DNA from: Chloroflexota bacterium
GTDB taxonomy: Bacteria > Chloroflexota > Anaerolineae > J036 > Brachytrichaceae
Direction: 5' to 3'
Length of the DNA: 64,000 nt
NCBI GenBank assembly: GCA_025354985.1
Contig: JANXLU010000068.1
Coordinates: forward strand, 1-64,000
Shown here: piece by piece, positions 1 to 64,000 of the stretch
How positions within the stretch are numbered: the stretch's first letter is position 1
How the letters are laid out: each line of letters starts with the position of its first letter
Notes under the pieces: generated by a model
Seen by the model: the letters and a program-made list of their open reading frames with translations, nothing else
Database searches by the model: none
Told to the model about the DNA's origin: nothing
Position numbers and translations under genes: made by a program

Positions 1-845
1 CTAATCCCCTCGTTATACATAATGTCGAAACCAGCTTCCTTGAATGGTGGTGATACCTTGTTCTTGGTTACACGCACCCGGGTGCGCATCCCGGTCGCCT
101 CGCCCTCGGCCTTAATGGCCGTATCGCGCCGCACATCCAGGCGCACGGATGCATAAAACTTGAGCGCCATGCCACCCGTCGTTGTCTCCGGGTTTCCAAA
201 CATGATCCCGATCTTTTGTCGCAGCTGGTTTGTAAAGATAACCGCGGTGTTTGTTTGCTTGATGACACCCGCCAGTCTGCGGAGCGCCTTGCTCATAAGG
301 CGCGCTTGCATACCCGGCTGCATATCGGTGATTTCACCCTCAATTTCACCTTTGGGAACCAAGGCCGCTACCGAGTCGATCACAATCACATCGACCGCAC
401 TCGATCTAATCAATTGCTCGGCAATGTCAAACGCCTGCTCACCCGTATCCGGCTGAGAGATCAAAAGATTGTCGATGTCCACGCCGGTCTTGGCGGCGTA
501 TGCTGGATCCAAAGCATGTTCCATATCAATATATGCGGCTGTGCCTCCCAGCCGTTGCGCTTCAGCGACAATGTGCTGGCACAAAGTCGTTTTCCCCGAG
601 CTTTCCGGTCCGTAAATCTCCGTAATGCGCCCCTTGGGGATGCCACCAATACCCAAGGCGATATCAAGAGCGAGCGATCCTGTTGGGATTGCATCCACGT
701 TCATGTGGGTGGCCTCACCCAGCCGCATAACCGCCCCGTCCCCGTGTGCCTTCAATATCGAAGCCATGGCAATATCCAGCGCCTTTCGCTTTTGGTCGCT
801 GCTGCCTCCAGCTGGGTTAAACACGGGTTTATTTTTCTCTTTCAT
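1..845 (-). CDS. recA: RecA recombinase (3' end truncated by window edge)
   Basis: Reverse-strand translation [14 protein letters not shown]...[19 protein letters not shown]...[36 protein letters not shown] shows RecA Walker A and L2/NPETTTGG motifs; ATG at 845. Confidence 0.96.
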
Positions 846-908
846 GATGTTCTTCTATTTTGTTCGGCTGGTGGCAATTGCGAACCATCAACACGACTAT
901 GGACGACA

Positions 909-926
909 TAAGAACTTTTGTTCTTA
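909..926. promoter_or_regulatory. LexA/SOS box (TAAGAAC-TTTT-GTTCTTA) in the recA promoter
   Basis: Perfect 7-bp inverted repeat containing GAACN4GTTC, the Gram-positive-type LexA operator core. It lies just downstream of a minus-strand TATACT -10 (931-936), 64 bp upstream of the recA ATG. Confidence 0.8.
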
Positions 927-930
927 TTCG

Positions 931-958
931 AGTATAGCAGATTTCGCAAAACCTGCAA
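931..958 (-). promoter_or_regulatory. Putative recA promoter (TTGCAG - 16 bp - TATACT)
   Basis: Minus-strand reading TTGCAG..TATACT directly upstream of the SOS box. Confidence 0.5.
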
Positions 959-986
959 GCCCGTTCTCCCGCGCTATAGTCGCAAC

Positions 987-1745
987 ATGCAAAACGATAA
1001 ACGCGTCGCTATTGTCACCGGTGCGGGAACTGGCGTCGGCAAGGCCACTGCGGTCGCGCTTCTACAGGCGGGTTTCCACGTTGCTTTCGCAGGCCGTCGC
1101 CTCCAGATCCTTGAACAGGCATTGCTTGAAGCCGGGGATATGGCTGCTCGTGCGATTGCGATCCAGACAGATGTTTCCCAGGCTGAATCCGTCGGCCGGC
1201 TATTCGACGCAGTCATTCAGCAGTTCGGCCGGCTGGATGTGTTGTTCAATAACGCCGGAATGGGTGCCCCGCCGGTACCTTTGGAGGACCTGACCGTAGA
1301 ACAATGGAACGCCGTAGTTGGCGCGAACCTGACCGGCGCCTTCTTGTGCACGCAACAAGCATTCAAAATAATGAAGCGCCAGATTCCCATGGGCGGCAGA
1401 ATCATTAACAACGGATCAATCTCCGCCACCGTTCCCAGACCAAACTCGGCACCTTATACAGCCACAAAGCATGCAATCACCGGCTTAACAAAAGCGACAT
1501 CGCTCGATGGTCGAAAGTATGACATTGCATGCAGCCAAATTGACATTGGCAATGCACATACGGATATGACCGAGCGCATGCGAAACGGTATTGTGCAGGC
1601 AAACGGCGCAACCATGGTGGAACCTACGTTTGACGTTCTGCACGTAGCTCGAGCTGTGGTGACGATTGCCAACTTGCCACTCGATACGAACGTTCAATTT
1701 ATGACCATCATGGCGACGAAGATGCCATATATTGGTCGCGGTTAA
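987..1745 (+). CDS. SDR family oxidoreductase
   Basis: [22 protein letters not shown] (TGxxxGxG), NNAG and Y-x-x-x-K (YTATK) motifs. The ORF extends to 918 but ATG 987 fits the SDR N-terminus. Confidence 0.9.
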
Positions 1746-1818
1746 ACTAAGCAACAATACCTATGGGCTGTGCCCCAATTTTGTACCGAAATTCTGCACA
1801 AAAAGGAAGACTAAACAA

Positions 1819-2820
1819 ATGTCAAGACCAGTTACATTATTTACCGGGCAGTGGGCGGATATGCCGCTGGAAACTCTGGCGGCCAAAGCCAAATTCTTTG
1901 GCTATGACGGGCTCGAGTTGGCCTGCTGGGGCGACCACTTTGATGTCGAAAAAGCACTGTCCGACGATGCCTATTGCAAAAGCCGCCATGATATATTGGC
2001 AAAACACGGGCTGAAGGTTTGGTCGATAAGTGCCCACTTGCAAGGTCAGGCCGTCTGCGACCGCATCGATGAGCGGCATAAGGCGATTTTGAGCCCGGCA
2101 ATTTGGGGTGATGGCGCACCAGCCGGCGTCAACCGGCGTGCCGCCGAGTTTATGGCCAATGCCGCGCGCGCCGCAGCCAAGCTCGGCGTTAACGTTGTCA
2201 ACGGTTTCACCGGCAGCAGCATTTGGCACCTCGCCTATTCATTTCCGCCGGTGACGCCTGGCATGATAGATGCCGGCTATGCCGAGTTTGCCGATCGCTG
2301 GAACCCAATTCTGGACGTCTTCAAGGCCGAGAAGGTGAATTTCGCGCTTGAGGTTCACCCAACTGAGATCGCGTTTGACATTGCAAGTGCGGAGCGTGCC
2401 TTGGCCGCACTTAAGAACCGCCCGGAATTTGGGTTCAATTACGATCCATCTCACCTGGGTTATCAGGGAGTTGACTACACCTCATTTATCCGCAAGTTTG
2501 CGACACGCATTTACCATGTGCATATGAAGGACGTCTACTGGAGCAAGCGCGGTAAGGAAGCGGGCGTTTTCGGCGGTCACATTTCCTTTGGCGACAATCG
2601 ACGCGTATGGGATTTTCGCAGTCTTGGACACGGACGCATAAATTTTGAAGGAATTGTGCGCGCACTAAACGCCATAGGCTACGAAGGGCCACTGTCCGTG
2701 GAATGGGAGGACAGCGGCATGGATCGTGAACACGGTGCCACCGAGAGCGCTCGTTTTGTTCGAAGGGTCGATTTCAAACCAAGCAATCTTGCCTTCGATG
2801 CCGCATTCGAGCGCAAATAA
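1819..2820 (+). CDS. Sugar phosphate isomerase/epimerase (xylose isomerase-like TIM barrel)
   Basis: [38 protein letters not shown]...[13 protein letters not shown]...[12 protein letters not shown]...HVHMKD. Confidence 0.88.
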
Positions 2821-2836
2821 CGCGGGAAGATAACAC

Positions 2837-4021
2837 ATGGAAGACGTTGGCTTCAACACAATGGCTGGTCCCCGAGCGACCGGCACGGCGCCTGAAATTG
2901 GTGTGGGAATGCTCGGATATGCTTTTATGGGCAAGGCCCACAGCAATGCGCTGAAAAAAATGCCCTACATGATGTACCCGCCAGTCGCCATCCCCAAATT
3001 GGTGGCCATTGCGGGGCGAAATGTTGAAGGCGTGACCGAGGCGGCCCGCCGTTATGGATTCGCAAAGGCATATACAGATTGGCGCCAAATGATCGATGAT
3101 CCGGAAGTTCAAGTCATCGACAACTCGGGCCCAAACAACCTGCACCTGGAGCCCAACCTGGCGGCCCTGAAGGCAGGCAAGCACCTCATAAGCGAGAAGC
3201 CACTCGGGCGCACGGCCGAGGAGTGCCACACCATGTGGGCGGCGGCCAAAAAAGCCAAAGTAGTGCACCAAGTCGCCTTCAACTATCGGTTTGTCCCTGC
3301 GGTCCGCTTGGTGCGTGACCTGATCGATTCCGGAAAGCTTGGACGCATTTATCACTTCCGAGCCAGCTACCTACAAGAGTGGATTGCCGATGAAAACTTC
3401 GCAATGGTGTGGCGATTGGACAAAAAGATTGCCGGCAGTGGAGCGTTGGGCGACCTCGGCTCGCACATCATCGATCTAGCACGGTTTCTGGTCGGCGAGC
3501 CAAAGAGCCTGATGGCCCGAACCGGCACATTTATCAAGGAACGGCCCGGTGCGGGCGGAAAGAAGGAAAAGGTCACGGTCGATGACGCCTTCGAGGCGGT
3601 GGTTGAATATAAAAATGGTGCATTGGGCACGCTGGAGGCGAGCCGCTTTGCACCGGGCCGAAAGAATCACAACACATTTGAAATAAACGCCGAGTTTGGC
3701 AGCGTTCGTTTCAACCTTGAGAACATGAACGTTCTCGAGGTGTTTATGAAGGACCAGGACAAAAACATTCAGGGATTTACCCAGGTGCTGGTAAGTGAGA
3801 GCTATCACCCATTCTGGAAAAACTGGTGGCCCCAGGGCCACATCATCGGCTGGGAGCATACCTTTGTCCATCAGTTTGCCCATTTCTTCGATGCCGTTGT
3901 GAACAAGGCGCCGGTAACGCCAATGGCTGCCGATTTTGAAGACGGTTATCGAAACGCCGTCATTTGCGACGCCATTCTGCAAAGCGCTCAAGAACGCAAA
4001 CAAGTCGATATCAAATATTAG
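2837..4021 (+). CDS. Gfo/Idh/MocA family oxidoreductase
   Basis: GVGMLGYAFMGKAHSNAL Rossmann motif, ISEKPLGRTAEE (EKP), GSGALGDLGSHIIDLARFL. Confidence 0.92.
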   Translation: MEDVGFNTMAGPRATGTAPEIGVGMLGYAFMGKAHSNALKKMPYMMYPPVAIPKLVAIAGRNVEGVTEAARRYGFAKAYTDWRQMIDDPEVQVIDNSGPNNLHLEPNLAALKAGKHLISEKPLGRTAEECHTMWAAAKKAKVVHQVAFNYRFVPAVRLVRDLIDSGKLGRIYHFRASYLQEWIADENFAMVWRLDKKIAGSGALGDLGSHIIDLARFLVGEPKSLMARTGTFIKERPGAGGKKEKVTVDDAFEAVVEYKNGALGTLEASRFAPGRKNHNTFEINAEFGSVRFNLENMNVLEVFMKDQDKNIQGFTQVLVSESYHPFWKNWWPQGHIIGWEHTFVHQFAHFFDAVVNKAPVTPMAADFEDGYRNAVICDAILQSAQERKQVDIKY

Positions 4022-4024
4022 TCT

Positions 4025-7000
4025 GTGCAAATAATCAAATCCAGGCCGGGCCTTTCGCGACCAGGTAGGTGGCGTGCCCCTGTACTGCTGGTCATTTTGG
4101 CGCTCGCCGCAATCGTGCGGTTTACCGGCATCAATTGGGACCAGGGCACCCACGTGCATCCTGACGAGCGATATATGACCTATCTGGCATCGCTCCTGGG
4201 ACTCCCAAATAGCACTTCAGAATATTTTGATTCAGGTTCTTCCAAACTAAACCCATATAACACGAGCTGGGGGCGCAGCTATGTGTACGGCACGGTCCCA
4301 CTTTTTGTCACCCGCTATGCCGCCGCGGCGCTCGAAACATTGTGCGCACCACAGGCGGTTGCCGCGGCCAATACTGTCAATGGACTATTGGGCCAGCCTC
4401 CCGCATCATGCGGTCCACAGGGATTGCATGGCTACGATGTAATCGGGCTGATTGGCCGAGCCTGGTCTGCGTTTTGCGATTGGTTGTGCGTGTTGCTTAT
4501 TTACCTGATGGGGTCCAGATTATTTGGTTGGCGCACTGGCCTTCTCGCCAGCGCACTCCTGGCCCTTGCGGTGCTCCCAATTCAGCTTGCCCATTTTTTT
4601 ACGGTAGATAGCACCGCAAACCTATTTGTCACTCTGACGGTCGGCTCGTGCGTCGGGATCATCTTTGCCACGCGCGCGCGTTGGACATTTCCACGCGTGT
4701 GGCTTTGGTCGCTCCTGTCCGGTGCCTTTTGCGGTCTGGCCATTGCAAGCAAAATAAGTGTGTGGCCGCTCGCACCCTTTATCGTTGTGTGCATACTGGC
4801 GGCCCTGGTCCGCCACCGCTCAAACAACCTCATTACGTTGAGTGTCGCCGTGATTGCGACTCTGCTCGCTGCAACTGCAACGTTTGCAACTTTTCGGGTC
4901 GCCCAACCCTACTCCTTTATCGGAACCAGCGAGTCAGAGTTGCTCGTCACTCTGGAGCGATGCGCCTCGGTTGACGGAGCGCTCGGCAGATTATGCGCCC
5001 TCACTGGACGCCTGCCCGGTGATGTTCGGAGCGTCATTGCTCCAAGTGGCCGCTGGATCGAACAGTTGCTCCTGGCGCAGAACTTTGTTAACGGAACAAT
5101 CGATGCACCATTTGGCATCCAGTGGGCCAATCGAACTCCAATAGTCTTTCCATTGATAAACCTGGTGTTCTGGGGTCTTGGTCTCCCTCTGGGCGTGGCC
5201 GCCGTGCTCGGGGCCTGTTTGGCGGGTGCAAAGGCGATCTCCGGGCGACGATGGTGGGCATATTTGCCGGTAGTACTGTGGGTGGTGCCTTACTTTTTGT
5301 ATCAAAGCACGCAATGGACAAAATCCATGCGCTATTTGCTGCCCATTTATCCCTTCCTATGTCTGCTCGCCGCCCAGTTTATGGTGAAGTTCGCCCGGGA
5401 CCTTCAAAGTGGTGAGCTTACGACGATCTGGTCTGAAGCAAAGCGTGTCGTTTCAATTGGACTCATCCCATTTGTCGTTGTTGCCTCAGGCATGTGGGTG
5501 CTGGCCTTCACCGCGATATACCGCGAACCAAACAGTCGCAGCCAGGCAAGTATTTGGCTCTATCAAAACGTTCCAGACAATGCTGTGGTCGCAAACGAAC
5601 ATTGGGACGAGGCCTTGCCGGTTACACCTGCGGGCTTTGTACCACCCGCTAAAACGTTCCTGCCCCTGTCGTCGAGCAGAGATGGGCTGATGGACGATTA
5701 TGACGAAGACACGCCGCAGAAGCTGGACGCTCTCCTTTCCTGGCTAAATGAGGCGGACTACATTGTCCTAAGCAGTAATCGCCTGTATGGCGCGATGGCG
5801 CGGTTACCACTGCGATTTCCGCTCATGAATGAGTACTACAGGTTGCTCTTTAATGGGCAACTGGGCTTCGATCTGGCCGCTGACTTCAATCCCCTGCCGC
5901 GCCTGGGCCTGCTTCAGTGGGACGACCAGGAGCGCGATCAACCCGTGCTGGCCTACGCCCCGTTGACATCGGGAACAGCGCCAGGAATTCGCGTGCCGTA
6001 TCCTACCGCAGAAGAAGCGTTTAGCGTCTACGACCACGCGCGCGTGCTCATCTTCTCAAAATCACCAAATTTCACGAAGTCAAATGCCCGTGCGCTATTG
6101 GATAAATTTGACTTGACTCGCACCGTGGTTCAGGCGCCGGTAATTGCTGGTGCCGCGCCGCGCGGATTGCTGCTTGATGCCACGTCGCGCCAACAACAAT
6201 CCGAGGGGGGAACCTGGCGCGATCTGTTCCCGAGAAACGCGGTTGTCAATCAAAACCAGCAGATTGCAACACTTGCGTGGATTCTTTTGATTGAGCTACT
6301 GTCAGCGCTGGCTTGGCCGTTCATCGCGCTTGGCGTTGCGCAACGCGTAGAAGCGGGCCAAATCGAACCACGGACTATCGGTCAAAAGCAAAGACCACCA
6401 TCCGCCCACAGCGCGCTGCTCGATACGGGTTGGGCGGTGGCAAAAGTGCTCGGGCTGCTGTGTGTCGCGTGGATGTCATGGCTGCTGGCGAGCACCAAAA
6501 TTTTATCGTTCACCTCGGCTCAGATCTGGTTCGTAACGGTTGTACTAGCCGTGTGTAGTGTTGTCGTGACAGTCAGATTTCGGGATCGGCTGTGGTCACT
6601 TATCAAGCGTCACTTTGTTCCATTGCTGGCAACTGAGGTGGTCTTCTTGCTCGGGTTCGCCTTCTTCCTCTTTGTTCGCAGCCAAAATCCCGACCTCTGG
6701 CATCCTTATATGGGTGGCGAAAAGCCGATGGACTTCGCCTACTTGAACGCGGTTTTGAAGAGCACATATTTCCCTCCGTTCGATCCATGGCATGCCGGCG
6801 GCTATATCAACTACTATTATTTTGGTTGGGTTCTGTTTGGCCTCCCAATCAAAGCGCTCGGAATCGATCCGGCTATTGCCTACAACCTGGCCCTGCCCAC
6901 GATCTATGCGTGCGCATTGACGGGTGCATTCGCTGCCGGGAGCAGTTTGCATCAGGCTATGCTGGCACATTATCGCGACGGGACCGATAAATCCCTTTCA

Positions 7001-8734
7001 TCCGCGCGCTCCCAGTCATTGTTGGCCGGGTTATTTGTCGCGTTGCTCGCCTTGGTCTTGGGCAATATTGATCAAATCACGGTCCTTGGACCGGCCATTC
7101 TCAAGCTTGGTGGCTCGGGGGATGGTTCATTCAGTCCGGGTTCACTATTGGCCGGTCTGGGTGCCTGGCTCGGAGGAGCTGCGTTACCCATCTATAAACT
7201 CCAAAATTATTGGGATGCAACCCGCCTCGATCCCGCCGTTCCCATCGCCGAGTTCCCGCTATTTACTTTTCTCTATGCGGACCTCCATGCGCACATGATG
7301 TCCATGCCGCTCGTGTTCGCAGCACTCAACGTCGCAATCGCGTTTATTAATCGAGCGCGCAATTTGCTGGCGCTCGTCATCGCCAGCTTGATTGTTGGTG
7401 CGCTTGCAGCTACAAACACGTGGGACTATCCAACGATGCTCGCGCTCGTGCTTGCCGCGCTTGTGTTGGGCCATCCCGGGCTTTCCGCCTTAAGCCGACC
7501 AACTGAATTCTTATCCGCGCTGGTTGCCAGCATTCCGTATTTAATTGGGTTTGTTTTGTTATCACGAGCATTTTTCACGCCCTACTATGAGAATTTTGGT
7601 TCCGCTTACAACTCTGTGGACCTATGGCAGGGCGACCGAACACCCATCGTCGCATATCTAAAAATCTATCTGATTTTTGCAATACCAATTGCGGCGCTTT
7701 GGTTGGATGGCGTTTTAGTTTCCCTTGGCAAGGTGGATGGTCACGAAACACCCTGGGCAATCTTTCAATTAGTTGCAGCAACACTTGGTCTCCTCGCCGG
7801 CTTTGCCACCGCCTTGCTCGGAGTGCAAAGCGCGGTGATGTCAATTCCGCTCATAGTTATTGCACTCTGTGGTGTCGTTGGCCCGCGCCAGGCACCTGCC
7901 TCGCGACTACTGTGGTTGATGGCTGCCGGAGCCTTCACGCTCACGCTTGCAGTGGAGTTGGTGACACTCCGGGGCGATATCGGTCGGATGAATACATTGT
8001 TCAAGTTTTACCTGCAGGCATGGATGCTCCTCAGCATCGGCGCAGGCGTTGCAGTCACGCTTTTACTCACCACGAGACGTGTCGCTGCAGATGGTGACCA
8101 AATTCGCGGTGGTGCGTTCATTCGCCCGTTTGTCACGTCATCAATGGTCGCGCTGTTGTTGCTCGCCGCCTTGTATCCCGCGACGGCGCTGCCTGCCAAG
8201 ATGACAGATCGATACACCGACGATGCTCCCCGCGGACTCGACGGCGCTGCGTGGATGCCACGCACCATCCGGCTCGATGGCCCCGATAACGCTCAACGGC
8301 AGTTCTCCCTGCAGCCTGATTATGATGCCATCCGCTGGATGCAGGACAACGTCGACGGTTCGCCGGTGATCATGGAAACCACAACAGGATGGAATTTATA
8401 TCGCTGGGGAAATCGATTCTCGGTCTACACCGGTAATCCTGCTGTCATCGGCTGGAACTGGCATCAACGTCAGCAACACGCCTCCATTCCAGCCGATCTC
8501 GTGCAGCGTCGCGACGATGACGTTACGCTTTTTTATGAAAGCAACAATCCTGCTGAAGCCAGCATCATTTTGCGCCGCTACAATGTCAAATACGTAATTT
8601 CTGGCGCCTTGGAGCGCGCTTATCATGGTGATGAGGTCGGAAGTCGCTTGAACAAACTTGAGTCCACCGGGATGCTCAAGCTCGTATACCAAAATGAAGG
8701 CACGTCGATTTTTGAGGTATTAAACAGTGTTTGA
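4025..8734 (+). CDS. Giant membrane protein: N-terminal GT39-like GT-C half fused to a C-terminal DUF2298 (Chlor_Arch_YYY-type) half
   Basis: GTG start. N-half HVHPDERYM plus many TM segments; C-half GGEKPMDFAYLNAVLKS...GGYINYYYFGW...YADLHAHMMSMPL...MNTLFKFYLQAW...VYTGNPAVIGWNWHQRQQ. Confidence 0.85.
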   Translation: MQIIKSRPGLSRPGRWRAPVLLVILALAAIVRFTGINWDQGTHVHPDERYMTYLASLLGLPNSTSEYFDSGSSKLNPYNTSWGRSYVYGTVPLFVTRYAAAALETLCAPQAVAAANTVNGLLGQPPASCGPQGLHGYDVIGLIGRAWSAFCDWLCVLLIYLMGSRLFGWRTGLLASALLALAVLPIQLAHFFTVDSTANLFVTLTVGSCVGIIFATRARWTFPRVWLWSLLSGAFCGLAIASKISVWPLAPFIVVCILAALVRHRSNNLITLSVAVIATLLAATATFATFRVAQPYSFIGTSESELLVTLERCASVDGALGRLCALTGRLPGDVRSVIAPSGRWIEQLLLAQNFVNGTIDAPFGIQWANRTPIVFPLINLVFWGLGLPLGVAAVLGACLAGAKAISGRRWWAYLPVVLWVVPYFLYQSTQWTKSMRYLLPIYPFLCLLAAQFMVKFARDLQSGELTTIWSEAKRVVSIGLIPFVVVASGMWVLAFTAIYREPNSRSQASIWLYQNVPDNAVVANEHWDEALPVTPAGFVPPAKTFLPLSSSRDGLMDDYDEDTPQKLDALLSWLNEADYIVLSSNRLYGAMARLPLRFPLMNEYYRLLFNGQLGFDLAADFNPLPRLGLLQWDDQERDQPVLAYAPLTSGTAPGIRVPYPTAEEAFSVYDHARVLIFSKSPNFTKSNARALLDKFDLTRTVVQAPVIAGAAPRGLLLDATSRQQQSEGGTWRDLFPRNAVVNQNQQIATLAWILLIELLSALAWPFIALGVAQRVEAGQIEPRTIGQKQRPPSAHSALLDTGWAVAKVLGLLCVAWMSWLLASTKILSFTSAQIWFVTVVLAVCSVVVTVRFRDRLWSLIKRHFVPLLATEVVFLLGFAFFLFVRSQNPDLWHPYMGGEKPMDFAYLNAVLKSTYFPPFDPWHAGGYINYYYFGWVLFGLPIKALGIDPAIAYNLALPTIYACALTGAFAAGSSLHQAMLAHYRDGTDKSLSSARSQSLLAGLFVALLALVLGNIDQITVLGPAILKLGGSGDGSFSPGSLLAGLGAWLGGAALPIYKLQNYWDATRLDPAVPIAEFPLFTFLYADLHAHMMSMPLVFAALNVAIAFINRARNLLALVIASLIVGALAATNTWDYPTMLALVLAALVLGHPGLSALSRPTEFLSALVASIPYLIGFVLLSRAFFTPYYENFGSAYNSVDLWQGDRTPIVAYLKIYLIFAIPIAALWLDGVLVSLGKVDGHETPWAIFQLVAATLGLLAGFATALLGVQSAVMSIPLIVIALCGVVGPRQAPASRLLWLMAAGAFTLTLAVELVTLRGDIGRMNTLFKFYLQAWMLLSIGAGVAVTLLLTTRRVAADGDQIRGGAFIRPFVTSSMVALLLLAALYPATALPAKMTDRYTDDAPRGLDGAAWMPRTIRLDGPDNAQRQFSLQPDYDAIRWMQDNVDGSPVIMETTTGWNLYRWGNRFSVYTGNPAVIGWNWHQRQQHASIPADLVQRRDDDVTLFYESNNPAEASIILRRYNVKYVISGALERAYHGDEVGSRLNKLESTGMLKLVYQNEGTSIFEVLNSV

Positions 8735-11318
8735 AACGGTTATTTGGTATGTCTGGATCCAAGTAATTGCCACGGTTGGCTGGCTTGTATCGCGGTCCTG
8801 GCTCGGTTCACTCCCAAGCAGTGGTTACGGAGCCAGCAAGGCGCTTGGAGTGCTGCTAGTAGGCTACGTTTATTGGGCGGCGATCACGTTCGGGCTGGCG
8901 CGCAACGGTGCCGGAGCGGCGCTGCTTGCCATTGTTGTGATTGCAATGGTTGGCACTTGGCTGCAATCGCGTCACCCGCGTGCGCAACAACAGCCGCTTG
9001 GCATTGCCTTATCCTTTGGCGCTCGAAGCGATGCACTAAGGCGAACGTTTGCACTGAGTCTTACTCCGGCTCAAATGGCGACCGAAGTTGTTTTCGCGGT
9101 TGCATTTATTGCATGCGCAGTTTACCGTTCCTATAATCCGACGATCGACAGCGCGGGTGGCGAAAAATATATGGACTACATGATGTTCAACGCCATACTT
9201 CGCAGTGACACATTTCCGCCCACAGACGCATGGTTGAGCGGTTATGCGATCAGCTACTACTACTTTGGCTATGTTCAGCAAAGCATGATCCAAATGCTGG
9301 CTGGCGTTTCCAGGGGCGTTGCCTTTAACCTTTCCGGGGCTACCACCTTTGCGCTGACGTGTGCGGCAGCCTTTGGCGTTGGTTACGATCTGTGGGCGGC
9401 CCACCTGGCTCGCAACGAACCAGTCCTGGCGCCTTCAGTTGGCGTTCCTCACGCCGCCAGTACGTTTAGCCGTCGGCAAAATTCGCCTATTCTGGCCGGA
9501 CTGCTCACCGCTACCATGTTGGCTTGCATGGGAAATCTCGGTGGCCTTATAGAAAGTGGTCGTTGTTCAGGGGTATTGGGAAAGCCGTTGATGCAGTGGT
9601 TGGACATCAGAAACAAAGCAACGGATCCGATTGAGTGTGCAGGTTTGGTTCCCACCAGGTTCTACTGGTGGTGGGATTGGAGCCGCGTAGTTCATGACCG
9701 CACACCAACGGGCGGGGACCAGGAAGCAATCGCAGAGTTCCCTGCGTTTAGTTTCGCGCTTGGCGACAATCATCCACATGTGATGAACCTGCCATTTGTT
9801 ATCCTTGCCGTTGCAATCGCTTTGGCCCTGTATTTGCGCGAGGATGGCGACCGCTGGCCAAACGTTCCCGCACTTGCAAATGAGAAGCGTGAAATAGAGT
9901 TAACGCCAGCACTTGGGCGCGATATTGGCATGTTCATTTGGCGTTCCTTGCAACCTATTGATGAGCTATTCCTCACATCTGTAATCGTCGGCGCGCTGAG
10001 CTTTATGAACACCTGGGATTTCCCAATATTTGGAGGTCTCGTCCTCGGTGCATCAATTCTTAAACGATGGCTGCGTGCACAATCCACTGCCGGTCCCGTA
10101 ATCTATGCCGGCGTATCTTTTGCACTCGCGTATGCACTGTATTTTCCATGGTACGGAACCTTTGCATCGCAGGCGCGCGGTATCGGTATTAACCTCTTTA
10201 ATGGAACCAGCTTCGTCCAATTCTTTGTACAATTTGCGCCGTTCGTAATTGCCTTGCCTGCGTTCTTATTCCTGACAGCGCGCCGCCAGTCCATGCCAAT
10301 TCTCGCAACGGTCGGGCGGGCGCTGGCGCTGACCGGGTGCGGTCTGGTGCTCATCCTGCTGGGGGCCGCTGGAATTGGATTGTTGTCGCCACAACTGCGC
10401 GGTCTGCTGGAGGAAATGAACCGGACCGGTGCCGTGTTGGGTATACCTCGCGCAACTGCCATTCAGGCAATTGTGGGCCGCCTTGGTCACCTGGCCGAAC
10501 CGCTGTTTCTACTTATGATTGTTGCGGTGACCATCCTTCTACTTTCCACCATTCGTAATAACCGTGGAAACGCCACAAGTTCAACGGCTTCAATCCAGTC
10601 GTTTGTTACCGTGCTATTCGCGATTGGCGCCCTGGTGGCTGGTTCAGTCGAGTTTGTCTTCTTGCTCGATAACTTTGGCACTCGGATGAACTCTATATTC
10701 AAATTTTGGTACATGACATGGAACCTCTGGAGTATTGGATCGGCGTTTGCCGTGATGCTGTTTATCAGCACGCGCAGAGTTGCGTCGGGCGTGGTAACCG
10801 CGGTGATATTGCTGCTGGGCGCGTGTGGCTTGCTCTATCCAATATTTACGGCGCTGTCGCGTACGGGTAACTTTGTCGGGCCGGCCACGCTTGATGGCTC
10901 GGCGTATCTACAGCAATATCACCCAGCTGACGCAAAGACGATCGACTGGTTTAACACCTCGGTCAGCGGTGCACCTGTGGTCGCCGAGGCACCCGCCGAC
11001 AAGGGCGGGAGCTATAAATACGAGGGTCGGATAAGTGCCTTCACCGGATTGCCGACTCCGCTTGGTTGGGGCGGCCATGAAAGCCAGTGGCGTGGAAATT
11101 ATGATGTCCCGGGTCGCCGGGAGCCACAGGTCGAGAGCTTCTTCAACACGACGGACACCGCAGAATATAAACGCCTCGCAACCACACTGGATGTGACGTA
11201 CGTCGTTGTAGGCGATGTCGAGCGCAAGCGCTATGACGCCGCCGGGCTTGAAAAATTTGCCCGGGTTGGCAAAACTGTTTTCGTGTCGGGTGACACGGTT
11301 GTTTATAAAATCAAGTAA
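8727..11318 (+). CDS. DUF2298 (Chlor_Arch_YYY-type) membrane protein
   Basis: GGEKYMDYMMFNAILRS...YAISYYYFGYVQQ...LGDNHPHVMNLPF...MNSIFKFWYMTWNLW; GTG start overlapping the upstream stop by 8 nt. Confidence 0.85.
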   Translation: MFETVIWYVWIQVIATVGWLVSRSWLGSLPSSGYGASKALGVLLVGYVYWAAITFGLARNGAGAALLAIVVIAMVGTWLQSRHPRAQQQPLGIALSFGARSDALRRTFALSLTPAQMATEVVFAVAFIACAVYRSYNPTIDSAGGEKYMDYMMFNAILRSDTFPPTDAWLSGYAISYYYFGYVQQSMIQMLAGVSRGVAFNLSGATTFALTCAAAFGVGYDLWAAHLARNEPVLAPSVGVPHAASTFSRRQNSPILAGLLTATMLACMGNLGGLIESGRCSGVLGKPLMQWLDIRNKATDPIECAGLVPTRFYWWWDWSRVVHDRTPTGGDQEAIAEFPAFSFALGDNHPHVMNLPFVILAVAIALALYLREDGDRWPNVPALANEKREIELTPALGRDIGMFIWRSLQPIDELFLTSVIVGALSFMNTWDFPIFGGLVLGASILKRWLRAQSTAGPVIYAGVSFALAYALYFPWYGTFASQARGIGINLFNGTSFVQFFVQFAPFVIALPAFLFLTARRQSMPILATVGRALALTGCGLVLILLGAAGIGLLSPQLRGLLEEMNRTGAVLGIPRATAIQAIVGRLGHLAEPLFLLMIVAVTILLLSTIRNNRGNATSSTASIQSFVTVLFAIGALVAGSVEFVFLLDNFGTRMNSIFKFWYMTWNLWSIGSAFAVMLFISTRRVASGVVTAVILLLGACGLLYPIFTALSRTGNFVGPATLDGSAYLQQYHPADAKTIDWFNTSVSGAPVVAEAPADKGGSYKYEGRISAFTGLPTPLGWGGHESQWRGNYDVPGRREPQVESFFNTTDTAEYKRLATTLDVTYVVVGDVERKRYDAAGLEKFARVGKTVFVSGDTVVYKIK

Positions 11319-11321
11319 CCC

Positions 11322-14300
11322 ATGGCCACGATCAAGCTCAGCTTCAAACCTCCTGCAATCGCCCTCCCGCGGTTTTCTCCAATTGCAATGGTGGTTTTGT
11401 TTGCAGTTCTAATCGGCGCCGCGCTGCGATTAAATGGATTGCGCTGGGATCAAAACGCACACTACCATCCGGACGAGCGCTTCATTAGCAGTGTCACCGC
11501 TGAGATGAAATGGCCGACTTCCTTTTCACAATGGCTCAACACCCGACAGTCACCAATGAACCCATATTGGAATCTGACTGATAGGCGTGAGCAGGCATTT
11601 GCCTATGGCACGTTGCCGGTGTACCTTACAAAGGCGGTCGGGACCGTCCTCGGTGCTGTCACCGGCGCCAAATGGGACGGATATGACGAGTCCGCGCTCG
11701 TGGGTCGGGCGCTAAGCGGGCTGGCCGATTCAGCTGCGATATTTCTCGTGTTTTTGTTGGGAGCGCGCGTATTCGACCGAAAAGTCGGTGCGATAGCAAG
11801 CGTCCTATATGCGTTTACTGTGCTCAGCATCCAACATTCCCATTTCTACACGACCGACATCACGCTAAACTTCTTCGTGCTACTGACAATATACTGCGCT
11901 GTACGACTAAGTGAATCCGGCAGCCCACGCGCGGCGTTGGCGACTGGAGCTGCGCTGGGAATGGCGCTTGCCAGTAAAACCAGTGGTGCACCGCTTGCCG
12001 CTGTGATACCAGTAGCCCTCGTGCTGTTTGTCGTGCGACGGCACAAGGTCGGTGCTGCGTGGTCATTGGCCGATTTCAGCCCGGTAATACCCACTCTGGT
12101 TCTGGCGACACTGTCGACGCTGGCCTTGTTCTTCGTTTGGGCCCCATATGCGATTTTGGACAGCGCGGCATTCATTCGTAACTTCAAGGAACAGAACGAC
12201 ATTTTGATTAGTGGCGACGCCGATCGGCCATTCACCCGTCAGTATTTTGGTACCGCTCCCTACCTTTATCCCCTGGAGCAAATGGCCCGCTGGAGCCTGG
12301 GCCTACCCTTGGGCGTGATTGCGTATGCCGGCTTCGTCGTCATGGTCATCATTGCGCTGCGCAAACGCGCGTTGGCCCCGGGAAGCGTGCTAATCCTGGC
12401 TTGGATGATCCCGTATTTTCTGATCACCGGGCGTGCATACGCCAAGTTTTTGCGGTATATGCTGCCGCTGTTACCATTGCTTGCGATATGCGCTGCACTG
12501 GCGTTACGCGAGCTTGGCCGTGCGCTGGCACGTGTGCCACATGTGCCACTTGTCCGGTGGGTTTCGCCGGTGCTCACGGCGTTGCTTTTGGTTTCAACGG
12601 CGTGGTGGGCCTTTGCATTTTCGCGAATCTATTCTGAACCGCACACGGCAAACAAGGCCGCCGCATGGATCAATGAAAATATTCCAAAGTCAGCCGCAAT
12701 CGGCATGGAGCACTGGGAAGAGGGGATTGCCGGTTTGGTTGGCTTCCAAAAACCACCGGGGTCCATTCAGCTGCTCAGCTACGACGACGACAGCCCGGCC
12801 AAAATAAATATGTATGCCACCGCGCTGCAACAGAACGACTACATCGCGATGTATAGCAATCGGCTGTATGGCACCGTTCCGCATATACCGGCGCGATACC
12901 CAATGGCGCGCGCGTTCTATGAAAAGTTCTTCAACGGTGAGCTGGGATATGAGCTCGCATATTTCAGCGAGTCCTACCCTCAATTTCTGGGTCTCGCCAT
13001 ATTCGAAGATACCTTCTCCCGCCCGGACCTTCCCCGCCCCGAACCAATCCGTGATTACCACCCGGCCCCGCTCACCATCAACGGCGGCTTTGCCGATGAG
13101 AGTTTCTCCGCCTACGACCACCCACTGGTGATGGTCTTCAAGCGCACCCGCCAGCTAAACCCAGGTGAGCTAAACACATTGCTCAAACCATACCTACCGG
13201 CCCAGCCTTGGAACCCTGCCCTGTCGGCGAACCAACGCGAGCCCCTGCTGACGGCGCAGCAGCGAACTGCCGACATGGCCGGTGGCACGTTCAGCGCGCT
13301 GTTCGATCCGGGTGACCTTGTCAATCAAGTGCCCGTGCTCGCATGGTGGCTGGTCATACAACTGCTAAGTTTCATGGCTTTTCCGTTGGTTGCCATCGCC
13401 TGCAAGCTCATACCTGATCGCGGCTATATTCTTGCGCGCGGTGTTGGATGGCTGGTTCTCGCCTGGCTCGTTTGGTTCCCGGTAAGCCTTGGACTCATAC
13501 CGTACACGCGCTCCACCATCGTTGCGGCAATCGTCGTGATGACCGTAGCGGCGGCAGCCGTCTTCTGGTTGAATCGCAATGACCTAATCCGCTGGATGGC
13601 ATCGCATTGGAAGCTCATTGCACTCGAAGAAGCTCTGTTTACGCTGGCCTTTGTGGCATTCATACTGATTCGGATGGGCAACCCGGACCTGTGGCACCCG
13701 GCGCGCGGCGGAGAGAAACCCATGGACTTTGCTTACCTGATGGCTACCATCAAAAGCACGACTATGCCCCCATTTGACCCATGGTTCGCAGGTGGCTTCA
13801 TAAACTATTACTACTATGGTCAATTTCTGGTCTCGGTCATTGTCAAGCTGACTGGAGTCCTGCCCGAAGTCGCGTATAACCTCGCGATACCAACCCTGTT
13901 TGCGCTCACTTTTACGTTCGTTTTCTCGGTAGCCTCGAACCTGGCGTCACTCAATGGCCGCAAGCAAGCCACAGACCCCGAAAAAACTACCTGGTCGTTC
14001 ATGACAAATCGCTTGGCAATTCTGGCGGGGATTCTCTCCGCACTTTTCGTTACGGTGTTTGGCAACGTGGATGGTGGACTGCGCATTTTCAAGCGACTTG
14101 TATCTATTGGCGGCGCCACCCCCGTTCCGGAAGCCAACATCGGGGCAATGCCATTGGTCACAATGCTGCCTCGCTTCCTGAGCGGTTTGGTAAAAGCCGT
14201 TGCTCAAGGGCAGACCGCGCTTCAAATTCCGCCTGATTGGTATTGGGCTAGCACCCGCCTTTATCCAGGCAGTGGCAGTATTCAAGAGTTTCCATTTTTT

Positions 14301-16112
14301 ACCTTTCTGTATGCCGATCTGCATGCGCACATGATCGCCCTGCCCTTCACCATTCTGGTCCTCAGCCTGGCCCTCGCCATGGCCCTGACGGTTCGTGCAA
14401 ATGAGTCCGTCCGCGATTGGTTTCGACTTCCAACCCTTTCTGTGGCGGCAATCACTGCGATCGCTCTCGGCTCGCTATATCCGATCAACTCATGGGACTA
14501 TCCAACTTATGCGCTGGCAATTGGCGGTGCCATGCTGCTCGGTTGGTGGCACGCTGATCGAACCACGCGCTCGCTGGGTCTCACCCTTGCATCTGGCTTC
14601 GCAATTGCGGCTGCCAGTTTCGCCTTGTATGGGCCATTCCATGCCACCTTTGTCCAGGGCTACACCGGCTTTATCTCACACGATGAGCGCAGCCCGCTAA
14701 CTGGTTACCTAACCATGTTTGGTCTTGCTCTATTCGGGTTGCTCCCTTGGGTCGTTCTCATCCTTCGCAATTGGCTTGCCGGCGCGCGGGCCCAAGACAT
14801 TCGTTCAACCAGCACCACGTTTGCAAGCGCTACAAATCTGCGCACGAGGCTAACCCCTGTAAGGGAGGGAACGGTTGACAAATCGAAGAGCGTATTCCGT
14901 GGCCTCCGCCTGTTGCTTGACCATCCGCAGGAGGCAAACCACATCGTCGCGCTCATGTTTGCACTGCAACAAACTCTATTGCGCTCGCCGTCCTCCACCT
15001 TGGCCTCACTGGAATCGGTTGACCCGATGGCAATTGGTGTGACCGGTCTGTCCGATCAAGAAACGAACGCCATGCAACCCTCCCGAAGCGTTGCCCGGCC
15101 CAATCTGGCAACGCGAATGACGTCCGTGGTTGGCCTGCTTCTCATTGCGCTGGTGGTGGTCAAACTACTTTTTGATGCGTTCGGTGTTGTTGTTCTGCTC
15201 GGCGCGCTTGGCGCCCTGTTAATGACCGCCATTTCAATTACGCGCAAATCGCTGGCGGAATCCTTCCTGTTCGCGGCTGCCGCCCTTGCATTTATCGTTA
15301 CGGCAGGTGTGGATATTTGGTCACTGAAGGGTGACCTCGGTAGGATGAACACGGTATTCAAGTTTTATCTTCAAGCCTGGACGCTATTTGGCATAGCCGC
15401 CGGAGTAGGTGTTGTCAAAGTCTTGGCCGCTCTCCGACCAAAAGTTGCCCAGTCGGATCAAGGCTCGTCCCGAATGCGGCGTACCGCTCTTTCAACGGCC
15501 TGGTGTTTTGGGCTGGCATTGGTCGTGTTGTGTGGGCTGGCCTATCCCATGGCCAGCGTCTATGCCAAAATAAACGATCGCTTTGACGGCACACACGTCC
15601 CGCCAACTTTGGACGGCATGCGCTACTTGACCGAGGCAACCTATGTGGATGAGGCCGAAGTTGCAGGTCAGCGCAAACAAGCGGCTTTAAAGCTCTCGGA
15701 TGACCTGGCCGCAATTCAATGGATTCGCGCCAACCTGCCCGGATCCCCGCTCGTACTGGAAGCGCCAAGCGGCCCGCCACCCCATCCTGGCCTGTACCGG
15801 TGGGGCAACCGGGTGGCGATCTATACAGGCAATCCGACCCTGATCGGTTGGGATTGGCATGAGCGCCAACAACGCCTTGGAACGCCCCAAATCGAGACGC
15901 GTGTAAATGACGTTCTCCAAATCTATACCGGACCTGATCTGGGTCGAACCCGTATGCTGCTATCTGACTATGGCGTAAATTACATCTATCTTGGGGCCGA
16001 GGAGAGGCTGCATTATCCAAGTGCCGAAGCAAAGTTAATAGATATGGGCCAGCGCGGATTGCTGACCAAAATCTATGATGCCAGCAATGTAACCATCTGG
16101 CAGGTCCTGTAA
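11322..16112 (+). CDS. Giant membrane protein: GT39-like GT-C half fused to a DUF2298 half (paralogue of 4025-8734)
   Basis: HYHPDERFISS; GGEKPMDFAYLMATIKS...GGFINYYYYGQ...YADLHAHMIALPF...MNTVFKFYLQAW...IYTGNPTLIGWDWHERQQ. Confidence 0.85.
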   Translation: MATIKLSFKPPAIALPRFSPIAMVVLFAVLIGAALRLNGLRWDQNAHYHPDERFISSVTAEMKWPTSFSQWLNTRQSPMNPYWNLTDRREQAFAYGTLPVYLTKAVGTVLGAVTGAKWDGYDESALVGRALSGLADSAAIFLVFLLGARVFDRKVGAIASVLYAFTVLSIQHSHFYTTDITLNFFVLLTIYCAVRLSESGSPRAALATGAALGMALASKTSGAPLAAVIPVALVLFVVRRHKVGAAWSLADFSPVIPTLVLATLSTLALFFVWAPYAILDSAAFIRNFKEQNDILISGDADRPFTRQYFGTAPYLYPLEQMARWSLGLPLGVIAYAGFVVMVIIALRKRALAPGSVLILAWMIPYFLITGRAYAKFLRYMLPLLPLLAICAALALRELGRALARVPHVPLVRWVSPVLTALLLVSTAWWAFAFSRIYSEPHTANKAAAWINENIPKSAAIGMEHWEEGIAGLVGFQKPPGSIQLLSYDDDSPAKINMYATALQQNDYIAMYSNRLYGTVPHIPARYPMARAFYEKFFNGELGYELAYFSESYPQFLGLAIFEDTFSRPDLPRPEPIRDYHPAPLTINGGFADESFSAYDHPLVMVFKRTRQLNPGELNTLLKPYLPAQPWNPALSANQREPLLTAQQRTADMAGGTFSALFDPGDLVNQVPVLAWWLVIQLLSFMAFPLVAIACKLIPDRGYILARGVGWLVLAWLVWFPVSLGLIPYTRSTIVAAIVVMTVAAAAVFWLNRNDLIRWMASHWKLIALEEALFTLAFVAFILIRMGNPDLWHPARGGEKPMDFAYLMATIKSTTMPPFDPWFAGGFINYYYYGQFLVSVIVKLTGVLPEVAYNLAIPTLFALTFTFVFSVASNLASLNGRKQATDPEKTTWSFMTNRLAILAGILSALFVTVFGNVDGGLRIFKRLVSIGGATPVPEANIGAMPLVTMLPRFLSGLVKAVAQGQTALQIPPDWYWASTRLYPGSGSIQEFPFFTFLYADLHAHMIALPFTILVLSLALAMALTVRANESVRDWFRLPTLSVAAITAIALGSLYPINSWDYPTYALAIGGAMLLGWWHADRTTRSLGLTLASGFAIAAASFALYGPFHATFVQGYTGFISHDERSPLTGYLTMFGLALFGLLPWVVLILRNWLAGARAQDIRSTSTTFASATNLRTRLTPVREGTVDKSKSVFRGLRLLLDHPQEANHIVALMFALQQTLLRSPSSTLASLESVDPMAIGVTGLSDQETNAMQPSRSVARPNLATRMTSVVGLLLIALVVVKLLFDAFGVVVLLGALGALLMTAISITRKSLAESFLFAAAALAFIVTAGVDIWSLKGDLGRMNTVFKFYLQAWTLFGIAAGVGVVKVLAALRPKVAQSDQGSSRMRRTALSTAWCFGLALVVLCGLAYPMASVYAKINDRFDGTHVPPTLDGMRYLTEATYVDEAEVAGQRKQAALKLSDDLAAIQWIRANLPGSPLVLEAPSGPPPHPGLYRWGNRVAIYTGNPTLIGWDWHERQQRLGTPQIETRVNDVLQIYTGPDLGRTRMLLSDYGVNYIYLGAEERLHYPSAEAKLIDMGQRGLLTKIYDASNVTIWQVL

Positions 16113-16113
16113 C

Positions 16114-17319
16114 GTGACGATCAAGCTGCGGAATCCATTCAACCTGCCCTTGCTTCTTGCAGCCCTTGGTTGCATCGGCCTCACTTGGTTTTGGCCCCGG
16201 CTTTTTCCGGGTCTTGCCGCGCTCCGCTGGGCAATTGCGCTGGTATCTATCCTCCTATTTGTATTGAGTTTTTTGAGCAGCCGTCTTGCCGGGTGGCTGG
16301 TGCGCAAACCAGTAATTCTGGCGGGCTACGCCGGCGCAACTTTGATTCGTGTATGGCCTTTGGCGCTGGGTATCGTCGCCTTGCTCGGCGTCGCGCTCTG
16401 GTTTGGCACCCAATCCGGTTCCAACACCGACGATGAACCCGACTTTGTCACTTCGTCTACCGGTGGCGCAGAAATCACAATTCCCTCCGCTGGATCACTC
16501 GAAATCTCTGCAGCATTGACGTTTGGAAAGGAAGGAACCGCTCCGGGCGAATTCCGCGAACCACACGGTATCGCCATCGGCAAGGATGGCACTATCTATG
16601 TTGCTGATACTTTAAACCTGCGCGTCCAAGTTTTTGATCCATCCGGCAAGCCCATCCGCCAAATCACGCGCGGCGCGGAGGCGTTCAAACAACCGTTTGC
16701 CCTTGCCATCACCAATAATGGTGAGTTGTTGGTTTTGGATTCGGAACGTGCCACAATCGAGCGATTTTCATCCGATGGAAAATTACTGTCGAGCTTTGGC
16801 GGTAACCTTGGATTCTATTTCCCACGTGCAATCGCGCTGGATGCCCAGGAAAACATTTATGTGGCCGATACCGGTGGGTCCAAGGTGGTCAAGCTTTCGC
16901 CAACCGGTGAAGCCATGCTCGTTTTCGGAGTCAAAGGCAAAGAGCGCGGCGAATTTACCGAGCCAACTGGCGTGGCAATTTCCCCAAACGGGACAGTGTT
17001 CACCATCGACCCATCCAATCGCAAACTGTCGGCATTTAGCCCGGACGCCACGTTTATCCGTGACACGCCCATCGAGGCTGCCGGCAGTGTCAACGCACCC
17101 AAGCTCGTCCTTGAACCCGGAGGGACGTTGCTTGTAAGCGTGCCTGAACCGCACCTTGTGCGCCGATACAGCGCTTCGCTCAAACCATTGGGCGAGTTCG
17201 GCGGCGGCGGCACCGAACCCGGGCGCTTTCGCTTGCCTACATTCTTGGCCCGCGCGGCAAATGACATTTGGGTTGCCGACACACTCAATCACCGGATTCA
17301 AAAGATCACACCAAAGTAA
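16114..17319 (+). CDS. Membrane-anchored NHL-repeat beta-propeller protein
   Basis: N-terminal TM segments, then repeated GEFREPHGIAIGKDGTIYVADTLNLRVQVFDPSGK / FYFPRAIALDAQENIYVADTGGSKVVKLSPTG / GRFRLPTFLARAANDIWVADTLNHRIQKI. GTG start one base after the upstream stop. Confidence 0.88.
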   Translation: MTIKLRNPFNLPLLLAALGCIGLTWFWPRLFPGLAALRWAIALVSILLFVLSFLSSRLAGWLVRKPVILAGYAGATLIRVWPLALGIVALLGVALWFGTQSGSNTDDEPDFVTSSTGGAEITIPSAGSLEISAALTFGKEGTAPGEFREPHGIAIGKDGTIYVADTLNLRVQVFDPSGKPIRQITRGAEAFKQPFALAITNNGELLVLDSERATIERFSSDGKLLSSFGGNLGFYFPRAIALDAQENIYVADTGGSKVVKLSPTGEAMLVFGVKGKERGEFTEPTGVAISPNGTVFTIDPSNRKLSAFSPDATFIRDTPIEAAGSVNAPKLVLEPGGTLLVSVPEPHLVRRYSASLKPLGEFGGGGTEPGRFRLPTFLARAANDIWVADTLNHRIQKITPK

Positions 17320-17320
17320 C

Positions 17321-17887
17321 GTGCCCCACTCCACCGCGCCCACGCGCCCGTGCGTCTTTTTGGATCGGGACGGAACCCTCATTGAGGAACGCCACTATTT
17401 GCACGATCCAGGTCACGTGCACCTTTTGCCGGGCACCGTTTCCGGTCTGCGCCTGCTTGTTGACCATGGTCACCCATTGGTCGTGGTGACCAATCAAGCC
17501 GGGATCGGTCGCAGCCTATACACCGAACATCAAATGCACGCCTGTAATCAGCGAATGGTGGAACTGCTGGCCGCGGCCCATATCGCTCTTGATGGTTTGT
17601 ATTTTTGTCCTCATATCCCATCTGACAATTGCAAGTGCCGCAAACCTGCAATCGGCATGGCCCTCCAAGCGTCGCGAGACTTGGGCGTTACTTTGTCAGG
17701 CGCCTGGGTGATTGGGGACAAGGCACTTGACGTTAATCTGGCCTTAGGTATTGGCGGCCATGGCATCCTCGTGCGCACCGGTTATGGTCAAGACCCGGTT
17801 CAGCAATCACTGTGTGCACCAGAAGCGATTTGCAATGATCTTTATGATGCCGCTTCCTGGATCATCGCACACGAACCACGACCGTAA
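17321..17887 (+). CDS. gmhB: D-glycero-D-manno-heptose 1,7-bisphosphate phosphatase-like HAD phosphatase
   Basis: VFLDRDGTLIEE...VVVTNQAGIGRS...CPHIPSDNCKCRKPAIGMALQA...VIGDKALDVNLA; GTG start. Confidence 0.85.
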   Translation: MPHSTAPTRPCVFLDRDGTLIEERHYLHDPGHVHLLPGTVSGLRLLVDHGHPLVVVTNQAGIGRSLYTEHQMHACNQRMVELLAAAHIALDGLYFCPHIPSDNCKCRKPAIGMALQASRDLGVTLSGAWVIGDKALDVNLALGIGGHGILVRTGYGQDPVQQSLCAPEAICNDLYDAASWIIAHEPRP

Positions 17888-17924
17888 TAATTGTGACAAA
17901 CGTTCTAAGTTCGATAACCTGCCT

Positions 17925-19238
17925 ATGACTATCGAAGCAATCATCCTCGCAGGTGGAAAGGGCACGCGTCTTAGCAGCGTTGTTTCTGACCGTCCCAAGC
18001 CCATGGCAATTGTCGCCGGCCGGCCATTTGTAGAATGGCTCGTTTTGCAGCTGCGGTCGCAGGGGGTACACCATATCGTCTTTTGCACTGGTCATCTGGC
18101 AGATCAAATCAAAACCCACTTTGGCAACGGCGCGCGCTGGGGTCTTGAAATATCCTACTCGCACGAGCACGCCCCGCTCGGCACGGGCGGCGCCGCCCGC
18201 CTGGCGATTGATCAGACCAACAGCCCCAACGTGCTGCTGCTCAACGGCGACAGTTATTGCAAGTTTAACTTGGTTGAGCTGCGGCAAGCAGCCGAAATTC
18301 ATTCAAACGCGTGTGTCATGACCGTTTCCAAAGTCCCTGATGCCTCGCGATTTGGCTCCGTTGTTGTTGCGGAACGTGGAATCGTTCAATCGTTTATTGA
18401 AAAGGGTGCGACCAATGGACCCGGATGGATCAACTCAGGTGTTTATCTAGTCAGCCGCTCGATTCTTATGGCGCTGCCCAAGAACCAGCCCATATCGCTG
18501 GAACGCGATGTATTTCCAACGTTGATTAATAACGGGTTGGTAGCGCAATCAAGCACCGGGACCTTTCTTGACATCGGCACACCCGAGTCCTATCAAATCG
18601 CATCATCCTATTTGGAATCGGAGTTCAAATCTTTGATTAATATGCCTGGCCTCGCATCGGATGCTCAACGGGCACGCGCACAGACCCATCTGCGCGAAAC
18701 CGCCAAGCTCATGTCTCAACTAGCCGAGTCGGATCGAACCGATCTTCTTGGTGCCGCAGCGCTTATGGTTGACTGCTTCCGAGCCGGGCGAAAAATACTC
18801 CTGTGTGGCAACGGTGGCAGCGCAGCCGATTGTCAGCACTTTGCCACTGAACTTACTAGTTGCCTCACCCAGGACTTTAAGCGCCCCGGATTGCCGGCCA
18901 TTGCACTTACCACCGATACCTCGTTTATTACTGCCTATGCGAATGATTTTGGTTTCGACGGCATCTTCGAACGCCAGTTGCGCACGCTTGGCGCCGCGGG
19001 TGACGTGTTGATCGGGATCAGCACCAGCGGCAACTCGCGAAACGTGATCGCCGCCGTTACCGCAGCACGTCAATTGGGAATCAAGACCATCGGTCTCCTG
19101 GGCCTCGGCGGCGTGCTCACCAACATGGTCGACCTAGCAGTCGTCGTGCCATCAAACAGCACGCAGATCGTGCAGGAAATCACCCTTGCCTACGAGCACA
19201 TTTTGTGCGACTTAACCGAGCGAATCTTGTTTTTGTAA
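17925..19238 (+). CDS. Bifunctional fusion: sugar nucleotidyltransferase (HddC-like) + SIS-domain sedoheptulose-7-phosphate isomerase (GmhA-like)
   Basis: N: MTIEAIILAGGKGTRLSSVVSDRPKPMAIVAGRPFVEW...LLLNGDSY. C: ILLCGNGGSAADCQHFATEL...IALTTDTSFITAYANDFGF...LIGISTSGNSRNV. Confidence 0.88.
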   Translation: MTIEAIILAGGKGTRLSSVVSDRPKPMAIVAGRPFVEWLVLQLRSQGVHHIVFCTGHLADQIKTHFGNGARWGLEISYSHEHAPLGTGGAARLAIDQTNSPNVLLLNGDSYCKFNLVELRQAAEIHSNACVMTVSKVPDASRFGSVVVAERGIVQSFIEKGATNGPGWINSGVYLVSRSILMALPKNQPISLERDVFPTLINNGLVAQSSTGTFLDIGTPESYQIASSYLESEFKSLINMPGLASDAQRARAQTHLRETAKLMSQLAESDRTDLLGAAALMVDCFRAGRKILLCGNGGSAADCQHFATELTSCLTQDFKRPGLPAIALTTDTSFITAYANDFGFDGIFERQLRTLGAAGDVLIGISTSGNSRNVIAAVTAARQLGIKTIGLLGLGGVLTNMVDLAVVVPSNSTQIVQEITLAYEHILCDLTERILFL

Positions 19239-19355
19239 GTTCTAGACTGGCTCGGGGCAGCTGCGAATTTGGCCTCACCTACTGAGAAGTCAAAGCACTC
19301 AAAAAGTAGTCGTGTGGACTAAAATGTTTACCTAAATCGGCTGACTGCCAAAACC

Positions 19356-22300
19356 ATGCCCAAGTCATTCCAAATCCTTCGAGTGCCGATCCTTCTGGCA
19401 GCCGTTGCGACAGCGTATTTTGCCCAAGTCTCCATACAACATCGCACATTATCGGCGGAAAACGCGGTATGGTTCGCCGTGGCAATTGCTCTCGTAATAC
19501 TTGGATCAATCGGCCTGCCGACACTAGACATTCCACGTGGATTCGCACCAGAATTTGAGAAAATAAACCAGCGCTCCACGGTTGCCTGGCTCCTGTCATG
19601 GGCGCTCATGTTGGTTAGCACGATCCTATTTGTTCGCAATGCAAATGGCCCGGCCTGGCTACTACACCTGGCAGGAATTTTAATATTTAGCATTGCTTTT
19701 TTTTTCAGCCGGACAAAGGTTCCAAACCCGAAGTCGGGTGCGTTGTTGTCGCCCCGATGGTCTTCCGTGCTACCTGTTATTCTAATTACCCTACTCGCGT
19801 TGCTACCGCGCCTATATCAAATAGGGCAGTTTCCAGAAGGAGTTTGGTATGACGAGGGAGTCAATGGCCTTCTCGGACAGCAGATTCTGGACCAGCCCGG
19901 CTACTTGCCCATTTATATAGACGCGACACAATTGCCCGCACATTTCGATTACCTTGTTGCGGCGGCGCTCAAGATATTTGGTTACGGAATTGCCGCCGAG
20001 CGCCTTCCTTCGACATTCTTTGGTGTCACGTCTGTAGTCTTCACGTTTTTGCTCTTCCGACGCTGGTTTGGAGTTCGGGTGGCAGTGGTTGCTGGTGTGC
20101 TCTTTGCCACCATGCACTGGAGTCTGACCCTGTCCAGATTTGGCGTAAATGGTCACGCTACGGCTGCGTTTGAGATGGCCACTCTTTATTTTCTCGACCG
20201 GGCGGTGATTGGCAAACGGCTCGCCGATTTTGCATTTGCAGGCCTAATGGTCGGACTAGGATTGAACTTTTATTATGCATTCCGGATTTTCGCGGTAATG
20301 CTCCTTATATTCATATTTCTCTATGCAATTCTGAGACTAATCCTTCGCCGATTTGGATCGCAAAATGCAGCTCAGCCGGCTGTCGACAACAACGATGTTC
20401 GCCATTGGATTGTCCCGGCATTAGCGGCATTGTTCGGGGCCTTGATTGCAATTGCGCCTATCGCACAGTTTGCCATTCGAAATCCTGACGAGTTTTTTGC
20501 GCGCACGTCCACGGTTTCAATATTCAACAAACGTGATGAACCTGACCTTTTCAAAGCGTTAACCAGCAATGCAATCAAGCATCTGCAAATGTTTAATGTT
20601 CGCGGTGATGGTAACGGTCGCCATAACATCCCCGGTGAGCCAATGTTGGATCCGCTCACCGGTGCGATGGCGGTTTTAGGATTGGGATTTTCAATTTCGC
20701 GCATTTGGCGACCGGCTAACCTGCTTATGGTGATGATGTTCTGTGCGCTGCTGATGGCCGGAATTCTCTCAGTGGATTTTGAAGCGCCCCAGGCGTATCG
20801 GTCGAACGGCGTTATGCCAAGCATCATTTACTTCGCGTGCATTCCATTTATCCTGCTCGCGTTGTCAACAGAGGTTGTACCGCTAAACAGTACTAGTCGT
20901 CGCATACTCCCCGCAGTGGCCGTTATTTTGGGAGTGGGGGCCTTGGGATACATATCCTGGAATAATTTGTACTCGTTTTTTGTCCGACAACGTGAGGCAG
21001 CCGATTCGTGGCAAGTCGGAGCCGTGGCCGAAACGTTCGCTGGGCGTGAAATGGACCGCCTTGGGCAAAACTACGACCTCGTGGTGTCATCGCTATTTGC
21101 AGGTCATCCATCCACACAATTTGTGGCGCCACGTGTCAAAGATTACAAAATTTTCACTCCCAACGACATACTTGTTCTTGGAGACTCTGCAACCCGAGGA
21201 GTGGCATATATTCTTGAACCAGGCCTAAACGCCACCTACGATCAGCTAATTCGCTACTTTCCACGTGCAAAAGTCCGGCAACTTACGCCCCCACTCGGTG
21301 GGGCTCCGCTTGCGTATAGTGTTGTGGTCGAACCAAATGATGTAGCCGGCCTTGTTGGCATTTCTGTCAAATACTTTGAAGCGGGAAATTTTGAGGGTCA
21401 GGTGCTGAAAGAAGAATCATTCAGCACCGGCACAGTGGATTGGTCCACCCACGCACCCGTAGAAACGCCGTTTGCGGTGGAGATTCAGTCCACTTTATAC
21501 GTTCCACAATTTGGAGACTACACGTTATCAGTACGTGGCTCAGATTCTTCAGAAATTTTTGTTGACGAGTTTAGGACAAACGGATCGCTAACTTCCCTTG
21601 CAAAAGGTAACCATAGTTTGCGTATCCGTATTCCTCAGAATCAAACGAATCACAAGTTGGAACTTTACTGGCGAGGCCCCCCTTCACCGGCTGGCCAAGC
21701 AATCCCTCGTTCAGCCTTGCTGCGTCGACCAGTCTCCAATAGCGGTCTTTTAGGATCCTATTTCAGAACGCCAGACTGGTCTGGGCCTCCTGCCTTTACG
21801 CAAGTGGATCCGCAAATCGCGTTCTATTTTCATCTACTCCCACTTCCAAGGCCATATTCAGTGTCATGGAAGGGTCGCGTGTTCGCAGCTAAATCGGGAC
21901 CATATATCTTCTCAACAGTTTCGATTGATGAGTCTGAACTGGACATCGATGGCCAGCGGGTAATTACCAATCACCAGTCCGGTGGACCTGTTGACGGTCG
22001 GGTCACCTTGGAGAAAGGCTGGCACGACGTCGCCTTGCGATTCAGTGATCACAGTGGCTACACACAGGTGTACCTTTATTGGACTCCGCCGGGCGGCACT
22101 CGGGAATTAATCCCAAGTATCTTGCTGTCCCCGCCCATGGGCGCCTATCCGAATGAGAATGACCTTCGGCTTCGTTCACAATCAGGTGCGCCACCTGCTG
22201 GCGATGTCAACTCGGTAGTAACGGACGGCACAGTTGAGAATCCGGTTACGCCAACTGTGCTAGTGCAGATTCCGATTACTCCGATCGTTCAGTCTATTCG

Positions 22301-23150
22301 AAAGCCGAGTCAACCTGCCCCATCCCTAAAATTGCAGTTCGTAAAATCCATCGGCAAATCAGGTGGGGGACCAGCCGAATTTGTTTCGCCCAGGGGTATT
22401 GCCATCCTACCGGACGGCGACCTTGTCGTGGTCGACGGGGGAAATAAACGAGTTCAGATTGTCAGCTCGGATGGCAAACCCATTCTTCAAATAGGCGGGG
22501 ACGAACGACCATTTACTGACCCGATGGACGTGGCGATCATGAAAAACGGTGATCTTCTGATTTTAGATGCCGACGCACCGTTCATTTATAGATTTGACCA
22601 AACTGGAAATCCAAAGGCGCGAATTCCAATAGATGCGACGGGTGTATACAAGCCACGTGGTTTTGCACTGAATCTGGCTGGACAACTACTTGTTGCAGAT
22701 ACCGGTGGCGGTCGCGCCTTGACTATTTCCGATTCCGGTGAAGTCATCGCGACAATCGGCTCCAAAGGGTCTGGGGCAGCGCAGTTTATAGAGCCGAACT
22801 CGATAGCACTATCAACCGATGGTTTGGTTTACATTGTTGACGGTCCGGGTGGAAGAGTTTCAGAAATAAGGGAGGGTCAAATCGTCAATGTCTTTCCAAT
22901 TTCGAAATCATCTGCTGTAATTGGCTCACATGTCATCGACCTGGGTGACGGCACGCTTATGCTTTCTGCAACCGAACCACACATTATCCAGCGCTACACT
23001 CATGAGGGCATCTTGATTGAAGTATGGGGAACGCCCGGCACGGGAGAAGGTCAGTTTCAACAGCCAACGGGTATGGCGATGTACCGCGATGACCTATGGA
23101 TAGTTGATACATCCAATGATCGTCTACAAAAATGGCAGGTCATTCGATAG
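19356..23150 (+). CDS. Multidomain membrane protein: GT39-like GT-C + two PA14-like domains + NHL propeller
   Basis: PEGVWYDEGVNGLLGQQIL (GT-C), VKYFEAGNFEGQVLKEESF...FGDYTLSVRGSDSSEIFVDEF (PA14), LLGSYFRTPDWSGPPAFTQVD...SGPYIFSTVSIDESELDIDG (PA14), then VSPRGIAILPDGDLVVVDGGNKRVQIV... (NHL). Confidence 0.85.
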   Translation: MPKSFQILRVPILLAAVATAYFAQVSIQHRTLSAENAVWFAVAIALVILGSIGLPTLDIPRGFAPEFEKINQRSTVAWLLSWALMLVSTILFVRNANGPAWLLHLAGILIFSIAFFFSRTKVPNPKSGALLSPRWSSVLPVILITLLALLPRLYQIGQFPEGVWYDEGVNGLLGQQILDQPGYLPIYIDATQLPAHFDYLVAAALKIFGYGIAAERLPSTFFGVTSVVFTFLLFRRWFGVRVAVVAGVLFATMHWSLTLSRFGVNGHATAAFEMATLYFLDRAVIGKRLADFAFAGLMVGLGLNFYYAFRIFAVMLLIFIFLYAILRLILRRFGSQNAAQPAVDNNDVRHWIVPALAALFGALIAIAPIAQFAIRNPDEFFARTSTVSIFNKRDEPDLFKALTSNAIKHLQMFNVRGDGNGRHNIPGEPMLDPLTGAMAVLGLGFSISRIWRPANLLMVMMFCALLMAGILSVDFEAPQAYRSNGVMPSIIYFACIPFILLALSTEVVPLNSTSRRILPAVAVILGVGALGYISWNNLYSFFVRQREAADSWQVGAVAETFAGREMDRLGQNYDLVVSSLFAGHPSTQFVAPRVKDYKIFTPNDILVLGDSATRGVAYILEPGLNATYDQLIRYFPRAKVRQLTPPLGGAPLAYSVVVEPNDVAGLVGISVKYFEAGNFEGQVLKEESFSTGTVDWSTHAPVETPFAVEIQSTLYVPQFGDYTLSVRGSDSSEIFVDEFRTNGSLTSLAKGNHSLRIRIPQNQTNHKLELYWRGPPSPAGQAIPRSALLRRPVSNSGLLGSYFRTPDWSGPPAFTQVDPQIAFYFHLLPLPRPYSVSWKGRVFAAKSGPYIFSTVSIDESELDIDGQRVITNHQSGGPVDGRVTLEKGWHDVALRFSDHSGYTQVYLYWTPPGGTRELIPSILLSPPMGAYPNENDLRLRSQSGAPPAGDVNSVVTDGTVENPVTPTVLVQIPITPIVQSIRKPSQPAPSLKLQFVKSIGKSGGGPAEFVSPRGIAILPDGDLVVVDGGNKRVQIVSSDGKPILQIGGDERPFTDPMDVAIMKNGDLLILDADAPFIYRFDQTGNPKARIPIDATGVYKPRGFALNLAGQLLVADTGGGRALTISDSGEVIATIGSKGSGAAQFIEPNSIALSTDGLVYIVDGPGGRVSEIREGQIVNVFPISKSSAVIGSHVIDLGDGTLMLSATEPHIIQRYTHEGILIEVWGTPGTGEGQFQQPTGMAMYRDDLWIVDTSNDRLQKWQVIR

Positions 23151-24117
23151 TGTTTTTTGTTACAACCAACTTTATGACCCCTCCATGACCAAATGCTATT
23201 GACAGTACTTCAAGCGGAATGCTTATGATTGCCGCCGGAATCGCGAGCACGATGTTGGCTATGGCTGCTCGCAGCCCGACTTTTCGATGGCCCACTGGCT
23301 GAACCCTTTTTAACATCGCATAAACTACATTCATTTGTCCGGCTGCAATATTGAGAATCGACTGCCACAAACCGTAGTAGCCATATTCAGCCGATCGAGT
23401 AGAGTTACTTTGCACCGCGAATCCCTTACTCCTGAGTACGGTTGCAAGTACGGGTTTGCCAAAATGCCACAAATGTCGAGGCGTATCCAAATGAAACCAT
23501 TTACCCTTCGCCATTCGTGCCTGCCAACTTTCAAAGTTCGGAACTTCAACAAGTAAAATGCCGCCCGGCTTAAGTATTCGATGAACTTCGGCCAGCGTAA
23601 GCATCGGGTCTTGAACATGCTCGAGCACATGGTACATGGTGATCAAGTCGAACGACTCCGCAGCGAATTCACATTGAGTAAGTAACGGATTGGTGAACAC
23701 TTGGATGCCAAGTTTCAGTCGTGCCAAACTGGCCAGTTCCTCAGAGAGCTCAGTGCCAATACACTGCCAACCGCGCTCCTTTAGCATTGACAAAGTTAAT
23801 GCCCGCCCACAGCCAATATCAAGGACGCGGCCGGGTTGTGCAAATAATCTACCAAGCGCATTGGCTCGCCGGGATCGAAAATTGTAAATGGCGCTCTCGA
23901 CAATCGAAGGAAATCGCTGTCCGGACTCACCATAGTACGAAGGGCCGTAATAATCTGCAAGCTCAATGTCCCGATTTTGCAACTCTGTCCATGCGTACTT
24001 GCAATTGCGACATTGCACAATTGGAAAGGTTTCGTTCGAAATATAGTCACAATTCTCAAATAGTGAAACGGGAGCCCCTGCACCGCAATTCGGACAAACA
24101 GTGTCACAGGTACGCAT
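23140..24117 (-). CDS. Class I SAM-dependent methyltransferase with N-terminal zinc-ribbon-like CxxC...CxxC segment
   Basis: CDTVCPNCGAG...VQCRNCKYAW; RVLDIGCGRALTLSMLKERGW; MYHVLEHVQDPMLTLAEVHRILKPGG. Confidence 0.88.
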   Translation of the reverse strand: MRTCDTVCPNCGAGAPVSLFENCDYISNETFPIVQCRNCKYAWTELQNRDIELADYYGPSYYGESGQRFPSIVESAIYNFRSRRANALGRLFAQPGRVLDIGCGRALTLSMLKERGWQCIGTELSEELASLARLKLGIQVFTNPLLTQCEFAAESFDLITMYHVLEHVQDPMLTLAEVHRILKPGGILLVEVPNFESWQARMAKGKWFHLDTPRHLWHFGKPVLATVLRSKGFAVQSNSTRSAEYGYYGLWQSILNIAAGQMNVVYAMLKRVQPVGHRKVGLRAAIANIVLAIPAAIISIPLEVLSIAFGHGGVIKLVVTKNTIE

Positions 24118-24946
24118 CGTACGGCCTCGCACTAGTCGAACTGCCCGCATCTCGGACCACAATCCCACGCAACGCAGACTGGGGATTTAGTCGGCCGGCA
24201 GTGGTTGTTGACAAATAGGCGTCGTGCCGAAACCCACGCTTATTTAACCAAAATTGCACCGCAGTTGTTAGCACGCCAAATCCATATGTGACGCTTCGGC
24301 CAAAGTTTATTGAAGAAGCCTCTGCAAAATATACAGTTGGACATGACAGCTCTCCAATCTTTAGACCGAAAAAAGCACACTGAGCCAACATTTGATTGTC
24401 AAATACAAAATCATCAGAGTTGAATTCAAGCGGAAGTGTTTCAAGTACGTGTCGTGAAAATGCTCTGTAACCCGTATGATACTCAGATACTCGAATACCC
24501 AAAAGCATGTTTTCGATGGCGGTCAAAACTCTATTGGAAACGTACTTCCAAATAGGCATTCCACCTCGAAGCGTATCGTTGCCAAGTATGCGCGATCCTA
24601 GACATACTTCGTAGACCCCTGAGGCGATCATCTGAGCCATAGCTCCACAAAGCTTTGGACTATATTGATAATCAGGGTGGATCATCACCACGATATCCGC
24701 ACCATGTTTAAGAGCTGCCGTATAACAAGTTTTTTGGTTCCCACCATAACCTTGATTCTTCTCGTGCGTGACGACAGTCTGTATTCCGAGTGTTTGCGCC
24801 TGTTGCACTGTGTCGTCCCTACTGCAGTCGTCAACGAGAATAATTTCGTCAATAATTTCATGCGGCAGTTCCTCAAAGGTCTTTTGAAGAGTTTTCCCCG
24901 CGTTATACGCAGGCATTACCACTATAAGCTTTAGTCCGTTGATCAT
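24104..24946 (-). CDS. Glycosyltransferase family 2 (dolichyl-phosphate mannosyltransferase-like)
   Basis: LIVVMPAYNAGKTLQKTFEELPHEIIDEIILVDDCSRDDTVQQA; MIHPDYQY; GSRILG...YHTGYRAFSR. Confidence 0.9.
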   Translation of the reverse strand: MINGLKLIVVMPAYNAGKTLQKTFEELPHEIIDEIILVDDCSRDDTVQQAQTLGIQTVVTHEKNQGYGGNQKTCYTAALKHGADIVVMIHPDYQYSPKLCGAMAQMIASGVYEVCLGSRILGNDTLRGGMPIWKYVSNRVLTAIENMLLGIRVSEYHTGYRAFSRHVLETLPLEFNSDDFVFDNQMLAQCAFFGLKIGELSCPTVYFAEASSINFGRSVTYGFGVLTTAVQFWLNKRGFRHDAYLSTTTAGRLNPQSALRGIVVRDAGSSTSARPYDAYL

Positions 24947-24979
24947 TGCATGAACACTGCTGAAGTCCTCAATATTTCC

Positions 24980-27058
24980 CTACTGAATTGGAGGTACCCG
25001 ATACTCGGTATAAAGTTCACGACCAAGTAAATCAACGTTCGTCAAAATCGTGCCACCTGGGAACCTGGCCTCTACCGGTTGCAACTCCGCGACGCGATGC
25101 GGCAGCGCGATCACCACGAGACCATGGCCCGTTCCAAGCGGTTTTATGTCGGAAGCACTACCTAACTCTGTAATCGTAACGCCATAGTCAATTAGCCGAA
25201 ACACACTATAGTTGGCATAAATCGCTGGCGCACCCATAAAGTATGCGTCGTACTTGTCCGACGCGATGCTAAATCGATTTGCTGCCTGTAAGGCCGAGAT
25301 ACCGGCTGCGCGCGGCGGATATACCGTGAAATATACATTGACATTCCATAGAAGTTGCCACACTCCAATAATTCCCACGATTGGGACCGCAGCTAGGGCA
25401 ATATTGGTTCTCAGGACTGAGGAAATAAGTCGCCGCAACCCATCAATAAAAATAGCGCCGGCGAGAAAATATGGAGGTAACGCCATGATTAGTTTTTGCG
25501 CTGACGGCGGGTTGAGACTAACAATGCCGCCAAAAATCAGGGTGATCAAAAACCAACTTAAAAGTGTAAATTCTTCAAATCTTCGCAAACGAGTGACCAG
25601 CAATCCAAAACCGGCAAAACAGATCGCGACGGTGATTGGGTCAAAGGCGGCTGACTCGAAAAAATATTTCGAAACATCACCCAGGAATATGAACATTCCG
25701 GTCGCATAAATGAATTGATGCGTAAGTAATTCAATTAAATCTTTAGGCAAGCTTGCATCCTGACGACCAAGAGTGTGTTGAACGTTGTGTGCTTCAAAAA
25801 CGTTCACGGCATCAGAACGGCTAAAGAAAGTCGATGGGTTTTCCAGGTGGAAAAGAAGCAGTGGGCCAAATGCCACAACAAAACCAATTAGGAAATATCC
25901 GATTGAAAGCGCTGAGATTTTTCGCTGACCGAATGAGATCAGCAGTAACAACAGGCCAAAAACCAGCATGAGGCGGTTTGAAAAGTACGTATACATGCAC
26001 ATTCCTGTGATTACACCCGCCAAGCCCATTGGTGCGGGCTGGCATTTGGGAATTGCTCTACGTGCTACAAAAATTAGAAACACCAATAGAAGCAGGCCCA
26101 ACGTTGGTTCAAGATAGCCCACAATTCGGCTATACGCAATGTGCAAATGATTCACGGCCATTAGGAAGCTTGCAACTGCGCCAACGGAGACGTTCCAAAT
26201 GAATCTACCCATGAGGAATACAACGCCTACGCTTGCCGTTCCAACGATCACCGAAATCAGCCTGATACTGCCAATGTTCCGTCCAAATACGTTGAGAAAA
26301 ACTGCCTGTAAATACTGGTGCAAAACTGGCAGGTCATACCATCCCGTGACAAAAGGTCCATAGTTTGAGTTTCCTGTGGCGATATCCATCGCAATCACGG
26401 CAGGTTCAGCTTCATCACCGTGGATTGAGGGTGGCACTAGCGAAAGGTTGTACGTCCGCAGAAAAAATGCAAGAAGACTGACAAAGCCGATCACCAGCAG
26501 CGAATCCCGATGTTTCATTGCGATGCTAAGCCCATGCCGCAGATTTGGCAAACCTGAATCCTCATGTTCTGTTCTCGCCGTCATATATTGCAACGCCAGG
26601 GAAACCAGAAAAACAATAACCCCGACCATCCACGGTATGAGTGGGAGTCGCGAATTGCGATCACTGTCTGCCGCCAAGCTTGCAGCAACCGATAACAACA
26701 ATCCACACATGGCAATAATCGTCGGTACGTATCTGGGCTCAATCAATACGCCACCCTGCGCTTGAACCTCACCGCGGTTTGCAACGTGGTCGTGAGTCGG
26801 CCGGTCAAGATTTGCATCGGTCTGGTCCCTGCCATCAACTACGCCAGCCCAGATTTTCGCATTCTGTACTTGAGTGGCCGAAACCTTTGGTAGTCGGCCC
26901 AGGACTCCAACTGAGATTACCAAGCTGGTGGCGGCAATAAATCCTGAAACAACTGAGTTTCGACTGTAGGCAAATACAGCAGCTAAAAGCGCGACCACAA
27001 ATAGTATTACTTGTAGAGGAATAATAATTTCGCGTCTACGCAGGTATCTACTAATCAA
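24980..27058 (-). CDS. GT39-like (ArnT/PMT-type) membrane glycosyltransferase
   Basis: Multi-TM; SLVPPSIHGDEAEPAVIAMDIATGNSNYGPFVTGWYDLPVLHQYLQA. Confidence 0.8.
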   Translation of the reverse strand: MISRYLRRREIIIPLQVILFVVALLAAVFAYSRNSVVSGFIAATSLVISVGVLGRLPKVSATQVQNAKIWAGVVDGRDQTDANLDRPTHDHVANRGEVQAQGGVLIEPRYVPTIIAMCGLLLSVAASLAADSDRNSRLPLIPWMVGVIVFLVSLALQYMTARTEHEDSGLPNLRHGLSIAMKHRDSLLVIGFVSLLAFFLRTYNLSLVPPSIHGDEAEPAVIAMDIATGNSNYGPFVTGWYDLPVLHQYLQAVFLNVFGRNIGSIRLISVIVGTASVGVVFLMGRFIWNVSVGAVASFLMAVNHLHIAYSRIVGYLEPTLGLLLLVFLIFVARRAIPKCQPAPMGLAGVITGMCMYTYFSNRLMLVFGLLLLLISFGQRKISALSIGYFLIGFVVAFGPLLLFHLENPSTFFSRSDAVNVFEAHNVQHTLGRQDASLPKDLIELLTHQFIYATGMFIFLGDVSKYFFESAAFDPITVAICFAGFGLLVTRLRRFEEFTLLSWFLITLIFGGIVSLNPPSAQKLIMALPPYFLAGAIFIDGLRRLISSVLRTNIALAAVPIVGIIGVWQLLWNVNVYFTVYPPRAAGISALQAANRFSIASDKYDAYFMGAPAIYANYSVFRLIDYGVTITELGSASDIKPLGTGHGLVVIALPHRVAELQPVEARFPGGTILTNVDLLGRELYTEYRVPPIQ

Positions 27059-29139
27059 TTCGCACCTTCAGCTGGAATTCGATAAATTGTAAACAACTCG
27101 CGACCATTCGGATCTTTGACAACGCTTGCCGTTCCGTTGGGATACTTACGCTCAATGGCATGTAAGTCATCATAGTGATTCTGCATGGCCAGTATGGCCG
27201 TACCTTGTGTATCACCCGCAACAATTTTCAAATCGTCCGGCTTGACTAGATTAAGCACGTGTGCGTCTCGAGCGACAAACTTTATCGCACCGTGACCCGC
27301 ATACATCACGGGCACTGCCATTACATAATTATGGTACTCAGTAGGATATCGCATGAACTCGTTTGCGGCCCCAACAGCCTCGTAGCCCGACGCTATTTTA
27401 GGAAGCGAAATAAAGTATGTCGTTATATTTATGTAACCGCAAAAGACCACAAGTATGGCCGCAGCTCCACCTACCATCCACGTTGAAAGTCCAGCCGCCA
27501 AGCTTCCAAAAAATTCTTGCGCCCGTGCCACAAATAAACCCGCAAAAATACACACGACAGGCGTAACAATAAGTAACCGCTGACCAGACGGCGCATCTAT
27601 GGTGAAGACTCCGCCCATGATCAACCCAAGAGCAAACCATGCGAGGAGCATAAACTCAAAATTTCGTCGGAACCGTACAACTGCAAAGCTTACGCCAAGC
27701 CACATTCCTATTACTGAAATGGGATCAAATGCCGCGAACTCGGGCGTGTAAAAACCACCAGCGTCACCCAGCTTGAAAAAGAAGCCCAATATTTGCTGCA
27801 ATTGGTGAATGAAAAGGCGCGGCAAGTCCGCGGGCAAGGATGCCGCGGGACCCAGAAGTGCCTTATAGTTTTGTTCAGCAAAAATGCTGACAAAGGCAAC
27901 TCTGCTCGTAAACATATCCGGTGCAGTGGCAAAGTACGCAGCCAGTGGAGCGTAAACGATGGCCGCCGTTGCAAACACTATTGACATTTGTTTAATCGTT
28001 ACGGCTTTTTGTATATACAGATACGCGAGCACCAGAACTCCAATAAATGGCATGACTCGTGAACCAAAATAGAAATATTGACTTATTCCTAAAACAATGC
28101 CTGAAAGAGCAAATAGAGTTATGCTTTGCGTTCCTCGTGCATTGACATCCCCACGTGAATTGTTGATCATGATCTTTGAAAGAATCAGCGCAAACACAAT
28201 CATGCCAAGTTCCGACTCAACGCAAATAATTGCTATCCGACTATAGTGAATTTGGTAGTGGGAAACCGCCAATAAGCTCGCCGCCACTAAACCGGCGATC
28301 TTTCCCCAACCGTTTCTGGCAATGCCATAAACAGCGGGAATGCATGCAGTACCAACAATAACACTCAGCATTCGCAGCCCAGCGATATTTGGTCCAAAAA
28401 TATCGATTGACAGAGCTTGCAGGTAGTTAAATATCATTGGCAATCCCCAAAATGGAGCCGTCCAGAAAAATGGGATGGGTTTGCCGGCAAGTATGTCGAG
28501 AGCGTATATACCCATCTCTCCTTCGTCCACGTGAATTGTCGGAGGAGAATTTGACAGGTCGTACGATCGTAGAACAAGTCCAATGACCGTAACTAAGCAT
28601 AGGCTGACAATTTCAAACCAGTCCGTTTTGGAAGGAGAATGAGCTCGACGGAGGCTGTCACTACTGGAGTTGGACGCGGACTGAAAATTCGTTGAAGGAT
28701 ATCGGTTATCGCGTAATTTGGCTGCACAACATATGCATGCAATAGCACCAAGCCATGGAACCACCGCAGGCAGGTTGTAATACACAGTTGCAACTATTCC
28801 AATTGAAATTGCCGTCAGCACCCCGGCTGCAATAGCCAGTGCCTTTACAGGATTCTGACGTAAATTTCGAAATATTTCTCCAGCGTTTAGGGTCTTGGCT
28901 GGCAATTCAAGATTCCGTAACCCGATGAACGCTACAAATGAAACAAACACCCCAGCCAGCACTAGTGGCAAACTTTGCTTCAGCGTGGCAAGTGCGCATA
29001 TCCCTACAGCACAAACGGCGGCGACCGTCCGAAAAATCTGACGCGATGTTTGCATAATCTGTTTTCGTACTGAATTGCCAGCGGCAAATATCTTCGTTGT
29101 GGATTCTAGTATGACAACTGGCCATGGCATACGTAACAA
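27055..29139 (-). CDS. GT39-like (ArnT/PMT-type) membrane glycosyltransferase, paralogue of the neighbouring gene
   Basis: Multi-TM; NSPPTIHVDEGEMGIYALDILAGKPIPFFWTAPFWGLPMIFNYLQA. The true start may be 29055 (MQTSRQIFR). 4-nt overlap with the downstream gene. Confidence 0.8.
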   Translation of the reverse strand: MLRMPWPVVILESTTKIFAAGNSVRKQIMQTSRQIFRTVAAVCAVGICALATLKQSLPLVLAGVFVSFVAFIGLRNLELPAKTLNAGEIFRNLRQNPVKALAIAAGVLTAISIGIVATVYYNLPAVVPWLGAIACICCAAKLRDNRYPSTNFQSASNSSSDSLRRAHSPSKTDWFEIVSLCLVTVIGLVLRSYDLSNSPPTIHVDEGEMGIYALDILAGKPIPFFWTAPFWGLPMIFNYLQALSIDIFGPNIAGLRMLSVIVGTACIPAVYGIARNGWGKIAGLVAASLLAVSHYQIHYSRIAIICVESELGMIVFALILSKIMINNSRGDVNARGTQSITLFALSGIVLGISQYFYFGSRVMPFIGVLVLAYLYIQKAVTIKQMSIVFATAAIVYAPLAAYFATAPDMFTSRVAFVSIFAEQNYKALLGPAASLPADLPRLFIHQLQQILGFFFKLGDAGGFYTPEFAAFDPISVIGMWLGVSFAVVRFRRNFEFMLLAWFALGLIMGGVFTIDAPSGQRLLIVTPVVCIFAGLFVARAQEFFGSLAAGLSTWMVGGAAAILVVFCGYINITTYFISLPKIASGYEAVGAANEFMRYPTEYHNYVMAVPVMYAGHGAIKFVARDAHVLNLVKPDDLKIVAGDTQGTAILAMQNHYDDLHAIERKYPNGTASVVKDPNGRELFTIYRIPAEGAN

Positions 29140-29249
29140 AACTCGACGTTGAGGTTGTCCATGAACTGACAGCTACCAGTTTTGCTGCTTATACCCCGAC
29201 GCCACTTGATAAACTATCAAGGCCCGCATGGAATAATGACTGCTGTCAT

Positions 29250-30431
29250 ATGCGCATCCTCCAAATCCTCACCTACTACCGCCCCTGGGTCTCTGGCCTG
29301 ACCATATACGTCGAGCGCCTTGCCCGCGGCCTGGTGGCCGCCGGCCACCAAGTTACCGTGTTGACATCCGCATACGACCCCGCCTTGCCCCTCGCGGAAA
29401 CCCAGGACGGCGTAGTCATCGTTCGCGCCCCGGTTGCGTTTCGCGTGAGCAAAGGAGTCGTCATGCCCCAGTTTGGATTCATGGCCCGCTGGCTCATGGC
29501 CGGACACGACATAGTGCATTTGCACCTGCCCCAGTTTGATGGTGCCGGCCTTGCGCTCAACGCCAAACTTAAACACAAGCCCTCGGTGCTCACCTATCAC
29601 TGCGATATATCCCTGCCGGAGGGTGGTCTAAACAAGGTCGTGCAGCCGGTCATAACCGCAGCCAATCACGGTGCGGCCCGCCTGGTCGATCGCATCGTTG
29701 CCTACACCCACGATTACGCCGCGCATAGCGCGCTCCTGCGCCAATATCCACAAAAGCTCACGGTCATCCCGCCGCCGGTCGAAATCATCGACGCGACCGA
29801 CTCCGATCTTCAGGCCTTCCGCACGAAGTGGCGCCTCGGCCCGACCGACCTTGACAGCGCCTTACGCTGCACCCCGGTCATCATCGGCATGTGCGCCCGC
29901 CTCGCCACCGAAAAAGGGGTTGAAGTGTTGGTCGACGCGCTCGATCACATCCGCAAATCGCAACCGTCCGCCCGCGTGCTGTTTGCCGGACCATATCAAA
30001 ATGTCCTCGGTGAAGATGCCTATGCGCGCGCGCTCCAGCCAAGATTTGACGCGCTTGGCCCCGACCACTGGACGTTCCTGGGCTCACTGCAGGGCGCCGA
30101 GTTGTCCGCCTTCTTTCGGGCGTGCACCGTCACCGTACTACCCAGTCTCAACAGCACCGAAAGCTTCGGGCTGGTGCAGGTCGAAAGCATGCTAAATGGC
30201 ACACCAAGCATCTGCAGCGATCTTCCGGGTGTCCGAGTGAGCGTTGGCACCACGGGCATGGGTGCCGTTGTTCCCATTGGCAACGCCCGGGCCCTCGCCC
30301 ATGCCATCCTTGACGTTGCCGCCCGCCGTAGCGAGTTTGTCAAGCCACGCACGGAAATCGAGTCCCACTACGCCACGGCCCGCACCGTTGCCGCGTATGA
30401 GTCTCTTTATCAATCACTCTGTGCTGAGTGA
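29250..30431 (+). CDS. Glycosyltransferase family 4
   Basis: MRILQILTYYRPWVSGLTIYVERLARGLVAAGHQVTVLTS...CARLATEKGVEVLVDAL...LPSLNSTESFGLVQVESMLNGTPSI. Confidence 0.93.
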   Translation: MRILQILTYYRPWVSGLTIYVERLARGLVAAGHQVTVLTSAYDPALPLAETQDGVVIVRAPVAFRVSKGVVMPQFGFMARWLMAGHDIVHLHLPQFDGAGLALNAKLKHKPSVLTYHCDISLPEGGLNKVVQPVITAANHGAARLVDRIVAYTHDYAAHSALLRQYPQKLTVIPPPVEIIDATDSDLQAFRTKWRLGPTDLDSALRCTPVIIGMCARLATEKGVEVLVDALDHIRKSQPSARVLFAGPYQNVLGEDAYARALQPRFDALGPDHWTFLGSLQGAELSAFFRACTVTVLPSLNSTESFGLVQVESMLNGTPSICSDLPGVRVSVGTTGMGAVVPIGNARALAHAILDVAARRSEFVKPRTEIESHYATARTVAAYESLYQSLCAE

Positions 30432-30490
30432 ACAAGAACTATTGCTATCTGCCAGGCGCGCCAGCCTTTCGAGACAACTGTGAATGGCCG

Positions 30491-31519
30491 TCAGATTATC
30501 AGCATCGCATCCCCAAACGAAAAGAACCTGTATCGTTCAGTGATGGCCAGGTCATATGCGCGCCACATCTGTTCCATGCCAGTAAATGCACCCACAAGCG
30601 CCAGCAATGAGCTCCTCGGCAAATGAAAATTCGTGAGTAGCCCGTCCACCACCTTAAACCGAAACCCGGGCGTAATAAACAAGCGCGTATCACCTGAATA
30701 GGCCGAAACAAAGTTGCCGCCAACTGCGTGTGCGGCCGCCGTTTCCAACACGCGCACGCTTGTCGTGCCAATTGCAATGATCCGTCCACCAGCCTTCTTC
30801 ACCCGCTGAATCTCGGTTACTGCTGATTCGCCAATCTCCACCCACTCGCTGTGAATGTGATGCGCTTCAACCTCATCAACCGAAATCGGCTTAAATGTGT
30901 CCAAACCCACGTGCAGCGTCACAAACGCGATGCCAACACCATGCGACCGCAGCCGTGCAAATAGTTCTTCCGTAAAGTGAAGACCGGCAGTAGGGGCCGC
31001 AGCCGATCCCGCCTCACGCGCATACACGGTTTGATAGCGATCCGCATTCCCAAGTTCGGTCCTTATGTAAGGTGGCAGTGGTACCCGCCCGATCCGTTCC
31101 AGCCAGGGTTCAATGCGTTCGCTAAACGTCACCAGTCGCTCCGTTTCATCGGGCGAGTCATCGTCTCCCACAGCGCTCACCGTCGCTCGCACCGGAGAGT
31201 CGACAAAAAGCACCTCGCTCACATTACGTCCGCCAACCTGCGCCCGCCAGCTCGTCTCAGAAAGCTTGCGTAGTAGCAGCACTTCGGCCCGTCCACCGCT
31301 TGGCTTCTGCCCAATCAATCGCGCCGGGATAACCCGCGTTTGATTTAGCACAATCGAGTCGCCTGGGCGCAACAGTTCGGGCATGTCACACACGCGAAAG
31401 TTCGCGAGCTCCCCGGTCACACGATCCACCCGCATCATCCGGCTTTGGTCCCGCGGTTCACGTGGCGTTTGGGCGATCAGTTCCGGTGGAAGAACATATT
31501 CAAGTTCACGTGTAAACAT
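30491..31519 (-). CDS. queA: S-adenosylmethionine:tRNA ribosyltransferase-isomerase
   Basis: LEYVLPPELIAQTPREPRDQSRMM...PTAGLHFTEELFARLRSHGVGIAFVTLHVGLDTFKP...GTTSVRVLE...ITPGFRFKVVDGLLTNFHLPRSSLLALVGAF. Confidence 0.96.
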   Translation of the reverse strand: MFTRELEYVLPPELIAQTPREPRDQSRMMRVDRVTGELANFRVCDMPELLRPGDSIVLNQTRVIPARLIGQKPSGGRAEVLLLRKLSETSWRAQVGGRNVSEVLFVDSPVRATVSAVGDDDSPDETERLVTFSERIEPWLERIGRVPLPPYIRTELGNADRYQTVYAREAGSAAAPTAGLHFTEELFARLRSHGVGIAFVTLHVGLDTFKPISVDEVEAHHIHSEWVEIGESAVTEIQRVKKAGGRIIAIGTTSVRVLETAAAHAVGGNFVSAYSGDTRLFITPGFRFKVVDGLLTNFHLPRSSLLALVGAFTGMEQMWRAYDLAITERYRFFSFGDAMLII

Positions 31520-31537
31520 TATCAACGGGTTTATACT

Positions 31538-31553
31538 ACGAACAGACGTTCAG
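31538..31553. promoter_or_regulatory. Candidate second LexA/SOS-like box (ACGAAC-AGAC-GTTCAG) in the queA/ftsH divergent region
   Basis: Contains GAACN4GTTC. A plus-strand TATACT (31532-31537) abuts it, resembling the TATACT-box layout at recA. Confidence 0.5.
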
Positions 31554-31664
31554 GGTCTCACACGATGCTAATAGCGGCGTGCTAACGTCCGATATTAATT
31601 CGGGTTCATTTGTGCGGCGTTCGACAATCATCGCCGGCACCGGTTTGCAGATCGAGGTTAAATA

Positions 31665-33545
31665 ATGCCCAAAGGCTTGCGCAATAATCTGGTTCCCATC
31701 GTCCTGATCACCGTCGTCGTGATCTATATCTTTGCGTCATTTGGCACGCGCTCATTCTCGTCACGTGCCAGCGCACCAAATATTTCCGTCAACACGCTGG
31801 TCAATGACATCAAGCAGGACCGGGTCTCAAAGGTAAACGAAGCTGCTACTGCCACCTCATTGATCGTAACGCTAAAGGACAGCAAACAATATATCGTTCT
31901 TAAGAACCCGCGTGAACTAACAGTTGAGCTGCTGAAGAATTATGGCGTGACCGAGTCTCAGCTGGCTGGTTTTGAATATCAGCAAGATCCTGAGCCCGCC
32001 TTCTCGCAATGGGCCTCGCTTTTGTTCACCGCGCTGCCCTTCCTTTTTATTGCCGGCTTGTTGTTTATGGGTATGCGCCGGGCGCAATCTGGCGCGGATC
32101 AAGCCTTCAGCTTTGGCCGCAGCCGAGCCAAGCGCGTGACCAGCGAAACACCCGTGGTGACGTTTGCCGATGTCGCCGGCTGCGACGAAGCCAAGCATGA
32201 GCTCGTCGAGGTCGTGGAATTTCTAAAGCAGCCGGAGAAGTTTATCCAGTTGGGCGCCAGAATTCCAAAGGGAGTTCTGCTTGTTGGCCCTCCGGGCACA
32301 GGCAAAACCCTTTTGGCAAAAGCCTGTGCTGGTGAGGCCGGCGTACCGTTCTTCAGCCTCAGCGGCTCCGAGTTCGTAGAGCTCTTCGTAGGTGTGGGCG
32401 CCAGCCGCGTCCGCGACCTGTTTGATCAGGCCAAAAAGACCGCCCCTTGTATCGTGTTCATAGATGAAATCGATGCAGTCGGGCGCCAGCGCGGTGCGGG
32501 TATGGGTGGTGGTAACGACGAACGCGAACAAACCCTAAACCAAATGCTCGTCGAAATGGATGGGTTCGGCACAGATACAAACGTGATCGTGGTTGCTGCA
32601 ACCAACCGAGCGGACACACTTGATCCCGCTTTGCTCCGCCCGGGTCGCTTTGACCGCCGTGTGATTGTTGATGCACCCGACGTGGTCGGTCGCGAGGCGA
32701 TTTTGAAGGTCCACACCAAGGGCAAGCCCATAGCTGCCGGTGCCGATCTTAATGTCATTGCCCGCCAAACACCGGGTTTTACCGGCGCAGACATTGAGAA
32801 CTTGGTGAACGAATCTGCGATCCTGACCGCGCGTGCAGGTGAAAAGGAAATCACCCAGAAACACCTGCAGGAAGCGATTGAAAAGGTTGCCCTTGGCCCC
32901 GAACGCAAGAGTCGCTTGATTTCGCCGCGCCAGAAACAGTTGGTGGCCTATCACGAGGCAGGTCATGCGGTCGCGGCAGTGCTGACCCCCGAGGCCGAAT
33001 TCTCGGTGCAAAAAGTTACGATTATTCCCCGCGGTATGGCCGGCGGCGTAACGTGGTTCGCGCCGGACACCGAAGATAATTTGGTCAATTACACCAAGAA
33101 GCGCATCGAAGCGCGCATGATCATCACCTTGGCCGGGCGAGCCGCTGAGGAAATCGTGTTTGACGATATTTCAGCCGGGGCAGTTGGCGATATTGAGCAG
33201 GCCACCACGCAAGCGCGCGCAATGGTTCGTCAATATGGCATGAGCGATGCGCTTGGCCCGGTAAATTATGGCGGTCGCGACGCCATGGTGTTTTTAGGCC
33301 GCGAGCTGTCTGAGGGCAAAAACTATAGCGAGAAGATTGCCGAGCAGATCGACGTGGAGGTTACCAAAATTATCCGCAAAGCCTACGAGCGCTCAATCGA
33401 CTTGCTGCGGACAAACAAGGACAAGCTGATAGCGACCGCAAACGCTCTGCTGGAACATGAGACGCTCGACGCCAGCGAATTTAAGCAGATGCTCGGCCTG
33501 ATCGTCGCACCTCCTGCCGAGCTCGCGCTGCCGCAACCGGCTTGA
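31665..33545 (+). CDS. ftsH: ATP-dependent zinc metalloprotease FtsH
   Basis: [60 protein letters not shown] (HExxH). Confidence 0.97.
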
Positions 33546-33547
33546 CC

Positions 33548-33564
33548 AGCCTGCGGCACAGGCT
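33548..33564. terminator. Possible bidirectional hairpin terminator between convergent genes (AGCCTG-CGGCA-CAGGCT followed by ATTTAGTTT)
   Basis: 6-bp stem with 5-nt loop in the 21-bp gap between convergent ftsH and the recombinase-like gene. Confidence 0.35.
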
Positions 33565-33566
33565 AT

Positions 33567-34436
33567 TTAGTTTCCCGCACCCATAATCCGGCGTAGCTTG
33601 TGCTCCATCTCCGCCCACGCTGGCGCACTCAGCCCGTAACGCTGCTGCAATTGCACGTCGGTAAACGATCCCGACCTAAACTCGCGTAGTGCACAGGTCC
33701 AGCGGAGCTGTTCAAACGTCACGCTTTCGATTCCTGCAGCGGTGGCCACCTTTCGGTTAAACAGATACTCAAGGTTGCGGCCCGTGCAGTCCAGGAGGCG
33801 GTCACGCACTCCAAATCGTTCAACATAATCGCCAATTACCGTCGCGGTTCTGCTTGAAATTGACAGCACCCGGTTCTTGTATTGCAGGTGCTTTTGGGCA
33901 TACCGAATCTGTATGTTTGGTGACGCCTCGCGCCACAGAACGGTTTCAATAGTCAGCGCCATGCACTCGCCCTTTTTTATCCCGGTTTCAAGCACCAGAT
34001 TGCTGGCGATCAACGGTCGCACTTCAAGTTTTTCACCGGCCGCAAGTGCGCCGGCCGCCAGCAGGACCTGCTCCGCCTGGGCTTCAGTCAGATATTCAGG
34101 CAACGCATCGGCAAATGGTCGGTATGCGATTTTGTCCGCCGGGTTAACGGCCATTGCCCCTGCCTTTGTCAGCCAGTCAAAGAATACCTTGAGCGAGGTA
34201 AGGCGTCGTTCCACGCTCTTTGGGCTGCGTGCATGCAGGCTGCTTTCCAGATGCCGCAAAAATCCCTGCAACTGGTCCTCACGAATTGAAGCAAGGCTGC
34301 ACGGCACACCCACCCAGCGCTCGAATATAAGCAAATCTCCAACAAACGCCTTGCGCGTGTTATCGCTCACCGGCCGGCGCGCCATGGACTGCTTAAATCC
34401 CTCAATGCCATCGTGCAGACTCATGTGACTTGCCAT
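33567..34436 (-). CDS. Tyrosine-recombinase-like (XerC/D fold) protein with degenerate active-site motifs
   Basis: SAM-like N-domain (SDNTRKAFVGDLLIFERWV...SPKSVERRLTSLKVFFDWLTKAGAMAVNPADKI), then ETGIKKGECMALT (R to K), FEQLRWTCALREF (HxLRH to FxLRW), and no obvious nucleophilic Tyr near YGLSAPAWAEMEHKL. Confidence 0.7.
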   Translation of the reverse strand: MASHMSLHDGIEGFKQSMARRPVSDNTRKAFVGDLLIFERWVGVPCSLASIREDQLQGFLRHLESSLHARSPKSVERRLTSLKVFFDWLTKAGAMAVNPADKIAYRPFADALPEYLTEAQAEQVLLAAGALAAGEKLEVRPLIASNLVLETGIKKGECMALTIETVLWREASPNIQIRYAQKHLQYKNRVLSISSRTATVIGDYVERFGVRDRLLDCTGRNLEYLFNRKVATAAGIESVTFEQLRWTCALREFRSGSFTDVQLQQRYGLSAPAWAEMEHKLRRIMGAGN

Positions 34437-34450
34437 TGGAGAAGTTTAGC

Positions 34451-34478
34451 ACAAATGTTCTGCAATCAGAACATTTGT
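34451..34478. repeat. Perfect 28-bp palindrome, 11-bp arms / 6-bp spacer (ACAAATGTTCT-GCAATC-AGAACATTTGT)
   Basis: Direct reading; divergent intergenic region 15 bp upstream of the recombinase-like ATG (34436). Confidence 0.9.
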
Positions 34479-34501
34479 CCATCCGCTAATATTGGAACCC
34501 A

Positions 34502-35047
34502 ATGCAGCCCATACCGCTTCGAACGTGGATCGCACTCATTGCCGTAAATATCGTAGTCTCCGCGCTCACTACGCTCATCATCATGAGGGTTGCCGGATCT
34601 TCGCGGCCTACACCCGCGCTGCAACCCGCGCCCGCACCGGCTGCTGTTCAGGCACTTTTGCCATCCCTACCAACCGCAATTGCCAGACCCACTCCAGCCA
34701 GCCCGCCAACCCAGGTTTCCAAATCGCCCGCATCACCGCAAAATTCGGTCCGAATTGTGGCCGTCAACGGCGTTGGCCAGCGCCAGCGGGAGCAGGTTGT
34801 TATTGCCAATGAAGGCGACCTCACCGACATCAAAGAATGGAGCCTGTCATCCAGCCGCACGATAAGCTACACGTTCAAGAACGTAGCACTGCTAAAGGAC
34901 ACGTTTGTAAATGTTTATACAACGTCCGGCAGCGACACCGCATCCAACGTGTTCTGGAACCGTGATGAACCCGCTTGGCAAGTGGGCGATACGGTCGTGT
35001 TGCAAAACGGCAAAGGGGTGGTGATCGACACCTATGTCATCAAATAA
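34502..35047 (+). CDS. Membrane-anchored lamin-tail-domain (LTD) protein
   Basis: N-terminal TM, Pro/Ala-rich linker, then VVIANEGDLTDIKEWSLSSSRTISYTFKNVALLKDTFVNVYTTSGSDTASNVFWNRDEPAWQVGDTVVLQNGKGVVIDTYVIK. Confidence 0.7.
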   Translation: MQPIPLRTWIALIAVNIVVSALTTLIIMRVAGSSRPTPALQPAPAPAAVQALLPSLPTAIARPTPASPPTQVSKSPASPQNSVRIVAVNGVGQRQREQVVIANEGDLTDIKEWSLSSSRTISYTFKNVALLKDTFVNVYTTSGSDTASNVFWNRDEPAWQVGDTVVLQNGKGVVIDTYVIK

Positions 35048-35065
35048 TATGGCATTGCGCGTCCT

Positions 35066-36490
35066 GTGGCAACCCGCGTGCCATTCCAAACTATGCTTAC
35101 GCCAGCTGAACTAAAACGCGTCATAAATGCCGGTAGTGGCCAGCGTGTTGAAGTAGTCACCGCTGGCGCAACCAGTCCCGCCCGCTTGGCGCGAGGCCTG
35201 GCGTCGCTTGCCAACGCCGAAGGCGGCCTGGTGGTGGTTGGCATTCCGGAAACGACAGGTCGGTCCAAATCAGCCAATGCGGGCGTTGAACAACTGATGA
35301 GCGTGGCGCTGCAATCCACTCAGCTCACCGAGCCCAGACTGATCGTCCCTTTGCCCTACTGGGTAACGGCTGCATCGGGCGAGGAACCACTTGCGCTTGT
35401 GCTTGAAGTACCGCCGGGTTTGCCCAATGTATATTCCCTCGATGGTCGATACTTGACGCGTCGCGACGGTCGCACGGTTCCATTGGCAACCCGAGCCATC
35501 CGGGAGTTGCTGCTCACCCGGGGCGAAGGCGCGTGGGAGGCCATGTCTCCACCCGGTAGCACCCTGGCAGACCTAAACATGAAACGGGCCGAGGACTACG
35601 CAGCCGTTGCCCGCGCACTTGATGACGCCACCACCGAAGATGTATTGCTGCGCCGCGGATGCCTGGTTCAGCAGGCCGGGAAAATGCGACCAACCATGGC
35701 CGGTCTGCTGTTATTTGGGGTCCAACCCCAGCGCTGGATTAAGGGCAGTGACCTCGTATGCGCCCGCTTCAAGGGCAACGAAATGAGTTCCGCATTTGCC
35801 AGCCAGCCAATTTCCGGTACACTGCCGGATCAGATTCGCAAGGCAGAGAATTTTCTGTCGGAAAACAGCCCGCAACAAAGCTCCCTCGCAAAAAAAGCTG
35901 ATTGGCAACGTACTGATGAAGGTCCCTACCCTCCCGGCGTTCTCCGCGAGGCCGTCGTAAACGCTATTGCTCACCGCGATTATCATATTTCTGGAGCACA
36001 GGTCAATGTGCTCATGTTCGGCAACCGCGTGGAAGTGCGCAGCCCGGGGCGGTTACCCGGCCATGTCACACTCAAAAACCTAATCCGCGAGCGCTATAGC
36101 CGCAACGAGGCAATCGTTCAAGTTCTGGCTGACATGGGCTTTATCGAACGCTTGGGCTACGGTATCGACCGCATGGTCCGCGCCATGAAGGATTCCGGTC
36201 ATGAGCCGCCTCAGTTTGAGGAAACGGACAATGGGTTTCTGGTGACATTGTTTGCCCACGATCCGATGCCACTGGCCATAGCGGGTCGCGATGTAAGTCC
36301 CCAATCCCTGCGTTTTGAAAGTATGATTGCACACCTTCGTGAAAAGGGCCGCATTACAAACCGCGACTATGCTGAGCTGTGTCCCGACGTAAGCGCAGAA
36401 AGCCTGCGTCGCGACTTTGTAGAACTCGCAGAACGCGGGCTGATTCTTAGAGTCGGCGACAAACGCGGTACTTACTACATTCTGAAATAA
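35066..36490 (+). CDS. AlbA_2/Schlafen-type ATP-binding protein (RecG-like C-terminal HATPase_c_4 type)
   Basis: N: ASLANAEGGLVVVGIPE. C: YPPGVLREAVVNAIAHRDYHISGAQVNVLMFGNRVEVRSPGRLPG...RNEAIVQVLADMGFIERLGYGIDRM; C-terminal wHTH-like tail. Confidence 0.82.
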   Translation: MATRVPFQTMLTPAELKRVINAGSGQRVEVVTAGATSPARLARGLASLANAEGGLVVVGIPETTGRSKSANAGVEQLMSVALQSTQLTEPRLIVPLPYWVTAASGEEPLALVLEVPPGLPNVYSLDGRYLTRRDGRTVPLATRAIRELLLTRGEGAWEAMSPPGSTLADLNMKRAEDYAAVARALDDATTEDVLLRRGCLVQQAGKMRPTMAGLLLFGVQPQRWIKGSDLVCARFKGNEMSSAFASQPISGTLPDQIRKAENFLSENSPQQSSLAKKADWQRTDEGPYPPGVLREAVVNAIAHRDYHISGAQVNVLMFGNRVEVRSPGRLPGHVTLKNLIRERYSRNEAIVQVLADMGFIERLGYGIDRMVRAMKDSGHEPPQFEETDNGFLVTLFAHDPMPLAIAGRDVSPQSLRFESMIAHLREKGRITNRDYAELCPDVSAESLRRDFVELAERGLILRVGDKRGTYYILK

Positions 36491-36491
36491 C

Positions 36492-38123
36492 ATGCAAACA
36501 ATTACCGGTGGAACCGCAATCGTTCAAATGCTGCGTCGGCACGGCGTAAACACTCTGTTTGGCCTGCCTGGTTACCAAAGCGATCACCTATACAACGCAC
36601 TGTATGACGCGCAAGGCACCCCTGACCAGATTCGCGTAATTAATACCCGTCACGAACAGGGCGCCGCCTACATGGCTTATGGTTATGCGCGCGCCACGGG
36701 CGGCACCGGTGTTTGTTCGGTTGTTCCCGGCCCTGGCATGTTGAATGCCACCGCAGCGCTATCAACCGCCTACGCCACCAATGCCCGGTTGCTTTGCCTG
36801 GCCGGTCAAAATACGGTGGCGAGCATAGGTCGTGGCATGGGCATGCTACACGAAATTCCCGACTCATTGGGCACATTGCGCGGGCTCACCAAATGGGCGA
36901 TGCGCGCCGAACACCCGGCGCAAATACCTGAATTGGTAAATGAGGCCTTCCGTCAAATGAATACCGGCCGACCCCGCCCGGTTGCACTCGAATTGCCCAT
37001 GGACGTCTTGGCAATGAAGGCGCCGGTAACCCTGCTGGATGCGCCGGCAAGCTACGCCCGTCAAATGCCTGATCCTGCCGATATTGCCGCCGCAGTCCAA
37101 TTGCTCAGCCAAGCCGAGCACCCGCTCATCCTTCTTGGCGGCGGAGCTGAGCATGCCGCTTCCGAGCTGCAAATTGTTGCCGAAATGTTGCAGGCACCTG
37201 TTGTCGCAAACTCCAGCGGCAAAGGAACGCTTTCCGAAAAACACTACCTGAGCTTTAATGGCCCGGGCGGTCACAAGCTGTGGGCTCAGGCGGATGTAGT
37301 TCTGGCACTCGGCACACGAATGATCCAACCCAGCCGCGATTGGGGCATGGGTGGAAACCTCAAAACTATTCGAGTCGATCTGGACCCTGTTGAGCTTAGA
37401 CGGATGTTTAGCCCAACGATTGGCATACTGGCTGACGTGCGTGAAACGCTTGCGGCGTTGGCCTTGGCGCTTCCTTCACAAAATCCGGTGCGTGCATCCC
37501 GTTTGCAGGAATTAACCACGGTCAAGGAACAGCTCGACGAGGAACTTTCTGCAACCAAGCCGCAATATGAATTTAATGCCGCGTTGCGAAATGCATTGCC
37601 TGACGACGGCATCTTTATCGAAGAACTGACGCAGGTGGGATATGCCTCGCGCTATATGCTCCCAATATACCAACCCCGCGGCTTCATTCATTCAGGCTAT
37701 CAAGGGACTCTTGGTTACGGATTCGCCACCGCGTTGGGCGTGAAAGTGGCCTTTCCAGCCAAGGCGGTGCTCTCCATAAATGGTGACGGTGGCTTTATGT
37801 ACAACGTGCAGGAACTGGCAACAGCCGTGCAGCACAAAATAGCTTTGGTCGCCGTGGTCTTTGTTGATGGCGCATTTGGAAATGTCAAGCGCATGCAAAC
37901 GATCGACCATGGCGGTCGCGTCATTGCCAGCACATTGCACAATCCAGACTTCGTAAAGCTGGCGGATAGCTTTGGCGCGCACAGTGTTCGGGTCCACACG
38001 CCTTCTGAGCTGTCCGCCGCAATTCGCGATGGATTCACCCACGAGGTACCCACCATCATCGAAGTGCCGGTAGGTACGATGTCCGACCCTTGGCGCCACG
38101 TCCTTATGCCCAAAGTTCGCTAG
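36492..38123 (+). CDS. Thiamine pyrophosphate-dependent enzyme (acetolactate synthase/benzoylformate decarboxylase-like)
   Basis: ITGGTAIVQMLRRHGVNTLFGLPGYQSD...RHEQGAAYMAYGYARATGGTGVCSVVPGPGMLN...SINGDGGFMYNVQELATAVQ. Confidence 0.92.
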   Translation: MQTITGGTAIVQMLRRHGVNTLFGLPGYQSDHLYNALYDAQGTPDQIRVINTRHEQGAAYMAYGYARATGGTGVCSVVPGPGMLNATAALSTAYATNARLLCLAGQNTVASIGRGMGMLHEIPDSLGTLRGLTKWAMRAEHPAQIPELVNEAFRQMNTGRPRPVALELPMDVLAMKAPVTLLDAPASYARQMPDPADIAAAVQLLSQAEHPLILLGGGAEHAASELQIVAEMLQAPVVANSSGKGTLSEKHYLSFNGPGGHKLWAQADVVLALGTRMIQPSRDWGMGGNLKTIRVDLDPVELRRMFSPTIGILADVRETLAALALALPSQNPVRASRLQELTTVKEQLDEELSATKPQYEFNAALRNALPDDGIFIEELTQVGYASRYMLPIYQPRGFIHSGYQGTLGYGFATALGVKVAFPAKAVLSINGDGGFMYNVQELATAVQHKIALVAVVFVDGAFGNVKRMQTIDHGGRVIASTLHNPDFVKLADSFGAHSVRVHTPSELSAAIRDGFTHEVPTIIEVPVGTMSDPWRHVLMPKVR

Positions 38124-38125
38124 GT

Positions 38126-40720
38126 ATGTCGGCCAACGACACCACCCCGATTCGTCGCCAGTATCTGGATCTGAAGGCCAGGCATCCGGGCTCGATTCTG
38201 TTCTTTCGACTCGGAGACTTTTACGAGACCTTTGACGCCGACGCTGAGCTAATGGCCCGCGAGCTGGATATCGTGCTAACGTCGCGACCAATCGGCAAGG
38301 ATATCCGCATCCCCATGGCCGGCGTTCCCCACCACGCCGCCGACCAATACATTGCGCGATTAATCTCCCGCGGCTTTAGGGTCGCGATTGCAGAGCAAAT
38401 TGGCTCGGAAACCGTCAATGGGCTGGTTCCCCGCGAGGTGCTACGTACAGTTACGCCCGGCACAGTGGTTGAGCCTGGAATGTTGGATTCCTCTAGACCA
38501 AACTATTTGGCGGCCATATTCTGCGAGTCGGAATCAGCTGGCGGTAACCATCGTGTCGCCGGGCTGGCCTATTGCGACATCACCTCCGGTGAATTTAGGT
38601 GCACTCAGGTGGCGGGCATCTTGGAATTGGACCGTGAACTTGCACGAATTAGCCCTCGCGAACTGATAGTCCCGGACGGTATGTCGATGCCGTTGGATGC
38701 GACGGTTCACGGGGTTGCCACAATCACAGCGCTGCCAGCCTTTCGGTTCGACGTGGCAAGCGCACGTCAGGCATTGCTTGCCCACTTCAAGGTAGTAACG
38801 CTTGCCGGCTTCAACCTTGAGGCCCTGCCCCACGCCACGCGCTGCGCCGGTGCGATCCTGGCCTATCTTCGCGAAACCCAGCCCGCAACTCTGGCGTTGT
38901 TCACGGGCGTGCAGACCTACGCTATCAGCCAATTCATGGCGCTGGACGAGGTTACCCGGAGAAATCTTGAACTGGTCGATACCCAGCGTCAATCCCGTGA
39001 TCGACAGGCGCCCCCCACCCTGCTTGGAGTACTGGACCAAACCAGGACGCCAATGGGAGCGCGAATGCTTCGAAATTGGCTGGGGCAGCCGCTGACCGAG
39101 GTCTCACAAATAATTGCCCGCTTGGATCGGGTCGGCGCATTTGTTACCAATGCCCAGGCGCTTGCCGACTATCGGTCTGGGTGCGCGGGGTTGCCCGATA
39201 TTGAACGCCTCATAAATCGGGTCATTTCTGGTTTGGCGTCACCCAGGGACCTCATTAAATTGGCCGCGGGGTGTGATCAATCACTGGCGTGCCATACTGC
39301 GTTGGTTGCATCAGGAAGCTTTGATGCAATTTCCGGCGCAGACCGCTCCGGCGCAGAGGCTGCAGGTCTGCTTATTCATAGCGCCATCAACCCCGCACCG
39401 GAAGGTGATGAATTCATTTGTGCCGGCTACAGCGCGGAGCTCGACGGCATTCAACTGGCTGTCCACGATTCCAAACATTGGGTGGCCAACCTGGAGCGGT
39501 TGGAGCGCGAACGCACAGGCATCAAAACCTTAAAGGTGGGTTTCAACAAGGTCTTTGGATATTATCTTGAAATAACCCACGCCCAGTCTGGTATGGCTCC
39601 GTCAAACTATATCCGCAAGCAAACGCTTGCAAACGCCGAGAGGTATATCACGCCCGAGTTAAAAGAACACGAGGCATTGATTCTGAACGCGGATGCCCGC
39701 ACAAACCAACTTGAGCTTCAACTATTGCGGGATCTAAATGTGACGTTGGCTGAATATGCCGGACACATTCTAAACATTGCACAGCAGGTTGCGCGCCATG
39801 ATGTAGCCGCATCGCTGGCGTTTGTCGCCATTCGCAATCGGTATTGCCGCCCAGAATTTAATGATTCTCGCACCATTGAAATTATTGGCGGGCGCCATCC
39901 CGTTATTGAGCAGCTACTGGCTGAAGTCCCGTACACCCCAAATGATTTGAAAATTGGTGGCGACCATCATGTTCAGGTGATCACCGGTCCCAACATGAGC
40001 GGCAAGTCGTCGTTCATGCGCCAATGCGCGCTGATTGTGCTCATGGCCCAAATCGGCAGTTTTGTGCCCGCGGCATCGGCCAACCTGCCCATTGTCGATC
40101 GGATATTCACCCGCATTGGCGCACAGGATGAGCTCAATTCTGGAAACAGCACGTTCATGGTGGAGATGATCGAAACCGCAAACATTCTCCGACATTGCTC
40201 ACCAGCGAGCCTGGTTCTGCTTGATGAGATCGGACGCGGCACAAGCACATACGATGGCCTGGCCATCGCTTGGAGCGTCATAGAGTTCATCCACAATCAT
40301 CCGGAACATCGCGCTACAACGCTTTTCGCCACACACTATCACGAGCTGATCCACCTGGCTGGGTCCCTGCCAGGCGTGCGCAACTTCAATGTCGCGGTCA
40401 GCGACCACGACGGAAAAATAGTCTTCTTGCACAAGCTCCAACCCGGGGGAGCAGACAAGAGCTATGGCATTCATGTTGCGGACCTTGCCGGGCTGCCGTC
40501 AAGCGTCGTAAATCGGGCGCGCACGCTCCTGAGGCAGCTGGAAGCGGGCCAGTCGGTCGATCAGACGGCGCCCGCCCATTCTTTATCCGGCTCCGCCCAG
40601 CTCTCGTTGTTCCCGGAAGACCATCCTGTTGTGACCCGCCTGCGTTCCGTCGATCCAAATTCGCTCAGCCCGATCGAAGCGCTTACCGAGTTGTTCAACC
40701 TCAAGAAATTTGCCGGATAG
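38126..40720 (+). CDS. mutS: DNA mismatch repair protein MutS
   Basis: FFRLGDFYETFDADA, ITGPNMSGKSSFMRQCALIVLMAQIGSFVPA, LLDEIGRGTSTYDGLAIAWSV. Confidence 0.97.
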   Translation: MSANDTTPIRRQYLDLKARHPGSILFFRLGDFYETFDADAELMARELDIVLTSRPIGKDIRIPMAGVPHHAADQYIARLISRGFRVAIAEQIGSETVNGLVPREVLRTVTPGTVVEPGMLDSSRPNYLAAIFCESESAGGNHRVAGLAYCDITSGEFRCTQVAGILELDRELARISPRELIVPDGMSMPLDATVHGVATITALPAFRFDVASARQALLAHFKVVTLAGFNLEALPHATRCAGAILAYLRETQPATLALFTGVQTYAISQFMALDEVTRRNLELVDTQRQSRDRQAPPTLLGVLDQTRTPMGARMLRNWLGQPLTEVSQIIARLDRVGAFVTNAQALADYRSGCAGLPDIERLINRVISGLASPRDLIKLAAGCDQSLACHTALVASGSFDAISGADRSGAEAAGLLIHSAINPAPEGDEFICAGYSAELDGIQLAVHDSKHWVANLERLERERTGIKTLKVGFNKVFGYYLEITHAQSGMAPSNYIRKQTLANAERYITPELKEHEALILNADARTNQLELQLLRDLNVTLAEYAGHILNIAQQVARHDVAASLAFVAIRNRYCRPEFNDSRTIEIIGGRHPVIEQLLAEVPYTPNDLKIGGDHHVQVITGPNMSGKSSFMRQCALIVLMAQIGSFVPAASANLPIVDRIFTRIGAQDELNSGNSTFMVEMIETANILRHCSPASLVLLDEIGRGTSTYDGLAIAWSVIEFIHNHPEHRATTLFATHYHELIHLAGSLPGVRNFNVAVSDHDGKIVFLHKLQPGGADKSYGIHVADLAGLPSSVVNRARTLLRQLEAGQSVDQTAPAHSLSGSAQLSLFPEDHPVVTRLRSVDPNSLSPIEALTELFNLKKFAG

Positions 40721-40741
40721 AGCTTCAAATAAATTGCGTGA

Positions 40742-41332
40742 TCAGGCCTTGACTACAATCGTCGGCCCGTCATCGTCACTGCGTCGCCCCTTGATCCTGC
40801 CGTAAATGCGCAACACAACGTAACCGATAAAAGCGGCAAACAAGAGAAACACGGCGGGCAAAAAAACGGCAAGAAGCGAGCCCGTGGCAGAGACCACGTC
40901 TTCCAACACACTAACCACCGGCGCACCGACACCCAATGTCGTGGCATTGATCACTGGGCGCGCAACCGCCTTGGTGACGTGCACACCACCTGCAAGCACC
41001 AAGCCAATGACCAGGGCGACCACCGGGCTGGTTTGCGTGATCACGCCACTGTTCGCCGCAAACAGTAACGCCCCGGCCGCTGGTCGCACGAACGTCTGCA
41101 CCACATCATTGATGTGGTCGGCGCCGGGAATCTTGTCCACGGCAAATTCCACCGCGCCAAGCACGACGATGGCGGCAATTGCCCACCAGCTCGTGATCGC
41201 GTCATACGGGGTGGCCAGGTTGATAACCCCCATCCTCCCCAACACTGCCACAACCAGCAACGGAATATAGGCATTCAAACCCGCCGCTGTCGACAACCCA
41301 AAAGCTGAAATTATGCCGGAAAGTGCGCCCAT
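40742..41332 (-). CDS. DUF4126-type membrane protein
   Basis: MGALSGIISAFGLSTAAGLNAYIPLLVVAVLGRMG...AVEFAVDKIPGADHINDVVQTFVRPAAGALLFA. Confidence 0.8.
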   Translation of the reverse strand: MGALSGIISAFGLSTAAGLNAYIPLLVVAVLGRMGVINLATPYDAITSWWAIAAIVVLGAVEFAVDKIPGADHINDVVQTFVRPAAGALLFAANSGVITQTSPVVALVIGLVLAGGVHVTKAVARPVINATTLGVGAPVVSVLEDVVSATGSLLAVFLPAVFLLFAAFIGYVVLRIYGRIKGRRSDDDGPTIVVKA

Positions 41333-41458
41333 TTTGTTTTGCTCCTCCAAAGTATCCGCTGTAATGCAAATCACATACATGCACCATGACGTAGTCGGTA
41401 GTCCAACCAACGGATTACGCCCTCATATAATACGCCTGTTCGTTAGAATTTCGTATTC

Positions 41459-42097
41459 ATGCAAGAATTGTCCCGCCGCCTGGCAGAGCGCCGCACACAA
41501 TATAAACTCATTTTGGGTATCGTGCTGCTCACAATTCCTTGCTATGTCATTGGTTTGGGGCTGTATGTCATCCGACCTCAGGACCGCGTGCGCCCGGCGG
41601 TTACGCCAACCCTTCCTCCGACGAGCACATTCGCCGTTGTTTTCCCACCAACCGCCCTGGTAATCCCGTCTGCCACGCGTGCGGTCGGGCCAACTGCCAC
41701 GTTTGCGCCGCTGCCAACCCAATTTATTACTCCAAGCGCCACCGCGTCACAAACGCCAAGCCCTATTCCCTCGCGCACGCTCACGCCCACCGCTACCGCC
41801 CGACCGCCCACTGTCACCGCGCTGCCAACCTTAACTCAATCACCAGTGCCAACGGAAACCGCAATACCCGCAACCTCGACCAGCGCACCTAGCCCGACAG
41901 CCTTACCTCAGCCGACCAGCACGCCAGTCCCGTCCAGCCCTACACCGATTCCACCGACAATTACACCAATTGCAACGGCAACTCCGATGTTCACCGTGCC
42001 GGCGCCGACTTCCAGTCCAACCGCGACCCATACGGGCAGCGCTACCAAAACACCAACACCTGTTCATACTGCGACGGCGACACCAACACCTGTTTAG
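41459..42097 (+). CDS. Membrane-anchored Pro/Thr-rich low-complexity protein
   Basis: N-terminal TM (LILGIVLLTIPCYVIGLGLYVI) followed by TPTPT/PSPT-type low complexity to the C-terminus. Confidence 0.7.
   Translation: MQELSRRLAERRTQYKLILGIVLLTIPCYVIGLGLYVIRPQDRVRPAVTPTLPPTSTFAVVFPPTALVIPSATRAVGPTATFAPLPTQFITPSATASQTPSPIPSRTLTPTATARPPTVTALPTLTQSPVPTETAIPATSTSAPSPTALPQPTSTPVPSSPTPIPPTITPIATATPMFTVPAPTSSPTATHTGSATKTPTPVHTATATPTPV
42050..42094 (+). repeat. 15-bp direct repeat (ACACCAACACCTGTT x2, 30-bp period) in the Pro/Thr-rich gene tail
   Basis: Direct reading at 42050-42064 and 42080-42094. Confidence 0.85.
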
Positions 42098-42127
42098 CAC
42101 ATGAAGACGTTTTGGTAAACTTGCCAG

Positions 42128-42532
42128 ATGGCATCTATGGTTGATCCCCTCGCTCACTACCTAAAGACCCACGAGTGGGTCCGCCCCGTTCCCGACGTCG
42201 TAGGCGAGTTTTACGCGGGTATAAGCGATCATGCCCAGCAGGAAATGAGCGATATCGTGTTTGCCGAGGTTCCGCGTGTTGGAGCAAAATTGGCGGCCGG
42301 AGAAATCTTTGGTGTGGTGGAATCGGTCAAGGCTGCCAGTGACGTGTTTATGCCGATGAGCGGCACCATCACCGCTGTTAACCAGGCTGTCGAAGCGTCA
42401 CCAGAGGTGATCAATCAGGAACCCTATGGTTTCGGATGGATGATTCGGTTCAAGGCTGATGCCCCGGACAAACTATCCGACCTCATGGACGCTGCAGCGT
42501 ATGCGCACTTTCTGTCCGAAATAGCGCACTAG
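42128..42532 (+). CDS. gcvH: Glycine cleavage system H protein
   Basis: THEWVRPVPDVVGEFYAGISDHAQQEMSDIVFAEVPRVGAKLAAGEIFGVVESVKAASDVFMPMSG (lipoyl ESVKAASD). Confidence 0.96.
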   Translation: MASMVDPLAHYLKTHEWVRPVPDVVGEFYAGISDHAQQEMSDIVFAEVPRVGAKLAAGEIFGVVESVKAASDVFMPMSGTITAVNQAVEASPEVINQEPYGFGWMIRFKADAPDKLSDLMDAAAYAHFLSEIAH

Positions 42533-42540
42533 ACCACACA

Positions 42541-43878
42541 ATGAACTATATTCCTCACACCGATGCTGAGCGTGACGAAATGCTCAAGCAAATTGGTGTT
42601 TCCAATCTGGAAAGTTTGTTTGATGCCATCCCAGATGAGCTTCGTTTCCCGAGCTTGGATTTGCCGCCGGCATTGTCAGAAATGGAGATCATGCGTGAAT
42701 TGGCGTTGCTCAGTGATGCCAACGCCGATGTAACGCACTATTCCAGTTTTCTGGGTGCTGGAGCGTATCAACATTTCGTCCCAAGTATCGTTGATAGCGT
42801 CATTCGACGCGGTGAGTTCTTGACCGCATATACGCCTTATCAACCTGAGGTCAGTCAAGGAACCTTGCAGGCCATTTTTGAATTCCAATCCATGATCCGG
42901 GACCTTACGGGCATGGAGATTTGCACGGCGTCACATTATGACGGAGCGACCAGCTTTGCCGAGGCCGTGTTGATGGCCACCGGTATTACAAAAAAACACC
43001 GCGTGCTTGTCAGTGCCGCGATTCATCCACAGTACCGGGCCGTGCTGGATACATATACCCAGTTCAATGACAAATTGGTAATCACGCAAGAGGATGAACT
43101 AAGTGATCACGCCATGCTCGCCGATTCAATTGATGCCGAAACCGCGTGCGTGTGCGTTGGCTACCCGTCTTTTCTGGGAGACATTGTCGATCTAACTGAC
43201 CTCGCTGCGCGCATCCACAATGCAGGCGCACTCCTAATCGTTGTGGTAAACCCAATGGCACTTGCCGTACTGAAACCACCTGCCGCATTTGACGCCGACA
43301 TCGTCGTTGGCGAGGGTCAGCCTCTCGGCGTGTCCCTATCGTTTGGCGGTCCCTATCTTGGATTTTTTTGCACCAAGCGTGAGTTTATGCGCCGCATCCC
43401 TGGCAGGATTGTCGGCGAAACCGTTGACCGCGATCAGCAGCGTGGGTTTGTTTTGACGCTCAAAACACGGGAACAGGATATTCGTCGCGAAAAGGCAACC
43501 AGCAACATTTGCACGAATCAGGGTTTGATGGCACTATGCGCGTGTGTATACATGAGCGCGATGGGCAAATCCGGCCTGCAAAAAGTTGCTAATTTGTGCT
43601 TTCAAAACGCGCAATTTGCAGCCCAAGTGATGGGCAATCTCAACGGTTTTCATATATGGAATTCGAGTCCATTTTTTCACGAGTTTGTGCTCAAATGCCC
43701 GCAGCCTATCGCCCACATCAATCAGATTTTGCTCGATGAGTACAAAATCATTGGTGGATATGATTTGGGGCCAAGCTATCCCAGTCTGGCTCAGCACATG
43801 CTAATTTGTGTCACGGAAACACATACACGTGCGAGCATTGAATTGCTTGCCGCAGCATTGTCTGAAATCTGCGCGTAA
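42541..43878 (+). CDS. gcvPA: Glycine dehydrogenase (decarboxylating) subunit 1
   Basis: MNYIPHTDAERDEMLKQIGVSNLESLFDAIPDELR...FLGAGAYQHFVPSIVDSVIRRGEFLTAYTPYQPEVSQGTLQAIFEFQSMIRDLTGME. Confidence 0.96.
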   Translation: MNYIPHTDAERDEMLKQIGVSNLESLFDAIPDELRFPSLDLPPALSEMEIMRELALLSDANADVTHYSSFLGAGAYQHFVPSIVDSVIRRGEFLTAYTPYQPEVSQGTLQAIFEFQSMIRDLTGMEICTASHYDGATSFAEAVLMATGITKKHRVLVSAAIHPQYRAVLDTYTQFNDKLVITQEDELSDHAMLADSIDAETACVCVGYPSFLGDIVDLTDLAARIHNAGALLIVVVNPMALAVLKPPAAFDADIVVGEGQPLGVSLSFGGPYLGFFCTKREFMRRIPGRIVGETVDRDQQRGFVLTLKTREQDIRREKATSNICTNQGLMALCACVYMSAMGKSGLQKVANLCFQNAQFAAQVMGNLNGFHIWNSSPFFHEFVLKCPQPIAHINQILLDEYKIIGGYDLGPSYPSLAQHMLICVTETHTRASIELLAAALSEICA

Positions 43879-44005
43879 TGTCTGAGAATGGTTGGTCAGG
43901 TTAGATTCTTCTAATGCCTGCGCTGCAGATTTTTATCAACTGAGAGCAACTTGCTCAGAGCCTTCTCAGTGCCGATTCACCTCATTCGCTAAAAGTCTTG
44001 TCACA

Positions 44006-44035
44006 ATGTTGCATACATTCTCGGAGGTGCAACAT
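44006..44035 (+). promoter_or_regulatory. Possible 5'-UTR stem-loop over the spoVS ribosome-binding site
   Basis: ATGTTGCA (44006-44013) / TGCAACAT (44028-44035); GGAGG SD at 44023-44027 in the loop, AUG in the 3' arm. Confidence 0.3.
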
Positions 44036-44390
44036 GTTCGACGAAGTAGCAAACAAACCTGCAAATGTTGGGAACGGTCATCGACCGCATTCCGAGTCCA
44101 ACGGCCACCAGAACGGCCATAAGAACCACCCGGATATTATCAAGGTGTCGGCCCAATCACGATCAACGTCCGTCGCCGGAGCAATCGCCGGCGTGGTGCG
44201 CGAAGCCGGTCGCGCTGAAGTTCAAGCAATTGGCGCCGGCGCGGTAAATCAGGCCATCAAAGCTGCGGCAATTGCGCGCGGCTACTTACTACTCGATGGA
44301 ATTAACATAATTGTGGTTCCAACGTTCTCAGACGTCGATATCGAGGGTAGTGAGCGTACGGCGGTTCGTCTTACAATCGAACCGAGATGA
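44034..44390 (+). CDS. spoVS: Stage V sporulation protein S-like (Alba-superfamily)
   Basis: IIKVSAQSRSTSVAGAIAGVVREAGRAEVQAIGAGAVNQAIKAAAIARGYL...GSERTAVRLTIEPR; GGAGGT SD upstream of ATG. Confidence 0.93.
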   Translation: MFDEVANKPANVGNGHRPHSESNGHQNGHKNHPDIIKVSAQSRSTSVAGAIAGVVREAGRAEVQAIGAGAVNQAIKAAAIARGYLLLDGINIIVVPTFSDVDIEGSERTAVRLTIEPR

Positions 44391-45280
44391 CGGCCGGGAC
44401 GAAAGCGGATTTACATTGCCACACCACAGCCTCTGACGGAATCTACCCTCCGTCAGAGGCTGTGCGCATTGCGGCCTCCGAAGGTGTCACCCATCTCGCC
44501 ATCACGGATCATGATACGTTGGAGGGCCATGCCGAAGCACGTGCAGCCGGTGTTCAGTATGGCATTTCCATAATTCCGGGAATTGAAGTGAGCAGCTTCG
44601 ATACGGTTGAAGTGCATGTTCTTGGCTATGGCGTCCAACTGCCTGAGTTGGCTCCTCGCACCGCGGCCCGGGCCAATGCATCTGATCAAGTGCGCGGCCT
44701 TCGTGCTGCTCGTACTGAACGCGCACAACAAACGCTCGGCAAGCTCACGGAATACAACATCCATGTGCCGATGGATCTGCTCCAGCGTCTGGCCGGGGAT
44801 GCAATTATAGGCAGACCCCACATCGCGCGGGCAATGGTCGCTGTTGGCGCAGTCGCCAACACTCAGGAGGCGTTCGACAAATGGATTGGTGAAGGCCGCC
44901 CTTGTTTCGTTGCGCATCGCACGCTGTCACCGGGTGGTGCTATTGACCTGATTCATCAGTGCTCGGGAATCGCCATATTGGCCCACCCAATGCTCTACGG
45001 TGACTATGCCTCCCGATTGATCGCCACTGCAATTACCGCAACCGTTGACGGCTTGGAGGTCTACCATCCATCTGCGGACGTCGCTCAATCCGCCTACCTA
45101 ACCACAATCTGCGATTTCCACGGCTTGTTGGCAACAGGTGGCAGTGACTTCCATGGTGTACCTACCCGTGCGAATGTTCAAGTGCGACCGGGTTCACATG
45201 TAACGCCTGTCAGCCATTTGACAGCGTTGTTGAACAGAATGACCCCGGTCATGCCGGTACAATCCGTTTTGCATGCGTAA
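44387..45280 (+). CDS. PHP-domain phosphoesterase (YciV/RNase AM-like)
   Basis: ADLHCHTTASDGIYPPSEAVRIAASEGVTHLAITDHDTLEGHAEA...IIPGIEVSS...GGSDFHG; ATGA overlap with spoVS. Confidence 0.92.
   Translation: MTAGTKADLHCHTTASDGIYPPSEAVRIAASEGVTHLAITDHDTLEGHAEARAAGVQYGISIIPGIEVSSFDTVEVHVLGYGVQLPELAPRTAARANASDQVRGLRAARTERAQQTLGKLTEYNIHVPMDLLQRLAGDAIIGRPHIARAMVAVGAVANTQEAFDKWIGEGRPCFVAHRTLSPGGAIDLIHQCSGIAILAHPMLYGDYASRLIATAITATVDGLEVYHPSADVAQSAYLTTICDFHGLLATGGSDFHGVPTRANVQVRPGSHVTPVSHLTALLNRMTPVMPVQSVLHA
44425..44464 (+). repeat. Perfect 16-bp inverted repeat with 8-nt loop inside the PHP ORF
   Basis: CACAGCCTCTGACGGA (44425-44440) - ATCTACCC - TCCGTCAGAGGCTGTG (44449-44464); exact reverse complements. 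Confidence 0.97.
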
Positions 45281-46241
45281 TTGGAAGGTTTGGGGCAGTT
45301 TCCTGATTGGTGCACTCGCGCTCTACCTGACACTCAAAAATGTTGACCTTGACCTGCTCGGATTGGCCGTCGCCCACGCGCAATGGATTTGGTTTTTGCC
45401 GGCGACCATAAGCCTGGGTCTAACGCTCGTTATTCGAGGATGGCGTTGGTCTGCACTGATGGGCGGCACGCCATTTTGGATGACGTTTCACGCCAACAAT
45501 ATCGGCTATATGCTCAACATGACTCTGCCTTTGCGTATTGGTGAAATAGGTCGGGCATATGCGATAAAGGAGCGAAGCAACGTAAATTTGCCCGGCGCGC
45601 TTTCAGCAATTGCCGTCGAACGCATTCTTGACCTTGCCGCAGTCGTCGTCCTATTTCTCATTTGTGCATGGTTTGTTCCCATACCAGCACAATTCTCAAA
45701 TGCCGCTATTGCGGCCACGATCGTTGTTACCGCTGCAATCGTGTGTGGGATTGTCGCGGTTTGGCAAGCCACACTCATACAAAGACTTCTGGCGCGAGCC
45801 GGAGCGCGCTTTCCAAAGCTTCCGGTAAAACTGATTCAGACGCGATTCCATGAGCTTAGCAGCAGCTTTGCGTTATTGCGAGCACCGGTCATGTTGCTCA
45901 CGATTCTTGGGCTTACCATCCTGACCTGGCTTGCCTCAGTCGCAACACAGTATTTTTTGTTCGCCGCTTTCCTCCCTCCACGGCTCGACCAAGCAAGCTT
46001 TAGCTTGGTAATGGGCTCTTTTGCAGGTGCTTTGCCCGCGCCGCCCGGTGGGCTTGGACCGGTTCAGTGGGCAGCCACCAATTCGCTGGTTGGACCGTTC
46101 AAGGTTGACGAAAGTTCTGCAATTGCATTCGTGTTCGTTTCCACGTTCTTCCAGCAGATATTCTTGATAGTTTCCGGCCTGATAGGTCTATGGTGCATGC
46201 GACTGTCGTATGACCAATTGGGGCGATCGAAAACCGCATAA
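45273..46241 (+). CDS. Flippase-like/lysylphosphatidylglycerol synthase-type (UPF0104/AglD-like) membrane protein
   Basis: Multi-TM; RGWRWSALMGG...NNIGYMLNMTLPLRIGEIGRAYAIKERSNVNLPGALSAIAVERILDL...GALPAPPGGLGPVQWA. Confidence 0.85.
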   Translation: MRNWKVWGSFLIGALALYLTLKNVDLDLLGLAVAHAQWIWFLPATISLGLTLVIRGWRWSALMGGTPFWMTFHANNIGYMLNMTLPLRIGEIGRAYAIKERSNVNLPGALSAIAVERILDLAAVVVLFLICAWFVPIPAQFSNAAIAATIVVTAAIVCGIVAVWQATLIQRLLARAGARFPKLPVKLIQTRFHELSSSFALLRAPVMLLTILGLTILTWLASVATQYFLFAAFLPPRLDQASFSLVMGSFAGALPAPPGGLGPVQWAATNSLVGPFKVDESSAIAFVFVSTFFQQIFLIVSGLIGLWCMRLSYDQLGRSKTA

Positions 46242-46282
46242 TTAACGCCAAAATATGTGCTCACTACGCTAGCTGCCGAATC

Positions 46283-47128
46283 ATGCAACAATCCGAAAAC
46301 GTACCATTCACGCCACCCGAAACACCCAAGGTTCTTCCCGCAGCTTGGTTTGCGCTCGGCAGTGTCTTCGGCGCTGTCATCCTTTTTTGCGTGCTCGTCA
46401 TCCTGACCCGGGGATCCATAATGGATTCGCTAGTGGGATCCACTGAGTTGGAAGCAACGCGGATTGGTGTGATCAGGCAAGCGGCACGCGATGGTGTTGC
46501 GGATGCCCTGGCCGCGAGCGGCCCAAAGTCTCCTGCGTCCTCCATTTCAGTTGCGGGGCCGCCAGTTCCACAGGCGCCCCCGACTGCCCAGGCCCAACAG
46601 ATAGTGATCCGCCAGGCAAACGTTCAAGGGAACCCAAATGCGCCAGTTCAGATCGTTGAATTTGGCGACTTTGGGTGCATCTTCTGCACACGCTTCTATC
46701 AGCAAACGCTCTCACGCATCATCGACAAATATGTCAAGACGGGTCAGGCCAACCTGGTCTACAAGCATTTCCCAATCGTCAGCCTGCATCCCGGTGCCGA
46801 CCTTGCCGCCGTGGCGTCGGAATGCGCGGCTGATCAGGGGAAGTTCTGGGAATTCCACAACGTTCTGTTTGAACGCAACACCAAAGGCTTCACATCGGTC
46901 ACTCTGGCGCAAATGGCTTTGGATTTACAACTCGACGTTCCAAACTTCACATCATGTTTAAATAACGGCACAACATCATCGCGCATGACTGCGGACATGG
47001 CCGAGGGGCGCAGTTTGAATGTGGGAGGGACACCCACGTTCTACATTAACGGTCAGGCGGTGGTGGGTGCGCAACCGTATGAAGTGTTTGACCGTGCCAT
47101 TTCCCAGGCACTCGCCAAGCGCCAGTAA
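46283..47128 (+). CDS. DsbA-family thioredoxin-fold protein, membrane anchored
   Basis: NPNAPVQIVEFGDFGCIFCTRFYQQTLSRI (CxxC)...NVGGTPTFYINGQAVVGAQPYEVF. Confidence 0.92.
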   Translation: MQQSENVPFTPPETPKVLPAAWFALGSVFGAVILFCVLVILTRGSIMDSLVGSTELEATRIGVIRQAARDGVADALAASGPKSPASSISVAGPPVPQAPPTAQAQQIVIRQANVQGNPNAPVQIVEFGDFGCIFCTRFYQQTLSRIIDKYVKTGQANLVYKHFPIVSLHPGADLAAVASECAADQGKFWEFHNVLFERNTKGFTSVTLAQMALDLQLDVPNFTSCLNNGTTSSRMTADMAEGRSLNVGGTPTFYINGQAVVGAQPYEVFDRAISQALAKRQ

Positions 47129-47155
47129 CAGCTAACCCGCTCTCAGCCCGAGGCG

Positions 47156-48424
47156 CTAATTTTTTACGAGCCGCTCGATGGCATCAAATGCTGGCCGCGT
47201 GCCGCCCTTCTTGTCGATAATACTGTAAGGCAGTGCCGAATCCTGATCCGCTGCCACCGACGTTTTGGCCACGTAATCCAGATTAAACAGTATCGCAAAC
47301 TGCACATAGCCACTTTCCCGTAGTATGAGGAACGCCTTGAGGATGTATTCAGCCTGTTGCGCGCTGCTGTTGTCCAAGGCAAAGCCAAACCCGCCGGGCG
47401 CGTCGCTGGCACCCAACCCTTCCATGCTGGCCCATCCAAACTCGGTTACGCACAGCGGCCGATTCGTCTTTTCGTGATAGGCCGTTAACGTGCTGGTGAA
47501 GGACCATGAATGATGCGGGTTGTCAAATGGCCCGCGAAAAACTGCAGTGGGATTGTTATATCCGGCGTTCCAGGCGATTTCTGGCGGCAGATTAAAACCA
47601 TTCAAATGCACGCCGATGCAGTCCACATAACGCAACCCATCCGCCGCAATAAATGCGTCCAACCAGGCGTAATCGTCAATAGCAGTACCCGGCTCGGCGC
47701 TGCCACCGGATGGTGAAGGAGCGGCCATGATCAATCGAATGTCACGGTTGCTAGCCCGCACGACGGGCGCCACGCTGGACAACACGCGCCGGTAATCTTC
47801 GGCCCGAATCTGGCCGGATGAAACCTGCCAATCGCGCCCCAGATTGACCTCATTAAATACTTCGATCGCATGCAGGCAACCCTTGTATCGAGCAGCCAGT
47901 GTCCCGAGAAATCGCGCCGCCTCCGCTGCATCATCCGGCGGGCTGGGCAACTGTCCAGTCGGGTTGGGCTGCACACGCGACCACTGTGGCGGGTGCGTGA
48001 CGGTAAACAACACGTTTAGACCGCGCCAGTTTGCATCGGCCATAAAGCTGTCCAAAAGCTGCCAACGAGTGAGGTTTGGATGCAGGCGCTCGGGCTCAAA
48101 TTCCTGCCAATTGATCTTTACCCCCACCCAATCCAGCCGAAGCTTATGGGCAATGACATTATTCCAATAACCAATATCGCCAACCGACCAGTTGCTGCTG
48201 ATCCCATAGCCAAATTGATCAACGGGTTTACGTGGCCGCTCCTCTGGTTTTGGGCAAAAAAAGCCATCAAGACCAATTACCGAACCATCCGAGGCAACGG
48301 CTGCGGGCTCAACAGTCGGCGGCAAGTTTGCGGGTGCTGCCCGCGCCATGCACGCTGCACCCAACACCACAGTAACAACCGCTGCCCAAGCCAAACGCGG
48401 TCGCCACCACACAACGATATTCAA
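47156..48424 (-). CDS. Clan-A glycoside hydrolase-like (cellulase/GH39-like TIM barrel) secreted protein
   Basis: Signal-like N-terminus; ...CLHAIEVFNEVNLGRDW (NE acid/base) and PLCVTEFGWASMEG (nucleophile E). Confidence 0.75.
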   Translation of the reverse strand: MNIVVWWRPRLAWAAVVTVVLGAACMARAAPANLPPTVEPAAVASDGSVIGLDGFFCPKPEERPRKPVDQFGYGISSNWSVGDIGYWNNVIAHKLRLDWVGVKINWQEFEPERLHPNLTRWQLLDSFMADANWRGLNVLFTVTHPPQWSRVQPNPTGQLPSPPDDAAEAARFLGTLAARYKGCLHAIEVFNEVNLGRDWQVSSGQIRAEDYRRVLSSVAPVVRASNRDIRLIMAAPSPSGGSAEPGTAIDDYAWLDAFIAADGLRYVDCIGVHLNGFNLPPEIAWNAGYNNPTAVFRGPFDNPHHSWSFTSTLTAYHEKTNRPLCVTEFGWASMEGLGASDAPGGFGFALDNSSAQQAEYILKAFLILRESGYVQFAILFNLDYVAKTSVAADQDSALPYSIIDKKGGTRPAFDAIERLVKN

Positions 48425-49842
48425 TCCTTTTTGATCGCCTTTATCGCTTCAAATGCCGGCCTGGTGGAACCGTCCCTACGCACGATACTGTAAGGGGCAA
48501 CATTGGCAGTTTTCCCATCTGGGTCTTCACCGATTTTCACTATGTAGTCCAAATTGAAGACAATCCCAAATCTCACATAGCCGCTCTTCCGAAGCAGGTC
48601 AAAACCCTGCACAATCCAATCAGCCTGCTCTTTCTCGGTGTTGTCCAACGCAAAACCAAATCCGTCAGGGGCCCCCTGCGTTGGCGATCCGTCCTTTCGC
48701 TTTAATGCATCCATTGAGGGCCATCCAAACTCTGTCACGCACAATGGCTTTTTGGTCTTTTGATAGTATGTTGTAAAGGTCGACATAAAAGACCAGTCGT
48801 GGCTGGGGTTGTCAAACGGTCCTCTAAATTTGGCGGTTGCATCTTTATAGCCGGAATTCCACTCCTTGTCTGGTGGAAAGTTGTAGCCGTTGAGATGCAC
48901 ACCGACACAATCAACAAGCGCGGGCCCGCCCGCTGCGACAAAATCATCCATGTATGCAAAATCGTCCTGAAAGCTGCCCGCCTTGCTGTAGCCCACCGTC
49001 GACAATGCACCCATGACCGTGATGATAGTCTGGTCATACTTTTTGATGGCGGGCGCAACCGCTTTGAGAAAGCTGATGTAATCGATGGCTGCAATTCTGC
49101 CGCTTGGTACGCGCCACTCACGATCAAGGTTCATTTCATTCCAAATTTCAACCGCCTGAATACAGCCCCGGTAACGGGCAGCTATCTTTCCAAAGAACCG
49201 TGCTGCATCGCTGAAATCATCGGGCGGTCCGAGCAATCCTGGTTCATTTAGCTTTCGCGCCCACGCCGGCGCCTGAATAATTCCAACCATGATGTTCAGG
49301 CCCTTTTTATTTGCATCGGCAACAAATGCGTCAAACGAATTGGCATCGACTTGTGGCGTTATTTTGCCCTTTTCCTTCTCAAACTCGCTCCACCGTACTT
49401 GGGCTTTCGTCCATGACACCCTCAGCTGATCGGCCATTACATTATTCCAGTTTCCCATGTCGCCAACCGCCCAGTTACTTTGCACGCCATACCCGAATTT
49501 CTCTGGCGCTGCATGCGGGTTTGGACAAACAAAATCAGGAAGGCCGGGAATCGCCCCGTCGGGATGCATGGATGCGGCTGGTGCTACCGTTTGCGCTGCA
49601 ACTTGAGCCGCCGCAGCCGGTGTAGTAACCGGCTTTGCGTCGGTTGCCTGGGCAAATTTTATGGACGGCGTAATGGGCGTTGCGAGCGCCTCCTGTTTGC
49701 CAGTTCCAATCGTACTGCGCAACGCATTGATGCCCACGACAACCAACCCGATGCCACCGATCACCAGTGCCAGTAATACTGACAGACCGATTGCCATGCG
49801 TCGCTGCCTATAACTATTTTGATTCGATTGCTTGTTGTTCAT
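48421..49842 (-). CDS. Clan-A glycoside hydrolase-like protein, paralogue of the adjacent gene
   Basis: TM anchor; CIQAVEIWNEMNLDREW and PLCVTEFGWPSMDA; same order of conserved blocks as the downstream gene; 4-nt overlap. Confidence 0.75.
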   Translation of the reverse strand: MNNKQSNQNSYRQRRMAIGLSVLLALVIGGIGLVVVGINALRSTIGTGKQEALATPITPSIKFAQATDAKPVTTPAAAAQVAAQTVAPAASMHPDGAIPGLPDFVCPNPHAAPEKFGYGVQSNWAVGDMGNWNNVMADQLRVSWTKAQVRWSEFEKEKGKITPQVDANSFDAFVADANKKGLNIMVGIIQAPAWARKLNEPGLLGPPDDFSDAARFFGKIAARYRGCIQAVEIWNEMNLDREWRVPSGRIAAIDYISFLKAVAPAIKKYDQTIITVMGALSTVGYSKAGSFQDDFAYMDDFVAAGGPALVDCVGVHLNGYNFPPDKEWNSGYKDATAKFRGPFDNPSHDWSFMSTFTTYYQKTKKPLCVTEFGWPSMDALKRKDGSPTQGAPDGFGFALDNTEKEQADWIVQGFDLLRKSGYVRFGIVFNLDYIVKIGEDPDGKTANVAPYSIVRRDGSTRPAFEAIKAIKKD

Positions 49843-49888
49843 TGATGGTTACGATTATGTGTGAGATTTTAGCTATGCAGCCAAAGCC

Positions 49889-52800
49889 TTACTTTGGCGG
49901 ACTAATGGCTGCTCGCATCGACTCACAGGCTGGACACGATCCATTTGACCGCACAATGGCGTAGCCCCCGCGCACGTCCGATTGCTGCACGTTCCAAGCC
50001 GTGATGTCGACATTCCACACGATCATAAGTCTAACTTTGCCGCTGGATTGCGATGCGGTCACAGCCTGAGCGAGCCACTGTGCCTGACCGGCGAGCGTGT
50101 TGGCTTGGGCCCAGGCATAGGTCGGCGGCAGCGGGCCGAGACCGTCAGCGGTCAAATAGCCAAAATCCGTGAAGCACAGTTTGCGCTGTCCGCCAAATGC
50201 GTTAAAGTATTCTTCCCTCAGCGGACCGTAATACCAGGAGTAATGCGAACCAGCAGTGGCTCCGCTGCTTTGTGCCGGGGACACGGTGCCGGCCGTGAAA
50301 TGGACCCCGATGCAATCAGCATAGTCCGTTACGGATACATTGGCCATTTGTGCCAGAAATGCGCTGTCATCGCACCCATTCGCCGTACAGCCACCGTTAA
50401 ATGCACCTGTTGGGGCCAGCGCCGCGCTAATCACCATGGTCTTGCCATTGCGCGCCTTGATGGCGTTAAACGCCTTGGCCAAAAGGCGCGTATAGTTTGC
50501 GCCACTAATCTGACCCGCAGGCCATTGAACAGCCAAGTTCGGCTCGCTCCAAACTTCGATCGCATCTGCTCCGGCCGCTGCGAGATTGCCCAGGTACGCA
50601 ACCCAAAGATTCTGATAGTCCTCGTCCATAACTTTGGCGCGGCTTCCTTGCGCACCAATCAGTACCTGCAGCCCCTGCGAGTGGGCCTGCGACACAAATG
50701 CACTGGCATCGGCAAAATCACGGACAATCAGTTTCACCCAGGTCATCCCACTCTGTTTCACCCGGTCAAAACTGGCCAATCCGCCCACATGCCCACCCAA
50801 TTCAAACCTACCGTCAGTTCCTGCAACCGCAACGGGTAACGGCAAGTCCAGTACATCTGGAGGTGTGCCCGAGCTCACCGGTTGAGCCGCTGGAGCCTCG
50901 GCGCCCGGGCCGCTGACTATGGCAGAACCCTGCACCGATGGCGAAACCGTGACTGAGGGCGAAATGACGGTTCCTGAAATCTGAATTGTCGGGCTCGTTG
51001 CCCGCCTTGGGATGGCGGTGGGAAGTGCAAGCGCACCCTGACCAACAGCCATTGCGCCACCCGGTGACGTGGCATCCAGTGCACCGCCGCCAACCACTTG
51101 AACTTGAGCGCCACCTGTCTTTCCAAATGGTGCCCCGCTGAGTGTCGCCTGAATTAGGTAAGACCCGGGCATTGACGTGGCCGTCCATTCCAGCAGATTG
51201 TCGCTTAGGTTTCCAAGCATGTATTGCACACTTCCATCCGGAAAATTTACCGCCCATGAAAGTCGAGCAACCGACGGCGTTTCTTTTAGGGCTGTATGAG
51301 TCAGCGCCGCCTGAATAACCGCGGCTGCTTTCGGGTCATTTTCACCCTGATCAAGACCGCGAAATGTCAATCCGTTGAGTGCGTACTTTTGTGCCCGTTG
51401 GACCATCCGGTCGATCGTGGCTGCCGTTGTCACCCACACGGTTTGCGCTATGCCACGCACATCTACCGAAGTGTAGCGATATGTTTGAATCGAAGCGTCA
51501 AAAATCAGCGAACTGGGCGCAAATCGGTTGCGCAGCTTGAAATTTGCTTTTGCACCGGGAACAAGGTCTACGCCGAGCGGGCTCACGAGTTCAGCACCGC
51601 CGAATGCACGCGAGGCCTCCTCAAGCGAGAGATATGCGACGTCTCCGCCGGGCGAAACGCGCATACTCGACACTGGAATGACCACCTGCAGCTTGTTTCT
51701 GGGTACCCGGGCAAGCACCCAACTCATCAAACTGTCAAACTGCTCGCCTGTTGCAGCAATTGGGTTGGTGGATAAGTCAACCTCCAACACATCTACAAAC
51801 GTCGCGATTTTTCCCAAGTCATACCCGCTGCTCAACCATTGCCTATCACCCGCATCCTGTGGTGCCGGAACTGATACGACCAGACGTTTGTCCCGGGCGT
51901 GGACTTCAACAGCCAATGCCTGAAGAAAACTGGTATAGCTTGCTTGCTGCGCATCGCCTAGACCGCGATAATCAACAGATATACCGGAATAATTTCCAAC
52001 TGCCAGCAAACTTGCTAGATTTGCAACATGCGCTTTGCGTGCAACATCACTCGCCAACATATCCCGCAGCACCGTCCGATTAAGTTCACCCTGTTTGCTC
52101 CAGTTTCTAACGCCTATTTGAACCCTGCCGGATACGTCCTTTGACGTTATGAGCCGGCTCCTGTCACCGGCGATGGCGCCATCATCACCCAAATACAGGC
52201 CTAGCGCTGTTACGGTTGCCGCCGTGGTCGCCACATCGTTGTCCAGCTTGGCATCGCTGGCGGCTTCGATACCCATGACCATGCTGGCTGGGCGTGATCG
52301 AACCAACAGCAAGTTGCGTGGTTGCGAATTTGCCGATGTTAGCTCCAAACTTCTTGTGCTGACGTCGAGTTGTCCTCCAAGCCAGTGCCAGGCTTGATTT
52401 GCGGCATCCCAGCTATACAAATCGAGTTGTCCGGCGTTGTTGGCATCAACATTCCCGGGCAGTGTTAACCGAAGAGCGGTGGATGCCGGAGTCCCGCCAC
52501 AATTACGGATCGAATATAGGCGACTCAGCGGCTCAAGCGTTGCCGGCAACTTTGACAGTGCACCTTGATATTCGCCGCCGGCGGCCATCTCTGCCAGTGA
52601 CGTGGAACCAAGTTGAAAAGCCATCCCTGTTTGTGCAGCGATTCCGCGGACCGAGAAACGCAGCATGCCATCGTCGCTGCTGAGATTGGTATTGGGATCA
52701 CTAAGGGAAATGCAGCCTTTCTGGCTGTTCAGTTGCCAAATGCCGGCAACAATTGCGCCTGCGACAATGGCCACCAAAATGATGGCCATTGGCCGCAAGG

Positions 52801-52951
52801 GCAACGTTTGCATTGAAAGCCGTGGACGCTCCCGCGGCGGTCTTGGCGGGAGTTTGGATTTTTCTGGAAAAAGCCCGTCTGATACGCGCCCCGTGTTTTG
52901 ACGGTGCTTCGGCTGGTTGCTTCTTTCAGCGGGAAATGTGCTATCCGTCAT
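49889..52951 (-). CDS. Large membrane-anchored protein with GH18/YaaH-like and clan-A GH-like domains, both with altered catalytic residues
   Basis: YSGISVDYRGLGDAQQASYTSFLQALAVEVHARDKRLVVSVPA (GH18-like, E replaced by R); C-terminal AIEVWSEPNLAVQW and KLCFTDFGY resemble the neighbours' NE and TEFG blocks. Confidence 0.7.
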   Translation of the reverse strand: MTDSTFPAERSNQPKHRQNTGRVSDGLFPEKSKLPPRPPRERPRLSMQTLPLRPMAIILVAIVAGAIVAGIWQLNSQKGCISLSDPNTNLSSDDGMLRFSVRGIAAQTGMAFQLGSTSLAEMAAGGEYQGALSKLPATLEPLSRLYSIRNCGGTPASTALRLTLPGNVDANNAGQLDLYSWDAANQAWHWLGGQLDVSTRSLELTSANSQPRNLLLVRSRPASMVMGIEAASDAKLDNDVATTAATVTALGLYLGDDGAIAGDRSRLITSKDVSGRVQIGVRNWSKQGELNRTVLRDMLASDVARKAHVANLASLLAVGNYSGISVDYRGLGDAQQASYTSFLQALAVEVHARDKRLVVSVPAPQDAGDRQWLSSGYDLGKIATFVDVLEVDLSTNPIAATGEQFDSLMSWVLARVPRNKLQVVIPVSSMRVSPGGDVAYLSLEEASRAFGGAELVSPLGVDLVPGAKANFKLRNRFAPSSLIFDASIQTYRYTSVDVRGIAQTVWVTTAATIDRMVQRAQKYALNGLTFRGLDQGENDPKAAAVIQAALTHTALKETPSVARLSWAVNFPDGSVQYMLGNLSDNLLEWTATSMPGSYLIQATLSGAPFGKTGGAQVQVVGGGALDATSPGGAMAVGQGALALPTAIPRRATSPTIQISGTVISPSVTVSPSVQGSAIVSGPGAEAPAAQPVSSGTPPDVLDLPLPVAVAGTDGRFELGGHVGGLASFDRVKQSGMTWVKLIVRDFADASAFVSQAHSQGLQVLIGAQGSRAKVMDEDYQNLWVAYLGNLAAAGADAIEVWSEPNLAVQWPAGQISGANYTRLLAKAFNAIKARNGKTMVISAALAPTGAFNGGCTANGCDDSAFLAQMANVSVTDYADCIGVHFTAGTVSPAQSSGATAGSHYSWYYGPLREEYFNAFGGQRKLCFTDFGYLTADGLGPLPPTYAWAQANTLAGQAQWLAQAVTASQSSGKVRLMIVWNVDITAWNVQQSDVRGGYAIVRSNGSCPACESMRAAISPPK

Positions 52952-53107
52952 TTAGTCACTACACCTGAAACCAAAGCATCACCGATAAGCCTGAGACTTC
53001 GATAAGTCTCCTCGAATGCCGGCTTGTGTTTCCCAAGGTCAGAATTGCAATTGGAGGAGCCAACCAGATTTGAGATTTTAGCAGGGAACCAACGAGATAA
53101 TTCAGGC

Positions 53108-53506
53108 ATGAACAATCGACAAACTGTAAACACTGGCACAATTTGGGAAGATCTTGCCGGCTATTCGAGAGCCGTGCGCGTTGGAAACCACATCTGTGTA
53201 AGTGGCACCACGGCAACCGATTCATCCGGCGCCCTGGTTGGCGGGACTGATCCTGCCCAGCAAATGGAGTTTGCTCTAAAGAAAGTAGAAGCCGCAATCG
53301 TGAGCCTGGGCGGACAATTAACCGATACTATTCGTACTCGGGTATACGTGCATAACATGCGGGATTGGGAGGCTGTCTCGCGTGTTCATGGTCGTGTGTT
53401 CGCGAAAATCCGACCGGCAAATACACTTGTTCAAGCCGGGCTTATTGGTGAAGGCTACCTGGTTGAAGTAGATGCCGACGCCCTAGTCGACGAGCAACCA
53501 AAATGA
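53108..53506 (+). CDS. RidA family protein (YjgF/YER057c/UK114)
   Basis: YSRAVRVGNHICVSGTTA...ALKKVEAAIVSLGGQLTDTIRTRVYVHNMRDWEAVSRVHGRVF. Confidence 0.93.
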   Translation: MNNRQTVNTGTIWEDLAGYSRAVRVGNHICVSGTTATDSSGALVGGTDPAQQMEFALKKVEAAIVSLGGQLTDTIRTRVYVHNMRDWEAVSRVHGRVFAKIRPANTLVQAGLIGEGYLVEVDADALVDEQPK

Positions 53507-54525
53507 AGTTTTCCATCCGCATAAACAACGACCTGCCTGTGCGTGAGTATCCTCCCTTGGCGCAAGCCGCCGAGAATAATGGATTTGACCAGTTCTGGAT
53601 AAGCAACGATCTATTCTTGCGAAGCGCAGCGGTCATTTTGGCGCAAGTCGCATTGGCGACCCGGAAAATCGAAATTGGCACCTGCATTCTGAACCCGTAT
53701 ACGGTTCATCCTTCCGAGATCGCCATGTTTGCTTCCACCATGGACGAATTAAGTGGAAATAGATTTAACCTTGGCCTGGCCGCAGGGGCGGGAGAATTCC
53801 TAAAGTGGGTGGGAATTGACCAGACCAAGCCGTTGACTATGATGCGGGAAACGGTAGGTGTTATTCGCAAATTGCTGCAGGGCCAACACGCGGAACTTCA
53901 GGGTAGTCTCCTAAAGTGGGGGAACGAGGCCTACCTAAGATTCAAACCTGCCCGAAGCACACCAATCTATTTGGGCGCGATGAGCGAAAACATGATTGCA
54001 CTTGCGGCAAAATCCTGTAACGGTATTTTGCCACTCCTCTTTCCGCCCGAACATTTCCATGAAGTCCAGGCATTACTTTCCGCTGCTTTTCTAGGGGAGA
54101 CCGCGATCCCGCAAAGTGCGTTTGATTTCGCCGCGTGTATTTGGGTGTCCATCGATGCCGACCGAAGTGCCGCCAGACATGAGCTTGCTAAAAAAATCGC
54201 CTACTATGGTCACGCACTCAGTCCGCTCATCTACACGCGATTGGGGGTCACCCGGGATGACTTTCGGCCAATAGAACGTGCCCTCATGGTGGAACAAAAC
54301 GAGAGGTCGGCCGTTGCACTGGTGAATGAAAAAATGCTTAAAATTGGCGTGGTTGGAGATGCTGATGATTTGATCGGGCGCTTGCAACCCCTCATCGATG
54401 CCGGTGCGCGGCACCTTAGCTTTGGACCACCCCTCGGTCCAAATCCTGTTCATGCAATCGAATATCTTGGCAAAAACGTACTCCCAAGGCTCAAATCCCA
54501 CTCCGGCGTGCGCCAGCCAGGCTAA
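53503..54525 (+). CDS. LLM-class (Mer-like, probably F420-dependent) oxidoreductase
   Basis: PLAQAAENNGFDQFWISNDLFLRSAAVILAQVALATRKIEIGTCILNPYTVHPSEIAMFASTMDELSGNRFNLGLAAG. Confidence 0.88.
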   Translation: MKFSIRINNDLPVREYPPLAQAAENNGFDQFWISNDLFLRSAAVILAQVALATRKIEIGTCILNPYTVHPSEIAMFASTMDELSGNRFNLGLAAGAGEFLKWVGIDQTKPLTMMRETVGVIRKLLQGQHAELQGSLLKWGNEAYLRFKPARSTPIYLGAMSENMIALAAKSCNGILPLLFPPEHFHEVQALLSAAFLGETAIPQSAFDFAACIWVSIDADRSAARHELAKKIAYYGHALSPLIYTRLGVTRDDFRPIERALMVEQNERSAVALVNEKMLKIGVVGDADDLIGRLQPLIDAGARHLSFGPPLGPNPVHAIEYLGKNVLPRLKSHSGVRQPG

Positions 54526-55751
54526 CCACGGATCCACTGCATCGTTCGGTCCGCAAGCGTATCAAGGGCCCGTACGCTCATCGCGATATGATCCTCTCGC
54601 GTATCTTCAATCCGATTGTGAGATATGCCTTTCAGACTTTGAACAAATAACATGACGGTGGGAATACCCGTACGACACACTTCCGCGGCATCGTGTAGCG
54701 GACCGCTCGGCAGGCGCATCGAAAGGCCGCAAACATCGCGAACAGATGCGTCCGCAAGCTTTATCAACTCCGGGTGAAACAGGAATGGCTGAATGCTCCA
54801 AATTTTCTTCCATGTCACCTCAATGTGTTCCCCTTTTGCGGCAAGCAAACTTGCCTGTTTGGCCTCACCATACATTTTTGCGAGCTTGGCGGCGTTCAGG
54901 TGACGCTGATCCAACGTCATCAGTGCCTCGCCCACGACCGCCGTAACAATGCCTGGTTCTGTTTGAACCCGGCCGACAGTGCAAACCCCGCCGTGTTTGA
55001 TGCCGATCTCCCGGACCGCCAGATGCGTCCTACTTACTCCACCCAATGCATCCTTCCTCATAAGCATTGGCGTGCTGCCGCTGTGGGCAGCCTGACCGGT
55101 AAAAGTGATTTGGTGTCGCTCAACACCAAATGTGCCTAGAACGACACCCATTGGCAGATTCTTGCTTTCCAAGACAGGCCCCTGCTCAATATGTAGCTCG
55201 AGGTAAGCTGCCGCATTTTTGAGTTGCGTGCGCGCTCGTGTGGCAGTTTTCAGCTCAACACCGTGCGCGGCGGTTGCAGCAGCCAAGGTAATGCCAGCCC
55301 GGTCCTTCAACGCACCCACTTCCATAACGTCAATTGCGCCGCTGGCGCAGCTGCTGCCAAATAGGCTTCGACCAAACCGCGCACCCTCCTCATCCGCCCA
55401 ATCCACCAACCGAACGGTCACGGGCGGAGTGCCACGTTCGGCCAGGCATCGCAGCACTTCAAGACCGCCCAGAACGTTCAACGTGCCGTCCAGCCATCCA
55501 CCATTGGGCACGCTGTCCATGTGCCCGCCAATTACCAGCGTCTTTTTTGTCTTTCCCTTGAGCGTAAACCACAAGTTTCCGGCCTCATCAACCTGATCTG
55601 TTACACCCGGAATTTGCCCGGCCTTGGCGCGTAGCCAGGCACGCGATTCCGCCCAGGTGTCTGTCCAGGCTACGCGCTGCGCGCCATTTTCATCACTCGT
55701 CAAGTCTCGCAATTCCTTTAGCTCGTCAATGGTTCGTTGTGGATTTAGCAT
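54522..55751 (-). CDS. Zn-dependent M20-family hydantoinase/carbamoylase-type amidase (N-carbamoyl amino acid/allantoate amidohydrolase)
   Basis: VIGGHMDSVPNGGWLDGTLNVLGGLEVLRCLAERG, DEEGARFGRSLFGSS, LELHIEQGPVLE. Confidence 0.9.
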   Translation of the reverse strand: MLNPQRTIDELKELRDLTSDENGAQRVAWTDTWAESRAWLRAKAGQIPGVTDQVDEAGNLWFTLKGKTKKTLVIGGHMDSVPNGGWLDGTLNVLGGLEVLRCLAERGTPPVTVRLVDWADEEGARFGRSLFGSSCASGAIDVMEVGALKDRAGITLAAATAAHGVELKTATRARTQLKNAAAYLELHIEQGPVLESKNLPMGVVLGTFGVERHQITFTGQAAHSGSTPMLMRKDALGGVSRTHLAVREIGIKHGGVCTVGRVQTEPGIVTAVVGEALMTLDQRHLNAAKLAKMYGEAKQASLLAAKGEHIEVTWKKIWSIQPFLFHPELIKLADASVRDVCGLSMRLPSGPLHDAAEVCRTGIPTVMLFVQSLKGISHNRIEDTREDHIAMSVRALDTLADRTMQWIRG

Positions 55752-55821
55752 GGTGTTTTCGTTCAGTATTCAGTATACAGATTTTGCGAGATGCCAATTC
55801 TTCATTTGCCCTCGGCGGGTC

Positions 55822-56955
55822 CTACCAATTCGTAAACGATCCATCCGGGCGACGAAACATCGGAATGGGCGCGTGATACTCGGACACTTGAGAAACCAGA
55901 CGCGCACCCGACGGCTCAAACACCACCCCAAGCCCGGGTCGGGTGTTTGGCCACAACCGCCCATCGTGAAAGTCGGCTGCCGCGCTCAGATGAGGCGGGA
56001 GCCTGACCGCACCGCCAGCCACCTCGGTAAATACTGGAACCGCGGCGCTGCCCAGCACATGCACCAGCGCAGCCAGCGCCACCGGACCGGTAAAGTGCGG
56101 CACCATCCCCACATAATGAGTTTCGCACAGCGCGGCAATCTTGAGAAACTCGGTGATGCCGCCCACATTGGGCAGGGTCACCCGGGTGTAGTCAATGACA
56201 TGCCGTTCAATAAGCTCGTGGATGTCCCAGCGATCCCCAAACTGCTCGCCCACGGCCACCGGCACTTTACTTTGCGCGCGAAAAGCGGCCAGAGCACCCG
56301 GATTTTCTGAACGCAACGGGTCCTCGACAAATAGCGGATTGAGCGGCTCAATCAAAGTGCTCAGTCGCACCGCGTCGGCCAGGTCCAGCCGGGTGTGAAA
56401 ATCGATGGACCATTCGCCCCGCCCACGCACAGCCTCGGCGATGGTCTGGCACGCGGAAGCCGTCTGGTCCACAACCTGACGTGCGTGAAATACACCGTCG
56501 CCGCCGGCCGGATCGGACACCGACGTGCGAAAGGCGCGAAAGCCCGCCTCCACGCATGCCCGCGCCGTGGCGCCCAGGTCGCCCTGCCACGGAAAGCCGG
56601 TGGCGTAGCATTCCACAAAGTCACGCGATAGCCCACCCAAAAGCGTATGAACCGGCACACCCAATCGCTTACCCTGGATGTCCCACAGTGCAAGATCAAG
56701 CGCGCCTAGCGCGTGCAGCTTTTCACGGCCTGCCGGATAGAACCAGCCGCGATACATCACCTGCCACAGGTGATTGATGCGACCCGGATCCTGGCCTATC
56801 AGCATGGCCGCGCACTGTTCCAGAGTGTCACGCGCACCACCTTCACCAATTCCGGTGATGCCCTCGTCCGTTTCAATGCACACAAGCATGTCACTCTGGT
56901 TGAAGTGCTCGTTGCGCTTTTGCGGCTCGTAGATGTTGATGCGTGTAATTTTCAT
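55822..56955 (-). CDS. Enolase-superfamily mandelate racemase/muconate lactonizing enzyme-like protein
   Basis: MKITRINIYEPQKRNEHFNQ...LGALDLALWDIQGKRLGVPVHTLLGG...DFHTRLDLADAV...FVEDPLRSENPG...GEQFGDRWD. Confidence 0.9.
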   Translation of the reverse strand: MKITRINIYEPQKRNEHFNQSDMLVCIETDEGITGIGEGGARDTLEQCAAMLIGQDPGRINHLWQVMYRGWFYPAGREKLHALGALDLALWDIQGKRLGVPVHTLLGGLSRDFVECYATGFPWQGDLGATARACVEAGFRAFRTSVSDPAGGDGVFHARQVVDQTASACQTIAEAVRGRGEWSIDFHTRLDLADAVRLSTLIEPLNPLFVEDPLRSENPGALAAFRAQSKVPVAVGEQFGDRWDIHELIERHVIDYTRVTLPNVGGITEFLKIAALCETHYVGMVPHFTGPVALAALVHVLGSAAVPVFTEVAGGAVRLPPHLSAAADFHDGRLWPNTRPGLGVVFEPSGARLVSQVSEYHAPIPMFRRPDGSFTNW

Positions 56956-57157
56956 AAGGTGATGCTGAGGTTTTACCACACCGTCTGTTTGATTCGGTCA
57001 GGGTGGCTGGCGCTCAAATCCGGTCAACACTCGGCGCAATATACCTAGAATTTGCTTGCAGAGAATCCACACTTGGGCGCGCTAATCGAAGACGCGATCG
57101 AGCAATCGCCACCAACATGACGATTGCCACTTACAATAAATCACCGGGGGCAACACT

Positions 57158-58204
57158 TTGACAAAATCCATGAAATTTGGTATCACCTTCAAGAGCGATA
57201 TGCCGGTTGCGCGCGAAGTCAAAATCGTAAAGCAAGCCGAACGAGCTGGTTTCACGTACATCTGGAGTTTTGACAGCCATGTTTTGTGGCAGGAACCGTT
57301 TCCCCGGTTTGCATTGTGGGCGTCCGCAACAAAGACCGTACGCATTGGCACCTTGGTCACCAATCCAGTTGTGCGCGATGTCACGGTGGCAAGCAGCCTG
57401 TTCGCAACGCTTCAGCATATCTCAAATGGCAGGATGGATATGGGAATTGGCCGCGGAGATTCATCCCGCAGACGGCTGGGAAAGGGCCCGACGACCATGG
57501 CCCACCTGGAAGAATTTGTGGCACAGTTTCGCGCGCTCACAGCAGGCGAGCACATTAACTACGAAGGTGCCGACGCCGTTCTCACCTGGGCAGATGGCGG
57601 CGTACCACCCGTTTGGGTTGCCGGCTATGGCCCAATCGCCCTGCGTGCAGCAGGCAGAATCGCAGATGGCGTCGTCCTTCAGTTTGCCGACCCGTTTCTC
57701 ATAAAGTGGTGCCTGCAATTTGTGCGGGAAGGTGCGGCTGAAGCTGGTCGGGACTTCTCGAAAATAAAAATAATGGCCGCCGCACCCGTATGGATCGATG
57801 ACGATTTACCTGTTGCACGCCGCAATGTTCGCTGGTTTCCCGCGCTCGTCAGTAATCACGTGGTCGACCTGCTTCGCAAACACCCCCGTGAGGAACTACC
57901 TGAGGAACTCGTTACCTATGTTGCAGACCGGCCCGCCTACGACTATTTACATCATGCCGAGGTCGGCAGTGAAAACGGCCAATTTGTTCCGGATGAGATC
58001 GTAGATCGATACTGTATTGTTGGCGGTGTCAAGGAACAAATCCGCCGCTTGCGGGAACTTCAGGCGATCGGTGTGCACCAATTCAATATTTACCTGATGT
58101 GTGGCGACGAAGAAAAGCAAGTCTCCACATATGGTCGCCACGTAATTGGCGCCCTAAACGGTGGCACACCGGCTCGTACGGGTGCCAAGAAACAATCTGC
58201 TTAA
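57158..58204 (+). CDS. LLM-class F420-dependent oxidoreductase (second copy, different subfamily)
   Basis: MKFGITFKSDMPVAREVKIVKQAERAGFTYIWSFDSHVLWQEPFPRFALWASATKTVRIGTLVTNPVVRDVTVASSLFATLQHISNGRMDMGIGRGDSSRR. Confidence 0.88.
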   Translation: MTKSMKFGITFKSDMPVAREVKIVKQAERAGFTYIWSFDSHVLWQEPFPRFALWASATKTVRIGTLVTNPVVRDVTVASSLFATLQHISNGRMDMGIGRGDSSRRRLGKGPTTMAHLEEFVAQFRALTAGEHINYEGADAVLTWADGGVPPVWVAGYGPIALRAAGRIADGVVLQFADPFLIKWCLQFVREGAAEAGRDFSKIKIMAAAPVWIDDDLPVARRNVRWFPALVSNHVVDLLRKHPREELPEELVTYVADRPAYDYLHHAEVGSENGQFVPDEIVDRYCIVGGVKEQIRRLRELQAIGVHQFNIYLMCGDEEKQVSTYGRHVIGALNGGTPARTGAKKQSA

Positions 58205-58208
58205 TACC

Positions 58209-59684
58209 ATGACCAAGTCAACTCTTACCAACTTTATCAATGGTGGCTTCGTCGCGTCCAAGTCTTTGGACGTGTTGCCGATCAAAAACCCAGCCACCAC
58301 CGAAATTTTGATCTATGTGCCGCTATCGGCCAAAACAGAGGTTGATTCAGCTGCTCAGGCTGCGTCGCTTGCGTTCAAGGAATGGCGCCGCACACCCGTC
58401 GGTGAGCGAATTCAGCCCCTGTTTAGGCTCAAGGCACTCGTTGAACAGCATCGTGATGAGCTTGCTCAGATTATCACCAGGGAGTGTGGCAAAACCTATG
58501 CTGAAAGCGATGCCGAAATTCAGCGTGCCATTGAAAACATCGAAGTTGCGACGAGTGCACCGATCATGATGCAGGGCATAAACAACGAGGATATTGCCCG
58601 CGGCATTGATGAGCATATGATTCGCCAGCCTCTGGGCGTGGTGGCGGCCATCACGCCATTCAATTTCCCGCTTATGGTGCCGTTGTGGTTCATGCCATAC
58701 GCCGTCGCGGCCGGGAACTGTTTCATTTTGAAGCCCAGCGAAAAAGTTCCGATGACCATGCATAAATTGATGGAATTAGTTTCCGCCGCGGGCTTTCCAA
58801 AGGGTGTCCTGCAGGTCGTCAACGGCGCGCGCGATGTGGTCGATGCAATTCTGGATCACCCGGCCATACGCGCAGTGAGTTTTGTGGGATCGACCGCAGT
58901 GGCAAAGTATATTTATTCCCGTGCAACTGCAAATGGCAAGCGTGCCCAATGCCAGGGAGGCGCCAAGAATCCAATCGTCATCATGCCGGATGCGGACATG
59001 GAGACAACCACGCGCATTGCGGCCGATTCGGCATTTGGCTGCGCCGGTCAGCGCTGTCTCGCGGCCTCCGTCGGAATAACAGTCGGCACCGCCAGAAACG
59101 AGTTTCTGGAGCGCCTCGCCGACGCCGCCGCATCGCGTACCGTAGGCTACGGCCTTGACAAAAACGCTCAAATGGGTCCGGTCATTACCGAAGAAAGCAA
59201 GGGTCGCATTGAAAATCTTGTGGCGCTTGGCGAGCGTGAGGGTGCCACGGTGGTCTTGGACGGGCGCAACCGCAAAGTGGCGGGCTATGAAGATGGCAAC
59301 TTCATTTTCCCAACTATTCTGGACAATGTTTCGGCCACAAGTGAATTGTCGCGGACCGAAATCTTTGGTCCGGTATTCAGCCTCATGCACGCTGATTCAA
59401 TTGAAGAAGCTATCGCGCTTGTCAACGATCGCGCGTACGGAAATGCCGCCAGCATTTTTACAAGCAATGGCGCCACGGCACGTCAGTTCCGCTACGAAGT
59501 TACCAGTGGCAACGTGGGAATTAACCTTGGCGTGCCTGCACCCATGGCCTATTTTCCGTTTAGTGGTTGGCGCGAAAGTTTTTTTGGTGACTTGCACGCG
59601 CAAGGCGCACACGGTTTCGAGTTCTACACTGAGACAAAGGTAATCATCGAGCGTTGGCCAAAGGAATGGAGTCGCAAGTTCTAG
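58209..59684 (+). CDS. mmsA: CoA-acylating methylmalonate-semialdehyde dehydrogenase (malonate-semialdehyde type)
   Basis: TNFINGGFVASKSLDVLPIKNPATTEILIYVPLS...ITPFNFPLMVPLWFMPYAVAAGNCFILKPSEKVPMT...SAFGCAGQRCLAASV. Confidence 0.92.
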   Translation: MTKSTLTNFINGGFVASKSLDVLPIKNPATTEILIYVPLSAKTEVDSAAQAASLAFKEWRRTPVGERIQPLFRLKALVEQHRDELAQIITRECGKTYAESDAEIQRAIENIEVATSAPIMMQGINNEDIARGIDEHMIRQPLGVVAAITPFNFPLMVPLWFMPYAVAAGNCFILKPSEKVPMTMHKLMELVSAAGFPKGVLQVVNGARDVVDAILDHPAIRAVSFVGSTAVAKYIYSRATANGKRAQCQGGAKNPIVIMPDADMETTTRIAADSAFGCAGQRCLAASVGITVGTARNEFLERLADAAASRTVGYGLDKNAQMGPVITEESKGRIENLVALGEREGATVVLDGRNRKVAGYEDGNFIFPTILDNVSATSELSRTEIFGPVFSLMHADSIEEAIALVNDRAYGNAASIFTSNGATARQFRYEVTSGNVGINLGVPAPMAYFPFSGWRESFFGDLHAQGAHGFEFYTETKVIIERWPKEWSRKF

Positions 59685-59704
59685 AACGCAAATCATCCAC
59701 CATC

Positions 59705-61105
59705 ATGAGCAAAACACTAATCAAAAAGGCCCGGCTTATCACCGCATCCGATGACACGCGGGCCGACCTGTTGATCGACGGCGAAAAAATTGCCGCGATT
59801 GGCATGGATATCGATGCCCGAACTGCGGATGTAGTCATTGATGCAACCGACAAACTGTTGTTGCCTGGCGGCATAGACAATCACACGCACCTGGATATGC
59901 CCTTTGGCGGTACCGTAAGTTCCGATGACTTCTTCACCGGTCACCGTGCCGCGCTGTTTGGCGGCACTACGTCTCATGTGGATTTCTGCATCCAGCCCAA
60001 AGGTCACACCCTCCGCCGATCGCTTGAAATGTGGCGTGCGAAGGCGGATGGCAAAGCGGCCATGGACTATGGCTTTCACGTCGCCATAACGGACTTGACG
60101 GACGCTGTCATGGAGGAAATTCGCGACCTTCCATCGATGGGCGTTACAAGCATCAAGTTGTTTATGGCGTACAAAGGCGCGCTTCAAGTCGACGACACAA
60201 CACTTTTTAAGTGTATGCGCGTCGCAAAGGAAAGCGGAGTGCTCACCATGGTGCACGCCGAAAATGGCGACGCGATTGACATTCTGATAAAGGACGCACT
60301 GGCGGCCGGTCACACCACGCCGGACTGGCACGAGCGCACAAGACCACCCGAACTTGAAGCCGAGGCCACCAACCGCGCAATAGCACTCGCCAGGGCCGCC
60401 GGTGACGCGCCGTTGTTCATTGTTCACGTCACCAACGAAGAGGCGCTAAATGCAATTTCCCGGGCCCGAGCGCGCGGCCAGCGAACATACGGCGAAACCT
60501 GTGTGCAATATTTTTACTTCACCCGAAATAACCTGAACGGCAGCCGGAATGATCCGTTCGAAGGCGCAAAGTGGGTATGTAGTCCTCCCTTTAGAGAGCA
60601 CAATGACCAAGTTGCCTTGCTGCGCGGCATTCGCCTGGGCGACCTCATGATCGTGAGCACCGACCACTGCCCGTTCAATTACAAAACGCAGAAGATACTT
60701 GGAGCGGAGAGCTTCGCAGCTATACCAAATGGCGTGCCAGGGATTGAAGATCGGTTGGTCATGCTCTGGAACGCCGCAGTGTTGACCGGGCATATTTCAC
60801 CGAGCAAATTTGTTGAACTAACTGCCACCAATCCCGCAAAAATGTTCGGTCTCTATCCCCGCAAAGGAACCCTTTCCGTGGGCTCGGATGCTGACATCGT
60901 AATTTGGGATCCGGTTGTTCGCCATACCGTTAGCGCAGCAACAAGCCACATGAACATCGACTACAACTTATACGAAGGGATGCAAGTGACCGGCAAGGCC
61001 GAGAAAGTCTTCTTGCGTGGCTCGCTTGTTGTAGACGGCACCTCTTGGCAGGGAACCCGTGGTGGCGGTCGGTTTATGGCGCGCGCATCCGCGTTGCTGG
61101 CATGA
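59705..61105 (+). CDS. hydA: Dihydropyrimidinase/D-hydantoinase
   Basis: LLLPGGIDNHTHLDMPFGGTVSSDDFFTGHRAALFGGTTSHVDFC...KLFMAYKGALQVDD...HAENGD...STDHCPFN. Confidence 0.94.
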   Translation: MSKTLIKKARLITASDDTRADLLIDGEKIAAIGMDIDARTADVVIDATDKLLLPGGIDNHTHLDMPFGGTVSSDDFFTGHRAALFGGTTSHVDFCIQPKGHTLRRSLEMWRAKADGKAAMDYGFHVAITDLTDAVMEEIRDLPSMGVTSIKLFMAYKGALQVDDTTLFKCMRVAKESGVLTMVHAENGDAIDILIKDALAAGHTTPDWHERTRPPELEAEATNRAIALARAAGDAPLFIVHVTNEEALNAISRARARGQRTYGETCVQYFYFTRNNLNGSRNDPFEGAKWVCSPPFREHNDQVALLRGIRLGDLMIVSTDHCPFNYKTQKILGAESFAAIPNGVPGIEDRLVMLWNAAVLTGHISPSKFVELTATNPAKMFGLYPRKGTLSVGSDADIVIWDPVVRHTVSAATSHMNIDYNLYEGMQVTGKAEKVFLRGSLVVDGTSWQGTRGGGRFMARASALLA

Positions 61106-61122
61106 TGCTTTGGATCGCAAAG

Positions 61123-61902
61123 TTATAGTCCAACCGTTAGCAACGCTACACCCACACCGGATTGAACAAATAAATAACGTGGTACTGAAGGGTTAAGTTC
61201 TATTTTTAACCACAGTTGACGAACCAGTTGCAGCACTTGCGGCTCATTGCAGGGAACACCCCAAACGGCATTACTTATCAGTTCGAATGATCCAATTCGC
61301 CCCTTGAGCGGTATCAAAAACTCTAGCAATCGATGCTCGCTGCGCGTCAGACGCTGGCTCAGCAAATTTCCGTCGCGATATACGTAGCCGCGCGAACTAA
61401 CAAACAGACCTAGGCTGGGTGCCATCTCAAATTCATCGTCTTCGCCGACAAAATTATCCTGATCTGCTCCCGAACCGCTCGAAAACACGTCGGAAATTGC
61501 ATTGTCAAATTCTCCGGTTTTTGAGTCGGACAGGTCCGTCATTTCCATGTTCCTAAAGATAAACTGAAAAGTCTTCCCAATTTGAATGTAATCGCTGTCG
61601 GACAAAACCACTGTCTGGTTTAGCAGTTTGTTTCCGTTCACCTTCGTGCCATTCAGGCTCGTATCTTCCAAAATCCAAACTCCAGCGTCAAATGTCAACC
61701 GCGCATGCCGTCTGCTCGCCTTGCTGTCATGCGCTGCGATGGCAATATCATGTTCGTAACTGACGCCCCGACCTATTACGACTCGGGGCGGTCGCAGGAC
61801 ATATCGGTGTGTGGGATTGTCGACTTGCAACAGCACTGCCGTGCACCCAAGAGCGCCGTCTGTCTGGCCAATGGGTTCACGAATATCGGTTTGATTAGAC
61901 AT
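61123..61902 (-). CDS. FHA domain + OmpR/PhoB-type winged-helix protein
   Basis: FHA: VVIGRGVSYEHDIAIAAHDSKASRRHARLTFDAGVWILEDTSLNGTKVNG. wHTH: LLSQRLTRSEHRLLEFLIPLKGRIGSFELISNAVWG...RQLWLKIELNPSVPRYLFVQSGVGVALL. Confidence 0.82.
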   Translation of the reverse strand: MSNQTDIREPIGQTDGALGCTAVLLQVDNPTHRYVLRPPRVVIGRGVSYEHDIAIAAHDSKASRRHARLTFDAGVWILEDTSLNGTKVNGNKLLNQTVVLSDSDYIQIGKTFQFIFRNMEMTDLSDSKTGEFDNAISDVFSSGSGADQDNFVGEDDEFEMAPSLGLFVSSRGYVYRDGNLLSQRLTRSEHRLLEFLIPLKGRIGSFELISNAVWGVPCNEPQVLQLVRQLWLKIELNPSVPRYLFVQSGVGVALLTVGL

Positions 61903-61966
61903 ATCTAATTGAATTCTAACTACTTTTTGCGATTCGTCAATATGGCTTCATTTTTGGCCAATCACC

Positions 61967-61972
61967 TATAAT
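61967..61972 (+). promoter_or_regulatory. Putative -10 element (TATAAT) of the bipA promoter
   Basis: Perfect TATAAT 26 bp upstream of the bipA ATG; -35 not convincing. Confidence 0.4.
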
Positions 61973-61997
61973 CACCTGTCGCCTTTTCAAACGAAAA

Positions 61998-63800
61998 ATG
62001 TCTACGAATTTGTCTCGCATTCGAAACTTTTGCATCATTGCCCATGTCGATCACGGCAAGAGCACGCTGGCGGATCGACTTTTGGAATCCACCGGCACCG
62101 TCACCAAGCGCGAGATGCAGTCTCAATTGCTCGACAGCATGGATCTTGAACGAGAGAAAGGTGTAACCATCAAGGCATCCGCCGTGCGAATGGACTACAC
62201 GGCCGATAGCGGTGAAACCTTTGAAATCAACCTCATCGATACGCCGGGACACGTCGACTTTACATACGAGGTAAGCCGGGCTCTAAATGCGTGTGAGGGC
62301 GCCCTGCTCGTAGTTGATGCCTCGCAGGGCGTTGAAGCTCAGACTCTGGCAAACCTGTATCTGGCGATCGATGCCGGCCTTCACGTGATTCCAGTCATCA
62401 ACAAAATCGACCTCCCCCATGCCCGACCCGATGAGGTCGCGGAAGAAGTGGGCAATCTGTTGGGTGACGACCCGACGGAGATTCTCAAGATCAGCGCGAA
62501 AGAAGGCAAGGGCATTCGCGAGGTTCTTGAACGCGTTGTACGTGACGTCCCCCCTCCAAAAGGTGATTCGGATAAGCCGCTCCAGGCATTGATCTTCGAC
62601 AGCCACTATGATGCGTATAAGGGCGTGATCGCATACGTCCGCGTCATAAATGGCCATATAGACATGAAGACAAAATTGCGCATGTGTGCAACTGGTGCGC
62701 TATGTGATGCCATCGAGATTGGAAACTTTACACCGCGCATGAATCCACTTCCCGAAATCAACGCGGGCGAGGTAGGCTATATTGCCACGGGATTTAAGAC
62801 TGTGCGTGAATGTCGCGTGGGTGACACGCTGGTAAATGCCAGTAATCCGGCGGAACCTTTAATGGGGTACAAGCCGGCCAAGCCAATGGTCTTTGCTGGG
62901 GTGTTCCCAACCTACACGGATGAATATCCATTGCTGCGCGATGCACTTGACAAATTGCAACTAAACGATGCGTCATTGACCTTTGTACCTGAAAACAGTA
63001 CGGCTTTGGGGTTTGGTTATCGCGTTGGGTTTCTTGGCATGTTCCACATGGAAATCATTCAAGAGCGGATCGAGCGGGAATATGATCTCGATATCGTTGT
63101 CACCGCACCAAGCGTGGAATACGAGGCGATTTTGAGCAACGGTGACCTAATCAAGCTGGATAGACCATCCGACATGCCCGACCCAAGCAAGCTGACTGAG
63201 ATGCGTGAACCCTGGATGAAAATTCAGGTGTTTACCCCAAAGGAGTACATCGGCCCGATCATGGAGCTGGTTACCAAGCGCCGTGGACAGAGCGTTAATA
63301 TGGAGTACCTGGATTCAAACAGAGTACTGCTAAGCTACCGTATTCCTCTGGCCGAATTGATTGTCGATTTCTACGATCGGCTAAAGTCCATCAGCAAGGG
63401 CTATGCGTCTTTGGATTACAGCTTTGACAGTTATGACACCGGTGATCTGGTCAAGATGGACATTCTCATTAATGGTGATCCACTTGACGCGCTTTCCATG
63501 ATTGTGCACCGCGATGATGCCCAACACAAGGGCTCGTTGCTCACCCGCAAAATGAAGGACATTATTCCGCGCCAAATGTTCGAAGTGCCGATACAGGCCG
63601 CCTTGGGCGCCAAAATAATAGCCCGCGAAACCGTACGTGCCATGCGCAAGGATGTTTTGGCAAAGTGCTATGGCGGCGACATTACCCGCAAGCGCAAGCT
63701 TTTGGAAAAGCAAAAGGAAGGCAAAAAGCGCATGAAGATGGTGGGCTCGGTAGAAATCCCACAAGAGGCGTTTATGGCAATGCTTAAGCTCGACGATTGA
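61998..63800 (+). CDS. typA: Translational GTPase BipA/TypA
   Basis: [27 protein letters not shown]...[20 protein letters not shown]...[40 protein letters not shown]. The GKSTLADRL/LepA-like features mean LepA (elongation factor 4) is an alternative; the ~600 aa length and [38 protein letters not shown] (LepA-type C-terminal block) favour LepA/EF4-like, so the exact paralogue needs a search. Confidence 0.7.
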
Positions 63801-63815
63801 CGTGACAACACCGCT

Positions 63816-64000
63816 GTGGAAATCCTGTATGAAGACGCTGATCTTCTGGCGGTAGACAAACCGGCGGGAATGGTGACTACGCCGGCCGCGGGCCACCCAC
63901 CGTCATTACTGTCCACGCTGAGCGCCACCCATAGTGGCTTGCTCGCCGTTCATCGGCTCGATGAAGAAACGACCGGCGTCGTTTTGTTTGCGCGGAATGA
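63816..64000 (+). CDS. RluA-family pseudouridine synthase (5' part, truncated by window edge)
   Basis: VEILYEDADLLAVDKPAGMVTTPAAGHPPSLLSTLSATHSGLLAVHRLDEETTGVVLFARN; HRLDxxTxG motif; GTG start at 63816. Confidence 0.88.
   Translation, partial: MEILYEDADLLAVDKPAGMVTTPAAGHPPSLLSTLSATHSGLLAVHRLDEETTGVVLFARN

Follow-up and report, generated by a model that had tools for sequence, protein, structure and literature searches.

DUF2298 proteins of a Chloroflexota gene cassette as candidate membrane glycosyltransferases, and their association with Agl23 and NHL propellers

GT-C enzymes draw on polyprenyl-phosphate-linked sugars at the outer face of the membrane. The DUF2298 family (Pfam PF10060), which corresponds to Chlor_Arch_YYY (TIGR03662) at NCBI, is described in its NCBI record as a family of unknown function with a single-copy form and a form with two copies plus TPRs, and according to the NCBI family notes TIGR03662 co-occurs with TIGR03663. 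The latter is the Agl23 family (flippase activity-associated protein), consisting of GT39-like membrane proteins that are the constant genomic partner of DUF2298. The Agl23 of Haloarcula hispanica is reported as a putative hexose-P-dolichol flippase; the purified protein flips lipid-linked oligosaccharides in liposomes, and in yeast lacking rft1 it can replace Rft1 (PMC11182771), a protein whose own role is disputed (PMC11365447). Our literature search recovered papers naming DUF2298, none of which addresses its function, in keeping with the remark in an earlier note made from the sequence alone (the original prediction) that no biochemical role is established for it. A GT-C assignment, the fused GT39-like N-terminal half, the link to NHL propellers and the gene order described below were likewise not found in this search.

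Here we describe a cassette encoding three DUF2298 proteins (A, B and C) and an NHL propeller protein, in a stretch of 64,000 nt from a Chloroflexota bacterium (GCA_025354985.1, contig JANXLU010000068.1, positions 1-64,000; the window). The window proteins are not members of the Agl23 family. The N-terminal halves of A and C resemble GT39/PMT_2 enzymes of the ArnT- and PMT-like kind, with which they share a DE after the first helix (in the motif HPDER), a match to PMT_2 and Foldseek matches to ArnT and Pmt4; unlike these enzymes, they are fused to a second predicted GT-C module in one chain. DUF2298 and its partner families are known and widespread, and it is the variant described here and the associations that are new. 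With a predicted fold and a constant partner, the function of DUF2298 becomes testable. Agl23 in turn bears on the disputed question of how lipid-linked sugars cross membranes, and a constant partner of predicted GT-C fold suggests that what it does in the cell is best investigated alongside DUF2298.

Organisation of the cassette

The four plus-strand reading frames proposed by the original prediction, with gaps of -8 to +3 nt, were recovered at the same positions (Table 1), the spacing being -8 nt (an overlap) between A and B, +3 between B and C and +1 between C and the NHL gene. The GTG starts it had assigned stand for A, B and the NHL gene and fail for C, and its description of three giant proteins suits the two fused chains and not B, which is a normal stand-alone member of the family. 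Frames that reach 4.8 kb and carry domains with e-values below 1e-94 are no product of chance. A, B and C pass the curated cut-offs of both family profiles across the full domain, with e-values of 6.5e-101, 1.6e-94 and 1.7e-106 for PF10060 in Pfam profile searches, and 499.6, 440.1 and 513.3 bits for TIGR03662 against a cut-off of 300. In A the HPDER motif lies at residue 45 and the DUF2298 module spans residues ~791-1566; in C the corresponding positions are residue 49 and residues ~669-1596. The motifs named in the original prediction (HPDER, GGEK, YYY, EFP, DxHxH, NxWD, RMNxxFKF and TGxP) lie where it had placed them, and the equivalents it saw in B are present as GDNHPH and HESQ. The NHL propeller of the fourth protein (e-value 2.2e-29, 100.4 bits against a cut-off of 20) is preceded by three predicted N-terminal TM segments.

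Table 1. Genes of the cassette, its surroundings and the contig beyond the window
Feature	Position	Strand	Remarks
SDR, xylose-isomerase-like TIM barrel, Gfo/Idh/MocA (levoglucosan-dehydrogenase-like) genes	918-4021	+	upstream run
Protein A, 1569 aa	4025..8734	+	GTG start; GT39-like N-terminal module, predicted GT-C, fused to DUF2298/Chlor_Arch_YYY module, predicted GT-C
Protein B, 863 aa	8727..11318	+	GTG start; stand-alone DUF2298 protein, predicted GT-C
Protein C, 1596 aa	11322..16112	+	ATG start; second fused paralogue, GT39-like N-half, predicted GT-C, plus DUF2298
NHL protein, 401 aa	16114..17319	+	GTG start; C-terminal NHL beta-propeller
GmhB-like heptose-bisphosphate phosphatase	17321..17887	+	likely GTG at 17321, past the NHL stop; ORF opens at 17156
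HddC-like nucleotidyltransferase fused to GmhA-like isomerase	17925..19238	+	likely ATG at 17925
GT-C (PMT_2)-PA14-NHL fusion, 1264 aa	19356..23150	+	
GT2 like polyprenyl-phospho-sugar synthases/AglJ	24104..24946	-	below curated cut-offs
GT-C (PMT_2) protein, 692 aa	24980-27058	-	
GT-C (PMT_2) protein, 694 aa	27055-29139	-	overlaps the 692-aa gene
TIGR03663-like protein, 559 aa	contig G000:C45 68798-70477 (L094:5799-7478)		past the window end
Agl23-NHL fusion, 1194 aa	contig G000:C45 70518-74102 (L094:7519-11103)		about 40 nt after the 559-aa gene

The closely packed run of genes on this strand is wider than the cassette and extends from the SDR gene to the end of the GT-C-PA14-NHL fusion. Its upstream part is separated from gene A by 3 nt and may have a sugar-modifying or catabolic role.

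Genomic partners of DUF2298

Of the 301 genomes of the phylum that were sampled, 201 (about two thirds) contain DUF2298, and it also occurs in at least two archaea. To characterize its partners we read the stretches around 20 stand-alone DUF2298 loci drawn from 19 families. A gene of the Agl23 family (TIGR03663-like) adjoins DUF2298 on the same strand in 17 of these, at a spacing of -278 to 175 nt; the profile threshold used was 60 bits, fused DUF2298 chains scoring at most 32 and other PMT_2 proteins at most 47. An NHL gene lies nearby in 11 of the 20 loci, the propeller being fused to an Agl23 protein, against an expectation of about 0.009 per locus derived from the NHL gene count of 17 genomes; the binomial probability of 4e-18 is to be taken as a guide, the families being only partly independent. 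In a first count on complete genomes apart from this one, 3 of 17 had an NHL gene no more than about 10 kb from DUF2298. The link between DUF2298 and NHL, including its occurrence outside this locus in 11 of 20 loci from 19 families and in the gene order of two other phyla, agrees with the original prediction and is common, though not universal.

The usual order in relatives is a fused DUF2298 gene of the A type, a stand-alone gene of the B type, a TIGR03663-like protein of 560-670 aa and then an Agl23 with a C-terminal NHL propeller; all seven of the Agl23-NHL fusions tested exceed the TIGR03663 cut-off. The propeller in DUF2298 loci is mostly a C-terminal domain of Agl23. The loci of FCPU426 (L035) and Methylomirabilis (L074) have DUF2298, Agl23 and then a separate NHL, and that of Goldiibacteriota (L067) has DUF2298 and Agl23 followed by the contig end. 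At the level of whole genomes, Agl23 scored over the cut-off in 20 of 20 DUF2298-positive genomes versus none of 20 DUF2298-negative ones, a split with a chance probability of 7e-12 if kinship is ignored. It was also present in all five genomes behind divergent DUF2298 loci, and in 14 control genomes both families were found in the same two, H. volcanii and M. acetivorans. Neither Agl23 nor NHL was found within the flanks read around C-type fused genes of Dehalococcoidia-like genomes.

No Agl23 gene adjoins the cassette in the window, which, like the absence just described, counts against the explanation proposed below. However, 5-10 kb past the window end the contig carries a TIGR03663-like gene followed by an Agl23-NHL fusion (Table 1), and this pair corresponds to what comes after B in the operon of relatives and is absent there in the cassette. 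Agl23 is the conserved partner of DUF2298 and the main clue to its function, which the original prediction had overlooked.

Two further occurrences of the family may be mentioned. A contig labelled Singulisphaera (L068) encodes a 2572-aa protein with two DUF2298 copies that is like the Chloroflexota ones; an error in binning or in naming may account for the label. On a Halarchaeum plasmid (L085:2-1840) a 612-aa frame with DUF2298 similarity (174 bits) sits at the edge of the record and is absent from the plasmid gene table.

Predicted folds of the two halves

An AlphaFold2 model of B, built with 63 DUF2298 domains from the window and named contigs, reached a pLDDT of 87.9 and a pTM of 0.92. 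Solved structures searched by sequence with DUF2298 gave no match. In a Foldseek search of the PDB with the model, the first nine matches were all GT-C proteins (DPY19, AglB, yeast STT3 and ArnT) with e-values from 2e-6 to 0.05 and a probability of 1.00 at 2e-6, DPY19 being the best; later matches with a probability of at least 0.6 comprised PglB and the C-terminal domains of AglB proteins, and the C-terminal domain of DUF2298 matched the globular domain of AglB-S2. The DUF2298 half is thus predicted to adopt a GT-C fold, the one also found in enzymes that glycosylate proteins in human cells, and to share with DPY19 and AglB/STT3/PglB a polytopic core followed by a C-terminal soluble domain. 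It differs from them in having no significant sequence similarity and no WWDYG motif, and because the TM-scores against GT-C enzymes are low (0.28-0.43) the match is to be read as one of fold and not of a known enzyme.

The N-terminal half of C matches PMT_2 with an e-value of 1e-11 (45.8 bits against the Pfam cut-off of 26.1) and that of A falls just under this cut-off at 25.5 bits; the two are 32% identical in the alignment of the N-halves. A search of solved structures by sequence gave weak matches to STT3 only (e-values 0.03-0.06), and hhalign aligned the N-half with the DUF2298 half over a short stretch at the core end only. The AlphaFold2 model of the N-half of C, made with 46 sequences, has a pLDDT of 88.8, and its 33 Foldseek matches with e-values of 0.001 or better are dominated by STT3/AglB/PglB, ALG9/12, Pmt4, ArnT and AftA, so that this half too is a predicted GT-C module. 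On the strength of the Foldseek matches of both models, the two halves of the fused chains are each predicted to be GT-C, as the original prediction had proposed, with pLDDT values of 88-89; its alternative, a DUF2298 half devoid of this fold, is not what the models gave. We also asked whether the N-half is an Agl23 that has diverged, in which case A and C would be fusions of Agl23 with DUF2298. This was dropped because other PMT_2 proteins, used as a control in the profile comparison, scored better (3e-20) than Agl23 (1.5e-11); against the TIGR03663 cut-off of 126.25 the N-half of C attains 24.1 bits and A gives no match, and neither is a member.

Polar residues that are invariant in the 63 DUF2298 sequences are E146, the YYYxG at 177-181, R320, E337, D347, H351, N428, R653, N655, H784, R798 and E832. 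In the alignments, E146 of the GGEK motif is conserved in DUF2298 and HPDE in the N-halves. By a count of helices in the model, three extra N-terminal helices would precede a 13-helix membrane core and the C-terminal domain, and the invariant residues of core and C-terminal domain would all be placed on the same membrane side. This concentration of acidic, histidine and arginine residues on one predicted face looks like the conservation of an enzyme and speaks against the proposal that DUF2298 is a dead or non-enzymatic GT-C relative serving as a flippase or scramblase for lipid-linked sugars in partnership with Agl23. The tight pairing of the two genes favors that proposal, as does the flipping of lipid-linked oligosaccharide in liposomes by Agl23, itself of a GT-C/GT39-like family (PMC11182771). 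However, membrane proteins can show scramblase activity in liposomes as a by-product, as is reported for bacteriorhodopsin (PMC5572738), and we regard the proposal as unlikely. An oligosaccharyltransferase-type enzyme, which would move a whole lipid-linked glycan to protein, would fit the Foldseek matches to AglB and STT3, the likeness to the AglB-S2 globular domain and the 13-helix core suggested by the model. Against it, the WWDYG motif of these enzymes is absent from all 63 DUF2298 sequences, SVSE/TIxE-like motifs are absent from A, B and C, and the top match, DPY19, is a single-sugar transferase; we judge such an enzyme to be quite improbable.

Paralogue history, proposed function and surrounding glycan genes

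A tree of the 63 DUF2298 domains separates stand-alone from fused domains with a support of 0.999, the exception being locus L038, whose stand-alone gene is of the fused kind. B belongs to the stand-alone clade together with Thermoflexia G79 (L064) and locus L033 (support 0.96), C is the sister of Thermoflexus JAD2 (L004; 0.94), and A lies near the fused DUF2298 domains of L064 and L033 with weak local support (0.31). Judged from these sequences, the three window proteins have long been separate paralogues. Relatives commonly carry a fused and then a stand-alone DUF2298 gene (A-B) whose ends overlap or abut, and in Thermoflexus and in REEB501 (L005) the C-type gene runs 4 nt into the NHL gene that follows it. 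Given that the two pairs each occur separately in relatives, the window cassette consists of two known arrangements placed end to end. That it is instead a chance neighborhood of unrelated glycan genes with paralogues arising from recent local duplication is highly implausible. Its three DUF2298 copies, unusual next to the two in each of the other five genomes of the same family, would favor such an origin, but the stand-alone/fused split and the grouping of C with Thermoflexus point to old paralogues, Thermoflexus itself has three copies in two loci (one A-B and one C-NHL pair), and both pairs are conserved with overlapping ends.

Taking the domains, predicted folds, gene order and co-occurrence as observed, we infer catalysis, donor, acceptor, a physical complex and the role of the NHL propeller as follows, and give this reading a probability of roughly two in three. 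The cassette would be a membrane glycosylation set of outward-facing polyprenyl-phospho-sugar glycosyltransferases acting together with Agl23 and an accessory NHL domain. A and C would each hold two GT-C modules (GT39-like and DUF2298) and B a single DUF2298 module. Outside the membrane, each module would accept a sugar from a polyprenyl-phosphate donor and pass it to an acceptor on the outer surface, which may be a glycolipid, a polysaccharide or a protein, so that a two-module chain could make two successive additions. The normal partner of stand-alone DUF2298 would be a GT-C protein of the Agl23 family, and this partner may either deliver (flip) the lipid-linked sugar or use it. The NHL propeller, usually fused to Agl23 and here a separate protein after C, would be an outer-face accessory or acceptor-binding domain, and the GT2 gene on the minus strand (Table 1) could make the polyprenyl-phospho-sugar donors. 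We tentatively put forward a more specific version, which we hold to be less likely than not: DUF2298 and Agl23 might be the halves of an unrecognized membrane machine of bacteria and archaea. One GT-C protein would flip or present the polyprenyl-linked sugar for transfer by the other while an NHL propeller holds the acceptor, and the two-module chains A and C would be single-chain versions of such coupled action.

A stand-alone DUF2298 from a rumen Firmicute is found on plasmid pNP95 of Pseudobutyrivibrio xylanivorans (L084:11938-14193), where its neighbors are wecB, a GT2, an O-antigen ligase and sugar-nucleotide genes, i.e. a surface-polysaccharide locus. This gene set is consistent with a role in the synthesis of surface glycans.

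The heptose genes, which the original prediction had linked to DUF2298, were rejected as part of the system, given that they are not conserved in Thermoflexus and are not general neighbors of DUF2298. In the window, gmhB and the hddC-gmhA fusion sit between the NHL and GT-C-PA14-NHL genes, and in Thermoflexus they are absent from this place; the Thermoflexus counterpart of the latter protein retains PA14 and lacks NHL. In a genome of the same family (G268, contig C30), a 520-aa frame gives a comparable GmhA-type match.

Genes for a methyltransferase, for a GT2 and for a divergent GT4 accompany the two minus-strand GT-C genes, and glycan genes as a whole cover at least the stretch from 4 to 30 kb. 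Farther along the window, a minus-strand gene at 49889-52951 encodes a 1020-aa protein with a weak match to glycosyl hydrolase family 18.
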